From: Muribaculaceae bacterium
GTDB lineage: Bacteria; Bacteroidota; Bacteroidia; Bacteroidales; Muribaculaceae
Direction of reading: 5' to 3'
DNA: 46,038 nt
NCBI GenBank assembly: GCA_017651515.1
Contig: JAGCCU010000081.1
Location: 1 to 46,038 of the forward strand
Positions 1 to 46,038 of this stretch are shown here, in pieces. Below the pieces are notes generated by a model that saw only the letters and a list, made by a program, of their open reading frames with translations, searched no databases and was not told the DNA's origin. Within the stretch, counting starts at the first letter, position 1, and the number at the start of each line of letters is the position of its first letter. The translations under genes and the position numbers were made by a program.

Positions 1-257
1 CGGCTTGCTGGTAGTCGATCTCTATAATCTGCTGCATCTGCATGAGATTTTCGTGTGTCAGGCGACCCGCCGGCGTCAGCCCCTTTGGGTGCCGCGGCAC
101 GCGGCTCGATGGCCTCAAGCAGCGTGAGTGCGCTGTCGGGATCAGCGGGAATCAGCGAGTCGATGGCAATCAGCCGCGCCTCAGCCTCGGAGGTGCGGTG
201 GCAACCCACTGTGCCAACTACGAGCATTAAGAGCAATATGTAGAGAAGCTTTCGCAT
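1..257 (-). CDS. Partial lipoprotein, Bacteroidales type, possible frame break
   Basis: Only the N-terminal 85 codons are in the window; the gene runs off the left edge. The start gives a lipoprotein signal peptide: basic MRKLL, a hydrophobic run, then a VGC lipobox with Cys19. A Ser/Asp/Pro-rich stretch typical of Bacteroidales tetratricopeptide-type lipoproteins follows (DSLIPADPDSALTLLEAIE). From about position 64 down to 1, a different frame reads as a much more protein-like helix (RLTHENLMQMQQIIEIDYQQ) than the open frame does. A one-base frameshift or sequencing error near 65-95 is therefore possible. A minus-strand TACTTTTG box lies at 266-273. Function unknown. Confidence 0.6.
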   Translation of the reverse strand, partial: MRKLLYILLLMLVVGTVGCHRTSEAEARLIAIDSLIPADPDSALTLLEAIEPRAAAPKGADAGGSPDTRKSHADAADYRDRLPAS

Positions 258-265
258 ATTCACTG

Positions 266-273
266 CAAAAGTA
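266..273 (-). promoter_or_regulatory. -7 box TACTTTTG for the partial lipoprotein gene
   Basis: The + strand CAAAAGTA reads as TACTTTTG on the minus strand and matches the Bacteroidota -7 consensus TAnnTTTG. It sits 9 bases before the start codon, so the leader would be very short. No clear TTTG element was found upstream. The rest of 258-495 holds no gene; it contains a direct repeat AACGAGTAGAC at 308-318 and 324-334. Confidence 0.4.
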
Positions 274-442
274 AAGAAAAAAATGGAAGTAGGCAAGAAG
301 GAGAGTAAACGAGTAGACAAGTTAACGAGTAGACGAGCGATTAGAGCCGAGAACCGAGAAGCAAGATTCATGCTCCCTCTCGGTTATTTTGAGCAGCGTA
401 ACGGGCTTTTCTTTAGGTACTAATGAATTTTAACTTGTTTCC

Positions 443-474
443 TTTGGTGGTGTGGCGAAAAAGTCGGAACTTTG
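443..474 (+). promoter_or_regulatory. Promoter of the polysaccharide operon
   Basis: TTTG at 443-446 and GAACTTTG at 467-474 are separated by 20 bases. This is one base off the Bacteroidota consensus TTTG-N19/20-TAnnTTTG. It ends 21 bases before the ATG at 496 and is the only good candidate for the tightly packed run 496-9260. Confidence 0.5.
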
Positions 475-495
475 TAAGTTAAATAATTTATTAAT

Positions 496-2313
496 ATGCA
501 AGCCGTAATTTTAGCTGCCGGAATGGGTCGCCGTCTGGGCGAATACACCCGCAACAACACGAAATGCATGGTGCCAGTGAACGGAGTCCGTCTGATTGAC
601 CGACTTCTGGCACAGCTGGGCAAGATTGATTTGCACCGTGTGATAATCGTCGTGGGTTATAAGGGTAAGGAACTGCAGGATTACCTTACGACTACCTACA
701 AAGGTCCTTTGAAGATAGAATGGGCCGAAAACCCTATCTACGACAAGACTAACAATATCTATTCGCTGTCGATGGTGAAGGATGAGTTACAGGAAGACGA
801 CACCTTGCTCATAGAGAGCGACCTGATATTTGGAGACTCTCTGTTTCCGATGATTGTCAACAATCCGAACCCCAACGTGGCACTGGTAGCAAAGTATGAG
901 CCATGGATGGATGGCACTATGGTGCGCATAGATGCCGACGACAATATCGTAAGCTTCGTGCCTCGCAAGGCATTCAACTATGCCGAGGTAGACCGCTACT
1001 ACAAGACAGTGAACATCTACAAGTTCAGTCGCCAGTTTCTGACCGAAGTGTATGTGCCGTTCCTCACTGCCTACAGCCAGGTGATGGGCAACAATGACTA
1101 CTACGAGCAGGTGTTGCGCGTTGTCACATCACTCGATCGAGTGGAGATGAAGGCACTTGAAATCGGCGATGAGCGATGGTATGAGATCGATGATGCTCAG
1201 GACCTGGACATTGCCAGTACGATATTTGCGCCTGAGCATGAGCGCCTTTCAATGTTCAACCGCCGCTTTGGAGGCTACTGGCGTTTTCCGAAGATGCTTG
1301 ACTTCTGCTATCTGGTGAATCCGTTTTTTCCACCAAAGCGAATGAAAGACGAGTTACAGGCCAACTTCGATGTCCTTCTCACGGAATATCCGTCAGGCAT
1401 GGCAGTAAACTCGCTACTTGCTGGAAAATATTTCGGCATACATCAGGATCAGGTGGTGGTGGGTAACGGTGCAGCTGAACTCATCAAGAGCCTGATGGAG
1501 AACTCCGAAGGCAGAGTGGGGGTGGTTTATCCGACTTTTGAGGAATATCCAAACCGACTTCCCGCCGAGCGTATCGAGAAGTTCGTTCCGGCAAATCCTG
1601 ACTATACATATACAGTTGCTGATTTGCAGCGTCATTTCGATGGCAAAGACATCAAGATGCTCTTGCTCATCAACCCAGATAACCCAAGCGGCAACTTTAT
1701 CAGCAAGGAAGACGTACTTAACTTGGAGCAGTGGTGCGTTGCACGTGGAATACGACTAGTGGTTGATGAGTCGTTCGTCGATTTTGCCGATGACTGGGCT
1801 ACTAGTTCTCTACTCAACGAGGCAACCTTGACCGAACACCCTCAGATGATAGTAATGAAGAGCATCAGCAAGAGCTATGGCGTGCCAGGCTTGCGCTTGG
1901 GTGTGCTTGCCACTGCCGATACTTACTTGATTGTCCGCTTAAAGAAAGATGTATCGATTTGGAACATCAATTCATTTGCCGAATTCTATCTGCAGATTTT
2001 CAACAAGTACGAAAGCATGTATCGTGAAGCCTGTGGTAAGTTTGTTGCTGAGCGAAAGCGTTTCTTTGAAAAGCTGAACGAAATCAGTTACCTGCGTGTG
2101 ATTCCATCTCAGGCCAATTATTTCCTGTGCGAAGTAACGTCACGGTTTACTGCCAATGAACTGACTGAGCAGTTGTTGAACAAGTATAACATCCTCATTA
2201 AGGATTGTAATAACAAGAATGCTCTGAAAGGCAAGAACTACGTCCGAATAGCCATCCGTAACACTGGTGACAATGATACACTTGTGTTGGCACTTAAAAA
2301 CTTAGAAAAATGA
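496..2313 (+). CDS. Nucleotidyltransferase / CobD-HisC-like aminotransferase fusion
   Basis: 605 aa with two domains. Residues 1-240 are a LicC/PntC-type sugar-phosphate or choline-phosphate nucleotidyltransferase: the N-terminal AAGMGRRL loop, TKCMVPVNG, and a metal-binding ESDLIF. Residues 260-605 are a PLP fold-type I aminotransferase closest in motifs to HisC and to the threonine-phosphate decarboxylase CobD: GNGAAELI, INPDNPSGN, VVDESFVDF, and SISKSYGVPGLRLG with PLP Lys459. The domains imply that one polypeptide makes a phospho-amino compound and activates it as a CDP or similar nucleotide adduct; that is inference. It overlaps the next gene by 4 bases (ATGA). Fusions of this general kind are known in phosphonate or phosphocholine-like activation, but the substrate cannot be read here. 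Confidence 0.8.
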   Translation: MQAVILAAGMGRRLGEYTRNNTKCMVPVNGVRLIDRLLAQLGKIDLHRVIIVVGYKGKELQDYLTTTYKGPLKIEWAENPIYDKTNNIYSLSMVKDELQEDDTLLIESDLIFGDSLFPMIVNNPNPNVALVAKYEPWMDGTMVRIDADDNIVSFVPRKAFNYAEVDRYYKTVNIYKFSRQFLTEVYVPFLTAYSQVMGNNDYYEQVLRVVTSLDRVEMKALEIGDERWYEIDDAQDLDIASTIFAPEHERLSMFNRRFGGYWRFPKMLDFCYLVNPFFPPKRMKDELQANFDVLLTEYPSGMAVNSLLAGKYFGIHQDQVVVGNGAAELIKSLMENSEGRVGVVYPTFEEYPNRLPAERIEKFVPANPDYTYTVADLQRHFDGKDIKMLLLINPDNPSGNFISKEDVLNLEQWCVARGIRLVVDESFVDFADDWATSSLLNEATLTEHPQMIVMKSISKSYGVPGLRLGVLATADTYLIVRLKKDVSIWNINSFAEFYLQIFNKYESMYREACGKFVAERKRFFEKLNEISYLRVIPSQANYFLCEVTSRFTANELTEQLLNKYNILIKDCNNKNALKGKNYVRIAIRNTGDNDTLVLALKNLEK

Positions 2314-3275
2314 GTAATAACCGTTTTGCTATACTCCAACACGATGCGATAGCCAATGCAAAGATATCACCTAAGACATGTGTGCAGTGGGTGGAGGAAT
2401 CGTTTCGTATGAAGCCACAGGCACAGTTGCCACCAAAGATCAGTATTCATCCGCAGGGCGACGACTTCTTCAATACCATGCCGGCACTGCTGGCACCGGA
2501 GTATGAACGTTTTGCGGTGAAGGAAGTACACCGCATTTCCGGTCAGACACCTTCGCTTGGTGCCGATATCATGCTTTATGATAGCCGTACAGGTCATTTG
2601 TTGGCAATCGTAGATGGTGACTGGATTACTACGATGCGCACCGGTGCAGTGGCGACACTCAGCATTAAATTGTTCCAGCGTGCAGGAGTGGACAGCTACT
2701 CGTTCCTCGGCCTCGGTAATACAGCGCGTGCCACGGCACTATGCCTGCTAGAAGAATTGGATGGCAAACCTGTAACAATAAGATTGAAACGATATAAAGA
2801 TCAGGCTGAGTCGTTCATTGAGCGTTTTTCATCTTATAAGAATGTAACATTCGAGATTGTTGATGATATAAGGGATTTTGTGGCTGGAGCTGATGTCCTG
2901 GTGTCCTGCATTACCGCTGCTGATGGTCTGGTCTGCGATGACGATTCGCTATACCGGGCTGGAATGCTGCTTATACCAATTCATACGCGTGGATTCCAGA
3001 ACTGTGACTTGTTTTTTGATAAAGTCTATGGTGATGACCGCGGCCATGTTCAGGGATTCCGTTTCTTTGACAAATTCAAGCAATTTGATGAATTGACTAA
3101 TGTGTTGTTAGGCATGAATCCCGGCCGTGAGAATAATGATGAACGTATATTGTGCTATAACATCGGCCTTGGTCTACATGATGCATTTTTTGCCAGCCGT
3201 ATTTACGACTTATTGAAAGATGATTGTACCGAGTGGGTGGAGCAGCGTAAGGAAATCTCAAAATTCTGGATTTAA
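2310..3275 (+). CDS. Ornithine cyclodeaminase / mu-crystallin family protein
   Basis: 321 aa, the usual length for the family. The dinucleotide-binding motif reads FLGLGNTARATAL in the middle, preceded by the conserved Arg/Thr stretch TTMRTGAVATLSIKL that lines the active site. Family members include ornithine cyclodeaminase, alanine dehydrogenase and SbnB-like amino-acid dehydrogenases, so the substrate cannot be fixed. The 4-base overlap with the upstream fusion gene suggests translational coupling and a shared pathway. Its presence between a nucleotidyltransferase/aminotransferase and a glycerophosphotransferase-like gene suggests it supplies or processes the amino precursor (inference). 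Confidence 0.8.
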   Translation: MSNNRFAILQHDAIANAKISPKTCVQWVEESFRMKPQAQLPPKISIHPQGDDFFNTMPALLAPEYERFAVKEVHRISGQTPSLGADIMLYDSRTGHLLAIVDGDWITTMRTGAVATLSIKLFQRAGVDSYSFLGLGNTARATALCLLEELDGKPVTIRLKRYKDQAESFIERFSSYKNVTFEIVDDIRDFVAGADVLVSCITAADGLVCDDDSLYRAGMLLIPIHTRGFQNCDLFFDKVYGDDRGHVQGFRFFDKFKQFDELTNVLLGMNPGRENNDERILCYNIGLGLHDAFFASRIYDLLKDDCTEWVEQRKEISKFWI

Positions 3276-3286
3276 TATAGTGACGT

Positions 3287-4573
3287 TTGGCAACCAGCAT
3301 AATAAATAAGGCACTTCGCTACGTGTATATGCACGGCTACCTGTATCGCGTAATTGAAAAGCGGCACAAAGAGTATGTGCGCCAGATTCGTGACCGAAAA
3401 GACGAGCCGGTGCGCGTGGTCTTCTTCGCCATGAGCGTGAGTATGTGGCGTTACCAGCATCTGTATGAACTGATTCGTGAGAACAAGCGATATAAAGCAA
3501 CTATTGTCATCTCTCCTAGCATAGATTATAATATCGAGCAGCAGCGCCGTGATGTAAAGGCGCTTCGTGGCTATTTTGACGAGCGAAACGTGCCTTATGT
3601 TGACTGGCAAGAGGATGAGACCTTTGATGTGAGAGGAGAACTTAATCCTGATGTTGTGTTTTATCCTCAGCCTTATGAATACCTTCTTACGCCGAAGCAT
3701 GACGTGACATCGTTTTACGACCGACTGGTTTGCTATTATCCTTATGCCTACTGGACGTCTATAGGAAAGTGGAGCTATGACTTCCATTTTCACAATCTGG
3801 CATGGCGGCTTTATTATTCTTCAAAGTATCATCAGAGTGAAGCGCGGAAGACAGCCTGGAATAAGGGGCGCAACGTGAGGGTTGTTGGCTATCCAAATGC
3901 CGATGACTTCCTGAGCGGACATTATGTAGATGTATGGAAGAAAATGGCAGACGACAAGCACCGTAAACGATTGATCTGGGCGCCGCACTATGCCGTCACT
4001 CCAGAGTTTGGCTTAATAGCTCGTTCAAACTTCCTTACGATGGCCGATCAAATGCTTGAGCTTGCACAAAAGCATACAGATGATCTACAGATAGCCTTTA
4101 AACCGCATCCGCGTTTACTTACTGAGTTGTATCGCCATCCTGAATGGGGCAAAGAACGCACTGATGCTTATTATGACAAGTGGGCATCTAGCGAGAATAC
4201 CCAGCTTGAGACCGCTGGCTTTGTTGACTTGTTCATGACAAGTGATGCCATGGTACACGACAGTGGCTCGTTTGCTGTGGAATATCATTATTCACTTAAG
4301 CCTGTGATGTTTGTTTCCACCGATATGGAGCCATTGTTAGCAACGCAAGGCGAACTAGGCAAGGCGGCCTACAAGATGCACTATATCGGTAAAGACATGG
4401 CCGAAGTGGAACACTTCATATGTGATGTCGTTATTGGTGGCAATGACACCATGCGTAGCTGGCGCGAATGGTTTTTTAATGAATACTTGTTGCCGCCTGG
4501 TGGAAAATCTGTAGCGCAAAACACTCTTGATGACCTGACCTATTCATTATTTGTTGATGAAGATGAGCAATGA
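3287..4573 (+). CDS. CDP-glycerol glycerophosphotransferase-like (TagB/TagF family)
   Basis: 428 aa with the family's C-terminal pattern: LIWAPHY, then IAFKPHPRL, then DLFMTSDAMVHDSGSFAVEYHY and KPVMFV. Known members transfer phospho-glycerol or phospho-ribitol from a CDP donor onto cell-surface polymers. In this operon it may transfer the nucleotide-activated product of the first gene (inference). The start is uncertain: a TGA at 3281-3283 blocks anything earlier, so it is TTG at 3287 or ATG at 3329. The 3' end overlaps the flippase start by 11 bases. Confidence 0.75.
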   Translation: MATSIINKALRYVYMHGYLYRVIEKRHKEYVRQIRDRKDEPVRVVFFAMSVSMWRYQHLYELIRENKRYKATIVISPSIDYNIEQQRRDVKALRGYFDERNVPYVDWQEDETFDVRGELNPDVVFYPQPYEYLLTPKHDVTSFYDRLVCYYPYAYWTSIGKWSYDFHFHNLAWRLYYSSKYHQSEARKTAWNKGRNVRVVGYPNADDFLSGHYVDVWKKMADDKHRKRLIWAPHYAVTPEFGLIARSNFLTMADQMLELAQKHTDDLQIAFKPHPRLLTELYRHPEWGKERTDAYYDKWASSENTQLETAGFVDLFMTSDAMVHDSGSFAVEYHYSLKPVMFVSTDMEPLLATQGELGKAAYKMHYIGKDMAEVEHFICDVVIGGNDTMRSWREWFFNEYLLPPGGKSVAQNTLDDLTYSLFVDEDEQ

Positions 4574-6008
4574 TTTGAAATCCAAAACAGTGCACGGCGT
4601 GGCATGGAGCTTTGTCGAGCGCTTTTCGGTGCAGGGAATAACCTTCCTGCTCGAGCTTATCATTGCTCGAATAATTGGACCTGAGAGTTACGGAATTATC
4701 GCTATGCTCGCCATATTCATGGCAGTATCACAGGTGTTCATTGATGGCGGTTTTTCCAGTGCACTCATCCAGCGCAAGAATCGGGATGAATCGGACTTTT
4801 CGACTGTATTCTATATTAATATAGGTATAAGTCTGCTGGTTTATCTGCTCTTGTTTCTGGCAGCACCTGCAATAGCAAGGTTCTTTAATGAGCCGCTTCT
4901 GTGTGACATTACAAGGGTTTATTCGCTCAATCTTGTCATTAATTCCCTTGTGGCGGTCAATAAAACAAAACTCACAATAGCTGTTGATTTCAAGACGCAG
5001 TCAAAGATTTCGTTCCTAAGTGCCCTTCTGTCAGGATTATTGGGCTTGGCTATGGCTCTGATGGGGTGGGGTGTATGGGCTTTAGTCTGGCAGGCAATTG
5101 CTCTTGCGGTACTGAATGTAATATTGAGTTTCTATTATGTGCGTTGGTATCCACGTTCTGGATTCAAGAAGGAATCGTTCCGAAGGCTATTTGCCTTTGG
5201 TTCAAAACTGCTTGCGGCAACACTAATCAGCAGTCTTTATTCGCGCATATATGATTTGGTGATAGGTAAAAAATTTACAAGCACACACTTGGGATTGTAT
5301 TCGCGTGCCGACAAGTTCAACCAGTTTGCCAGCACTAATATCAGCGGCATCCTTTCGAGAGTGTCTTTCCCAGTGTTGAGTGAGATACAGGATGACGACA
5401 ACCACCTTCTGTCGGTTTACAAAAAATATGTGCAGATGTCAGCACTGGTAATGTTCCCGCTTATTCTTGGAATGGCCGGCGTGGCGACACCTATGATTAA
5501 AGCTCTGCTCGGTGATGCGTGGATGGGCTGTGTTCCCATGCTTCAAGTACTGTGCCTGGCATATTTATGGGACTGTGTGATAATGGTAAACTTGAACCTC
5601 ATCTATGTAAAGGGCCATTCCGACTATGTACTGCGTCTTGAGATAATCAAGAAGCTTATTGCTTTTGTCATTCTGTTTATTACGATGAATTTTGGCCTGC
5701 TGGCGATTTGCTGGGGGCGTGTAATATATTCCATAATCGCATTCTATTTGAACACGTATTATACTAAGCGATTGCTTAACTATGGATTTTTCACTCAATT
5801 ACGCGAAATTGCGCCTATGTTATTGCTTTCGGTGGCTATTGGTGGCGAGGCATTGTTGGTAAGCGCATTGATATCCAACGCATGGTTGGCACTGATATCA
5901 GCTGTGGTGGCATGTATCGTAACATACGTTGGTTTATGTCGGTTATTCAGAATTGAAACCTATGGCAACCTAGTAAACCTTATAAAGACACGTGGATATG
6001 GAAAATGA
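4563..6008 (+). CDS. wzx: Wzx-type polysaccharide flippase
   Basis: 481 aa, mostly hydrophobic, with about 12-14 membrane segments and the MATE/Wzx N-terminus (TVHGVAWSFVERFSVQGITFLLELIIARIIGP split over helix 1). Members flip undecaprenyl-linked repeat units across the inner membrane. I chose ATG 4563 (MSNDLKSKTV) over 4551 because the conserved N-terminus begins there. It overlaps both neighbours, consistent with one transcript. Confidence 0.8.
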   Translation: MSNDLKSKTVHGVAWSFVERFSVQGITFLLELIIARIIGPESYGIIAMLAIFMAVSQVFIDGGFSSALIQRKNRDESDFSTVFYINIGISLLVYLLLFLAAPAIARFFNEPLLCDITRVYSLNLVINSLVAVNKTKLTIAVDFKTQSKISFLSALLSGLLGLAMALMGWGVWALVWQAIALAVLNVILSFYYVRWYPRSGFKKESFRRLFAFGSKLLAATLISSLYSRIYDLVIGKKFTSTHLGLYSRADKFNQFASTNISGILSRVSFPVLSEIQDDDNHLLSVYKKYVQMSALVMFPLILGMAGVATPMIKALLGDAWMGCVPMLQVLCLAYLWDCVIMVNLNLIYVKGHSDYVLRLEIIKKLIAFVILFITMNFGLLAICWGRVIYSIIAFYLNTYYTKRLLNYGFFTQLREIAPMLLLSVAIGGEALLVSALISNAWLALISAVVACIVTYVGLCRLFRIETYGNLVNLIKTRGYGK

Positions 6009-7062
6009 CATGACTATATTGCCAGAACAGAAAAAAGTGCGTGATAGCAACATGGAACTGTTGCGCATCATTGCCATGGTGCTGGTAATGGTTGTGCATG
6101 CTAATTTCCGTGCATTGCCCGTGCCGGGTGTAACACAGGTTGCAGCCAATCCAACATCAGCATTGCTACAGTTCCTAACAGAGGGATTTTCAATCATTGC
6201 CGTAAATGTCTTTGTTTTGCTTTCGGGATGGTATGGAATTCGACCGAAAGTCAACCGTTTTGCTGAACTATTGTTTCAGATATTATTCTTTACTATCATT
6301 TCGGTCATAATTGCATCTATATTTGCACCGAAGGAATTGCAGCCCGACTTTTGGAAACGCTTCTTCATGTTGGGTGACGGTCAGTACTGGTTTGTAAAGA
6401 CATACATTGGGTTGTATATCTTTTCACCAGTGCTCAATGCATTTGTTGATAAGGCTACTAAGCGACAGTTCGCTACATTCTTAGTCGTATTTTTTGCTTT
6501 CCAGTTTATCTTCGGATGGTGCTGGGAGGCCACTACATGGTTTAAGGCTGGCTATTCTCTCACATCGTTCATGGGACTGTACCTACTGGCGCGTTACATA
6601 CATATTTATCCGGTAAGATGCTGGAAATTGAACAAGTGGGCAGATATGGCCATATACCTCACCATTGCATTGCTGCTCACCGTACTGATGTTCTATCTAA
6701 AGAAGATGGGTCAGCTAGGTGGTATCTGGTATTTCTATAACTGTCCGTTGGTGATACTATCGGCAGTGCATTTTATGCTGTTTTTCAGCAAGATCTCTTT
6801 CAAGAGCAAGATTGTAAACTGGATTGCTATTTCTGCTTTTGCCATTTATCTTACGCATTCCAACACATTCTTGTGGAAATTATACGACAATGCAATAGTG
6901 CAATGGTTCAATGGGATAGACTCAACATTAATATTTATAATGTATGTTGCTTTCATGATGCTGGGAGTGTTCTGGGCGTCTATTCTGCTAGATAAGTTTA
7001 GGCTTTTGCTTTGGATTCCAATTAATAAACTGATAATCAACAATAAACAAAACATAATATGA
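5998..7062 (+). CDS. Membrane acyltransferase (acyltransferase 3 family)
   Basis: 354 aa with about ten membrane segments. The N-terminal [19 protein letters not shown] carries the family's R...H pattern, in which His is the proposed catalytic residue. Members O-acetylate or O-acylate surface sugars using cytoplasmic acyl donors. ATG 5998 overlaps the end of wzx by 11 bases; 5992 is also possible. Context points to decoration of the polysaccharide made by this cluster. Confidence 0.8.
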
Positions 7063-8213
7063 AGAAAAAGATTATGCTTGTATTTGGAACTCGTCCGGAG
7101 GCCATCAAGATGGCACCGTTGGTGAAGGAGTTCCAGAAGAATGCCGAATCGTTTGAAACGATAGTGTGTGTTACAGGCCAACACCGCGAGATGCTCGACC
7201 AGGTGCTTGAAATCTTCGACATCCAGCCCGACTATGACCTTAACATAATGAAACAAGGTCAAGACTTGTATGACATAACCAGTCGCGTGCTGCTGGGTAT
7301 GCGTGATGTGCTTTCGCGTGTTAAGCCTGACGTAGTGCTTGTGCACGGAGACACCACTACAAGCACAGCTGCTGCACTGGCTTCATTTTATCAGCAGATA
7401 CCTGTGGGACACGTCGAAGCTGGTCTACGTACCCATAATATCTATAGTCCATGGCCAGAGGAGATGAACCGTCAGATAACAGGCCGCATTGCTACTTATG
7501 ACTTTGCTCCCACACCACTTAGCCGGCATAACCTGTTGGACGAGAACACCCCTGATGAGCGCATTCTTGTAACTGGCAACACAGTAATCGATGCACTTTA
7601 TTGGGTTGTAGATAAAATAAAATCCAACCCGTTGCTTTCCAGTGAACTTGAAACAGCGCTATTACAGTCTGGTTACGATGTAAAACGTTTGAATGATGGT
7701 CGTAGGCTTGTACTCATCACAGGTCATCGTCGAGAGAACTTTGGTGACGGATTTTTGAATATTTGCCGTGCTATCAAGTTTCTGAGCGAGCATTATCCCA
7801 ATGTGGATTTCGTATATCCCATGCACCTTAACCCCCATGTGCGAAAGCCAATTCATGCTACATTTGGTGAGAATCTTAGCGATTTGGGCAACTTATTCTT
7901 TATTGAGCCGTTGGAGTACCTGCGGTTTGTCTATCTGATGGAGAAGAGCAGTATTGTTCTTACTGACAGCGGAGGCATTCAAGAAGAGGCACCAGGACTT
8001 GGCAAGCCAGTGCTTGTAATGCGTGATACCACTGAGCGTCCCGAAGCCCTTGAGGCTGGCACAGTGAAACTGGTCGGCACCGACTACGACAAGATAGTGA
8101 ATAACGTGTCACTTCTCCTTGATGATAACACTGCTTACGAAGCCATGAGCCGGGCGACCAATCCTTATGGCGACGGCAAGGCCTGTGCACGCATTGTTAA
8201 ACATTTGTCATAA
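7059..8213 (+). CDS. wecB: UDP-N-acetylglucosamine 2-epimerase (non-hydrolysing)
   Basis: 384 aa, full length for the family. Motifs read in order: [15 protein letters not shown] at the N-terminus, [40 protein letters not shown], and [22 protein letters not shown] with the UDP-binding C-terminal region. It converts UDP-GlcNAc to UDP-ManNAc, a precursor for surface polysaccharide. The ATG overlaps the end of the acyltransferase gene by 4 bases. Confidence 0.93.
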
Positions 8214-8225
8214 ATAATCATAGAT

Positions 8226-9260
8226 ATGAAAGGAAAAATATTAGTTACGGGTGGAACCGGCTTTATTGGTTCTCACACCACTGTAGAACTGCAGAATGCG
8301 GGCTACGAGGTTGTGATAATAGACAATTTGAGTAATAGCAATATTGATGTGCTTGATGGTATAGAACGTATAACTGGCATTCGTCCGGCATTCGTTGAGG
8401 GTGATTGCACTGACATTGCAACGCTTCGACGACTCTTTGATGAGCATCCAGGTATTAAGGGCATCATTAATTTTGCTGCAAGCAAGGCAGTGAATGAAAG
8501 CGTTCAGAAACCCATTTTGTATTATCGCAATAACTTGAACATATTGCTCAATCTGCTTGATTTGATGCCTGAATATGGTGTGAAAGGTTTTGTGTTCTCA
8601 TCGTCTTGCACCGTCTATGGTGAGCCTGATGTTAATCCTATTACCGAGGATGCTCCTATCAAGAAAGCTACTTCTCCATATGGAGCCACCAAGCAGATTT
8701 CAGAAGATATTATTGCCGATGTGATAAAGAGTGGTAGCCCCATCAAGGCTGTCTTGCTGCGATACTTTAATCCCATCGGCGCACATCCAAGTGCAGAAAT
8801 TGGGGAGTTGCCTAACGGTGTGCCTCAGAACCTTGTTCCTTACCTCACTCAGGCGGCAATAGGCGTTCGCAAAGAACTAAGCATTTTCGGTGACGATTAC
8901 AACACTCCAGACGGCTCGTGTATCCGTGACTTTATATATGTAGTTGATCTTGCCAAGGCGCATGTGCGCGCACTTGACCGAATGTTGCAGGACGAGAGCG
9001 ACAATGCTCTTGAAGTGTTTAACATCGGTACAGGCGACGGGCTTTCCGTCCTCCAGTTGCTGGATGCTTTTGAGCGTTCAACAGGAGTAAAAGTTCCCCA
9101 TAAGATTGTAGGGCGTCGTGAAGGTGATATTGAGAAAATCTGGGCCGACCCCAAAAAGGCCAACGATGTGCTCGGTTGGCATGCTGAGGCTGACATAGAT
9201 GATGTGATGCGCAGCGCATGGAAGTGGCAGCAACGCTTGCGGGAACGCGGCATCATGTAG
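8226..9260 (+). CDS. galE: UDP-glucose 4-epimerase
   Basis: 344 aa extended short-chain dehydrogenase. It has the NAD-binding TGGTGFIGSH at the N-terminus, FAASKAVNESV, the catalytic SSSCTVYG serine region, and SPYGATK with the YxxxK pair. It interconverts UDP-Glc/UDP-Gal or the GlcNAc forms. It is the last gene of the + strand polysaccharide run, 12 bases after wecB, and is followed by a bidirectional terminator. Confidence 0.92.
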   Translation: MKGKILVTGGTGFIGSHTTVELQNAGYEVVIIDNLSNSNIDVLDGIERITGIRPAFVEGDCTDIATLRRLFDEHPGIKGIINFAASKAVNESVQKPILYYRNNLNILLNLLDLMPEYGVKGFVFSSSCTVYGEPDVNPITEDAPIKKATSPYGATKQISEDIIADVIKSGSPIKAVLLRYFNPIGAHPSAEIGELPNGVPQNLVPYLTQAAIGVRKELSIFGDDYNTPDGSCIRDFIYVVDLAKAHVRALDRMLQDESDNALEVFNIGTGDGLSVLQLLDAFERSTGVKVPHKIVGRREGDIEKIWADPKKANDVLGWHAEADIDDVMRSAWKWQQRLRERGIM

Positions 9261-9282
9261 TTGCTTTTGTGTGATATCATAA

Positions 9283-9320
9283 ATAAAGGCCGCCGCATTT
9301 CAAGGTGCGACGGTCTTTAT
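9283..9320. terminator. Bidirectional terminator between galE and the wza-like gene
   Basis: An imperfect inverted repeat (ATAAAGGCCGCCGCA at 9283-9297 against TGCGACGGTCTTTAT at 9306-9320) sits between two converging genes. A/T-rich flanks on both sides suit termination in both directions. Confidence 0.7.
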
Positions 9321-9344
9321 TACATTTTGTAGATTTGTTTTATT

Positions 9345-10148
9345 TTACAGCCTTGTTAACGTGATGATGAAAGTTGCGATACTGATGAGAGTACCCACGG
9401 AACTCATGCCAAGTGAGAGGGCTGGCGGGACACTCCACGATGCGCGAGCCTTGCTGGCATTAGGCTCAACGTAAATGATGTCATTTTGCTGAAGGTTGAA
9501 ATCGGACGAAACAAGCAAGTTGCGATCGTTTAGGTTCACTGTTTTCACAGTGCGGCTACCGTCGGCATTAGTGCGGATAATCATGATGTTGTCACGTTTG
9601 CCTTTGATCGTGAGGTCGCCGCTTTGTGCTATCGCCTCAAGAATGTTTAGTTTGCCGTTTGTTGATTTAACAACACCGGGACTACTTACTTCTCCCACGG
9701 TATAAACATGGAAATTCTCAAAACGCACTTCCACTCCTGGCTTGACAGTAAGGAAACGTGGATAGATTTGTGAGGCAATGTATTCTTCTGTAGCACTTTT
9801 GCTCATTCCTCCAATCTTGATTTTGCCAATCAATGGGAATTCAATATAGCCGTTGTTATCAACAAGGTAGTATAGCATTGAGCTCGCGCCAGATGAAATA
9901 GTAGAACCACTTCTGCTGAGATACTGAACTTTGTTGAAAGGCTTGACAACTTCTTCGTCAGGACCAGAGACGTTGATGTAAAGCATGTCGCCAGGCATGA
10001 CTATAGGTTCTACCGAACGGGCAGCCGCCTTGAGTACATCGGCAGGAAGATTGTTGGCATCAATAAGATACGGAATGTCTTTAGTCGATTGGCAACTGGC
10101 AAACGTAATTGCTGCCAATGCAATAAGCATTAATGATTTGATTTTCAT
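9345..10148 (-). CDS. Wza-like polysaccharide export lipoprotein
   Basis: 267 aa. It has a signal peptide with lipobox FASC (Cys19), then a polysaccharide export domain (MPGDMLYINVSG through GYIEFPLIGKIKIGG), then an SLBB domain (YTVGEVSSPGVV, LNILEAIAQSGDLT). A C-terminal hydrophobic helix spans about residues 245-265, as in outer-membrane Wza where it forms the pore. It is convergent to galE and carries its own promoter box. No Wzc partner lies next to it in the window. Confidence 0.87.
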   Translation of the reverse strand: MKIKSLMLIALAAITFASCQSTKDIPYLIDANNLPADVLKAAARSVEPIVMPGDMLYINVSGPDEEVVKPFNKVQYLSRSGSTISSGASSMLYYLVDNNGYIEFPLIGKIKIGGMSKSATEEYIASQIYPRFLTVKPGVEVRFENFHVYTVGEVSSPGVVKSTNGKLNILEAIAQSGDLTIKGKRDNIMIIRTNADGSRTVKTVNLNDRNLLVSSDFNLQQNDIIYVEPNASKARASWSVPPALSLGMSSVGTLISIATFIITLTRL

Positions 10149-10196
10149 AGTTGCAAAATATTATAGATTATTATTTATTACTATATTATATCGCCA

Positions 10197-10204
10197 CAAA
10201 AGTA
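10197..10204 (-). promoter_or_regulatory. -7 box TACTTTTG for the wza-like gene
   Basis: CAAAAGTA on the + strand is TACTTTTG on the minus strand, 48 bases before the start codon of the export gene. No clear TTTG at the right spacing. Confidence 0.45.
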
Positions 10205-10277
10205 CAAAAAAAAGGTGAAAATTATTACTATGCGGTAAGAAAAGTGAAAAAGATTGAGTGATTGACTCGTTTTTTTG

Positions 10278-10285
10278 TAATTTTG
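10278..10285 (+). promoter_or_regulatory. -7 box TAATTTTG, short leader
   Basis: TAATTTTG fits TAnnTTTG and ends 8 bases before the ATG at 10294. It therefore rules out the longer reading from GTG 10258, which would place the promoter inside the gene. Confidence 0.45.
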
Positions 10286-10293
10286 TATCGCCT

Positions 10294-10881
10294 ATGATTA
10301 CAGAAACTCCCATAGAAAGGCATCCGTGGCCTCCATTTATGCCAAATGATCCTCGCATGCTGATGCTCGGCACTTTTCCGCCGAAGCCTAACAGATGGTC
10401 TATGGAATTTTTCTATCCTAACCGCATGAATGACATGTGGAGATTGATGGGTCTTATCTTCTACGATAATCGTGATTTTTTATGGGACCCCGAAACAAAT
10501 GCTTTTCGCCTCGATGACATCAAAGCAATGCTTAATGAAAAGGGAATTGCCTTATGGGACACGGCAATGGCAGTACGTCGCTTGCGCGATAATGCAAGCG
10601 ATAAGTTTCTTGAGATAGTGGAACCTATTAACCTTGTTGATCTTTTAAATGCTCATCCAACAATTGATGCTATGGTCACGGCTGGAGAAAAAGCGACGGG
10701 TGTGATAGCTGAAATTGCCAAAATCACACCGCCACGAATGGGAGAGTGCATTCCTTGTACGGTAGGCACCCATAGGGTGACTCTCTGGAGAATGCCATCA
10801 TCGTCAAGAGCTTATCCCATGAGTATTGAGAAAAAGGCATCATTTTATAGAATGATGTTTATTAAAACGGGGATATTATAG
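10294..10881 (+). CDS. Uracil-DNA glycosylase family protein
   Basis: 195 aa. The N-terminal LMLGTFPPKPNRWSMEFFYPN corresponds to the uracil-binding/water-activating motif of the UDG superfamily. The C-terminal RMPSSSRAYP corresponds to the leucine-loop motif. Members excise uracil or mismatched bases in repair. The exact subfamily (Mug-like or other) cannot be fixed. ATG 10294 is chosen from the promoter position. Confidence 0.75.
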   Translation: MITETPIERHPWPPFMPNDPRMLMLGTFPPKPNRWSMEFFYPNRMNDMWRLMGLIFYDNRDFLWDPETNAFRLDDIKAMLNEKGIALWDTAMAVRRLRDNASDKFLEIVEPINLVDLLNAHPTIDAMVTAGEKATGVIAEIAKITPPRMGECIPCTVGTHRVTLWRMPSSSRAYPMSIEKKASFYRMMFIKTGIL

Positions 10882-10919
10882 TTTGTGCTAAGCTTTTGGC
10901 ATATAGGATGATTTGAACA

Positions 10920-11696
10920 ATGAAGAATAAAAAGATAGTTTTTGTTGTTTTGATGCTGGCTTTCGCGGCAGTGATAGCTGCCAGTGTGATAGCAGTGACT
11001 CATGGCTCTGGACACTCTACTGCAGTCCAAGGCGATTTGAGCCGTGAAATATATTTCTGGTTCAAAGATCACATGACATATGCCGCACTTGTGCTGCTTA
11101 TGGCAATAGAGAGTTCAATCGTGCCACTTCCTAGTGAGGTTGTTGTACCCCCTGCAGCTTATTTTGCTTTGCAGCAAGACTGTGACCTGAACATCTTTAT
11201 GGTTATTTTAATGGCAACTGTTGGTGCTTATCTAGGTTCGGTGATTAACTATTGTCTTTCGGTTTTATTAGGGCGCCCAATCATTTATGCTTTTGCAGAT
11301 AGCAGGGTAGGGCATCTGCTTAGATTGAGCAGTGAAAAGCTTGATAAGGCAGAGACATTCTTTCAGCAAAAGGGGTCGATATCAATTTTCGTGGGGCGTT
11401 TGTTACCTGTTGTGCGGCATTTGATTTCGATACCTGCCGGATTGTCGCAGATGAACTTTGCTCGTTTTTCCTTTTATACGATTCTTGGCGCCGGATTATG
11501 GAATGTGGTTCTGGCTTTGCTTGGATACATTCTCTTTGTCATTGTGCCAGACGATGCTCAGTTTTTTGACCAACTGGAACATTATAGCCATTACATGAAG
11601 ATAGCTGGTTTTATTCTTTTAGGCCTTGTGATGGCTTATATAGTGTGGAAATATGTTCGAAAGAAGAAATCCGTTGCCAATAATAATGATCATTAA
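10920..11696 (+). CDS. DedA family membrane protein
   Basis: 258 aa inner-membrane protein with the DedA signature: ESSIVPLPSEVVVPPAAYFA, then VGAYLGSVINY, GRPIIYAFAD and the conserved VGRLLPVVRHLISIPAG. DedA proteins act in membrane homeostasis and, in some members, in undecaprenyl-phosphate or phospholipid recycling. It is followed by rpe after 18 bases, probably in the same transcript. Confidence 0.88.
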   Translation: MKNKKIVFVVLMLAFAAVIAASVIAVTHGSGHSTAVQGDLSREIYFWFKDHMTYAALVLLMAIESSIVPLPSEVVVPPAAYFALQQDCDLNIFMVILMATVGAYLGSVINYCLSVLLGRPIIYAFADSRVGHLLRLSSEKLDKAETFFQQKGSISIFVGRLLPVVRHLISIPAGLSQMNFARFSFYTILGAGLWNVVLALLGYILFVIVPDDAQFFDQLEHYSHYMKIAGFILLGLVMAYIVWKYVRKKKSVANNNDH

Positions 11697-11714
11697 CCAA
11701 CAAATCATATTATT

Positions 11715-12359
11715 ATGTTAGTTTCTCCGTCATTACTCAGTGCCGATTTTGGTAATTTGGCACGTGACATAGAGATGATAAATGCCAGTGAGGCCCATAT
11801 GCTTCATCTGGATGTTATGGATGGAGTTTTTGTGCCAAATATCTCGTTTGGTTTCCCTGTGATAAAATATGTACAGCAATTGTGCACCAAACCCCTTGAT
11901 GTGCATTTGATGATTGTGGAGCCGCAGAAGTTCGTTTCGCAGGTGCGAGATTCAGGAGCAGAGATCATGACAGTTCATCAGGAAGCATGCGTTCACCTTA
12001 ACAGAGTGGTGCAGCAGATTCACGATGCAGGTATGAAAGCCGGGGTGTCGTTGAACCCATCCACACCGATAAGTACTCTTCGTGACATAATTACCGATAT
12101 TGACCTTGTTCTACTTATGAGCGTAAATCCAGGCTTCGGTGGACAGCGTTTTCTGCCAGTTACTCTACGCAAGGTGACCGAGCTACGCGCACTTATAGCC
12201 GAGATAGGAAGTAAGGCAATTATAGAGGTTGATGGTGGCGTTAATAACGTAACTGGTGCACAGCTTGCACAAGTGGGCACAGATATGGTGGTAGCAGGCA
12301 ACTACGTGTTCGGAGCATCCAATCCTCTGGAAGCCATTCACATCCTCGCTGAAATGTGA
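11715..12359 (+). CDS. rpe: Ribulose-phosphate 3-epimerase
   Basis: 214 aa TIM barrel, full length. Motifs: PSLLSADFGNL, LHLDVMDGVFVPNISFG with metal-binding His/Asp, VHLMI, MSVNPGFGGQ and IEVDGGVN. It interconverts ribulose-5-phosphate and xylulose-5-phosphate in the pentose phosphate pathway. Confidence 0.95.
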   Translation: MLVSPSLLSADFGNLARDIEMINASEAHMLHLDVMDGVFVPNISFGFPVIKYVQQLCTKPLDVHLMIVEPQKFVSQVRDSGAEIMTVHQEACVHLNRVVQQIHDAGMKAGVSLNPSTPISTLRDIITDIDLVLLMSVNPGFGGQRFLPVTLRKVTELRALIAEIGSKAIIEVDGGVNNVTGAQLAQVGTDMVVAGNYVFGASNPLEAIHILAEM

Positions 12360-12394
12360 TGCGATTACAGCTAGAGCACTTTTATACTGAAAAA

Positions 12395-12426
12395 TTTGTC
12401 CGAGAAAATAAATAGTTGTAATTTTG
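12395..12426 (+). promoter_or_regulatory. tRNA-Ser promoter
   Basis: TTTG at 12395-12398, a 20-base spacer, and TAATTTTG at 12419-12426 match the Bacteroidota promoter consensus. It lies 38 bases before the tRNA. Confidence 0.7.
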
Positions 12427-12464
12427 CAAACGCAAAGTGGTAGTACTTACTGCAGAGCAAGACT

Positions 12465-12550
12465 GGAAAGATGCCGGAGTGGTCGATCGGGGCGGTCTCG
12501 AAAACCGTTGTACGCTTTGCGTACCGTGGGTTCGAATCCCTCTCTTTCCG
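12465..12550 (+). tRNA. tRNA-Ser(CGA)
   Basis: 86 bases. The acceptor stem GGAAAGA pairs with TCTTTCC, discriminator G. The anticodon loop reads CTCGAAA, giving anticodon CGA. A long variable arm (class II tRNA) and the T arm GTGGG-TTCGAAT-CCCTC are present. No CCA is encoded, as is common in this phylum. Confidence 0.93.
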
Positions 12551-12642
12551 CAAAGCATTTAGGCTGGTTGAGGATTCTCGACCAGTTTTATTTTTTATTC
12601 TGCATCAAGTTTGCATGAGTGTATTCCAAAAGAACTGACAAC

Positions 12643-12674
12643 AAAAAATGCACCCCGATGGGATGCATTTTTTG
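12643..12674. terminator. Bidirectional terminator
   Basis: AAAAAATGCA and TGCATTTTTT form a perfect inverted repeat around an 11-base loop, with A and T runs that serve both strands. It separates tRNA-Ser from the converging secreted-protein gene. Confidence 0.8.
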
Positions 12675-12692
12675 TTAGACAAAGATGAGTCA

Positions 12693-14237
12693 TTATTTAA
12701 TAACCACCTTCTTACCACCATTGATATAGATGCCAGCAGCAGTAGGAACACCATTGAGCTTCATACCCTGGATATTGTACCAGGTGTTGTCAGCGTTCTC
12801 AATTGCGATGTCAGTAACAGCGGTAGGATCAATCTTAGTGATTACCAGAGTGCGGCCACGAGCCTCAAGGTTGATTTCCAACTTGTAGTTGCCGTTGGGC
12901 AGCATGATGGCGTTGTTGTAGTTCACACCGTCCTCTTCGAGAGTGATTGGCTGGCCATAAAGTTCGTCGGTCATGATGAAGTCACCTTCACTTACGGCTG
13001 TGAAACGATAAGGAGCAATAGCATCCCAGTCGCCACTGTTTTCAGCAAGCTTCTTTGTGAAGCTGAAGTAACCATTATCACCCTCAATAGCGATTTCGGC
13101 AGTATAAATGCCATTCTCGTATGTCATAGGAACGCCCACTGAAGGATCCCAACTGTTGCCGTTCACCTCACCGAGAATATAGACATTGTTCTCTTCCTCG
13201 CCTTCGAGAGACATTTTATAAACTTCCATGCTCTTGCCAGGTGCATATTGATAGATAAGAACTCCGTCTTCAGTGACTTCAGCGTTCAGCCAGTTAGCTT
13301 GGAAACCATTGGCAGCAGCAGCGATAGTTGGCTCTTTTACAAAGAGGGGAGCATCAGCTCCAATCTCATAGATTGCAAATCCGTCGAAATAAGCATTGTT
13401 AGCGCCACCGCAAGGATAAACAACGAAGTTCTTGCCGTTGAAAGCAAAGAAGTCTGCGCCATTCTGGTTGCAGCGCATCACACCGCCATCCTCAACGAGG
13501 TTGGGAATATTGATTGCTTCGCCCTCCAGATTGTCACCATTCCAGTAGAACAGGTAGGGGTTACCACCGCGCTGATAATAGAAGATAGCGTCGTTGCCAT
13601 CAGCATCTACCACAGCATTGATGATTGTCATGTTGTCAGCATTGGGAGCTGGGCTCAACTGTGGAGCGTAGCAATCTTCACCAAGTACTTCTCCACCCTC
13701 ATAGAAATAACGGTTGAGTGCACCATTGGCTGGAAGCAGTGGCAGATAGAGTTCGCCTTCACCAAGCAAGTCACCGTATGCACGGCCAAGTACGTCAAGA
13801 CGTCCACCGTTGGGAGCACCGCCACCTAGAGGCAGATCAGTAACATCTCCATTCTCAGGATTAATAACACGAATCATTGGAGTCTCATCGTCAAAGAGCC
13901 AGCTGCCTGCATTGGGGAATGTTGCAAGGCTTACAATCAGATGACCGGCTTGGTCAATGTTGATACCGCAGTTGGGTCCACCAGGGAACTGTTCGTTAGC
14001 AAGTCCATTCTCGCCATAAACGAGAACTTTTGGCTCGACAGCAGCTTCTCCAGTTTCCTCATTGGCGGCAACAACGGTCTTGTCGTTGATGTAGAACTTG
14101 CCATTGAGACCTACACCCTGACGGCAGTCAGCAGCAGTGGGTACGTCTTCGATACCCCACAATTTTTCAACTTTATACTGAGCGTTAACGTTCAGCATAG
14201 TTGCAGCGACGGCTGCGAAAAGTAAAAATTTCTTCAT
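12693..14237 (-). CDS. Secreted protein with Bacteroidales C-terminal sorting-like tail
   Basis: 514 aa with a cleavable signal peptide (MKKFLLFAAVAATMLNVNA). The middle resembles a beta-propeller or repeat of Asp/Asn-rich strands with GGAPNGGRLDVLGRAYGD. A Ig/SusE-like segment at about 350-480 (EVNGNSWDPSVGVPM) is typical of Bacteroidales outer-surface glycan-binding modules. The C-terminus (WYNIQGMKLNGVPTAAGIYI then GGKKVVIK) is the motif seen at the end of many Prevotella/Bacteroides exported proteins. The function is not recognised. Confidence 0.75.
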   Translation of the reverse strand: MKKFLLFAAVAATMLNVNAQYKVEKLWGIEDVPTAADCRQGVGLNGKFYINDKTVVAANEETGEAAVEPKVLVYGENGLANEQFPGGPNCGINIDQAGHLIVSLATFPNAGSWLFDDETPMIRVINPENGDVTDLPLGGGAPNGGRLDVLGRAYGDLLGEGELYLPLLPANGALNRYFYEGGEVLGEDCYAPQLSPAPNADNMTIINAVVDADGNDAIFYYQRGGNPYLFYWNGDNLEGEAINIPNLVEDGGVMRCNQNGADFFAFNGKNFVVYPCGGANNAYFDGFAIYEIGADAPLFVKEPTIAAAANGFQANWLNAEVTEDGVLIYQYAPGKSMEVYKMSLEGEEENNVYILGEVNGNSWDPSVGVPMTYENGIYTAEIAIEGDNGYFSFTKKLAENSGDWDAIAPYRFTAVSEGDFIMTDELYGQPITLEEDGVNYNNAIMLPNGNYKLEINLEARGRTLVITKIDPTAVTDIAIENADNTWYNIQGMKLNGVPTAAGIYINGGKKVVIK

Positions 14238-14302
14238 AATTGAAAAAAATTAGGTTAATAAATATGGTTTCTATAAAACTTCTTCTTAAGATTTTCAACG
14301 AG

Positions 14303-14310
14303 CAAAGATA
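14303..14310 (-). promoter_or_regulatory. -7 box TATCTTTG for the secreted protein gene
   Basis: CAAAGATA on the + strand is TATCTTTG on the minus strand, 65 bases before the start codon, in an otherwise A/T-rich spacer. Confidence 0.4.
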
Positions 14311-14401
14311 ATTATTTTTTTATTAACTAAAAAAAATTAGCCGATTAATTTTATTAAAAAATTGTCCAAAATGAAAAATAATAAAATAATGTAGAAATTT
14401 T

Positions 14402-14432
14402 ATTGTCAGGTGGCAAAAAGTTTGTACCTTTG
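14402..14432 (+). promoter_or_regulatory. rpsA promoter
   Basis: ATTG at 14402-14405, 19 bases, then TACCTTTG at 14425-14432. It leaves a leader of about 57 bases before the ATG at 14497. Confidence 0.55.
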
Positions 14433-14496
14433 CGGCTGCTTTTGTCGGGAACGAATCTGACAAAGCGTAATTAACTCACTTTTATTAACTTATTAA

Positions 14497-16284
14497 ATGA
14501 ACGAAGAATTAAAAAATTCTCCAATCGCCGATTTCGATTGGGACGCCTTTGAAAAAGGTGAAACTCAACGAGACAAATCCTACGAGGAACTGGAAAAAAC
14601 CTATGACAAGAGCCTTGGCAGTTTTAAGGACAAGGACGTAACCGAAGGTACCGTAATCTCGATTAACAAGCGCGAGGTGGTGGTTAACATCGGTGCGAAG
14701 TCAGACGGCATCATTCCCTTTAACGAATTCCGCTACAACCCCGACCTGAAGGTTGGTGACACTGTTGAGGTTTATGTGGAGAGTCAGGAAGACCGCAAAG
14801 GTCAGCTCATTCTCTCTCACAAGAAAGCCCGCGCTGCCAAGAGTTGGGATCGCGTTAATGAGGCGCTTGAAAACGATGAAATCATCAAGGGTTACATTAA
14901 GTGCCGCACTAAGGGCGGTATGATTGTCGATGTATTCGGCATTGAGGCATTCTTGCCAGGTAGCCAGATTGATGTTAAGCCCATCCGTGACTATGATGTA
15001 TTTGTGGGCAAAACTATGGAATTCAAGGTTGTTAAGATCAACCAGGAATACCGTAATGTTGTTGTCAGCCACAAGGCACTTATCGAGGCCGAGCTGGAAC
15101 AGCAGAAGAAGGAAATCATTGCCAAGCTCGAAAAGGGACAGGTGCTCGAGGGTACTGTCAAGAACATTACCAGCTATGGTGTGTTTATCGACCTTGGTGG
15201 CGTAGACGGTCTGATTCATATTACAGACCTCTCTTGGGGCCGCGTGAACAATCCTGCCGACGTGGTTGAACCCGACCAGAAACTTAATGTCGTTATTCTC
15301 GACTTCGATGACGAGAAGAAGCGCATTGCTCTTGGTCTGAAGCAGCTCCTGCCACATCCATGGGAGCAGCTTGATCCAAACCTGAAGGTAGGTGACAAGG
15401 TGACAGGCAAGGTGGTTGTCATGTATGACTACGGTGCATTTGTTGAGGTAGCTCCTGGCGTAGAAGGTTTGATTCACGTGAGCGAGATGTCTTGGAGTCA
15501 GCACCTGCGTTCTGCACAGGACTTCATGAAGGTTGGTGATACCGTTGAAGCTCAGATTCTTGCACTTGACCGTGAAGAGCGTAAGATGTCGCTTGGTATC
15601 AAGCAGCTCAAGGAAGATCCATGGGAGAGCATTGAGGCTAAGTATCCCGTTGGTTCTAAGCACGATGCTAAGGTTCGTAACTTCACCAACTTTGGTGTGT
15701 TCGTTGAGCTTGAAGAGGGTGTCGATGGACTTATCCACATCAGCGACTTGTCATGGACCAAGAAGGTTAAGCACCCCAGCGAGTTTACTCAGATTGGTGC
15801 CCCCATCGAGGTTGTAGTTCTTGAAATTGACAAGGAAAACCGCCGTCTGAGCCTTGGCCACAAGCAGCTCGAGCAGAATCCTTGGGACGTATTTGAGACA
15901 ATCTTCACTGTCGGCAGCATTCACGAAGGTGTTATCACCGAGTTGCTTGACCGTGGCGCCGTTATCAACCTCCAGCCTTACGGTGTAGAGGGCTTTGCTA
16001 CTCCCAAGCACCTTGTAAAGGAAGATGGAACTCCTGCTAAGCAGGACGAGAAACTCCAGTTCAAGGTTATTGAATTCAACAAGGATGCAAAGCGCATCAT
16101 TCTTTCTCACAGCCGCATCTTTGAAGATGAGCAGAAGAACGAAGCTCGCAAGGCTCGCAAGGCTGAGCGTAAGGCTGCTCCCGCCGAAGAAACAGCACCT
16201 GCTGCAACTGTAGAGAAGACTACATTAGGCGATATCAGCGCACTTGCTGCACTGAAGGAGCAAATGGAGAAGACTGACGAATAA
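14497..16284 (+). CDS. rpsA: 30S ribosomal protein S1
   Basis: 595 aa with six S1 RNA-binding repeats, about residues 50-115, 135-200, 218-288, 303-375, 390-462 and 475-550. Repeats are recognisable by strings such as GVFIDLGGVDGLIHITDLSWG and GVFVELEEGVDGLIHISDLSW. The C-terminal tail is Lys/Glu/Ala rich. It binds mRNA on the small ribosomal subunit, which matters in a phylum that makes little use of Shine-Dalgarno sites. It is followed by a strong terminator. Confidence 0.96.
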   Translation: MNEELKNSPIADFDWDAFEKGETQRDKSYEELEKTYDKSLGSFKDKDVTEGTVISINKREVVVNIGAKSDGIIPFNEFRYNPDLKVGDTVEVYVESQEDRKGQLILSHKKARAAKSWDRVNEALENDEIIKGYIKCRTKGGMIVDVFGIEAFLPGSQIDVKPIRDYDVFVGKTMEFKVVKINQEYRNVVVSHKALIEAELEQQKKEIIAKLEKGQVLEGTVKNITSYGVFIDLGGVDGLIHITDLSWGRVNNPADVVEPDQKLNVVILDFDDEKKRIALGLKQLLPHPWEQLDPNLKVGDKVTGKVVVMYDYGAFVEVAPGVEGLIHVSEMSWSQHLRSAQDFMKVGDTVEAQILALDREERKMSLGIKQLKEDPWESIEAKYPVGSKHDAKVRNFTNFGVFVELEEGVDGLIHISDLSWTKKVKHPSEFTQIGAPIEVVVLEIDKENRRLSLGHKQLEQNPWDVFETIFTVGSIHEGVITELLDRGAVINLQPYGVEGFATPKHLVKEDGTPAKQDEKLQFKVIEFNKDAKRIILSHSRIFEDEQKNEARKARKAERKAAPAEETAPAATVEKTTLGDISALAALKEQMEKTDE

Positions 16285-16321
16285 AAGGGTAATAATCTTT
16301 TTATAGTTTTGGTTAGTATTT

Positions 16322-16360
16322 GTGGCATTGGTCAATATGGCCGATGCCACTTTTTCAAAA
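16322..16360 (+). terminator. rpsA terminator
   Basis: GTGGCATTGG and CCGATGCCAC form a 10-pair stem (one G.U) followed by TTTTT. It decides that maf starts at 16392 and not at an upstream ATG at 16320. Confidence 0.85.
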
Positions 16361-16391
16361 CAGTTTGAAAAACAAAAACAGGCAACTATAT

Positions 16392-16967
16392 ATGTTGACA
16401 AATCTGGAAAAATATGACATAGTGCTTGCCAGTAATTCTCCTCGCCGGCGCGAGTTGCTGGCTGAATTGGGCGTGAACTACCGTGTTGAACTTATAAGAG
16501 GCATAGATGAGTCACATCCTGCAGATTTGCCTGCACGTGAAATCGCTGAATACTTGTCGCGTCAGAAAGCTTCGGCATATAGTTTGCGCCCGAATGAACT
16601 GCTCATCACTGCCGATACTGTAGTCATTCTCGATGGAGAAGTGTTGGGGAAACCCGCCGATAAGGCCGATGCGTGTTCCATGCTGCGTAAGTTGAGCGGG
16701 CGAACACACAGCGTTATCACAGGAGTTACCGTAAGCACAAATGCTGGTGTTAACTCATTCAGTGATGAAGCTTTAGTGACTTTTGACAATATGAACGATG
16801 AAGAAATCAATTACTATGTGGATAATTACAGCCCCCTAGATAAAGCAGGTGCCTATGGAATCCAGGAATGGATTGGATATATTGGTGTGAAAAGTCTACA
16901 AGGTAGTTTTTTCACTGTGATGGGTCTGCCGGTCCACCGACTTTATCAACTTCTTAAATCGTTGTAA
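16392..16967 (+). CDS. maf: Maf family nucleotide pyrophosphatase
   Basis: 191 aa. It has the N-terminal LASNSPRRRELL motif, DESH, the SRQKA region, TADTVV with the catalytic Asp, GKP, and YDKAGAYGIQ-like SPLDKAGAYGIQEW. Maf enzymes hydrolyse non-canonical or methylated nucleoside triphosphates (dTTP/UTP subfamily or m7GTP); the subfamily is not resolved. ATG 16392 is used because the rpsA terminator covers earlier starts. Confidence 0.9.
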   Translation: MLTNLEKYDIVLASNSPRRRELLAELGVNYRVELIRGIDESHPADLPAREIAEYLSRQKASAYSLRPNELLITADTVVILDGEVLGKPADKADACSMLRKLSGRTHSVITGVTVSTNAGVNSFSDEALVTFDNMNDEEINYYVDNYSPLDKAGAYGIQEWIGYIGVKSLQGSFFTVMGLPVHRLYQLLKSL

Positions 16968-16990
16968 TTGTAGGTGCATTTCATTCTCTT

Positions 16991-17032
16991 TGAAAAAAGA
17001 AAAAGCCACTGGCGCTGGTGCGCTGGTGGCTT
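16991..17032 (-). terminator. rpoD terminator
   Basis: AAGCCAC at 17003-17009 pairs with GTGGCTT at 17026-17032, with a further GCG/CGC inner pairing. On the minus strand it is followed by a T-rich tract, placing it just downstream of rpoD. Confidence 0.7.
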
Positions 17033-17060
17033 AGTCGCTTAATGAAGTATCTATTGGGTT

Positions 17061-17918
17061 TTATCCCAAATAGGCCTTCAACAATTTACTTTTTTGTCCT
17101 TTCAGGCGACGTATCGCTTTCTCCTTAATTTGGCGTACGCGTTCACGAGTAAGGTCAAACTTTGCTCCAATCTCTTCAAGAGTCATCTCTTGACAGCCAA
17201 TTCCGAAGAACATCTTCAGAATGTCTCGCTCACGAGGGTTGAGCTGGTCAAGAGCGCGGTTGACTTCCTTGCTGAGCGACTCTTGGTTAAGTGTGGAGTC
17301 AGCCATTGGGCTGTCATTGTTTGGCAGTACGTCGAGTAGACTGTTGTCTTCACCATCAACAAATGGTGCATCTACCGAGACGTGTCGGCCTGAGACCTTC
17401 ATCGTGTCGCTGATCTTCTCAACCGGTATGTCGAGTTCGTCGGCAAGTTCTTCTGCCGAAGGGCGTCTTTCGTGAATCTGCTCAAATCGTGAGAGAGCCT
17501 TGCTGATTTTATTCAGTGAGCCCACCTGATTGAGTGGCAGTCGCACGATTCTCGACTGTTCGGCAAGAGCTTGAAGAATAGACTGACGAATCCACCATAC
17601 GGCATAGGAGATAAACTTGAAACCGCGCGTTTCATCAAATTTCTGAGCTGCTTTAATCAAGCCGAAATTTCCCTCGTCGATTAAGTCGGGAAGACTCAAT
17701 CCCTGATTCTGATACTGTTTTGCTACAGAAACAACGAAACGTAGATTAGCGCTTACAAGTTTGTCGCGAGCCTCTTGGTCACCCATCCTGATGCGCTGTG
17801 CCAGTTCGACTTCTTCGTCAACGGAAATAAGTTCTTTACGGCCTATTTCTTGCAAGTACTTGTCGAGCGATGCGCTTTCACGATTGGTGATAGATTTTGT
17901 AATCTTAAGTTGCCTCAT
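17061..17918 (-). CDS. rpoD: Primary RNA polymerase sigma factor
   Basis: 285 aa, the short primary sigma form of Bacteroidota that lacks the long N-terminal region. Region 1.2 is at about 15-45. Region 2 has [20 protein letters not shown] and [17 protein letters not shown]. Region 3 follows, and region 4 has the helix-turn-helix [20 protein letters not shown]. It recognises the TTTG/TAnnTTTG promoters seen throughout this window. Confidence 0.95.
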
Positions 17919-17941
17919 TAGATAAAAATAGATTAAGCGTG

Positions 17942-17949
17942 CAAAATTA
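17942..17949 (-). promoter_or_regulatory. -7 box TAATTTTG for rpoD
   Basis: CAAAATTA on the + strand reads TAATTTTG on the minus strand, 23 bases before the rpoD start. Confidence 0.5.
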
Positions 17950-18041
17950 CTACTTTTTTTTCAAATACGCAACAATAATACAAATATTGTGCCAAAAAAT
18001 CAAAAAAATGCCGTTAAAAAGAATTAATGGAGTGGGGCGTT

Positions 18042-18072
18042 TTTGTTGATAGTAGTATATATAGTAATTTTG
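18042..18072 (+). promoter_or_regulatory. Promoter of the etfB-etfA-acd operon
   Basis: TTTG at 18042-18045, exactly 19 bases, then TAATTTTG at 18065-18072: a perfect match to the Bacteroidota consensus. It sits 41 bases before the etfB start. Confidence 0.8.
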
Positions 18073-18113
18073 TCATTTATTATAATAGGAAATATATATA
18101 ATAATTTATTAGA

Positions 18114-18983
18114 ATGAATTTGAACATCGTTGTTCTGGCAAAACAAGTGCCAGATACCCGTAATGTGGGAAAAGATGCAATGAAGGAGGACGGAACTATC
18201 AATCGTGCTGCTCTGCCCGCAATCTTCAATCCAGAAGACCTGAATGCACTTGAACAGGCATTGCGCCTTAAAGAAAAACATCCCTGCTCTACAGTAGGAC
18301 TGTTAACTATGGGTCCACCGCGTGCCGGTGAAATTATTCGTCAGGGTCTATATCGTGGAGCCGACACAGGCTGGTTGCTAACTGACCGTCTTTTTGCCGG
18401 TGCTGACACATTGGCAACTTCCTATGCCTTAGCCACTGCCATCAAGAAGATTGGCAAAGTTGATGTCGTGCTTGGCGGTCGTCAAGCCATTGATGGTGAT
18501 ACCGCCCAGGTAGGTCCACAGGTGGCACAAAAGCTCGGGCTAAATCAGGTGACGTATGCCGAAGAAATACTCAAAATAGAAGATGGAAAGGCTACAATCC
18601 GTCGTCACATCGATGGCGGTGTAGAAGTGGTAGAAGCTCCGCTGCCAGTGGTAATCACCGTGAATGGAAGTGCAGCTCCCTGCCGCCCTTGCAATGCCAA
18701 GCTTGTGATTAAATATAAATATGCCACTTGCCCGATGGAACGTACCGGCGATGAGCCTTGGAAAGCACTATACGACGAGCGTTCATATCTCACGCTTAAC
18801 CAGTGGAGTGTTGCCGATGTGGATGGAGACCCCGAGCAGTGTGGTCTGAGCGGTTCACCCACTAAGGTGAAAACTGTGCAGAACATCGTGTTCCAGGCTA
18901 AAGAGAGCAAGACGCTAACGTCTAGCGACAGCGACGTAGAGAGCATGATTAAGGAATTGTTGGACGAGAAAATCATTGGATAG
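18114..18983 (+). CDS. etfB: Electron transfer flavoprotein beta subunit
   Basis: 289 aa FixA/EtfB. It begins NIVVLAKQVPDTRNV and carries the nucleotide-binding GGRQAIDGDTAQVGPQVAQ signature and the conserved PCRPCNAKLVIKYK region. It forms a heterodimer with EtfA, encoded 2 bases downstream, and passes electrons from the acyl-CoA dehydrogenase that follows. Confidence 0.92.
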   Translation: MNLNIVVLAKQVPDTRNVGKDAMKEDGTINRAALPAIFNPEDLNALEQALRLKEKHPCSTVGLLTMGPPRAGEIIRQGLYRGADTGWLLTDRLFAGADTLATSYALATAIKKIGKVDVVLGGRQAIDGDTAQVGPQVAQKLGLNQVTYAEEILKIEDGKATIRRHIDGGVEVVEAPLPVVITVNGSAAPCRPCNAKLVIKYKYATCPMERTGDEPWKALYDERSYLTLNQWSVADVDGDPEQCGLSGSPTKVKTVQNIVFQAKESKTLTSSDSDVESMIKELLDEKIIG

Positions 18984-18985
18984 CT

Positions 18986-20008
18986 ATGAATAACGTATTT
19001 GTTTATTGCGAGATAGAAGGGACCGCTGTTGTGGAGGTCTCACAAGAATTGCTTACAAAAGGACGTAAACTTGCTTCTGAACTTGGAGTGGAACTTCATG
19101 CTGTGGCTATAGGCGACGGTATCACTGGAAAGGTTGAGAACCAGATATTGCCTTATGGTGTTGATAAACTCTTTGTGTTTGACGGAAAGGGTCTTTTCCC
19201 TTATACATCGGCACCTCATACCGATATTATGGTTAACCTGTTCAAAGAAGAGCAGCCGCAGATTTGCTTGATGGGTGCTACGGTGATTGGCCGTGACCTG
19301 GGACCACGCGTGTCGTCTTCTCTTACAAGTGGTTTGACAGCCGACTGCACTCAGCTTGAGATAGGTGACTACGATGATATGAAGACCGGCAAGCATTATG
19401 AGAATCTGCTTTATCAGATTCGTCCGGCATTCGGCGGCAACATCGTGGCAACGATTGTTAATCCCGACCATCGTCCTCAGATGGCTACCGTGCGTAGTGG
19501 TGTTATGCAGAAGGCCATTTACGAAGGTACGGCACGCGGCGAGGTTGTCACCCCTGAAGTGTCTAAGTATGTAGATCCCGCTAGCTATGTTGTCAAGGTG
19601 CTTGAGCGCCATGTGGAGCAGGCAAAGCATAATCTCAAAGGTGCTGCTATTGTAGTTGCCGGAGGTTATGGTGTTGGAAGCAAAGAAGGTTTCGACATGC
19701 TCTTCCAGCTTGCCAAGGAACTCCACGGCGAGGTAGGTGCATCTCGTGCAGCTGTTGATGCCGGTTGGGTTGACCATGACCGTCAGGTGGGTCAGACTGG
19801 TGTAACCGTTCATCCCAAGGTATATATTGCCTGTGGAATTTCGGGACAAATCCAGCATATTGCTGGTATGCAAGAAGCAGGAATCATTATTTCAATCAAC
19901 AGTGATCCTGATGCTCCCATCAACAAGATAGCCGACTATGTAATTGTGGGCACTGTTGAGGAAACCGTTCCTAAACTCATCAAGTATTATAAGCAAAACT
20001 CTAAATAA
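18986..20008 (+). CDS. etfA: Electron transfer flavoprotein alpha subunit
   Basis: 340 aa. The C-terminal FAD domain is intact: GGYGVGSKEGFDMLFQLA, GASRAAVDAGWVDHDRQVGQTG, PKVYIACGISGQIQHIAGM and INSDPDAPINKIADYVIVG. It pairs with EtfB and sits between it and the dehydrogenase it probably serves. Confidence 0.94.
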   Translation: MNNVFVYCEIEGTAVVEVSQELLTKGRKLASELGVELHAVAIGDGITGKVENQILPYGVDKLFVFDGKGLFPYTSAPHTDIMVNLFKEEQPQICLMGATVIGRDLGPRVSSSLTSGLTADCTQLEIGDYDDMKTGKHYENLLYQIRPAFGGNIVATIVNPDHRPQMATVRSGVMQKAIYEGTARGEVVTPEVSKYVDPASYVVKVLERHVEQAKHNLKGAAIVVAGGYGVGSKEGFDMLFQLAKELHGEVGASRAAVDAGWVDHDRQVGQTGVTVHPKVYIACGISGQIQHIAGMQEAGIIISINSDPDAPINKIADYVIVGTVEETVPKLIKYYKQNSK

Positions 20009-20016
20009 GAATTATT

Positions 20017-21741
20017 ATGGCAAACTATTATATTGACCGTCCTGAAATAGGGTTTCATCTGAATCACCCGTTAATGAAGCGCATCGTTAATTTGCGAGAG
20101 CGCGACTATGCTGATAAGGACAAATTTGCAGATGCACCGGTAAACTATGAAGATGCCATTGAGAATTACAAACGCGTGCTTGAGATATGTGGCGAGGTGG
20201 CAGCTGAAATTATTGAGCCCAACAGCGAGGCAGTTGACCAAGAAGGTCCCCACCTTGAGAATGGTCGCATGATTTATGCAAGTAAAACATTTGAAAATCT
20301 TGATGCGACGCTAAAAGCCGGTCTGCACGGTGTGTCAATGCCACGTCGTTATGGTGGACTGAATCTTCCCAATGTGGTATTTTCGATGCTCAGTGAAATG
20401 ATATCGGCAGCTGATGCCGGTTTCCAGAACATTTGGTCGCTTCAGAGCTGTATCGACACTTTGTATGAGTTCGGCAGTGAAGAGCAGCGCGAGAAATACA
20501 TCCCTCGCGTGTGTGCCGGCGAGAGCATGTCGATGGATCTTACCGAACCCGATGCAGGCAGTGACCTCCAGCGCGTTATGCTTAAGGCTACTCAGGATGC
20601 TGACGGCACATGGCGCATGAACGGCGTGAAACGATTCATTACAAATGGAGATAGTGACATCCACTTGGTGCTTGCCCGTAGTGAGGAAGGCACTACCGAT
20701 GGCCGCGGCCTGTCGATGTTCATCTACGACAAGCGCAATGGAGGCGTAGATGTGCGTCACATTGAGAACAAGCTCGGTATTCATGGTTCGCCAACGTGTG
20801 AGCTGGTTTACAAGAATGCCAAGGCAGAGTTGTGCGGAAATACTCGCATGGGACTTATTAAATATGTGATGGCATTGATGAATGGTGCGCGTTTGGGCAT
20901 CGCCGCTCAAAGCGTTGGCGTTGAGCAGGAAGCATACGTTGAAGGATTAAACTATGCCAAGGAACGTGCTCAGTTTGGTAAGAAGATCGTCACTTTCCCT
21001 GCTGTCTATGACATGATTTCGCGCATGAAGGCGAAACTCGATGCTGGTCGTTCATTGCTGTACCAGACGGCTCGTTACGTAGATATCTACAAGGCCCTTG
21101 AGGATATTGCCCGTGAACGCACTCTCACTCCTGAAGAACGTCAGGAAATGAAAAAGTATCAGCGCATGGCTGATGCTTTTACTCCTCTTGCCAAGGGCAT
21201 GAACTCTGAATATGCCAACCAGAATGCCTATGATGCAATTTCCATCCACGGCGGTTCGGGCTTCATTATGGAGTACAAGAGTCAGCGTCTTTACCGCGAT
21301 GCACGTATCTTCTCCATTTATGAAGGTACGACACAGTTGCAGGTAGTAGCTGCCGTTCGCTATATTACTAACGGCACCTATCTGAACCTTATAAAGGAAA
21401 TGCTTGAAGCTCCATGCAGTGAAGAAATGAAACCATTGCAAGAACGCGTTAAGGTCATGGTTGACTTGTATGAGCAGGCTATAAATGCCGTAAAGGATAT
21501 GGGCGATGTTGAGGCTCACGACTTCTTGGCGCGTCGTCTTTACGATATGACGGCAGAAATCATCATGTCGCTGCTCATTATTGATGACGCATCTCGGGCT
21601 CACGAACTGTTCTCCAAGAGCGCTAATGTCTATGTTCGCATGGCCGAAGCAAACGTCAAGGCTCACAATGCATATATTATGGCATTTGATCCAGCCGACC
21701 TTGTGTCATTCAGGGCCATTGAGCAGACAGCTGAAGAATAA
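20017..21741 (+). CDS. Acyl-CoA dehydrogenase, long form
   Basis: 574 aa, longer than the usual 380 aa. The core is a FAD-dependent acyl-CoA dehydrogenase with MSMDLTEPDAGSDL, FITNGDSDIHLVLAR, GARLGIAAQSVGV and the FSIYEGTTQLQ motif near the catalytic Glu. About 130 extra residues at the C-terminus resemble the extension of the FadE12-like/AcdA class. It is 8 bases after etfA, so the ETF is its likely redox partner. The substrate chain length cannot be read from sequence. Confidence 0.92.
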   Translation: MANYYIDRPEIGFHLNHPLMKRIVNLRERDYADKDKFADAPVNYEDAIENYKRVLEICGEVAAEIIEPNSEAVDQEGPHLENGRMIYASKTFENLDATLKAGLHGVSMPRRYGGLNLPNVVFSMLSEMISAADAGFQNIWSLQSCIDTLYEFGSEEQREKYIPRVCAGESMSMDLTEPDAGSDLQRVMLKATQDADGTWRMNGVKRFITNGDSDIHLVLARSEEGTTDGRGLSMFIYDKRNGGVDVRHIENKLGIHGSPTCELVYKNAKAELCGNTRMGLIKYVMALMNGARLGIAAQSVGVEQEAYVEGLNYAKERAQFGKKIVTFPAVYDMISRMKAKLDAGRSLLYQTARYVDIYKALEDIARERTLTPEERQEMKKYQRMADAFTPLAKGMNSEYANQNAYDAISIHGGSGFIMEYKSQRLYRDARIFSIYEGTTQLQVVAAVRYITNGTYLNLIKEMLEAPCSEEMKPLQERVKVMVDLYEQAINAVKDMGDVEAHDFLARRLYDMTAEIIMSLLIIDDASRAHELFSKSANVYVRMAEANVKAHNAYIMAFDPADLVSFRAIEQTAEE

Positions 21742-21753
21742 TCATTCTTAATT

Positions 21754-21787
21754 GGGGCATGTGGTACTAATCATGTGCCCCTTATAT
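21754..21787 (+). terminator. Terminator of the etf-acd operon
   Basis: GGGGCATGTG at 21754-21763 pairs with CATGTGCCCC at 21772-21781 (ten pairs, two G.U), followed by TTATATA. Confidence 0.65.
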
Positions 21788-21798
21788 ATATTGTAATT

Positions 21799-22914
21799 AT
21801 GAAACGATTTTCATTGATAATCATGGCTTTGCTGGGTGTGCTGATTGCTGATGCATGCACTTCGGCTATTGTAAGTGGAAAGTTGACGGCAAATGGCCGT
21901 CCGTTGCTCTGGAAACACCGTGACACTGGAGAGCAGAATAATCGTGTGGAGCGCATTAAGGCTCATGATGGGCTTTTGGAGTTCGTGGCTCTTTTTGATG
22001 CCCGCGACATCCGCGACACCGCTGCGTGGATGGGTTTCAACGAGCGAGGATTCGCCATTATGAACACCGCTTCCTATAATCTTAACAAAGACAATGTCCC
22101 AGAAAAAGACATGGACAAGGAAGGCGTTGTTATGCGCTATGCACTGGAACGTTGCGTGACCGTTGACGACTTTGAACGCGTGTTGAAGCAGTGGAAAAAG
22201 CCAATGGGAGTTGAGGCCAACTTCGGAGTCATTGATGCCTATGGCAACGGGGCATATTTTGAAACGGGTAACTATACCTATAAGAAATATGACCTTGCCG
22301 ATGAACCAAGCGGCATACTCACTCGTACCAACTATTCGTTCAGCGGTCGCACGGACGAGGGCTATGGTTACATTCGCCATGAAAACGAGAAACATCTTTT
22401 GGGTCCCTATATTGCCGAAGCCAAGATTACGCCGTCGGTGTTCACTGAAGTCCTTTCTCGCACTTATTATCATAGCATGAATGATAAGGACTACACCTAC
22501 AGTGAGCAATGGGTGGTGGATCAGGATTTTATCCCTCGTGCAATAAGCACGGCCTCGGTGGTTATCGAAGGTGTGTTGCCAGGTGAGAAAGGTTCACTCA
22601 CGACTATGTGGATTGCCCTGGGTTATCCTCCATGTGCCGAAGTGTTTGCATGCTGGACAGGCGAGAATGGCGTGCCGCAGGAATTAATGGGTTCTGGTGC
22701 CAACCGCCACTCAGTTCAGTGTGACAAGGTTAATAAGCGCGAAGCAGAAGTGTTCCATGTCAAGCGTGGAAACGGCAAGCACTACATTGATTTGTCGAAG
22801 CTATATAACAGCAAGGGCACAGGCTACTGCCAGCAGCTCATTCCTAAGAATATGGAGACTTATCGTCGCGGTTATGCTGAGCTGGCTCGCCGCCGCGCCG
22901 CAATCATGAGATAG
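21799..22914 (+). CDS. Exported Ntn-hydrolase-like protein (C45/choloylglycine hydrolase-like)
   Basis: 371 aa. The signal peptide ends ADA at residues 17-19, leaving Cys20 as the new N-terminus (CTSAIVSGKLTANGRPLLWK with HRD next). This is the arrangement of N-terminal-nucleophile Cys hydrolases such as penicillin V acylase, bile salt hydrolase and family C45. Later motifs include NERGFAIMNTASYN, NFGVIDAYGNGAYFE and TRTNYSF. It probably acts in the periplasm on an amide substrate (inference). The 3' end overlaps the converging lptB by 11 bases. ATG 21799 gives the signal peptide; 21775 does not. Confidence 0.7.
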   Translation: MKRFSLIIMALLGVLIADACTSAIVSGKLTANGRPLLWKHRDTGEQNNRVERIKAHDGLLEFVALFDARDIRDTAAWMGFNERGFAIMNTASYNLNKDNVPEKDMDKEGVVMRYALERCVTVDDFERVLKQWKKPMGVEANFGVIDAYGNGAYFETGNYTYKKYDLADEPSGILTRTNYSFSGRTDEGYGYIRHENEKHLLGPYIAEAKITPSVFTEVLSRTYYHSMNDKDYTYSEQWVVDQDFIPRAISTASVVIEGVLPGEKGSLTTMWIALGYPPCAEVFACWTGENGVPQELMGSGANRHSVQCDKVNKREAEVFHVKRGNGKHYIDLSKLYNSKGTGYCQQLIPKNMETYRRGYAELARRRAAIMR

Positions 22915-23893
22915 GCTCTGGGCCTTCGTGTTGTTTTAAAGTATTGGAAACTATATTATCACTGTCGGGTTGTTCTGAAAGAGTCGGCTCGGTAGTGATA
23001 TTTTTTGTATTTTCGGATTCGAGGTTTTCGTTTAAAAGATGGTCGAAGTTCTTGCGGCGGAAGACGAAGTTGTGACCTAGGTATTTGTCGCGTACAGTTG
23101 GATTCTCGGCAAGTTTCTCACTGGCATCTTCAAATAGGATTTTGCCTTCAAAGAGCAAGTATGCGCGGTCACAAATAGATAGCGTTTCTGGCGCATTGTG
23201 GTCAGTAATGAGGATGCCTATGTTTTTGGATTTCAGGCTGTAGACGATGCTTTGGATATCTTCCACAGCGATGGGGTCAACACCGGCAAACGGTTCGTCG
23301 AGCATGATGAAGCGCGGATTGATGGCTAGGCATCGTGCAATTTCGCAGCGTCGGCGTTCACCACCGGAGAGCCGGTTGCCAAGATTCTTACGAACCTTCT
23401 GAAGGTGAAACTCGCTAATTAGTTGCTCCAGCCGGTCACGTTGATATTCAGGTGTTGTATCGGTCATCTCAAGGATGGTCCGGATATTGTCTTCTACCGA
23501 GAGCGTTCGGAATACCGATGCTTCCTGTGGCAGGTAGCCGATACCAAGCTGAGCTCGTTTGTACACTGGCAGGGTGGTGATATCAACGTTGTTGAGGAAT
23601 ACGCGGCCTTCGTTGGGTGTAACGAGTCCCGTGGTCATGTAGAAAGTGGTAGTTTTTCCCGCACCATTTGGACCTAACAAACCTACAATCTCTCCTTGAT
23701 GAAGTTCAATCGACACATGGTTCACTACCGTACGCTGGCGATATTTCTTTACCAGATTGTCGGTAGTGAGCACAAGCTTTCCTTGTTCGCCGGAGGCATT
23801 GAGAGCCATAGCCACTTCTTTTGAGCCAGGCTTTAATGCCTTCGGTGCATCGGGATTAGTCGTTTTTTTCTTCTTCAAGAAGGGAATATCCAT
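22904..23893 (-). CDS. lptB: LPS export ABC transporter ATP-binding protein
   Basis: 329 aa. The ATPase core (about residues 40-275) has Walker A GPNGAGKTT, signature LSGGERRRCEIARCLA, Walker B FIMLDEPFAGVD and the LptB-specific LGIGYLPQEASVFRTLSVEDNI. It is longer than typical LptB (about 240 aa): an N-terminal extension of about 35 residues and a C-terminal polar tail of about 50. It drives lipopolysaccharide extraction from the inner membrane with LptFG. The start codon shares one base with the udk stop (TGATG), so the two are coupled. Confidence 0.9.
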   Translation of the reverse strand: MDIPFLKKKKTTNPDAPKALKPGSKEVAMALNASGEQGKLVLTTDNLVKKYRQRTVVNHVSIELHQGEIVGLLGPNGAGKTTTFYMTTGLVTPNEGRVFLNNVDITTLPVYKRAQLGIGYLPQEASVFRTLSVEDNIRTILEMTDTTPEYQRDRLEQLISEFHLQKVRKNLGNRLSGGERRRCEIARCLAINPRFIMLDEPFAGVDPIAVEDIQSIVYSLKSKNIGILITDHNAPETLSICDRAYLLFEGKILFEDASEKLAENPTVRDKYLGHNFVFRRKNFDHLLNENLESENTKNITTEPTLSEQPDSDNIVSNTLKQHEGPEPIS

Positions 23894-24513
23894 CAGTGAG
23901 CCTGTTTTTTGAGCTGACCTTTAATGTAATCAGTAATAAGATTGATTGCCACTTCGTTATGACCGCCTTCAGGTACAATGATATTGGCAAATTTTTTCAT
24001 CGGCTCAATGTGCAGCAAGTGCATGGGCTTAAGTACCTTCTGGTAGCGGTCGATTACCTCTTCGGCAGTTCTTCCGCGTTCTATCACATCGCGTGAAATG
24101 ACGCGGATCAGACGGTCATCACCGTCGGCATCGACAAAGACCTTGATGTCCATCATCTTGCGTAGACGGGGGTCGCTCAGCACAAGAATGCCCTCGATGA
24201 GAACCACATCATGTGGTCCCATGGGTACTGTCTCTTTCAGGCGAGAGCAGGTAAGATAGCTGTAGGTAGGCATCTCTATCGACTCGCCGTTCTTGAGCAT
24301 CTTTAGATGCTTGAGCAACAGGTCCCAATCAAAGGCAGCTGGTTCGTCAAAATTTATGTTCTGTCGTTCTTCAACAGGGACGTGACTTGAATCCTTGTAA
24401 TAGGAGTCTTGGGAGATAATCCCAACTTCGCCTTTTGGCAAGCGCTCCATGATCTTTCTCACTACGGTTGTCTTTCCCGAGCCGGTTCCACCGGCGATGC
24501 CTATGATAATCAT
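23893..24513 (-). CDS. udk: Uridine kinase
   Basis: 206 aa. P-loop GIAGGTGSGKTTVVRKI, then SQDSYYKD, NFDEPAAFDWDLL, and IEGILVLSDPRLR. It phosphorylates uridine/cytidine in pyrimidine salvage. It is first in a minus-strand pair with lptB. Confidence 0.94.
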   Translation of the reverse strand: MIIIGIAGGTGSGKTTVVRKIMERLPKGEVGIISQDSYYKDSSHVPVEERQNINFDEPAAFDWDLLLKHLKMLKNGESIEMPTYSYLTCSRLKETVPMGPHDVVLIEGILVLSDPRLRKMMDIKVFVDADGDDRLIRVISRDVIERGRTAEEVIDRYQKVLKPMHLLHIEPMKKFANIIVPEGGHNEVAINLITDYIKGQLKKQAH

Positions 24514-24533
24514 TTTTCTTTTTGTTTTATTCG

Positions 24534-24541
24534 CAAAATTA
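24534..24541 (-). promoter_or_regulatory. -7 box TAATTTTG for udk-lptB
   Basis: CAAAATTA on the + strand is TAATTTTG on the minus strand, 20 bases before the udk start. Confidence 0.5.
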
Positions 24542-24586
24542 CAACGAAAAATTCTAAATATGATATTTTCTCAAATAAAAATCTTG

Positions 24587-25795
24587 TCAACTCAATATCT
24601 CATCCAATAATCTTTTGCAGTGGCTCGGCAGAATAATGTGATGATTTCCTATAGGGTCGGTAAGGAAGTATTTTATATGTTCACGTTCACGAAGTTGGAT
24701 AATCTGTTGTGTGCGACATAATCCAGGTCGCGATTGGCTACGTATTAGCATACCTTCCTGAGCAAAGTGTCGCGATAGGTCGCCGGCCACCTTAAATATT
24801 GTAACAGGTCCTTCTTGCATATAACCGCGAACGCCAACTCCGATTCCAGATTCGAAATGTGTGTCGAATTCATATCGTTTTACCATATTAAGTGGAATGG
24901 TACAGTGCGCAAAGAGCATCTGTCCTGACTCGGGATTAAGTTTTGAAGGATTAGCTTGGAATCCAGAAACTCCTAACAGTGCATTGGCGATTGTCATCGA
25001 CAGCAATGCAGGGATGTCGCCTTCACATCCAGCAATTATTCCTTCGGAATTCAGTTTTGCCAGTGCCAGACATCCGGTGTTATGCACGGTTGGAAGCAAG
25101 TCAAAGCAACGAAGAGTAAAACCATTTAGGTTATATCTTGATATGATATTTTTCAAAGCGAGATAGATACGGTATGCTCCACCCAGCGACTCTTTAACTT
25201 CGGCACTTGTTGCTTTTTTGAAAAATACATTTGGTATGTCTTCATCATTTACGATACCGATTTCATCAATCAGTTCGTTGATTTCAATATCAACAAACTC
25301 GATGCCCAAAATGTCTTTAATCACCACTCTGTTTGCACGACTGGCAATTAGCCAGTCACTCGGACGGCCAATAACTCCCAACCGACATCCATCTAGTTTG
25401 CGTCGTGCCTCTCCGGCTTGTGCCAGCAGATTGATGCGTCGCAATATGAAATCGGGCTGACCGTGAAGAATTTCTCCACGCAGCCCGTTAATTTTAAGGT
25501 AAGATAATATCTCAAGTGATGCTGCCAAAGAATTGCTCAGACCCGATGTGAGAAGATAATAGGGACGATGGGTTGCTTGTTTTAAGTTTGGCAATATAGT
25601 CTTGAAAATCCCCTCGGTTCCACCAGTCCTCACGTAAATAAGGTCGAGGGCATGTGTGCCGTAATCCTTAAATTCGTTATCGGTGATTAGTTCGTAGTCG
25701 GTTATGGATAGTTGATCAAGAAATGCCTTCGTTTCGGCAGCAATAGCCTCTGCATCGTGTAGTGGAGATGTGAGGGTATAGATGGCGATATTCAT
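24587..25795 (-). CDS. L-fucose/L-arabinose isomerase-like protein
   Basis: 402 aa. The central and C-terminal parts carry features of the FucI/AraA isomerase-like superfamily: a CEGDIPALLSMTIANALLG segment, FANPS-like FQANPSKLNPESGQMLFAHC, and LRCFDLLPT. Members bind a divalent metal and isomerise aldose/ketose sugars, but many homologues have no assigned substrate. It stands alone with its own promoter box. Confidence 0.6.
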   Translation of the reverse strand: MNIAIYTLTSPLHDAEAIAAETKAFLDQLSITDYELITDNEFKDYGTHALDLIYVRTGGTEGIFKTILPNLKQATHRPYYLLTSGLSNSLAASLEILSYLKINGLRGEILHGQPDFILRRINLLAQAGEARRKLDGCRLGVIGRPSDWLIASRANRVVIKDILGIEFVDIEINELIDEIGIVNDEDIPNVFFKKATSAEVKESLGGAYRIYLALKNIISRYNLNGFTLRCFDLLPTVHNTGCLALAKLNSEGIIAGCEGDIPALLSMTIANALLGVSGFQANPSKLNPESGQMLFAHCTIPLNMVKRYEFDTHFESGIGVGVRGYMQEGPVTIFKVAGDLSRHFAQEGMLIRSQSRPGLCRTQQIIQLREREHIKYFLTDPIGNHHIILPSHCKRLLDEILS

Positions 25796-25820
25796 TTTGA
25801 GGTTAGTTTGAATTATGTCG

Positions 25821-25828
25821 CAAAATTA
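25821..25828 (-). promoter_or_regulatory. -7 box TAATTTTG for the FucI-like gene
   Basis: CAAAATTA on the + strand, 25 bases upstream of the minus-strand start at 25795. Confidence 0.45.
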
Positions 25829-25873
25829 CATATTTATTTTTGGATGGCATAGGGTGATTGTCCAATTTTTAAG

Positions 25874-25881
25874 TAATTTTG
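25874..25881 (+). promoter_or_regulatory. -7 box TAATTTTG for the SDR gene
   Basis: TAATTTTG ends 28 bases before the ATG at 25910; the downstream rarA is probably cotranscribed. Confidence 0.45.
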
Positions 25882-25909
25882 CGGTTGGAAATTATTATTG
25901 AATATCAAT

Positions 25910-26668
25910 ATGGGAAATATTGCTTTGATAACAGGCGCTACAAGTGGAATAGGCGAGGGTTGTGCCCGTCGTTTTGCTCAAGGTGGCTACGATGTGATAA
26001 TAACGGGGCGCAATCGCAACAAATTGGAACTGCTTGCTGGTGAGCTAAAGGCACATGGTGTGCGCGTGTTTAATCTGGTCTTCGATGTGCGCAACCGTGC
26101 TGAGTGTGAACAGGCTATTGCTGGTTTGCCAACAGATTGGGCTGACGTGGATGTTCTCATTAACAATGCAGGTCTTGCTCTTGGACTTGAGCCAGAATAT
26201 GAAGGAGCTTACGAAGATTGGGAAACGATGATTGACACCAATGTAAAGGGACTTCTCTATATGACCCGTCTGGTGGTTCCTGGTATGGTGCGCCGCAACA
26301 AAGGCCACATAATTAATATAGGCAGTGTTGCAGGTGATGCGGCCTATGCCGGTGGTAACGTCTATTGTGCCACGAAGGCAGCTGTCAAGGCGATTACCGA
26401 TGGCCTTCGTATTGACCTTGCGCATACGTCTGTCCGTGTGACCAACATCAAGCCGGGTTTGGTGGAGACGAATTTCAGCAACACGCGTTTCCATGGTGAC
26501 AAGGAGCGCGCTGCCACTGTTTATAAGGGCATCAAGCCACTAACCGGCGAAGATATTGCCGACGTAGCGTTCTATGTCACCAGTGCACCTGCTCATGTGC
26601 AGATTGCCGAGGTTCTCGTACTTGCAACTCATCAAGGCAGCGGATCAGTTATTCATCGCAACACATAA
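25910..26668 (+). CDS. Short-chain dehydrogenase/reductase (YdfG-like)
   Basis: 252 aa classical SDR. NAD(P)-binding TGATSGIGEG at the N-terminus, NNAGLALG, the catalytic serine in NIGSVAGDAAY, and YCATKAAVKA with YxxxK. The closest pattern is the YdfG/serine 3-dehydrogenase group, which reduces 3-hydroxy acids and related carbonyls. ATG 25910 is chosen because the Rossmann strand starts right there. rarA begins 11 bases after the stop. Confidence 0.85.
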   Translation: MGNIALITGATSGIGEGCARRFAQGGYDVIITGRNRNKLELLAGELKAHGVRVFNLVFDVRNRAECEQAIAGLPTDWADVDVLINNAGLALGLEPEYEGAYEDWETMIDTNVKGLLYMTRLVVPGMVRRNKGHIINIGSVAGDAAYAGGNVYCATKAAVKAITDGLRIDLAHTSVRVTNIKPGLVETNFSNTRFHGDKERAATVYKGIKPLTGEDIADVAFYVTSAPAHVQIAEVLVLATHQGSGSVIHRNT

Positions 26669-26679
26669 ACCATAAGAAT

Positions 26680-27960
26680 ATGTACGAGCCATTAGCCGAG
26701 CGTATGCGACCCAAGACGCTTGACGACTACATAGGGCAAAAACACCTGGTGGGCGAAGGTGCCGTGATACGCCGAATGATAGAGAGTGGCAATATCTCGT
26801 CTTTTATCCTATGGGGACCTCCAGGGGTGGGGAAGACCACACTTGCACGCATCATTGCCGAACAGACGCAGGTGCCGTTTTATACACTGTCGGCAGTTAC
26901 AAGTGGAGTAAAAGAGGTGCGCGAGGTGCTCGATAGATGTCGTGCCGATGCACGCAGCATGTTCACAAAAGGACGCCCTGTCCTTTTTATTGACGAAATT
27001 CACCGCTTCAATAAGTCGCAACAGGATTCATTGCTCGGTGCAGTAGAAAATGGTACAGTAACACTGATTGGTGCTACGACAGAGAATCCATCGTTTGAGG
27101 TCATACGTCCGTTGTTGTCGCGTGCTCAAGTGTATGTGCTAAATCCTCTCGACAAGGAAGATTTACTTGAATTGCTTGATCGTGCACTCACTACCGATAA
27201 AATGTTTCAGGGGCGTGAGGTGAGAGTCGAGCAAGTTGAAGCTCTCATTCGTTTCTCTGGCGGTGATGCACGTAAGTTGCTAAACATTCTCGACCTGATA
27301 ATGCAGTCGATAGGTGCAAATGATTCCTTTATTATCAATGATGAAATTGTTACAAGTCGCCTGCAACAGAACCCTGTGGCGTTTGACAAGGGCGGGGAGA
27401 TGCACTACGACATCATATCGGCTTTTATAAAGAGCATTCGAGGCAGTGACCCTGATGCAGCAGTGTATTGGCTTGCACGGCTCATTGCTGGTGGAGAAGA
27501 TCCAAAATTTATCGCAAGGCGACTGTGCATACTTGCTGCAGAAGATATTGGGCTGGCTAATCCGACGGCATTGTTGCTTGCCAATGCCACTTTTGATGTT
27601 ATCAGCAAAATAGGATGGCCCGAGGGACGCATTCCCCTTAGTGAGTGCGCAATCTATCTCGCGGCCTCGGCAAAGAGCAACAGTGCTTACTTGGCAATTG
27701 GTGCGGCCCAGGCCTTAGTTGAACAGACAGGGGATGCGCCTGTACCACTTCATCTGCGCAATGCTCCAACTAAATTGATGGAGGAACTTGGCTATGGTAA
27801 GGACTATATGTATGCCCATGACTATCCTGGGCATTTCGTACGACAGCAGTACATGCCCGAAACGCTAAATCATCCCACTCTTTGGCATCCACAAGAAAAC
27901 CAGGTTGAAAACCGCCTTGCTGAACGTATGCGTCATCTCTGGGGTGATGTTGATCTTTAG
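26680..27960 (+). CDS. rarA: Replication-associated recombination protein A
   Basis: 426 aa AAA+ ATPase of the RarA/MgsA/WRNIP1 family. It begins PLAERMRPKTLDDYIGQKHL. It has Walker A GPPGVGKTT, Walker B LFIDEIHRFNKSQQD, sensor GATTENPSFEV and the C-terminal tetramerisation region YGKDYMYAHDYPGHFV. It acts at stalled replication forks. Confidence 0.95.
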   Translation: MYEPLAERMRPKTLDDYIGQKHLVGEGAVIRRMIESGNISSFILWGPPGVGKTTLARIIAEQTQVPFYTLSAVTSGVKEVREVLDRCRADARSMFTKGRPVLFIDEIHRFNKSQQDSLLGAVENGTVTLIGATTENPSFEVIRPLLSRAQVYVLNPLDKEDLLELLDRALTTDKMFQGREVRVEQVEALIRFSGGDARKLLNILDLIMQSIGANDSFIINDEIVTSRLQQNPVAFDKGGEMHYDIISAFIKSIRGSDPDAAVYWLARLIAGGEDPKFIARRLCILAAEDIGLANPTALLLANATFDVISKIGWPEGRIPLSECAIYLAASAKSNSAYLAIGAAQALVEQTGDAPVPLHLRNAPTKLMEELGYGKDYMYAHDYPGHFVRQQYMPETLNHPTLWHPQENQVENRLAERMRHLWGDVDL

Positions 27961-28051
27961 TTGTGTGGTTTTAGAGTATATTTAACTGTCTTGCAGTTTC
28001 GCTGAAGCATAAGCATATATCTATTTGATTATTAAATATTAGAATTAGATT

Positions 28052-28097
28052 ATATAGCGGTTATTGTTCATGAAAGTACAATAGCCGCTATATTTTA
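28052..28097 (+). terminator. rarA terminator
   Basis: A 16-base arm at 28052-28067 pairs with 28078-28093 (one G.U) around a 10-base loop, followed by TTTATTC. Confidence 0.75.
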
Positions 28098-28197
28098 TTC
28101 GCTATTTTGGGGAAGCTAGATATATGGCTGTTTTTTGCAAAATGATTAAATTTTCTTAATTCACAGAAAATATTTATCGTTTTTCGATAATTTGATA

Positions 28198-28205
28198 TAT
28201 CTTTG
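28198..28205 (+). promoter_or_regulatory. -7 box TATCTTTG of the DUF2975 operon
   Basis: TATCTTTG lies 32 bases before the ATG at 28238. The rest of 27961-28237 holds the rarA terminator and A/T-rich DNA without a gene. Confidence 0.5.
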
Positions 28206-28237
28206 CAGCAGATTTTCAACAAACAAATTTTATCTTT

Positions 28238-28720
28238 ATGAAAAAGACATCAATTAAAACTCTCAAATTTGTGTGCGTTTTGGCACTCATTGGAATTATC
28301 ATGTGGATGGTTTTTTATGCCATTCAAACCTATTTTGTTTTGACCACGGGCAATGGTAATGGAGTGATAAGCTGGGGATCTCCGCGCATGGGGCTCAAGT
28401 TGACTCTATTTGTAATAAATCGTACCACTATTTTCTTGTTGGCGGGATTGATGGCCGCATTTGTAATCAACATTCTCAAATATTTAAGAGGAGGAACGAT
28501 TTTTAATCGTGCTAATGTGGTACTTTTATGGATTATGACGATTTTATTGCCGATTCACTCGTTTGTAAGCGACAATATGGGTATCGCTTGTTCACCATCG
28601 GAGCATTTTAATTTACTGCTAACCGATTCTCCGTTTATTTATGCGATTGTATCACTCATTGTAGCATTGCTTTACAAGTTGGCATACGACGCTGCCGAGG
28701 AACAGAAGTTAACCATCTAA
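28238..28720 (+). CDS. DUF2975-like membrane protein
   Basis: 160 aa with four hydrophobic segments (about residues 10-30, 58-80, 92-112 and 130-150). A conserved-looking LRGGTIFNRANVVLL follows TM2, the usual DUF2975 pattern. Genes of this family often precede a small YozG-like Xre regulator, as here. The role is unknown; a membrane partner of the regulator is a common inference. Confidence 0.7.
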   Translation: MKKTSIKTLKFVCVLALIGIIMWMVFYAIQTYFVLTTGNGNGVISWGSPRMGLKLTLFVINRTTIFLLAGLMAAFVINILKYLRGGTIFNRANVVLLWIMTILLPIHSFVSDNMGIACSPSEHFNLLLTDSPFIYAIVSLIVALLYKLAYDAAEEQKLTI

Positions 28721-28733
28721 ATCGTATAGCCTT

Positions 28734-28949
28734 ATGATTATCGTGAATTTAGATGTTATGATGGCCCGTCGCAAGATGTCGCTCAATGAGCTGAGCGAAC
28801 GCGTGGGCATAACAATTGCAAATCTGTCGATCTTGAAGACAGGCAAGGCTAAAGCCGTACGCTTCTCAACACTCGACGCCATCTGTAAAGTGCTTGACTG
28901 CAGCCCTGGTGACATACTTGAATATCGTAATGAAGAAAACAACAATTAA
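28734..28949 (+). CDS. Small Xre/YozG-like transcriptional regulator
   Basis: 71 aa, a single helix-turn-helix: MARRKMSLNELSERVGITIANLSILK followed by RFSTLDAICKVLDCSPGDIL. This is the compact YozG/HTH_26 form. It is 13 bases after the DUF2975 gene and overlaps the start of the outer-membrane gene. Confidence 0.87.
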   Translation: MIIVNLDVMMARRKMSLNELSERVGITIANLSILKTGKAKAVRFSTLDAICKVLDCSPGDILEYRNEENNN

Positions 28950-29877
28950 AATTATATCAAAAATGAATGCAACATTAACATCTGTGGTTGTGGCAATGGC
29001 TATAGCATTGCCTAACCTGTGCTTCGCTCTTGAAGCATCATCGAGCGACACTGTAAAAGTTATCAACAATCCTGGCCAAGTAGTCATAACACAAAATGAT
29101 GAAGGAGTTATGCTCAAAGTGAACGGCAACGAAACAGACACTGCCTACTGCTATGAATATCGCGTGACACCCAGGTCCAAGTGGCGGTTGAACACTATGC
29201 AGCTCGAGGGCAGCGAGGTTGAATTCCGTCATCCTTTCTCAAAATGTGACAGTATCAATAAGAAAACGCACTTCATTGTTTTCATGAGTGACGTTTATTT
29301 TGGATGGGGTGGGCATAGCGTTGACGTCCCCGACCGTAACGTCGTCAAGAAATCAATGTCGGAAATTGGCGTACTCAACTTCATAGCTCTAGGTTATCAA
29401 TTCAACAAGAGTCGATACAGGGTTTCATTTGGTATGGGATTCAACTGGCATCGCTACGGGCTAAAGACCCCATACTTCTGGCTTCGTGACAACGATGGAA
29501 CACTTGGCTACGCCGAAATGACTGAACCTTTTGATAAGCATTATTCTACGTTGGTTGTGCGTTCAATGCAATTTCCGTTGATGTTTAACCAAGAATTAGG
29601 CAAGCATTGTAATGTAGCAATAGGTGGTATACTCAATTGGAACTGCTATGCCAGTTTCGTTAATTCCTATAGCATAGACAAAAGCGATTACAACGTCTCT
29701 ACCCGTGGACTTAACCAGCGCAAAATCTCTTTCGATGGTATTGCAATGTTAAGTTGGGGAGGACTAGGTGCATATTTCCGTTATGCACCACAATCAGTAT
29801 TTAAAACAGGATATGGTCCCGAGATGAAAAATCGTTGGACTATTGGCCTCATTATCCGTGGCTTTAATTGGAAATAG
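28930..29877 (+). CDS. Outer-membrane beta-barrel-like protein
   Basis: 315 aa. A signal peptide ends near LPNLCFA. After a polar N-terminal portion come alternating amphipathic strands ending in an aromatic residue, such as NFIALGYQFNKSRYRVSFGMGF and RWTIGLIIRGFNWK. The C-terminal Trp-Lys suits a small barrel. The start may be ATG 28930 (20-base overlap with the regulator) or ATG 28963 (cleaner signal peptide). The operon with DUF2975 and the regulator suggests an envelope-response unit. Exact function unknown. Confidence 0.65.
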   Translation: MKKTTIKIISKMNATLTSVVVAMAIALPNLCFALEASSSDTVKVINNPGQVVITQNDEGVMLKVNGNETDTAYCYEYRVTPRSKWRLNTMQLEGSEVEFRHPFSKCDSINKKTHFIVFMSDVYFGWGGHSVDVPDRNVVKKSMSEIGVLNFIALGYQFNKSRYRVSFGMGFNWHRYGLKTPYFWLRDNDGTLGYAEMTEPFDKHYSTLVVRSMQFPLMFNQELGKHCNVAIGGILNWNCYASFVNSYSIDKSDYNVSTRGLNQRKISFDGIAMLSWGGLGAYFRYAPQSVFKTGYGPEMKNRWTIGLIIRGFNWK

Positions 29878-29923
29878 ACCGAACAGTCAATTATAGGCAA
29901 TAAATAATTCTCCTATAAATAAA

Positions 29924-29971
29924 ATGCGCTGATTTCAAGCATTTTAACTTGACAATCAGCGTATTTCCTTT
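29924..29971. terminator. Hairpin terminator between the OMP gene and the tRNA remnant
   Basis: ATGCGCTGATT-TCAAG pairs with CTTGACAATCAGCGTAT (about 14 pairs, one bulge), followed by TTTCCTTTT. On the minus strand it also lies just after the tRNA-Pro 3' end, so it was probably the tRNA terminator too. Confidence 0.6.
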
Positions 29972-29975
29972 TCAG

Positions 29976-30017
29976 TCGGGATGACTAGATTCGAACTAGC
30001 GACCCCACGCCCCCCAG
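29976..30017 (-). repeat. tRNA-Pro(GGG) 3' half: probable attachment site
   Basis: Read on the minus strand, this is the anticodon loop CTGGGGG (anticodon GGG), the 3' anticodon stem GCGTG, variable loop GGGTC, T arm GCTAG-TTCGAAT-CTAGT, acceptor 3' strand CATCCCG and discriminator A. The 5' half that should lie just to the right (a CACGC stem and D arm) is absent. That is what remains at the distal junction after an element integrates into a tRNA gene and restores the tRNA at its other end. No second copy is seen inside the window. Confidence 0.75.
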
Positions 30018-30064
30018 ACTTCAAGAATACCACCTCAAGGTAGGTGTTATACAATTAGTTAGAA

Positions 30065-30508
30065 TCACATATTATTCAGTCGCTCGTCTAGTCGCTCGCT
30101 TAGACGAGCGACCTCTATTTTTAACTGTTCGTTCTCGGCTTCCAGTCTCTCAATTTTTTCCTCTTTCTTCTTAAGAAGATCCAAGAAATTTGAGACAATT
30201 GCTTGCTCGGGAGAAGCTGCACTTGCCATGTCAGCCACATCAGGAATAGAATCGTTTGCCTGGTCTACTCCTTTGGCTCGTTTGTTCATCTTCTTTTTGA
30301 GGTTGGGATTGGCTACTTCACTTACATAGTCAGTGATGTTTTCGACTCCGAGAACCGAGGCAACTTTCTCAATAAATGCCTCTGGAGCTGATGCTTTTCC
30401 ACGCTCTATCACGGAGACGAAACCTTGAGGATAACCGGTCAGTTCCGCAACTTTTACTTGCGAAATATTTTTTTCCGACCTAATCCTTTGTAAGTCAAGA
30501 ACTCGCAT
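30065..30508 (-). CDS. Xre-family repressor with C-terminal coiled coil
   Basis: 147 aa. The N-terminal helix-turn-helix is RIRSEKNISQVKVAELTGYPQGF then VIERGK. Residues 110-145 form a strong heptad coiled coil (LLKKKEEKIERLEAENEQLK). It lacks a LexA-type peptidase domain, so induction would not be by self-cleavage. Divergent from the Cro-like gene with a perfect-spacing promoter, it fits the lysogeny repressor. The 3' end encodes a 12-base inverted repeat. Confidence 0.82.
   Translation of the reverse strand: MRVLDLQRIRSEKNISQVKVAELTGYPQGFVSVIERGKASAPEAFIEKVASVLGVENITDYVSEVANPNLKKKMNKRAKGVDQANDSIPDVADMASAASPEQAIVSNFLDLLKKKEEKIERLEAENEQLKIEVARLSERLDERLNNM
30079..30112. repeat. Perfect 12-bp inverted repeat at the repressor 3' end
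   Basis: GTCGCTCGTCTA at 30079-30090 and TAGACGAGCGAC at 30101-30112 around a 10-base loop that begins with a third GTCGCTCG. It lies inside the last codons of the repressor gene, 62 bases from the tRNA remnant. It may be a terminator stem or a recombinase arm site. Confidence 0.6.
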
Positions 30509-30551
30509 AATGGTGTTAATATAAGCGTAAAAATTTGTTCATAATTTCTTG

Positions 30552-30573
30552 CTTATATAACAAAAAATATAAG
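30552..30573. promoter_or_regulatory. Candidate operator, CTTATA/TATAAG
   Basis: CTTATA at 30552-30557 and TATAAG at 30568-30573 form an inverted pair in the divergent switch region, immediately before the TACATTTG box at 30574-30581. A further TATAAG half-site is at 30520-30525. Confidence 0.45.
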
Positions 30574-30581
30574 TACATTTG
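30574..30581 (+). promoter_or_regulatory. -7 box TACATTTG, candidate early promoter
   Basis: Matches TAnnTTTG on the + strand and points at the Cro-like gene, with a leader of about 115 bases. It is flanked by the operator-like repeat at 30552-30573. Confidence 0.45.
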
Positions 30582-30628
30582 CAGTCCCGATTTTGTTACA
30601 TCATGCAAGAATTGTCTCTTTGACGCTG

Positions 30629-30659
30629 CAAAGTTACAAACAAGTTTTGATATAACAAA
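30629..30659 (-). promoter_or_regulatory. Repressor promoter
   Basis: On the minus strand TTTG (30659-30656), exactly 19 bases, then TAACTTTG (30636-30629): full consensus. The leader to the repressor start is about 115 bases. Confidence 0.7.
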
Positions 30660-30661
30660 AT

Positions 30662-30676
30662 TTATAAGGCTTATAA
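30662..30676. promoter_or_regulatory. Candidate operator, TTATAAG-G-CTTATAA palindrome
   Basis: A perfect 15-base palindrome adjacent to the upstream end of the repressor promoter and sharing its half-site with the repeats at 30520-30525 and 30552-30573. Likely bound by the repressor or the Cro-like protein (inference). Confidence 0.5.
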
Positions 30677-30702
30677 TTTCTTTTATAATTCATTTTTTTC
30701 TT

Positions 30703-30951
30703 ATGACACTTAGAGAATACTACCAATCGCTTAAGTATCAGCCATCTCCAGCGGCAACCTTTGTTAAGGAAATAGCCGCCCTATGCAATAGAACGGAGAT
30801 AGCTGTGAGAAAGTGGCTCGCTGGCGACGCTGCGCCTGATGCTTTTCTCCAAGAGAAAATCTCTGCTCATTTAGACATTCCAGTCGATGAGCTGTTCCCG
30901 AAGTCTGTGTCCAACAATAACCCCAGGAGTGATGGTGACGATAGAACCTAA
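30703..30951 (+). CDS. Cro-like helix-turn-helix protein
   Basis: 82 aa. LREYYQSLKYQPSPAATFVK is followed by ALCNRTEIAVRKWLAGDAAP, a helix-turn-helix with the KWL pattern of Cro/YdaS-like proteins, then an acidic Asn/Arg-rich tail. ATG 30703 is chosen because upstream codons are an A/T-rich leader that contains the operators. It is first in the rightward early operon. Confidence 0.75.
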   Translation: MTLREYYQSLKYQPSPAATFVKEIAALCNRTEIAVRKWLAGDAAPDAFLQEKISAHLDIPVDELFPKSVSNNNPRSDGDDRT

Positions 30952-30958
30952 AATCAGC

Positions 30959-31129
30959 ATGGCAGGTCGCTATACAATAGAGGAAACCTGCAAACTTCTA
31001 GGTATGCATCGAAGCACCCTGCATCGCTATACGGCGAAAGGCAGGATTCGCTGTGGAGTGCGACGTTCAACCATGCGGAAGTTCTATCTCGGCAGTGAGA
31101 TTCTTCGCTTCTGGAAAGCTCAGTTGTAA
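30959..31129 (+). CDS. Excisionase/MerR-like small HTH protein
   Basis: 56 aa. YTIEETCKLLGMHRSTLHRY then TAKGRIRCG is the winged-helix HTH_17/excisionase pattern. Such proteins bend DNA at attachment sites or act as regulators. An earlier in-frame ATG at 30932 would add nine residues and overlap the Cro-like gene; the domain itself starts at 30959. Confidence 0.75.
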   Translation: MAGRYTIEETCKLLGMHRSTLHRYTAKGRIRCGVRRSTMRKFYLGSEILRFWKAQL

Positions 31130-31131
31130 CT

Positions 31132-31980
31132 ATGCCGGGGTATGTGTTTTTACATAGGGACATCGACCGTCATTGGGTTTGGTCAGATGGACGCACTGCC
31201 CACCGATGGATGGACTTGATTATTCAAGCCGCATGGGAGAATAAGACAACTTTTTTCGGTGGTGTTCGAATTGAGCTGAAACGTGGGCAGCTTGTAACAA
31301 CCACAAGGCTGCTAATGGCTAGATGGAGAACCAATCCGAAAATGGTGTTGAAAGTCCTTGATATGTTCGAGAAAGATAAGATGATTCGCTGCAAAAAACT
31401 CAGCGATATGACGATAATTACCATCTGTAATTTTGACGCTTATCAGAGCAATGTGAACACCTCTTTTGACCAAGAAAGCTATCGTGTATTTTCAGCAGAA
31501 ATTGAGGGAGCTGGGAAGCACGAGAGGAAGCGTCAAAGGAAACAGACTAAAGAAAATAATAAAGAGCAAGAAAACAAAAAATCAAAAACAACAACTGTTG
31601 TAGAGAGCGCGCCTACCCACGAGGAGGTTTTTGAAGATTTTTTTAATGCTCAAATAGCTGTTGAGACTTTCTGCAAGAATGAATCAATAGACCTTGAGAC
31701 GTGCAAACAACTAGCGCAAGAAGTATTGAATGATTGGGTACTGAGAGACGAAGTCCATCAGACATTGAAAGATGGAAGAGAGCATCTGCTCAATCAGTTG
31801 AGAATAAAAATATCCATTTATAAACGAGAACAAAAAAGAAAGCATGATGTTTTGGAGAAAAAAGGAACCGGCTCGCATAAACAAGACAGCCGAGGAATGG
31901 AGAGCGGAGCTGGAGGAGGGAGTGAAACAAATCCTCTCGCGGGGGTTAAGCACTACACCGCAGACCTTACCAGAGATTGA
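31132..31980 (+). CDS. DnaD-like replication initiation protein
   Basis: 282 aa. The N-terminal winged-helix domain reads FLHRDIDRHWVWSDGRTAHRW, then GQLVTTTRLLMARWRTNPKMV, a pattern shared by phage replisome organisers (DnaD/O-like). A Lys/Gln-rich linker follows at about 125-165 and a helical C-terminal domain. Its last 137 bases overlap the helicase loader gene in another frame. It probably recognises the element's origin (inference). Confidence 0.78.
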   Translation: MPGYVFLHRDIDRHWVWSDGRTAHRWMDLIIQAAWENKTTFFGGVRIELKRGQLVTTTRLLMARWRTNPKMVLKVLDMFEKDKMIRCKKLSDMTIITICNFDAYQSNVNTSFDQESYRVFSAEIEGAGKHERKRQRKQTKENNKEQENKKSKTTTVVESAPTHEEVFEDFFNAQIAVETFCKNESIDLETCKQLAQEVLNDWVLRDEVHQTLKDGREHLLNQLRIKISIYKREQKRKHDVLEKKGTGSHKQDSRGMESGAGGGSETNPLAGVKHYTADLTRD

Positions 31981-32587
31981 TTTTGAATTGGAGAGGCAAA
32001 GATTAAACGGTGCTTTTGCCAAAGTTGAACCTCGATTCGACCCCAAAAGAATTGACAAGAATGTCGTTGACTCAATCTTCGCATGGATTTGGCGCAAAGA
32101 TGAGTTCAACAAACTTAATCTCGATTATGACAAAGGTTTGTTCTTATATGGCCCTCTAGGGCTTGGCAAAAGCCTTACCATGTTTGCCCTGCGGCAATAC
32201 ATGAACTGGGTTAAGGCTCATTATGAGCAAAAGCGAGACGACTATCGCCTTTGCGCTTGGATGAAATCTGCCAGTGAGTTAGCTAACATTTATGCGGTTG
32301 ACGGACAACCGGCATTGTTAAGTTATGCCGCACATGATGTTAATCTGGTGATTGACGAGTTCGGGCGGGAACCTTGCCCTGCTAAATACTTCGGAACTGA
32401 AATGAACGTATTGCAATTCCTTTTGCAGCTTCGCTATGACCATAGACGAAGCAGCATCACTCACGTCACCACCAATATGAAGCTTGAAGACATCGCCCCA
32501 AAATATGGAGCGTATGTTGCTGACCGCTGCATTGAGATGTTCAATTTCATTGAATACAAAGGCCAAAGTTTCCGTAAAACCCTTTAG
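31844..32587 (+). CDS. DnaC/IstB-like helicase loader ATPase
   Basis: 247 aa AAA+ ATPase: Walker A GPLGLGKS at about residues 102-109, Walker B VNLVIDEFGREP, sensor HVTTNMKLEDI and an Arg near the C-terminus (DRCIEMFNFIEYKG). It would load the replicative helicase at the site opened by the DnaD-like partner. There is no internal ATG before the ATPase core, so the 137-base overlap with the upstream gene is probably real unless a GTG near 31922 is used. Confidence 0.85.
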   Translation: MMFWRKKEPARINKTAEEWRAELEEGVKQILSRGLSTTPQTLPEIDFELERQRLNGAFAKVEPRFDPKRIDKNVVDSIFAWIWRKDEFNKLNLDYDKGLFLYGPLGLGKSLTMFALRQYMNWVKAHYEQKRDDYRLCAWMKSASELANIYAVDGQPALLSYAAHDVNLVIDEFGREPCPAKYFGTEMNVLQFLLQLRYDHRRSSITHVTTNMKLEDIAPKYGAYVADRCIEMFNFIEYKGQSFRKTL

Positions 32588-32616
32588 CCGTCTTTCAAAA
32601 TATGATTTACCGCCAC

Positions 32617-32624
32617 TAAATTTG
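32617..32624 (+). promoter_or_regulatory. -7 box TAAATTTG
   Basis: Fits TAnnTTTG and ends 8 bases before the ATG at 32633, giving a near-leaderless transcript. Confidence 0.4.
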
Positions 32625-32632
32625 TGCATCTA

Positions 32633-33145
32633 ATGGCAGCAAATTCATTCCCAAATATGAGCGATATAGTGATTTACTTGAAGTTGGACCCATATCTGGC
32701 TCAGTGGCTCACACATGAGCACGGCGGCAATCCTGTCGTTTTCCCGAAGAACTCGGCTGAAAACGACATATTGGAGTTAGGCTTGACTCTCAAGCCATAT
32801 TTTGCCGCACCTAATGAGCCAGGCATTGACAAGGTTCCCATTTCGGTGCCATACTTCAAGAGCAAAGATGTACGCTCATACAACTACCTGCCCCCTAAAG
32901 GACGCAGGGCACTTGCGAGGTGCATACGCACTCGCTTTGTGATTTCTATGTGGAATGATCTTTTCAAATTCGGTAATATCGGCAAGCGCAAACAGGATAT
33001 TATTTGGACATGGATGGAAGCGCATGGCATTGAGGCAACGGACACAAATTGGAATACCATTGCCAAAATCTATATGCGGAAACGTTCCGTCTACCGCAAG
33101 CAGCAATGGCGAGATGCTAGAAAGCCTCATCCCAAATCTCCTTAA
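32633..33145 (+). CDS. Conserved-looking mobile-element protein, unknown function
   Basis: 170 aa. It begins (from Met9) SDIVIYLKLDPYLAQWLTHE, then NPVVFPKNSAENDILELGL, YNYLPPKGRRALARCIRT, and a basic C-terminus MRKRSVYRKQQWRDARK. This layout is familiar from hypothetical proteins of Bacteroidales phages and transposable elements, but I know no function. Starts at 32624 (GTG), 32633 and 32657 are all possible; 32633 follows the promoter box best. Confidence 0.65.
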   Translation: MAANSFPNMSDIVIYLKLDPYLAQWLTHEHGGNPVVFPKNSAENDILELGLTLKPYFAAPNEPGIDKVPISVPYFKSKDVRSYNYLPPKGRRALARCIRTRFVISMWNDLFKFGNIGKRKQDIIWTWMEAHGIEATDTNWNTIAKIYMRKRSVYRKQQWRDARKPHPKSP

Positions 33146-33225
33146 TAAAGGTTAAAAGTCATACGACTTAGTCCCCTCGAAAATAAACAATGCCACGCAC
33201 TGCCACACACTTTATTTTTTAGATT

Positions 33226-33651
33226 ATGATGAACAGTTATTCACTCCCTGGTATAAAATTCATCGGTTTTGTAGGTGCCGAGAATTTACAACGCGAGATG
33301 ATGTTCAAGCACCTCGCTGGAATTCCTGTGGGCGTTTTCACAGACATAACGCCAATAGCGTTTTGCGGTGTGCCCACGTGCGAGGCTGTTTCAACATACA
33401 ATAAGAATGGCCGCATTGAGCAGACTACGCTGCGCTTCAGGACCCTCGATGTTTTGCCGACATCCCGACACGTCGCTTTTGTCGTCACTGACTGCAATAA
33501 CCAGTCATACATCATCGGGCAACATGAGAAGCCCCGGCCTATAGTAAAAGTCACTCGCGACACTGGAACGCCAAATGGCGATCCAGCGGTCGCCACGGTC
33601 GAAATCACGCTCTATGCGCAGAAATCGCTTATCCCATGCGCAATCACATAA
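33226..33651 (+). CDS. Hypothetical element protein
   Basis: 141 aa, small beta-rich protein: GIKFIGFVGAENLQREMMFK, GVFTDITPIAFCGVPTCE, LDVLPTSRHVAFVVTDCN, VATVEITLYAQKSLIPCAIT. No signal or membrane segment. It is the last gene before the gene-free block, 80 bases after its neighbour. Function unknown; a structural or DNA-binding role cannot be told apart. Confidence 0.6.
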   Translation: MMNSYSLPGIKFIGFVGAENLQREMMFKHLAGIPVGVFTDITPIAFCGVPTCEAVSTYNKNGRIEQTTLRFRTLDVLPTSRHVAFVVTDCNNQSYIIGQHEKPRPIVKVTRDTGTPNGDPAVATVEITLYAQKSLIPCAIT

Positions 33652-33694
33652 GCAGAAAGAGGTAGAATTTTCTCATAAAGTGAATTTTTAAGGT

Positions 33695-33722
33695 TAAACA
33701 AATCAGCGTATAAATTTGTTTA
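33695..33722. repeat. Perfect 9-bp inverted repeat over a promoter box
   Basis: TAAACAAAT at 33695-33703 and ATTTGTTTA at 33714-33722 around 10 bases. It spans the TAAATTTG box at 33711-33718, so it could be an operator. Confidence 0.5.
33711..33718 (+). promoter_or_regulatory. -7 box TAAATTTG for the candidate giant RNA
   Basis: TAAATTTG would start transcription near 33725, exactly where the first hairpin of the gene-free block begins. No clear TTTG at the standard distance. Confidence 0.4.
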
Positions 33723-33724
33723 GG

Positions 33725-33761
33725 CGAGACCGTCGCTGTGACAGCGGCGGCTCGTTGTTTT
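33725..33761 (+). terminator. Strong hairpin, terminator of early operon or first stem of RNA
   Basis: CGAG + CCGTCGCTG pairs with CAGCGGCGG + CTCG (13 pairs, one bulged A, one U.G) around loop TGA, followed by TTGTTTTA. On the other strand the U.G becomes a C-A mismatch, so the + strand is the folding strand. Confidence 0.6.
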
Positions 33762-34400
33762 ATCACCTCACCTCATGTAAAACGTGATTAGTGGCGGAGC
33801 AGCCATTCCGTGCAGTCGTCCATATCTCTTGCTGACAGCCTTGATGTCGTAATGTAATCAGAATGGTGTCGGGCTAAGCGTAATTGACGCACACAATCCT
33901 CGCTGCCCTGCTATTCTTCGCTTACTTGACGCAATATCACGGTCCTCATTGACTGCCGAAGTCAGTTGCCTTCTTGCTGGAAAGCATCGGCCTTCTGCTC
34001 ATCACGGTTCTCATCGGCTCGGCGGCGTGCATTGAATCCTGCTCTTTGAACTCTCGCTGAATGACTCGGTTGCCCTTGTATCTTGATGTACTCCTTTGCT
34101 CTATGCGGTGAACGGCAGACTTGATGAACTAATCGGCAATTATGCTCAAGGGAGTGCTCCGTGGCGCACAAAGTGCGTGCAGCGAATGTTCCCACGCATA
34201 GGGCACTTCCTCGGGTGGGCGATTGCCCAATCCACACCTTCATTTTCTCCTTCGTGATTGTGTTCTCGGCTTTATGGCTCATTGGACGGTGCTTTGTTGG
34301 GCACAACCGCTTACTGCTTCTTTGTGATTGCTGCGCTCTCCATGACAAAATCTATCGTTACACATTCGCTCCTTGTGGCCATCAGCCCTTATTGGCTTTT
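33725..34400 (+). ncRNA. Candidate giant structured RNA in the phage-like element
   Basis: About 676 bases with no convincing gene on either strand but dense helices. There is a 5' hairpin at 33725-33754 and a small hairpin at 33951-33963. Three nested stems lie at 34150-34157/34203-34210, 34160-34164/34192-34196 and 34165-34169/34173-34177. A hairpin is at 34217-34228. The end stem is 34377-34381/34393-34397 followed by T residues. CGTGAT and ATCACG elements (33783, 33936, 34001, 34253) can form two long-range helices. Three separate stems need a G.U pair on the + strand that would be A-C or C-A mismatches on the minus strand. Size and phage context resemble classes such as ROOL or GOLLD, but identity is not established. 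Confidence 0.4.
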
Positions 34401-34406
34401 ACGCTG

Positions 34407-34435
34407 CAAAGTTAATGCGCCGTCTTAACACGCAA
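34407..34435 (-). promoter_or_regulatory. Minus-strand promoter-like signal in the gene-free block
   Basis: On the minus strand TTG, 18 bases, then TAACTTTG (CAAAGTTA at 34407-34414 on the + strand). The box and 6 flanking bases are identical to those of the repressor promoter (ACGCTGCAAAGTTA). It would transcribe leftward across the candidate RNA. Confidence 0.35.
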
Positions 34436-34476
34436 GGACAGGCTCTGTTGACTTCGAAAATAATGAAAAAATTTGA

Positions 34477-34528
34477 GACCGTGCCGGCTAAAATTTTTCG
34501 GGCCCGCAAGGGGTAATTTTTTTCGGTC
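34477..34528 (+). other. Structured leader upstream of ardA
   Basis: GACCG 34477-34481 pairs with CGGTC 34524-34528. Inside, AAAATT 34490-34495 pairs with AATTTT 34515-34520, and CCC/GGG close a GCAA tetraloop at 34506-34509. It sits 105 bases before ardA and could be a terminator for upstream transcription or a leader element. The remainder of 34401-34632 shows nothing else. Confidence 0.35.
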
Positions 34529-34632
34529 AATCCTGGCTAAGTGTTCGCCGTCGCACTTTGCAGGCAGTGTAAAAGCTCAAATAAGAGCGATTACAAGTTC
34601 ACTGATTGTTTCACAATAAATTTTTCACTGTC

Positions 34633-35295
34633 ATGGAGAAAAATCACAATTTTTCAGAAGCCGCAAGCGGTGCTCAAAGCACCCAGGCACAAGAGCCTGT
34701 AAAGGCTGTCGAGAACAATAACAATCCCTTCGGAGTGGAGGAAGTGGATTTGGAGCTGTACATCGCTCACCCCGATGAGGAAGTCCCCGCTCTCTACGTA
34801 GGTACATACGGGGCATACGCCGCCGGTTCGCTCCGCGGAGCATGGGTCTCACTTGAGGCTTGCGCCGATTACGAGGAGTTCATGATGGTCTGCCGTTGGA
34901 TTCACCGCTTTGAGGCAGATCCGGAGTACATGTTCCAAGATTTCATGGGCTTCCCCGGTCAGTTCTACCGCGAGGGTTCTTTCAGCGAGCAGGATTTCGA
35001 CAATGCACGCGAGTTCGCCGAGCTTGATGAGGATGAGCAGGAGGCTTTCGAGGCTTTCCTCGAGTGCAAGTACGGCAGTTACACTGACTGCGACAGTCTC
35101 TTTAGTGAGTTCCGTGATGCCTATTGCGGAAAGTTCGACAGCGAAGAAGAATATGCCGAGCAGCTTGCTGAGGATTGCGGCTATTTCGCTGAGATGCCCT
35201 CGTACCTGCGTAATTACTTTGACATCAAGGCTTTCGCAAGAGATGTTTTCATGGATGGCTTCACATACTGGAATGGCTACGTCTTCCGCGATTAA
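34633..35295 (+). CDS. ardA: Antirestriction protein ArdA
   Basis: 220 aa, very acidic. The ArdA domain (about residues 45-215) starts with ALYVGTYGAYAAGSLRGAWV and includes EDEQEAFEAFLECKYG and an acidic C-terminal third; a polar extension of about 40 residues precedes it. ArdA mimics bent B-form DNA and blocks type I restriction enzymes. It is more usual in conjugative elements than in a capsid-coding one. The earlier TTG at 34606 is not needed. A strong terminator follows. Confidence 0.9.
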   Translation: MEKNHNFSEAASGAQSTQAQEPVKAVENNNNPFGVEEVDLELYIAHPDEEVPALYVGTYGAYAAGSLRGAWVSLEACADYEEFMMVCRWIHRFEADPEYMFQDFMGFPGQFYREGSFSEQDFDNAREFAELDEDEQEAFEAFLECKYGSYTDCDSLFSEFRDAYCGKFDSEEEYAEQLAEDCGYFAEMPSYLRNYFDIKAFARDVFMDGFTYWNGYVFRD

Positions 35296-35314
35296 TCACT
35301 AATTGTTTCGCATC

Positions 35315-35342
35315 GGGTGAGGTGTCAAAGCCTCACCCTTTT
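35315..35342 (+). terminator. ardA terminator
   Basis: GGGTGAGG and CCTCACCC form a perfect 8-pair stem with an 8-base loop, followed by TTTT. Confidence 0.85.
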
Positions 35343-35381
35343 CACAAGTGGTGTGTCTTTTACCGCAGAGATACACCATTT

Positions 35382-35389
35382 TAATTTTG
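35382..35389 (+). promoter_or_regulatory. -7 box TAATTTTG, capsid operon promoter
   Basis: TAATTTTG lies 23 bases before the ATG at 35413, after the ardA terminator. T-rich bases (TTTT at about 35358-35361) lie near the -33 position. Confidence 0.55.
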
Positions 35390-35412
35390 TGGCAAATTTA
35401 GATTACATCACT

Positions 35413-36477
35413 ATGCCACAGACCGAATATAATCTCCACCTCAAAGGCTACGTCGGCGGTTACGACTTCGACCGCAACTATGTGGACTATGTGCTTGCCC
35501 AACGAAAGGACAAGCCGGTCCACGTGCTGATTGACAGCCTCGGCGGCTCACTCGCAACCGCCCTCTCCATCGCCAGTGCCTTCAAGAACCACGGCGATGT
35601 CACTGTCCACTTCGTTGGAATGAACGCCAGCGCGGCCACCATCGCTTCGCTCGGTGCCAAGCACATCTCCATCGACGCTTCGGCGATGTATCTGGTGCAC
35701 AAGTGCAGCACCGAGTTCTTCGAATGGGGAAGCCTGAATGCCGACCAGCTCGCAACTGTCCGTGACAACTGCGAGGCGGCAATCCGTGATCTGAACAAAC
35801 TCGACAACAATGTCGCCTCGATGTACTCCGCCAAGTGCAGCAAGCCTCAAGCCGACCTGCTCGGCCTCATGCGAGAGGGCGGCTGGCTCACTGCGAAAGA
35901 GGCGAAGGAATGGGGATTTGTCGATGAGGTGACCGACCTCGGAGAGTCCAAGCCGGTGCTCACCGACGCTGTGGCTTCGGCCATGGCGGCGGCTGGAATG
36001 CCCATTCCCAATGTGCCCACCGACAGCAAGGAAACGCTCTTCGCTCGTTTCCTTGCCTCAATCGCCTCGCTTTTCAAGCCCGCCAAAGCCGAAGCCGCTC
36101 CTAATCCCCAGGACGACATCGACGACAAACAAGTTAGTCATAACGTGAATACACCATCTTCCAACACTCTCAAACCATCCGCAACCATGCTCCAGTCCCT
36201 TTCGCTCGTGGGCGAAGTCCTCAACATCGAGGGCTTCGCCGTGGGCGAGGACGGTGTGACGCTCACTGCCGAGCAAGCCATCGCCATTGAGCGTGCGCTC
36301 GCTGAACGCGACAAGCGCAACACCGAACTCGCCGAGCAGGTCACGGCTCTCAAGGCCGCCCCTGCTGAATCTTCGCAAACGGTGGTCGACGCTGCAAAGC
36401 AGACCGCCAAGTCTCCCTTTGACGAGTTCGCCGGAAAGGTGAACTCCGCAAAGCAGCTGTTCAACCTCGTTCCCTAA
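35413..36477 (+). CDS. ClpP-type head maturation protease fused to a scaffold-like region
   Basis: 354 aa. Residues 1-205 are a ClpP/S14 fold: VLIDSLGGS, nucleophile Ser73 in VGMNASAATIASLG, and His96 in MYLVHKCS, followed by LTAKEAKEWGFVDEV. Residues 215-354 are Ala/Pro-rich then coiled (AIAIERALAERDKRNTELAEQV) and end in KQLFNLVP, the layout of a capsid scaffold. An internal ATG at 36187 (MLQSLSLVGEV) could make a separate scaffold. ATG 35413 is chosen over 35317, which lies in the ardA terminator. The major capsid gene follows after 27 bases. Confidence 0.85.
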   Translation: MPQTEYNLHLKGYVGGYDFDRNYVDYVLAQRKDKPVHVLIDSLGGSLATALSIASAFKNHGDVTVHFVGMNASAATIASLGAKHISIDASAMYLVHKCSTEFFEWGSLNADQLATVRDNCEAAIRDLNKLDNNVASMYSAKCSKPQADLLGLMREGGWLTAKEAKEWGFVDEVTDLGESKPVLTDAVASAMAAAGMPIPNVPTDSKETLFARFLASIASLFKPAKAEAAPNPQDDIDDKQVSHNVNTPSSNTLKPSATMLQSLSLVGEVLNIEGFAVGEDGVTLTAEQAIAIERALAERDKRNTELAEQVTALKAAPAESSQTVVDAAKQTAKSPFDEFAGKVNSAKQLFNLVP

Positions 36478-36504
36478 CCCAGTCACTAATAATCATCTAT
36501 AATC

Positions 36505-37473
36505 ATGGCAGGACAACTAACTATCACCCCCTCGCTGGAACAGTTCCAAGAGGCGGCAACCAAATGGCGACCCGAGCTGCTCATGCAGCCCATCATCGGG
36601 TGCCAGGACACCATTCAGCACATGACTCCCCGACCCGGCATCCGCTACAAGGAGAACGTGGGAGCCATCAGCGGCGACGCGCAGTTCGGGCCCTACAAGC
36701 CCTCCCGCTCGACCGACTTCAATCTCAATGTGAAGTACAGAACCCTTGAGACATACATGGGTTCAGTACACTGCAAGTTCGAACCGAACTCGGCAGCTTC
36801 CACTATCCTCGGTTACATGGCCGCCACCAAAGGCGACGGCCAGATGAAGGCTCCCACGGCACTGCATGTGCTGACTTACATCGCAAAGAGCTTGTCGGGC
36901 AATCTCAACGATGCCATCTGGAACGGCGAGCGCAACCCCAGCGGTGACACCACACATGACTTGTTCGACGGATTCGACACCATCACGCAGATGGAGATTG
37001 ACGCTGACGAAATCAGTGTGGCGAACATGAACTACATGAAGCTCACCGAGGAAATCACCGCAGCCAACGCGCTCGATGTGGCAAAGGAAATCCTCTATTC
37101 GCTCGACCCTCGTCTGCGCGCCCAGGATCTGAACATGTACTGCTCGCAGGACTTCGCCGACAAGTACAACGAGGCCATGCTGCTCACCCACGGAGGCATC
37201 AACTACTACAACCAGTTCAACCAGAACTGCGTCGAGGGCAGCAACGGCAAACTGCACATCATCCCGCTGTTCAACAAGGCCGACAGCAAGTTCATCCACG
37301 TCACGCCAAAGAGCAACATGCTCGTGGGCTACGACCAGATGGGCGACGTGGAAAGCGTCATGGTAAAGGAGTACGAGCCCTTCATCCTCTCGTACATCGC
37401 CACCATGTTCTTCGGAGTGCAGTTTGAGTCCATCGACTACCGCAAGCTCAAAGTCATCGAACTCGCAGACTAA
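36505..37473 (+). CDS. HK97-like major capsid protein
   Basis: 322 aa. Position directly after the protease/scaffold gene, length, and the late domain pattern support it: LYSLDPRLRAQDLNMYCSQD, then HIIPLFNKADSKFIHVTPKSNMLVGYD, then VKEYEPFILSYIATMFFGVQFESIDYRK. These correspond to the A-domain and the closing strand of HK97-fold coat proteins. There is no large N-terminal delta domain because scaffolding appears to be encoded upstream. Confidence 0.75.
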   Translation: MAGQLTITPSLEQFQEAATKWRPELLMQPIIGCQDTIQHMTPRPGIRYKENVGAISGDAQFGPYKPSRSTDFNLNVKYRTLETYMGSVHCKFEPNSAASTILGYMAATKGDGQMKAPTALHVLTYIAKSLSGNLNDAIWNGERNPSGDTTHDLFDGFDTITQMEIDADEISVANMNYMKLTEEITAANALDVAKEILYSLDPRLRAQDLNMYCSQDFADKYNEAMLLTHGGINYYNQFNQNCVEGSNGKLHIIPLFNKADSKFIHVTPKSNMLVGYDQMGDVESVMVKEYEPFILSYIATMFFGVQFESIDYRKLKVIELAD

Positions 37474-37509
37474 GCACACCCAGTATTAACAGAATAATGA
37501 TTTGAAACA

Positions 37510-38310
37510 ATGGCAACGAATTGTACCAGTATCATCAGATCGCTCGCTTGGTGTCAGGGAACTCCCGAACTCCCTGGCATCAAACGGCGCATATACTACA
37601 TCGGAAAAGACCAGATCGTCAAGTGGCCTACGCTCAACCATGACACGAGGGGGCGTCTCGTCACGGCGGCTTACGCGGGCAACTTCGTGCTCGCTGCCGA
37701 CGCGACATGGAAGTACATCGACATCCTGCCCGACAAGTCGCAGCTCACCAGTGAGGCGCAGGGCGAGTACCCAAGCATGACGCAGCTGAACAAACTCACC
37801 GCTGTTCACCCCGGCGTGGGAATAGAGGCTTCGGCTCTTGCCGCCTATGTGAACAACAACGACTGCGTTTTCCTTGTCGAGACCGTCAGAGGAAAATACC
37901 GCGTCGTAGGCAGCGAGGCATGGCAGGTCAAGTCGACCGTGGCGCAAGACCTCGGTCAAGGTGCCACCGGCACCACCAGCACTACGCTCTCGGTGGAGGC
38001 CACCGACGAGTGCCCCGCTCCATTCTACTTCGGCAAGATCGAGACCGAGGACGGCATCATCCAGCCCGAACAAGCCCAGCCGGCTAACAGTGGCGTAGCC
38101 ATCGAGTTTGACGGCTCCACCTACACCCATGACAACATGGATGACTTGTTCTCCGCTGTCGCAGAGGACACCGACATGACGGCTGCCGAGGTAGAAGCCC
38201 AGTATGAGGCGATTCTCGAACAATATGCAGGTGACGCGGCACTCGCCGCAGCAGACTTCATCGAGCGTGTCGCCGAATGGAGACAAGCCGCTCACTCTGC
38301 CAACCCCTAA
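37510..38310 (+). CDS. Unknown, virion structural candidate
   Basis: 266 aa, no recognised domain. The N-terminal half contains short beta-rich segments (RRIYYIGKDQIVKWP, GNFVLAADATWKYIDILPD). The middle reads FLVETVRGKYRVVGSEAWQV then a Gly/Thr-rich stretch TSTTLSVEATDECPAPFYFG. The C-terminal 80 residues are acidic and helical. Encoded 36 bases after the major capsid gene and 3 bases before the phosphoribosyltransferase gene. A tail-tube, head-decoration or capsid-accessory role is possible; none is proven. Confidence 0.55.
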   Translation: MATNCTSIIRSLAWCQGTPELPGIKRRIYYIGKDQIVKWPTLNHDTRGRLVTAAYAGNFVLAADATWKYIDILPDKSQLTSEAQGEYPSMTQLNKLTAVHPGVGIEASALAAYVNNNDCVFLVETVRGKYRVVGSEAWQVKSTVAQDLGQGATGTTSTTLSVEATDECPAPFYFGKIETEDGIIQPEQAQPANSGVAIEFDGSTYTHDNMDDLFSAVAEDTDMTAAEVEAQYEAILEQYAGDAALAAADFIERVAEWRQAAHSANP

Positions 38311-38313
38311 GGA

Positions 38314-38997
38314 ATGGCTGACACCATTTCTTCGCAGGTCGAGGGTGCTGCCGTCGATATGGGAGAGATCATGCGCGACATGACCTTTCCTGTAGCCGAC
38401 CTCAGTTCCCTCGATTTGTCGTTAGGCGAGGCTGCACCCCAGGGCCGCGCCCAACAAAAGGATTTGTTTGCCGTGCAGCAGCGCAAGGCGTGGGACAAAT
38501 CCACCGAGGCACGATGCGATTTCTCCTACAAGCTGCGCCTGACTCGCCGTAGCGACATCAACTTCATCTCCATCTGGCAAAAGTCACTGTACGGACGCAC
38601 GCTCACCGACATCAAGGGAGACCCCGATATGGTGGAGTTTTTTGCCAAGAGCATTTGCCCGGTCATCAAGGAGATGCTCGGGTACAACCTCAAAGAGGGT
38701 GACTGGTGCATCTGCACCTCGCCGAAACGCCGTCACAAGGTCAAGAACTTTGCGACGCTCATCAGTGAGAGACTCGCGCAAATGCTGGAGATTCCGTTCT
38801 ACGAGGATGTGGCATTTTGCCACACAAAGCAGCGGGTGAACGCGGTTTTTGAACTCAATGTCTTGCCCAAAGAGCATAACATCATAGTCTATGATGACTT
38901 TGTGACAACTGGGCAGACATTGGCGGCGATGCGCAGACTACTGCAGCCGCTCGGCAAAAACCTAGTCTGGTTTACCAATGTGAACAACAAACTCTGA
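38314..38997 (+). CDS. ComF-like phosphoribosyltransferase
   Basis: 227 aa. The PRPP-binding loop is canonical: HNIIVYDDFVTTGQTL at residues 188-203, with the two Asp and the TTGQT loop. Upstream, TSPKRRHKVKNFATLISERL at 135-154 matches the ComF-type arrangement before the loop. The first 60 residues are acidic and unlike known families. It sits between the structural candidate and a coiled-coil gene, in the same operon as the capsid and terminase. Substrate unknown: nucleobase salvage, NAD-related chemistry or a non-enzymatic role are all open. Confidence 0.75.
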   Translation: MADTISSQVEGAAVDMGEIMRDMTFPVADLSSLDLSLGEAAPQGRAQQKDLFAVQQRKAWDKSTEARCDFSYKLRLTRRSDINFISIWQKSLYGRTLTDIKGDPDMVEFFAKSICPVIKEMLGYNLKEGDWCICTSPKRRHKVKNFATLISERLAQMLEIPFYEDVAFCHTKQRVNAVFELNVLPKEHNIIVYDDFVTTGQTLAAMRRLLQPLGKNLVWFTNVNNKL

Positions 38998-39002
38998 ATA
39001 AT

Positions 39003-39716
39003 ATGGACGCTAAATTTACACAGCAGATACAAGATTGGCTCAATACGCCAGCGGAGCAACGAGACAATGCCCAGGGCGCATTGCTCCTGCTCAGACTCAC
39101 TGGCAACCAAATCCAGTACCGCAATCTGATGGCGAACCCTAAGCGGAACGCACAGTTCATCGAGTACCAGTTGCAGAAACGGCTCAACTTCCGCTTGCAG
39201 AAGCTGACCCATGATCAGGTCGAGGAGATGCAGCAGCAGGTCGATGTCATCGCCAAAAAAATCACGCCTAATACCGGCGAGAGTTTCAAGCAAGGCAAGC
39301 GTGACGACCACGACCAGCTGCCCGACGAGATACAGGCCCTCTATGTCGAGAACCTGGGCATCGTGCAGAAGATGCGCGAACTCCACATGAAGTTGAGATC
39401 GCTCTCTCTCGAAAAAGCACCATGCCCCGACAGTGAGAGATACCCGTTCCTCAAGGAACTTATCGCTCTCGACAAAAGGCTGCACTCGAATTGGGAAACC
39501 TATGACCACTACACCGGCACCGACGGTGAGGCGGTCATGACGGCTGACGCTCGCGAGGAAAGCCGAAAGGCTGTCCGATTGATAAACCTTGCAAAAGGTC
39601 GCTACGCTAAAAAGCCAAGCGAGGAACTGAAAGCTCAGATCCTCGCGCTTTACGGCAAGGTTATCAATCCAACCGACAAGCTTGCCGCCGAACTCAAAGA
39701 TTTGGGAATCCTTTGA
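39003..39716 (+). CDS. Unknown coiled-coil protein
   Basis: 237 aa, highly helical and charged. Residues 20-90 and 95-140 are Gln/Lys/Glu heptad-like (LQKRLNFRLQKLTHDQVEEM, ALYVENLGIVQKMRELHMKL). A Lys-rich helical C-terminus follows. No catalytic motif. Placed 5 bases after the phosphoribosyltransferase gene and conserved in orientation with the packaging genes; could be a scaffold, a capsid-size factor or a packaging accessory. Confidence 0.55.
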   Translation: MDAKFTQQIQDWLNTPAEQRDNAQGALLLLRLTGNQIQYRNLMANPKRNAQFIEYQLQKRLNFRLQKLTHDQVEEMQQQVDVIAKKITPNTGESFKQGKRDDHDQLPDEIQALYVENLGIVQKMRELHMKLRSLSLEKAPCPDSERYPFLKELIALDKRLHSNWETYDHYTGTDGEAVMTADAREESRKAVRLINLAKGRYAKKPSEELKAQILALYGKVINPTDKLAAELKDLGIL

Positions 39717-39720
39717 GCTT

Positions 39721-39757
39721 CGTAGCCGTCAAAAACATTGCTACGCTTTGGTTTTGA
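39721..39757 (+). terminator. Weak hairpin between the coiled-coil and PLD genes
   Basis: CGTAGC 39721-39726 pairs with GCTACG 39740-39745, and TCAAAA 39729-39734 can alternatively pair with TTTTGA 39752-39757. This is the only gap over 50 bases in the late operon, so it may mark an internal attenuator. No TAnnTTTG box follows on the + strand. Confidence 0.3.
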
Positions 39758-39800
39758 CTCTTTGAAATCTCGGAAATTGGCACAAAAGTAGTGTTTTCCT

Positions 39801-40319
39801 ATGAAACGCAGTGCGTCTATAGAGGATTTCTTGAAGCCGATACGTGAGAAACCGTATCAGGCTTATCTCTCCAACGCCTTGCAGGTGGCGGACGTGCTCG
39901 ACTGGGTGCTGCAACAACTCGGCAAGTCCGAGGTGTGGCAGACATCTTTCTCAATCAGCGAGGAGTTCATTCGCCGATTGTACTTCATCGAGAAGTCCGG
40001 CCTCGTCACTCGCTTCAACCTCGTGCTCGACCACAAGGCCACCAACAAGACGCTCAAGCTCTGGGCGTTCATCACCCAAGTAATCTCCACCACCTACCTT
40101 GCTGACAACCACAGCAAGGTGCTGCTGGTCAAGAGCGAGCGTGACGAAGTGGTCAGCATCATCACATCGCAGAACCTCACGCGAGGCAACCGCTCGGAGA
40201 GTGCCGTGGTCACTACTGACCCTGAACTGTTCGCCACGCTCCATTCTCAAGTTCTAGATTTAATCCGCAATCATTCCGTTCCTTTGAACGACCTGTTTGC
40301 TCAAAGACTTGCCCAATGA
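39801..40319 (+). CDS. PLD-like (HKD) phosphodiesterase family protein
   Basis: 172 aa with a single HKD-type half-site: His104 and Lys106 in NHSKVLLV, then SIITSQNLTRGN with Ser123/Asn125 and Glu133, the layout of phospholipase D-like nucleases that dimerise. The N-terminal half is helical with hydrophobic segments. It overlaps the next small gene by 4 bases (ATGA). A DNA end-processing role in packaging or defence is inference. Confidence 0.65.
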   Translation: MKRSASIEDFLKPIREKPYQAYLSNALQVADVLDWVLQQLGKSEVWQTSFSISEEFIRRLYFIEKSGLVTRFNLVLDHKATNKTLKLWAFITQVISTTYLADNHSKVLLVKSERDEVVSIITSQNLTRGNRSESAVVTTDPELFATLHSQVLDLIRNHSVPLNDLFAQRLAQ

Positions 40320-40591
40320 CGTACACTGAAGAACAACTGAAGCAGATTGAGCAGTTCGCCTCAATCTACCTCAAAATATCGGACATGGCGGTGATTCTCG
40401 GCATACCTGCCGAAGTTCTCCGCGAGGACATCGCTGACCAGTGCAGCGAGGTGAGCCAGCATTATCGACGGGGCAAAGCCGCTTCGAAAGTGAAACTCCT
40501 GCATCAAGAAATGATGCTGGCGCAAGTCGGCTCACCGCTCGCCATCGAGAACACTCACCGCAACCTGCTCGATATGGAAGATGATGAGTAA
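40316..40591 (+). CDS. Small HTH protein, terminase small subunit candidate
   Basis: 91 aa. EEQLKQIEQFASIYLKISDMA then ILGIPAEVLREDIADQ is a helix-turn-helix-like start, as in many small terminase subunits, followed by an acidic tail. It lies one gene before the large terminase and is translationally coupled to the PLD-like gene. Small subunits recognise the packaging site on viral DNA. Confidence 0.55.
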   Translation: MTYTEEQLKQIEQFASIYLKISDMAVILGIPAEVLREDIADQCSEVSQHYRRGKAASKVKLLHQEMMLAQVGSPLAIENTHRNLLDMEDDE

Positions 40592-40593
40592 CC

Positions 40594-41238
40594 ATGGCCC
40601 AACACAACACACTCGACGTTTGCCGTACTGACTTGTTTACGGCTGAAGACGAACTGCGGTTGCGATACCCAGATGCTATCGCTGACCGCGTTCTTCGTAT
40701 TCGTGAGGAATACAACTGGTTTCTCTCCAATCCTGACGCGAAAGACCGCCAGTTCGTAGAGAATGCTGTCAGTCGTTTCTCGATCAGCAAAGTCCTTGCT
40801 TACTCAGACCTTGCCATTGTCAAGGCGATTCTGCCGCACCTGTCGCAAGCAAGCCGTGATTTCCATCGCTATCGTTACAACGAAATGATCTTGGAGACAT
40901 TTCAGATGGCAAAGAAACGCAAGGACACGAAAACGATGGAGAAAGCTGCATCGTCTTATGCCAAGTTCAACCGTGTTGACCTTGAAGACGAGCAAGCTGT
41001 CCCATACGACTTGATTGTGGTGCAGCCGTTCACAGCCACTGATGACCCCTCTGTCCTCGGCATTAAGCCGATGCCTCGCTTGCAGGAGCGGATTCAAGAA
41101 CTGCTCCATAAATACCAAGCCGAGAACATCGACATTGAGGACATAGAGTTTGAAGAAGCTGACATTGAGGAAAAATCATTATTTGGAGATAATGATCACT
41201 ATGATGACGAACAATTCGACGAAGAAGATATACTTTAA
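40594..41238 (+). CDS. Unknown packaging-associated protein
   Basis: 214 aa, helical, with a very acidic C-terminal 50 residues (IEDIEFEEADIEEKSLFGDN). The middle has SFRISKVLAYSDLAIVKA-like helices. It starts 3 bases after the small HTH gene, and its 3' end overlaps the terminase start by 38 bases. It could be a second small-terminase-like component or an adaptor; I recognise no family. Confidence 0.5.
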   Translation: MAQHNTLDVCRTDLFTAEDELRLRYPDAIADRVLRIREEYNWFLSNPDAKDRQFVENAVSRFSISKVLAYSDLAIVKAILPHLSQASRDFHRYRYNEMILETFQMAKKRKDTKTMEKAASSYAKFNRVDLEDEQAVPYDLIVVQPFTATDDPSVLGIKPMPRLQERIQELLHKYQAENIDIEDIEFEEADIEEKSLFGDNDHYDDEQFDEEDIL

Positions 41239-42838
41239 CGCGCCGCAACGCCTCACCCAACTCATCGGGGCCAATACCACCGTCATCGTGGCTGGGCGAC
41301 GCACCGGCAAGACCGACTCAATCGCCTCGCCGTTTGTTTTGCGCAATATGCAACGGATGCCTGGCTCCACTGGCGGCATCGTCGTGCCCACTTACAAGCA
41401 CGGATTGACAAACACCATTCCGGGCTTGTTGGCAGCTTGGAAACGCTGGGGATATATCAAAGGCGTGCATTATGTGATTGGACGGCGACCGCCCAAATCC
41501 TTCGGCAAGCCCATCATCGAGCCAGCCGAATACGAGCACGTCATCACCTTTTACAACGGCTCTTGCGCCATCATCATATCTCAAGACCGGGCAGGTAGCT
41601 CCAACTCGCTTACGCTGTCGTGGCTCCTCATCGACGAGGCAAAATTCATAGACTATGAACGCCTCAAGGACGAGACGCTCCCTGCCAATGGCGGCATCAA
41701 GTCCTATTTCGGACATCACTCTTTCAATCACTCAATACTGATTTTGAGCGATATGCCGCAGACACAAAAAGGCAGCTGGTTTCTCAATTATCAAGATAAG
41801 ATGGATGTTGACCTTATCGAAACGATTAAGGGCACCATCTATGAGATTTGGAAAGTCAAGCAGCGTATTCGGGAACTCAATGACGCTGGCATGGAGATCC
41901 CGAAACACTTGCGCAGACAACTGCGCCAGCTTGACACCAATCTCAATAAGATGCGCTCTGTTGCGGTCTACTACAAGGAGTACTCCTCGATAGAGAACCT
42001 GCAACTCCTCGGTGAGTCGTACATCAAACAGATGAAACGTGACCTCACACCAAAGACTTTCCAAACCTCAATCCTTTGCCAACGTATAGGAATCGCCAAA
42101 GACGGTTTCTATTCGTCGATGCGTGAGGCGCACAAATACAACGCCAGCGACTTCGAATATCTCGACTCGCTCGGCTATGACTTCACTGAAAGCCAACTCG
42201 ACTGCCGGGCCGACAAGGACTTGAACCCTTATGCCCCAATCTGCATCGGGATGGACTACAACGCCAACATCAACTGGATTGTGGCGGGTCAGCCTACAGG
42301 AAGACGGCTGAACGTGATCAAGTCCTTCTACACCAAGTTCGAGCGCAAGATACCTGCGCTCATTGATGATTTCTGCCTCTACTATGCCCACCACCAATGC
42401 AAGGTCGTGGTCTACTACTACGACAGCACAGCTCTCGGCGGCAACTATGCAGTCAACGAGCAGGACTTCCACTGGGTGGTGTGCCACGAATTCGAGAGGC
42501 ACGGCTGGCAGGTCGAGGATGTAAACCTCGGAAATCCCATGCGCCATGATGAGAAGTACCTGCTCATCAACCAGGGCTTTGCTGGTAAACAACGGCTTAT
42601 GCCGATGTTCAACCGACAAAACAACGATGACCTCATCCTCGCCATTCAGACGGCTGGGGTCACTCGTGGGCGCAATGGCTTCCGTAAGGACAAGGGCGGT
42701 GAGAAACTCGCAGAAAACGAGGAAAACCTGCTCGAACACCGCACCGACGGCACGGATGCTTTCGACACTCTCTACATCGGGTGCGAAAAGTTCCCTTACC
42801 GTGACACTTTCGGCTTCAACTCAAGCGGCGTGCTTTAA
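41201..42838 (+). CDS. terL: Phage terminase large subunit
   Basis: 545 aa from the chosen ATG. Walker A AGRRTGKT at residues 31-38, Walker B WLLIDEAKF, and a C-terminal RNase-H-like nuclease with its acidic residues in IGMDYNANI, YYYDSTALGG and HRTDGTDAFDT, so both motor and nuclease look intact. The 41150 start would add 17 residues inside the upstream gene; 41201 has a GGAG 12 bases before it. It packages DNA into the capsid encoded upstream. No portal gene lies beside it. Confidence 0.93.
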   Translation: MMTNNSTKKIYFNAPQRLTQLIGANTTVIVAGRRTGKTDSIASPFVLRNMQRMPGSTGGIVVPTYKHGLTNTIPGLLAAWKRWGYIKGVHYVIGRRPPKSFGKPIIEPAEYEHVITFYNGSCAIIISQDRAGSSNSLTLSWLLIDEAKFIDYERLKDETLPANGGIKSYFGHHSFNHSILILSDMPQTQKGSWFLNYQDKMDVDLIETIKGTIYEIWKVKQRIRELNDAGMEIPKHLRRQLRQLDTNLNKMRSVAVYYKEYSSIENLQLLGESYIKQMKRDLTPKTFQTSILCQRIGIAKDGFYSSMREAHKYNASDFEYLDSLGYDFTESQLDCRADKDLNPYAPICIGMDYNANINWIVAGQPTGRRLNVIKSFYTKFERKIPALIDDFCLYYAHHQCKVVVYYYDSTALGGNYAVNEQDFHWVVCHEFERHGWQVEDVNLGNPMRHDEKYLLINQGFAGKQRLMPMFNRQNNDDLILAIQTAGVTRGRNGFRKDKGGEKLAENEENLLEHRTDGTDAFDTLYIGCEKFPYRDTFGFNSSGVL

Positions 42839-42850
42839 TCCTACGGATTA

Positions 42851-42866
42851 TGGCACATTTTTTGCA
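42851..42866 (+). promoter_or_regulatory. Sigma-54-like promoter element
   Basis: TGGCAC, 5 bases, TTGCA matches the -24/-12 consensus exactly. It follows the terL stop by 12 bases and lies 166 bases before the ASCH-like gene. It also forms part of an inverted repeat with AAAAAATGCCA near 42907-42918. Confidence 0.3.
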
Positions 42867-42968
42867 GTATTGTTGTATAAATCACCGATTATCCTTACCT
42901 TTTTGAAAAAAATGCCACTATTAAGTTTGTTTAACTTGACAGTGCGATATTTGTGCACATGTCTATAA

Positions 42969-42976
42969 TAATTTTG
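42969..42976 (+). promoter_or_regulatory. -7 box TAATTTTG for the ASCH-like gene
   Basis: TAATTTTG, 56 bases before the ATG at 43033. A TTTG at 42951-42954 is only 14 bases away, so the spacing is poor. Confidence 0.4.
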
Positions 42977-43032
42977 TTGCTTGGGAGTAAGGCGTAATAT
43001 TGTGCCGAAACCTTTTAACTCTCTTAAAATCA

Positions 43033-43782
43033 ATGAAAAAGATAGTTAAACTCCCATCGCCTTTGGCGGCACTTCTTGTCGCTGGGGCAATCCGTGGCGT
43101 GCCTATAAAATCACGTCCCTCAGTGAATCGTGAACGCTTCCTCGTATATGCGACGAAGCAAGTTGAAGACCTAGAGTTGCCTATTGAGTGGGTCATGGAA
43201 GCCAACAACCAAATGGTTTATGGCAACATTCCCTCATGGGACAATCTCCCCTCAAATGCCTTTGTCGGGCATGTCGAGATTTGCCCAGAACCCTATGCTG
43301 ATACATCAGTATGGGGACGGGGCTTCAAGGAACAACTCTACCAAGTCATCATGCCGCGTATCTTTGACAAGCCAATTCCTGTGCCCTTGTTTATGCTGGA
43401 ATTTGCTCGTGTCAACGATTTCGTGGAATCCTTCCCTGCCCACTATCTCCACGAACTCAACAAGCCGTGGAGCTGGGATTACGAACTCGAAATCCCGATT
43501 AGTGAAGCAATGTTTGGTCACATGGCAATGAACGGGTCGCTTACACTCGACCTTTGCGGTGACCTGAAGCGTATTGTTCTCGATGAGAACGGAGAACTCC
43601 GCCACTTTAAAGAACTACTTCTTACATGCGGCAACCGTCATCAAGCGTTTCCGTTCAAAGGCAGTATCGCTCCTGTCCTCAACAAGAACTTTGAACCTGT
43701 TCTTTACCGCTCTATCTCACAAGATTGCGGTAAGGACATCCGCAAACAGCTTGTGTTGGAATGTGGTTTTCCCATTCGATGA
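43033..43782 (+). CDS. ASCH/PUA-like domain protein
   Basis: 249 aa. Residues 1-90 fit the ASCH fold of the PUA-like superfamily: KLPSPLAALLVAGAIRGVPIKSRP, then RERFLVYATKQV, then NAFVGHVEI. The rest (WDYELEIPISEAMFGHMAMN onward) is not recognised. ASCH and related EVE domains bind modified bases or RNA and cluster with restriction systems, so a reader role next to hsdM-hsdS is a reasonable inference. ATG 43033 starts the domain; 43000 is not needed. Confidence 0.55.
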   Translation: MKKIVKLPSPLAALLVAGAIRGVPIKSRPSVNRERFLVYATKQVEDLELPIEWVMEANNQMVYGNIPSWDNLPSNAFVGHVEICPEPYADTSVWGRGFKEQLYQVIMPRIFDKPIPVPLFMLEFARVNDFVESFPAHYLHELNKPWSWDYELEIPISEAMFGHMAMNGSLTLDLCGDLKRIVLDENGELRHFKELLLTCGNRHQAFPFKGSIAPVLNKNFEPVLYRSISQDCGKDIRKQLVLECGFPIR

Positions 43783-43825
43783 TTGATTTTTGACTGCAAA
43801 GTGCCTCATATCCAAAAAATATGTG

Positions 43826-43833
43826 TACTTTTG
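43826..43833 (+). promoter_or_regulatory. -7 box TACTTTTG for the hairpin RNA
   Basis: Fits TAnnTTTG and points at the hairpin RNA that begins about 67 bases on. Confidence 0.4.
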
Positions 43834-43899
43834 CGCTGTCAATCCTCGTGATTTGACACAACATTGCGGATAAAACATTAGACATTATGCCGTTTAGTT

Positions 43900-44033
43900 G
43901 TTGAAAACGTAGGACACTTTCAATAAGCAAACAAGAATGGTATAATGGCTCGCTTTATAGCGTAAGCCATTATTCTTTGTTTGCAGGTATGTCCTACGAC
44001 CTTCAACGCTGGAATTTGGCTTGCGCTTTTTTT
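43900..44033 (+). ncRNA. Long-hairpin small RNA upstream of hsdM
   Basis: A nearly perfect 108-base hairpin: GTTGAA 43900-43905 with TTCAAC 44002-44007; CGTAGGACA 43908-43916 with TGTCCTACG 43990-43998; GCAAACAAGA 43927-43936 with TCTTTGTTTGC 43974-43984 (one bulge); ATAATGGCT 43942-43950 with AGCCATTAT 43965-43973; CGC/GCG at the tip. A seven-T run at 44027-44033 ends it on the + strand, and a TAnnTTTG box lies upstream. No reading frame. The regular two-sided pairing argues for a functional RNA rather than a chance repeat; its class is unknown to me. Confidence 0.6.
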
Positions 44034-44063
44034 CGTAATTATTTCATTCAAAACACACCACCG

Positions 44064-44086
44064 TTACAATATTTTTTGTAACTTTG
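44064..44086 (+). promoter_or_regulatory. hsdM-hsdS promoter with overlapping inverted repeat
   Basis: TAACTTTG at 44079-44086 is the -7 box. TTACAA 44064-44069 and TTGTAA 44076-44081 form an inverted repeat across it, an operator candidate. Confidence 0.5.
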
Positions 44087-44095
44087 CCGTTCCAT

Positions 44096-44119
44096 GAATA
44101 AGATTAAAAAATCTTATTC
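44096..44119 (+). other. Leader hairpin of hsdM
   Basis: GAATAAGATT and AATCTTATTC form a perfect 10-pair stem with an AAAA loop, starting about 10 bases after the promoter. The leader continues about 135 bases to the ATG at 44256 and contains CTGCA/TGCAG. A regulatory leader is possible. Confidence 0.4.
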
Positions 44120-44255
44120 GTTCCCAGTAGAAGGCCTTTCCTGCATTTTGCAGACAACATATAACTTAACGACTTACGAACTCCTTTGTAGTGATACAAG
44201 CTTTGGTCGGCTTTCTGGCACTGCATTGGAGTTTGTTTTATAGACATTCGTGACT

Positions 44256-45833
44256 ATGGCAAAAACTAAGACCGTCAAAGAACCAAAACTAGAGGACATA
44301 TTACTCGACTGCCGCAACAGTTTGCGTGGTTCAGCTTCGATGACTGAGAAGCGTGACTTGCTTCTTACGTTGGTGTTCTTGAAATTTCTCTATGAGAAGT
44401 TCAAACACCAACAATCAGTTATTCGTGAAAAGTACGGCCAAGATGAGGGTCTATTGAACATTATGCTTAATGAGCCGAGTTCGTATGAAGCCGACGGCGT
44501 TTTCTATCTTGAAGAAAAAACTCGTTGGAGTGAACTGCTCAAGATTGATGCTACGAAGTTGTCGGTTGAACTTGACAACGCACTCACTGAGTTGAATAAG
44601 AATGAACGTCTTAAAGGTTCGGTGCCAATGCAGGTTTTCGTTCCAATCAATCTAGAACCAAGAGTGCTTACTGACGTGATGAACAACGTCGAGAAAATCG
44701 ACCCGCTCAAATTCGGCGAGAAAGACCTCATTGGACGTGTCTATGAATATTTCCTGCGTGAGTTTTCTTTTCAGATGAAAGACAACAAGGAGGAGGGCGA
44801 GTTCTATACGCCTCACTCTATTGTCAAGCTCATTGCTTCGCTGATTGAGCCTTACGACGGCACGATTGGCGACCCCTGCTGTGGCACCGGTGGAATGTTC
44901 ATTCAAAGTTTGAAACTCATTGAGAGTAAGGGTGGCAATACCAAATCGATTCAAGTGTATGGTCAAGAGAGTAACAAAGATACCTTGCGCCTTGCCAAAA
45001 TGAACCTTGTGCTGCGAGGCATCAGTTTCGACCTGGGCAATCGTGCGTCATCGTCATTTACCGATGACCAGCACATAGGATTAACTGTAGACTACATCAT
45101 GGCAAATCCTCCTTTTAACCTAAAGAAGTGGCGAGCAGAAGACCAGCTCACTACTGATGCTCGATGGAGTGGCTATGATGTGCCACCTGCAAGCAATGCC
45201 AACTATGCTTGGATTCTCCACATCTTGAAAAAACTCGACGTTAACCATGGCATTGCAGGCTTCTTGCTCGCTAACGGAGCATTAGATGATGCAGATACCC
45301 TCTCAATTCGCCAAAAACTCATTGAGAACGACAAGGTCGAAGCCATCATTGTTTTGCCACGCAATATGTTCTTCTCAACCGATATCAGCGTAACGCTATG
45401 GATTTTGAACAACAATAAACGCGGCGGCTATCGCAACGGCATCAAGTTGCGAAACCGACAAAAGGAAATTCTTTTTGTAGACCTACGCACATGGACAGAG
45501 AATGTCACTCAAAAAAAATATGTTGAGCTTAGTGATGAGCAGATAGAGCGTATCTTCAAAATTTACAAAGATTGGCAGTCATTGCCCGATGGCGTAGAAA
45601 AATATGAAGAAGTTGAACTTTACCGCTCTGTGAAAATCAAGGAAATTGATGAAAACGGTTGGAGTCTTGTGCCTAGTCGCTATATCGAGTTTCACGACCG
45701 AGATACCGAGCTTGACTTTGACACAGTGCTTCGCACATCAGGCGAAGAAGTCAAGCGTCTGATTGCCCTACAACGGCAGAATACCAATAATCTTGTTTCA
45801 GCATTTAAAGCAATTGGGTATGATGCAGAGTAA
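44256..45833 (+). CDS. hsdM: Type I restriction-modification DNA methyltransferase subunit
   Basis: 525 aa. The N-terminal HsdM helical domain reads LDCRNSLRGSASMTEKRDLL then FLKFLYEKF. AdoMet motif I DPCCGTGGMF is at about residue 205 and catalytic motif IV NPPFN at about 284. It methylates adenine when joined by HsdS. ATG 44256 is chosen over GTG 44250. It overlaps hsdS by 11 bases. Confidence 0.94.
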   Translation: MAKTKTVKEPKLEDILLDCRNSLRGSASMTEKRDLLLTLVFLKFLYEKFKHQQSVIREKYGQDEGLLNIMLNEPSSYEADGVFYLEEKTRWSELLKIDATKLSVELDNALTELNKNERLKGSVPMQVFVPINLEPRVLTDVMNNVEKIDPLKFGEKDLIGRVYEYFLREFSFQMKDNKEEGEFYTPHSIVKLIASLIEPYDGTIGDPCCGTGGMFIQSLKLIESKGGNTKSIQVYGQESNKDTLRLAKMNLVLRGISFDLGNRASSSFTDDQHIGLTVDYIMANPPFNLKKWRAEDQLTTDARWSGYDVPPASNANYAWILHILKKLDVNHGIAGFLLANGALDDADTLSIRQKLIENDKVEAIIVLPRNMFFSTDISVTLWILNNNKRGGYRNGIKLRNRQKEILFVDLRTWTENVTQKKYVELSDEQIERIFKIYKDWQSLPDGVEKYEEVELYRSVKIKEIDENGWSLVPSRYIEFHDRDTELDFDTVLRTSGEEVKRLIALQRQNTNNLVSAFKAIGYDAE

Positions 45834-46038
45834 TGTAATATGGGTCTGCCTTGGTGTCTATATTGAGCCATGTGATGAGCGAAATTCCGATTTGTCTGTG
45901 AAGTTATCGCAGGGTATAAGTAACATGAAGTATTTTCAAGACCCGAAGCAAGTGTCTGCCAATTCTCGTTCAGATAAGATTGTACGAACGGGGCAGTTCG
46001 CTTATAATCGAGCAACCACACGCAATGGAGAAAAAATC
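45823..46038 (+). CDS. hsdS: Type I specificity subunit, partial
   Basis: The first 72 codons are present and the gene runs off the right edge. The sequence LGVYIEPCDERNSDLSVKLSQG, then GQFAYNRATTRNGEKI is typical of the start of an HsdS target-recognition domain. It gives the sequence specificity of the HsdM complex. The hsdR gene is not in the window. Confidence 0.9.
   Translation, partial: MQSNVIWVCLGVYIEPCDERNSDLSVKLSQGISNMKYFQDPKQVSANSRSDKIVRTGQFAYNRATTRNGEKI

Follow-up and report, generated by a model that had tools for sequence, protein, structure and literature searches.

A mirror arm that co-evolves with ardA and carries an asymmetric promoter head in Bacteroidales mobile elements: a candidate single-strand-dependent transcription unit

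The Frpo stem-loop is described as reconstituting the -10 and -35 boxes of a promoter that is switched off by conversion to double-stranded DNA (PMC9849209, PMC11541004), and as driving early, transient expression of leading genes from the entering single strand, with ardA of ColIb-P9 named among the early-expressed genes (PMC9849209). The locus studied here resembles the Frpo/ssi promoters of F and ColIb-P9, as these are described, in that a hairpin formed by one strand rebuilds both boxes upstream of early genes (PMC9849209, PMC11541004). It differs from them in several features: the boxes are the -33 and -7 boxes of Bacteroidota rather than -35 and -10 boxes; the TA of the -7 box is usually bulged, the gene side lacking a TA; pairing continues through the whole gene to the terminator in 20 of 64 ardA loci; and many of the carriers are capsid-type elements.

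Other described systems share single features with this locus. Quasi-palindromes attributed to template switching likewise have inverted arms that stay matched over time (PMC8794818), whereas most ardA loci show capped perfect runs, with a whole protein gene facing an arm that has an asymmetric promoter. Coding palindromes in the mitochondria of Nematomorpha also place inverted repeats over protein-coding sequence; they are described as perfect, with both arms protein-coding (PMC6649704), whereas here one arm is non-coding, gene-length and imperfect. ArdA genes are found on plasmids, ICEs and phages, and the protein encoded here is likewise a Pfam ArdA; however, control loci outside Bacteroidales, one on an enterobacterial plasmid (L111, z 2.8) and two in phages (L112, z -1.1; L113, z -1.9), lack a mirror arm. 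The large RNAs ROOL and GOLLD are alike only in size and mobile-element setting, and differ in that the present sequence has no Rfam match and pairs with the adjacent gene. Among the matches listed from the open full-text literature, we recognised neither such a unit nor a single-stranded DNA promoter in Bacteroidota. The promoter module is best seen as a single-stranded DNA promoter with new features; we know of no counterpart to the gene-length co-evolving arm.

An inverted counterpart of the ardA transcription unit

The window, a stretch of 46,038 nucleotides from a Muribaculaceae bacterium, contains at 33725-34400 a block that a preliminary description had taken for a free-standing giant plus-strand RNA of the ROOL/GOLLD type. 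We find instead that this block is an imperfect inverted counterpart of the ardA transcription unit, lying head-to-head with it, and that the only strict promoter found in and around it reads the minus strand (Table 1). Local alignment of the reverse complement of the block with the ardA unit scores 487, as compared to a maximum of 133.6 in 200 dinucleotide shuffles and 93 for the other strand. The alignment runs the whole length of the block, through promoter region, leader, coding region and stop codon and into the start of the terminator, so that pairing with the arm extends ~34 nt beyond the ardA stop codon. The gene itself is a member of the ArdA domain family (PF07275, E=5e-31, score 108.9 against a cut-off of 27).

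Table 1. Features of the arm-ardA locus and its flanks in the window
Feature	Position	Strand	Basis
141-aa gene, function unassigned	33226..33651	+	ORF list; conserved just upstream in relatives
Stem and T-rich tail, probable terminator of the upstream gene	33726..33762	+	Sequence; scan of L036; outer edge of the arm
Mirror arm of the ardA unit, promoter to terminator, inverted and indel-riddled	33759..34437	-	Local alignment
Arm-side -7 box TAACTTTG	34407..34414	-	TA, part of an ATTA bulge, has no partner on the ardA side; DNA fold
Arm-side -33 box CCTTG	34433..34437	-	Promoter scan and pairing analysis
Loop between the arms, partly structured	34438..34531		Fold; sequence and alignment coordinates
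Counterpart of the promoter on the ardA side, CCTGG ... ACTTTG, without the -7 TA	34532..34560	+	Pairing analysis
ardA, anti-restriction protein, 220 aa, partner of the arm	34633..35295	+	Pfam ArdA PF07275; PHROG anti-restriction protein
Probable ardA terminator	35315..35343	+	Sequence; first half still matched by the outer end of the arm

Several parts of the preliminary description hold. The block has no credible gene: its longest open frame, of 128 aa on the minus strand, has no Pfam match, and the arm contains many indels and no long open frame. A coding reading of the block was rejected, its frames being broken. The block is, as had been proposed, non-coding and strongly structured and lies within a mobile element, and its pairing shows covariation among relatives. 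The first stem, with a G.U pair that works on the plus strand only, was found again at 33726-33753, followed by a T-rich stretch. This stem is best taken for the plus-strand terminator of the gene that precedes it. Its counterpart in the relative L036 is followed by TTTT and is called a terminator by a simple scan, which misses the copy in the window. The promoter box that had been placed at the first stem is there in part: a plus-strand TAAATTTG box directly precedes the stem, but no strict plus-strand promoter does, and a strict scan that began 250 nt outside the arm and ended 350 nt beyond ardA returned only one promoter, which reads the minus strand. The homologue of the ardA terminator hairpin was scored as a terminator in L036 and not in the window. 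The product of the 141-aa gene upstream has neither a Pfam nor a PHROG match; homologues were seen in L002 and L004 by reading the sequence, and a cluster of ~141-aa proteins is present in 11 of 20 contexts.

Other parts of the earlier account were not confirmed. A self-contained folded RNA is not supported by the plus-strand RNA fold of the whole locus (-709 kcal/mol), which is made up mostly of arm:gene pairs and places 486 of 573 predicted pairs between the block and ardA. The right end, described as a stem followed by T residues, is an inverted promoter head, and an insensitive scan found no plus-strand terminator there. Covariance models of Rfam 15 gave no match on 33600-35400, even at E<=1, and a tRNA was the only Rfam match in the window. 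The plus-strand preference that had been drawn from wobble pairs is inconsistent across relatives. In the window itself 20 wobbles favour the plus strand and 13 the minus strand, and the wobble classes over 20 loci number 341 (gene A/arm G), 233 (T/C), 199 (G/A) and 188 (C/T). Fold energies favour the plus strand in 3/3 loci of the window group and the minus strand in 12 of 14 other loci. Wobble pairs thus give no consistent answer on plus- versus minus-strand RNA, and the strand is not decided by them.

When both sides of all 78 open frames of at least 100 aa in the window were scanned, z exceeded 8.1 only for ardA, for a frame inside ardA and for the frame in the arm. Among 687 tests of other genes in 20 related contexts, 21 gave z>10; judged by position, 17 of these overlap either the arm or ardA itself, and the other four comprise three paralogues in L147 and a low-scoring match in L146. 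The paralogues belong to a stretch of L147 (12162-15436, oriented) with inverted repeats among several paralogous open frames, possibly an invertible gene cluster. In the window, the frame at 20335-20910 (minus strand) shows weak inverted similarity to the sequence that follows it on its downstream side (z ~8).

We compared the block with 101 genomes of the genus, of which 24 match, the source genome included. Besides the latter, only G098 matches nearly the whole query (88%), the others matching in short pieces, mostly the ardA leader; a viral contig (L031) contains a further full copy. ArdA proteins from other genera of the family, with 38-46% identity to that of the window, are often encoded next to a full-length arm of their own. 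We called an arm full-length at z>=9 (dinucleotide shuffles) and a span of at least 80% of the gene, in loci with at least 900 nt upstream; by this threshold 44 of the 64 loci fall below, and the 20 that pass include three near-identical groups whose members are counted singly (L089/L090, L086/L088/L100 and L031/L036) and the weak L119 (z 9.2). Three loci are intermediate (L116, z 7.8; L105, z 6.0; L044, z 5.6) and the remaining 41 have z<5. Duplicates were collapsed and near-identical loci kept in this set, as in the set for the promoter head below, which needed at least 450 nt upstream; five ardA loci had been left out of an early count for short upstream sequence. Early z-scores for weaker arms in the genus of the window mostly vanish under dinucleotide shuffles, and we claim only the promoter hairpin there.

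Co-evolution and interrupted pairing of arm and gene

In many elements the arm has stayed able to pair with its own ardA. When 22 arms were each compared with all 22 genes, 16 scored highest with their own; five of the exceptions (L036, L031, L090, L086 and L100) belong to groups with near-identical genes, and in the sixth (L116) the arm truly fits the genes of relatives better than its own. For the L116 arm (G198:C6) the better match is with the ardA of L086/L088/L100, which looks like a gene replacement that spared the arm.

We counted compensatory changes, in which both sides differ and the pair is kept, wherever the registers of gene and arm agree in two relatives. We found 6 such changes in L001/L036, 8 in L115/L117, 8 in L087/L093, 5 in L092/L126 and 15 in L089/L092, alongside 12, 14, 4, 7 and 12 gene-only changes at such sites, respectively; the expectation from the rates of arm change is ~5 in total for the five pairs, in which L092 is used twice and the registers lean toward pairing. 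Six other pairs gave 5 (L001/L031), 2 (L116/L086) and 0 (four near-identical pairs). A count of mirrored substitutions in which each arm is aligned to its own gene is biased upward, and less biased counts give lower numbers. When arms were aligned only to arms, a less biased procedure, mirrored changes were above expectation in 16 of 17 comparisons, for example 6 as compared to 1.2 in L001/L036 and 12 as compared to 3.2 in L087/L093, the exception being L094/L086 (4 as compared to 5.2). Most gene changes are unmirrored in this count, with 6 of 34 mirrored in L001/L036 and 12 of 55 in L087/L093.

L001 and L036 share 110 bulge columns as compared to 32 expected, and L087 and L093 share 63 as compared to 25, whereas L001 and L091 share 13 as compared to 16. 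Since bulges are common to close pairs and not to distant ones, the arm is old but turns over.

Perfect pairing is mostly capped in length. The longest exact match between arm and gene is 10–14 nt in 15 of 17 ardA loci, as compared to means of ~18–24 nt under simulated random decay, and in 13 of the 17 none of 40 simulations gave a longest match as short as that observed; this null is approximate, its event counts being taken from the alignment itself. In 7 of 20 loci the spacing of interruptions is significantly even, and pairing as a whole is of about equal density along the gene. The exceptions among the ardA loci are L091 (34 nt) and L089 (22 nt), and units over other genes, described below, have perfect runs of 34 (L194), 24 (L192) and 16 nt (L187). 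Long perfect tracts of the copying type are absent from the same 15 of 17 ardA loci and present in L091, L089, L192 and L194. With G.U pairs allowed, predicted RNA helices reach 24 bp even outside L091 and L089. The helix cap is not universal.

A promoter head that recurs at other genes

The head of the hairpin carries TTG-N16-22-TAnnTTTG, which we take to be the consensus form of a Bacteroidota promoter. Of 66 loci with 450 nt or more of upstream sequence, 52 have this form on the arm strand, and with a wider spacer 56 qualify. Pairing with the ardA side in the 52 loci is strongly asymmetric: the paired fraction is 0.96 for the -33 box, 0.92 for TTTG and 0.86 for the next 14 nt, as compared to 0.24 for the TA. 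Both letters of the TA are paired in only 3 of the 52 loci; pairing is incomplete in the other 49, mostly because some four bases are absent from the ardA side at this point. In 27 non-redundant loci the -33 box is paired in 24, the TA fully paired in 3, and the own side is the best partner in 19; when arm and gene sides of these loci were re-paired at random, none of 10,000 trials reached the observed sum.

A canonical promoter stands on the arm side and is lacking on the ardA side. TAnnTTTG was absent from the plus strand within 400 nt upstream of ardA in the 42 loci listed, and no strict plus-strand promoter lies between the outer end of the arm and the ATG in any of 17 full-arm loci. A strict minus-strand promoter sits at the head of the hairpin in 15 of these 17, L092 and L093 being without one. 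The minus strand of the window, folded as DNA, forms the hairpin at -44.3 kcal/mol (z -5.3; none of 200 shuffles as good), with ATTA unpaired. As judged by sequence and predicted fold, one strand rebuilds both promoter boxes, as Frpo/ssi promoters do.

Hairpin promoters of this type are also found elsewhere, at a small number of genes. A scan of 185 strict promoters, from the window and 30 contexts, gave high hairpin scores at ardA and at two other genes, L136 (score 50) and L129 (40), which have the same box sequences and an unpaired TA; the highest shuffled control scored 40.5. Five other promoters outside ardA also exceeded 40.5, with sequences unlike the ardA type: L154 13609 (+), L137 1010 (-), L140 4407 (+), and 18042 (+) and 10253 (+) in the window. 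Exact searches of viral contigs with the first stem and with a fixed form of the leader returned nothing, but a gapped promoter motif did match, in 29 stretches of viral contigs; it also gave 31 sites in the family, spread over 26 of 297 genomes, the reversed motif giving 0, and with a stricter form a single site was found among 198 genomes sampled from the order. Of the 51 distinct sites, 36 serve ArdA. The hairpin partner beats the best of 50 shuffles in 40, the -33 box is paired in 47 and the TA is fully paired in 3. At least five of the 15 sites at other genes look like ordinary promoters (L170, L176, L186, L190 and L196).

Some of these other sites head mirror arms of their own. The gene of ~65 aa in L129 (the same as L192) faces an arm that runs to its terminator (z 20 for the unit, 12 for the coding part alone), and a unit over a 168-aa protein in L194 has an arm with z 12. 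In L181/L187, a unit upstream of a 116-aa protein has an arm with z 18–25, the 116-aa part giving 3–5, and its TA is paired. Weak arms accompany an 82-aa protein in L136 (z 5.6, coding 1.6) and a protein with MutS domain I in L166 (z 6, coding 1.6; PF01624, E=2e-26). The first gene under the arm of L181/L187, of ~70 aa, resembles by eye the gene of 65 aa in L192, and the two may form a second gene family that uses such units. In L166, MutS domain I stands alone, in a gene downstream of a hairpin promoter of the ardA-locus type.

Element setting and possible mechanisms

We next consider the elements that carry these units. Besides ArdA, the proteins scanned from the element in the window include DnaD/DnaC-like loaders, a terminase-like protein and a head maturation protease. 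None of them was recognised as belonging to a conjugation system; given head protease and terminase-like genes and no recognised conjugation gene, the DNA should enter cells double-stranded. The protease, terminase and primase clusters are present in 14, 12 and 10 of the first 20 contexts, respectively. ICE-type contexts were identified by shared gene clusters, with Pfam matches to TraO, TraM and TraJ in L149 and to TraG in L151 (one protein); in these contexts a shorter ardA has the promoter hairpin. The ICE relatives L095, L097, L102, L103 and L104, for which entry as single-stranded DNA is expected, have no long arm (z 0.0 to 2.1). Of the five ICE contexts listed, two (L150 and L158) have a fully paired TA and three (L149, L152 and L157) a half-paired one, so that the bulge is less clear there. 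In the window at ~28200-43800 and in L129-L142, with gene clusters in common, no tail gene was recognised in the scanned proteins, and such elements may be capsid-forming satellites.

Given a mirror arm that co-evolves with its gene, mostly capped helices, an asymmetric promoter head and recurrence, we infer, at slightly less than even confidence, a hairpin promoter that would be active on single-stranded DNA, following a Frpo-like logic extended by a surrogate non-template strand. The template (minus) strand of ardA, when single-stranded, would fold back on itself, and the arm would replace the missing non-template strand. The fold would restore a canonical promoter, with a double-stranded -33 box, a -7 box on the arm strand and a TA already loosened, and from this rebuilt promoter RNA polymerase would copy the true ardA template. 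On double-stranded DNA, the ardA side would be without a proper -7 box and ardA expression would stay low, the arm promoter yielding only non-coding RNA. Along the gene, the long arm would pair again with the template in the wake of the polymerase, free the mRNA and present the terminator as a duplex, and the interruptions would protect the double-stranded palindrome from recombination, cutting and extrusion. A long arm acting as an RNA-displacing partner would be an extension beyond Frpo logic. It is possible, if somewhat doubtful, that there is a whole class of single-strand-dependent units in Bacteroidales mobile elements, each with a bulged hairpin promoter and a co-evolving gene-length arm, at ardA and at several other small genes, which would be read as whole units straight from the single strand.

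The main difficulty for the single-strand reading is that the long arm occurs in capsid-type elements expected to deliver double-stranded DNA, whereas ICEs keep only the head; in capsid-type elements, single strands could come from replication or end resection. Capped runs are not directly predicted by this model. Our confidence in it is further lowered, and that in template switching slightly raised, by the paired or half-paired TA in ICE contexts and in L181/L187, and by the long perfect runs in two units over genes other than ardA. Also unfavourable to it are the 44 of 64 loci below the full-length threshold, the many unmirrored gene changes, the misfit of the L116 arm, the missing strict arm promoter of L092 and L093, and the long perfect runs of L091 and L089.

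It is unlikely, though worth serious attention, that the outer arm has no function, with template switching re-copying an inverted duplication from the gene, deletions eroding it and selection acting on the promoter head only. Switching at inverted repeats is described as creating and restoring pairing arms (PMC8794818); the turnover of bulges with distance would agree with this, and the long perfect runs of L091, L089, L192 and L194 resemble recent copying. Yet copying should leave long perfect tracts, and runs are capped in 15 of 17 ardA loci; moreover, the spacing of events is significantly even in 7 of 20 loci, units of this kind recur over other genes, and a canonical promoter on the arm rather than on the gene side is the reverse of what pseudogene decay would give. 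We regard as decidedly unlikely a lock at the RNA level, in which a transcript reading through from the upstream operon, with the arm ahead of ardA, would fold into a ~700-bp interrupted hairpin that silences ardA, its short helices avoiding RNase III, with ardA expressed only from a start in the loop. The very stable plus-strand folds with mostly arm:gene pairs, the co-orientation of upstream genes with ardA in phage-like contexts and the excess of plus-strand wobbles in the window group all speak for such a transcript, and capped perfect runs would suit avoidance of double-stranded RNA. Against it stand the terminator-like stem before the arm in the window and L036, the energetic advantage of the minus strand in most loci outside the window group, and the G.U-containing predicted helices of up to 24 bp; it would also leave the conserved arm promoter and the loss of the TA on the ardA side unexplained.

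The other explanations fare worse. A functional non-coding RNA from the arm promoter, of the same sense as the ardA mRNA and acting as a decoy or sponge, would account for the strict minus-strand promoter in 15 of 17 full-arm loci; it is improbable, however, since such an RNA is not complementary to the ardA mRNA and several distinct decoys would be required to account for the units over other genes. Had ardA been duplicated in inverted form just once, leaving what is now a dead pseudogene, an arm with many indels and no long open frame would be explained, but its changes should be independent of the parent, and tracking of the own gene across genera, compensatory changes, capped runs and a similar architecture on other genes make this very improbable. 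The orphan giant plus-strand RNA of the ROOL/GOLLD kind is hardly credible: stable folding and the plus-strand G.U of the first stem are in its favour, while the lack of an Rfam match at E<=1, the partnership with ardA and the orientation of the promoter argue against it.

None of the regulatory elements described among the literature matches listed resembles a gene accompanied by a co-evolving pairing strand of its own length, an arrangement that recurs at a few other genes. If the single-strand reading is true, this would be a full transcription unit for single-stranded DNA and would extend single-stranded DNA promoters to Bacteroidota, and the motif would find early, perhaps anti-defence, genes of mobile elements without knowledge of the protein. 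If the RNA or copying readings are true instead, the locus would still be a striking natural case of gene-scale compensatory evolution. Just downstream of the element in the window, with its anti-Type I protein, lies a gene for a Type I restriction methylase subunit (44250-45833, plus strand; N6_Mtase, E=1.7e-84, and HsdM_N).
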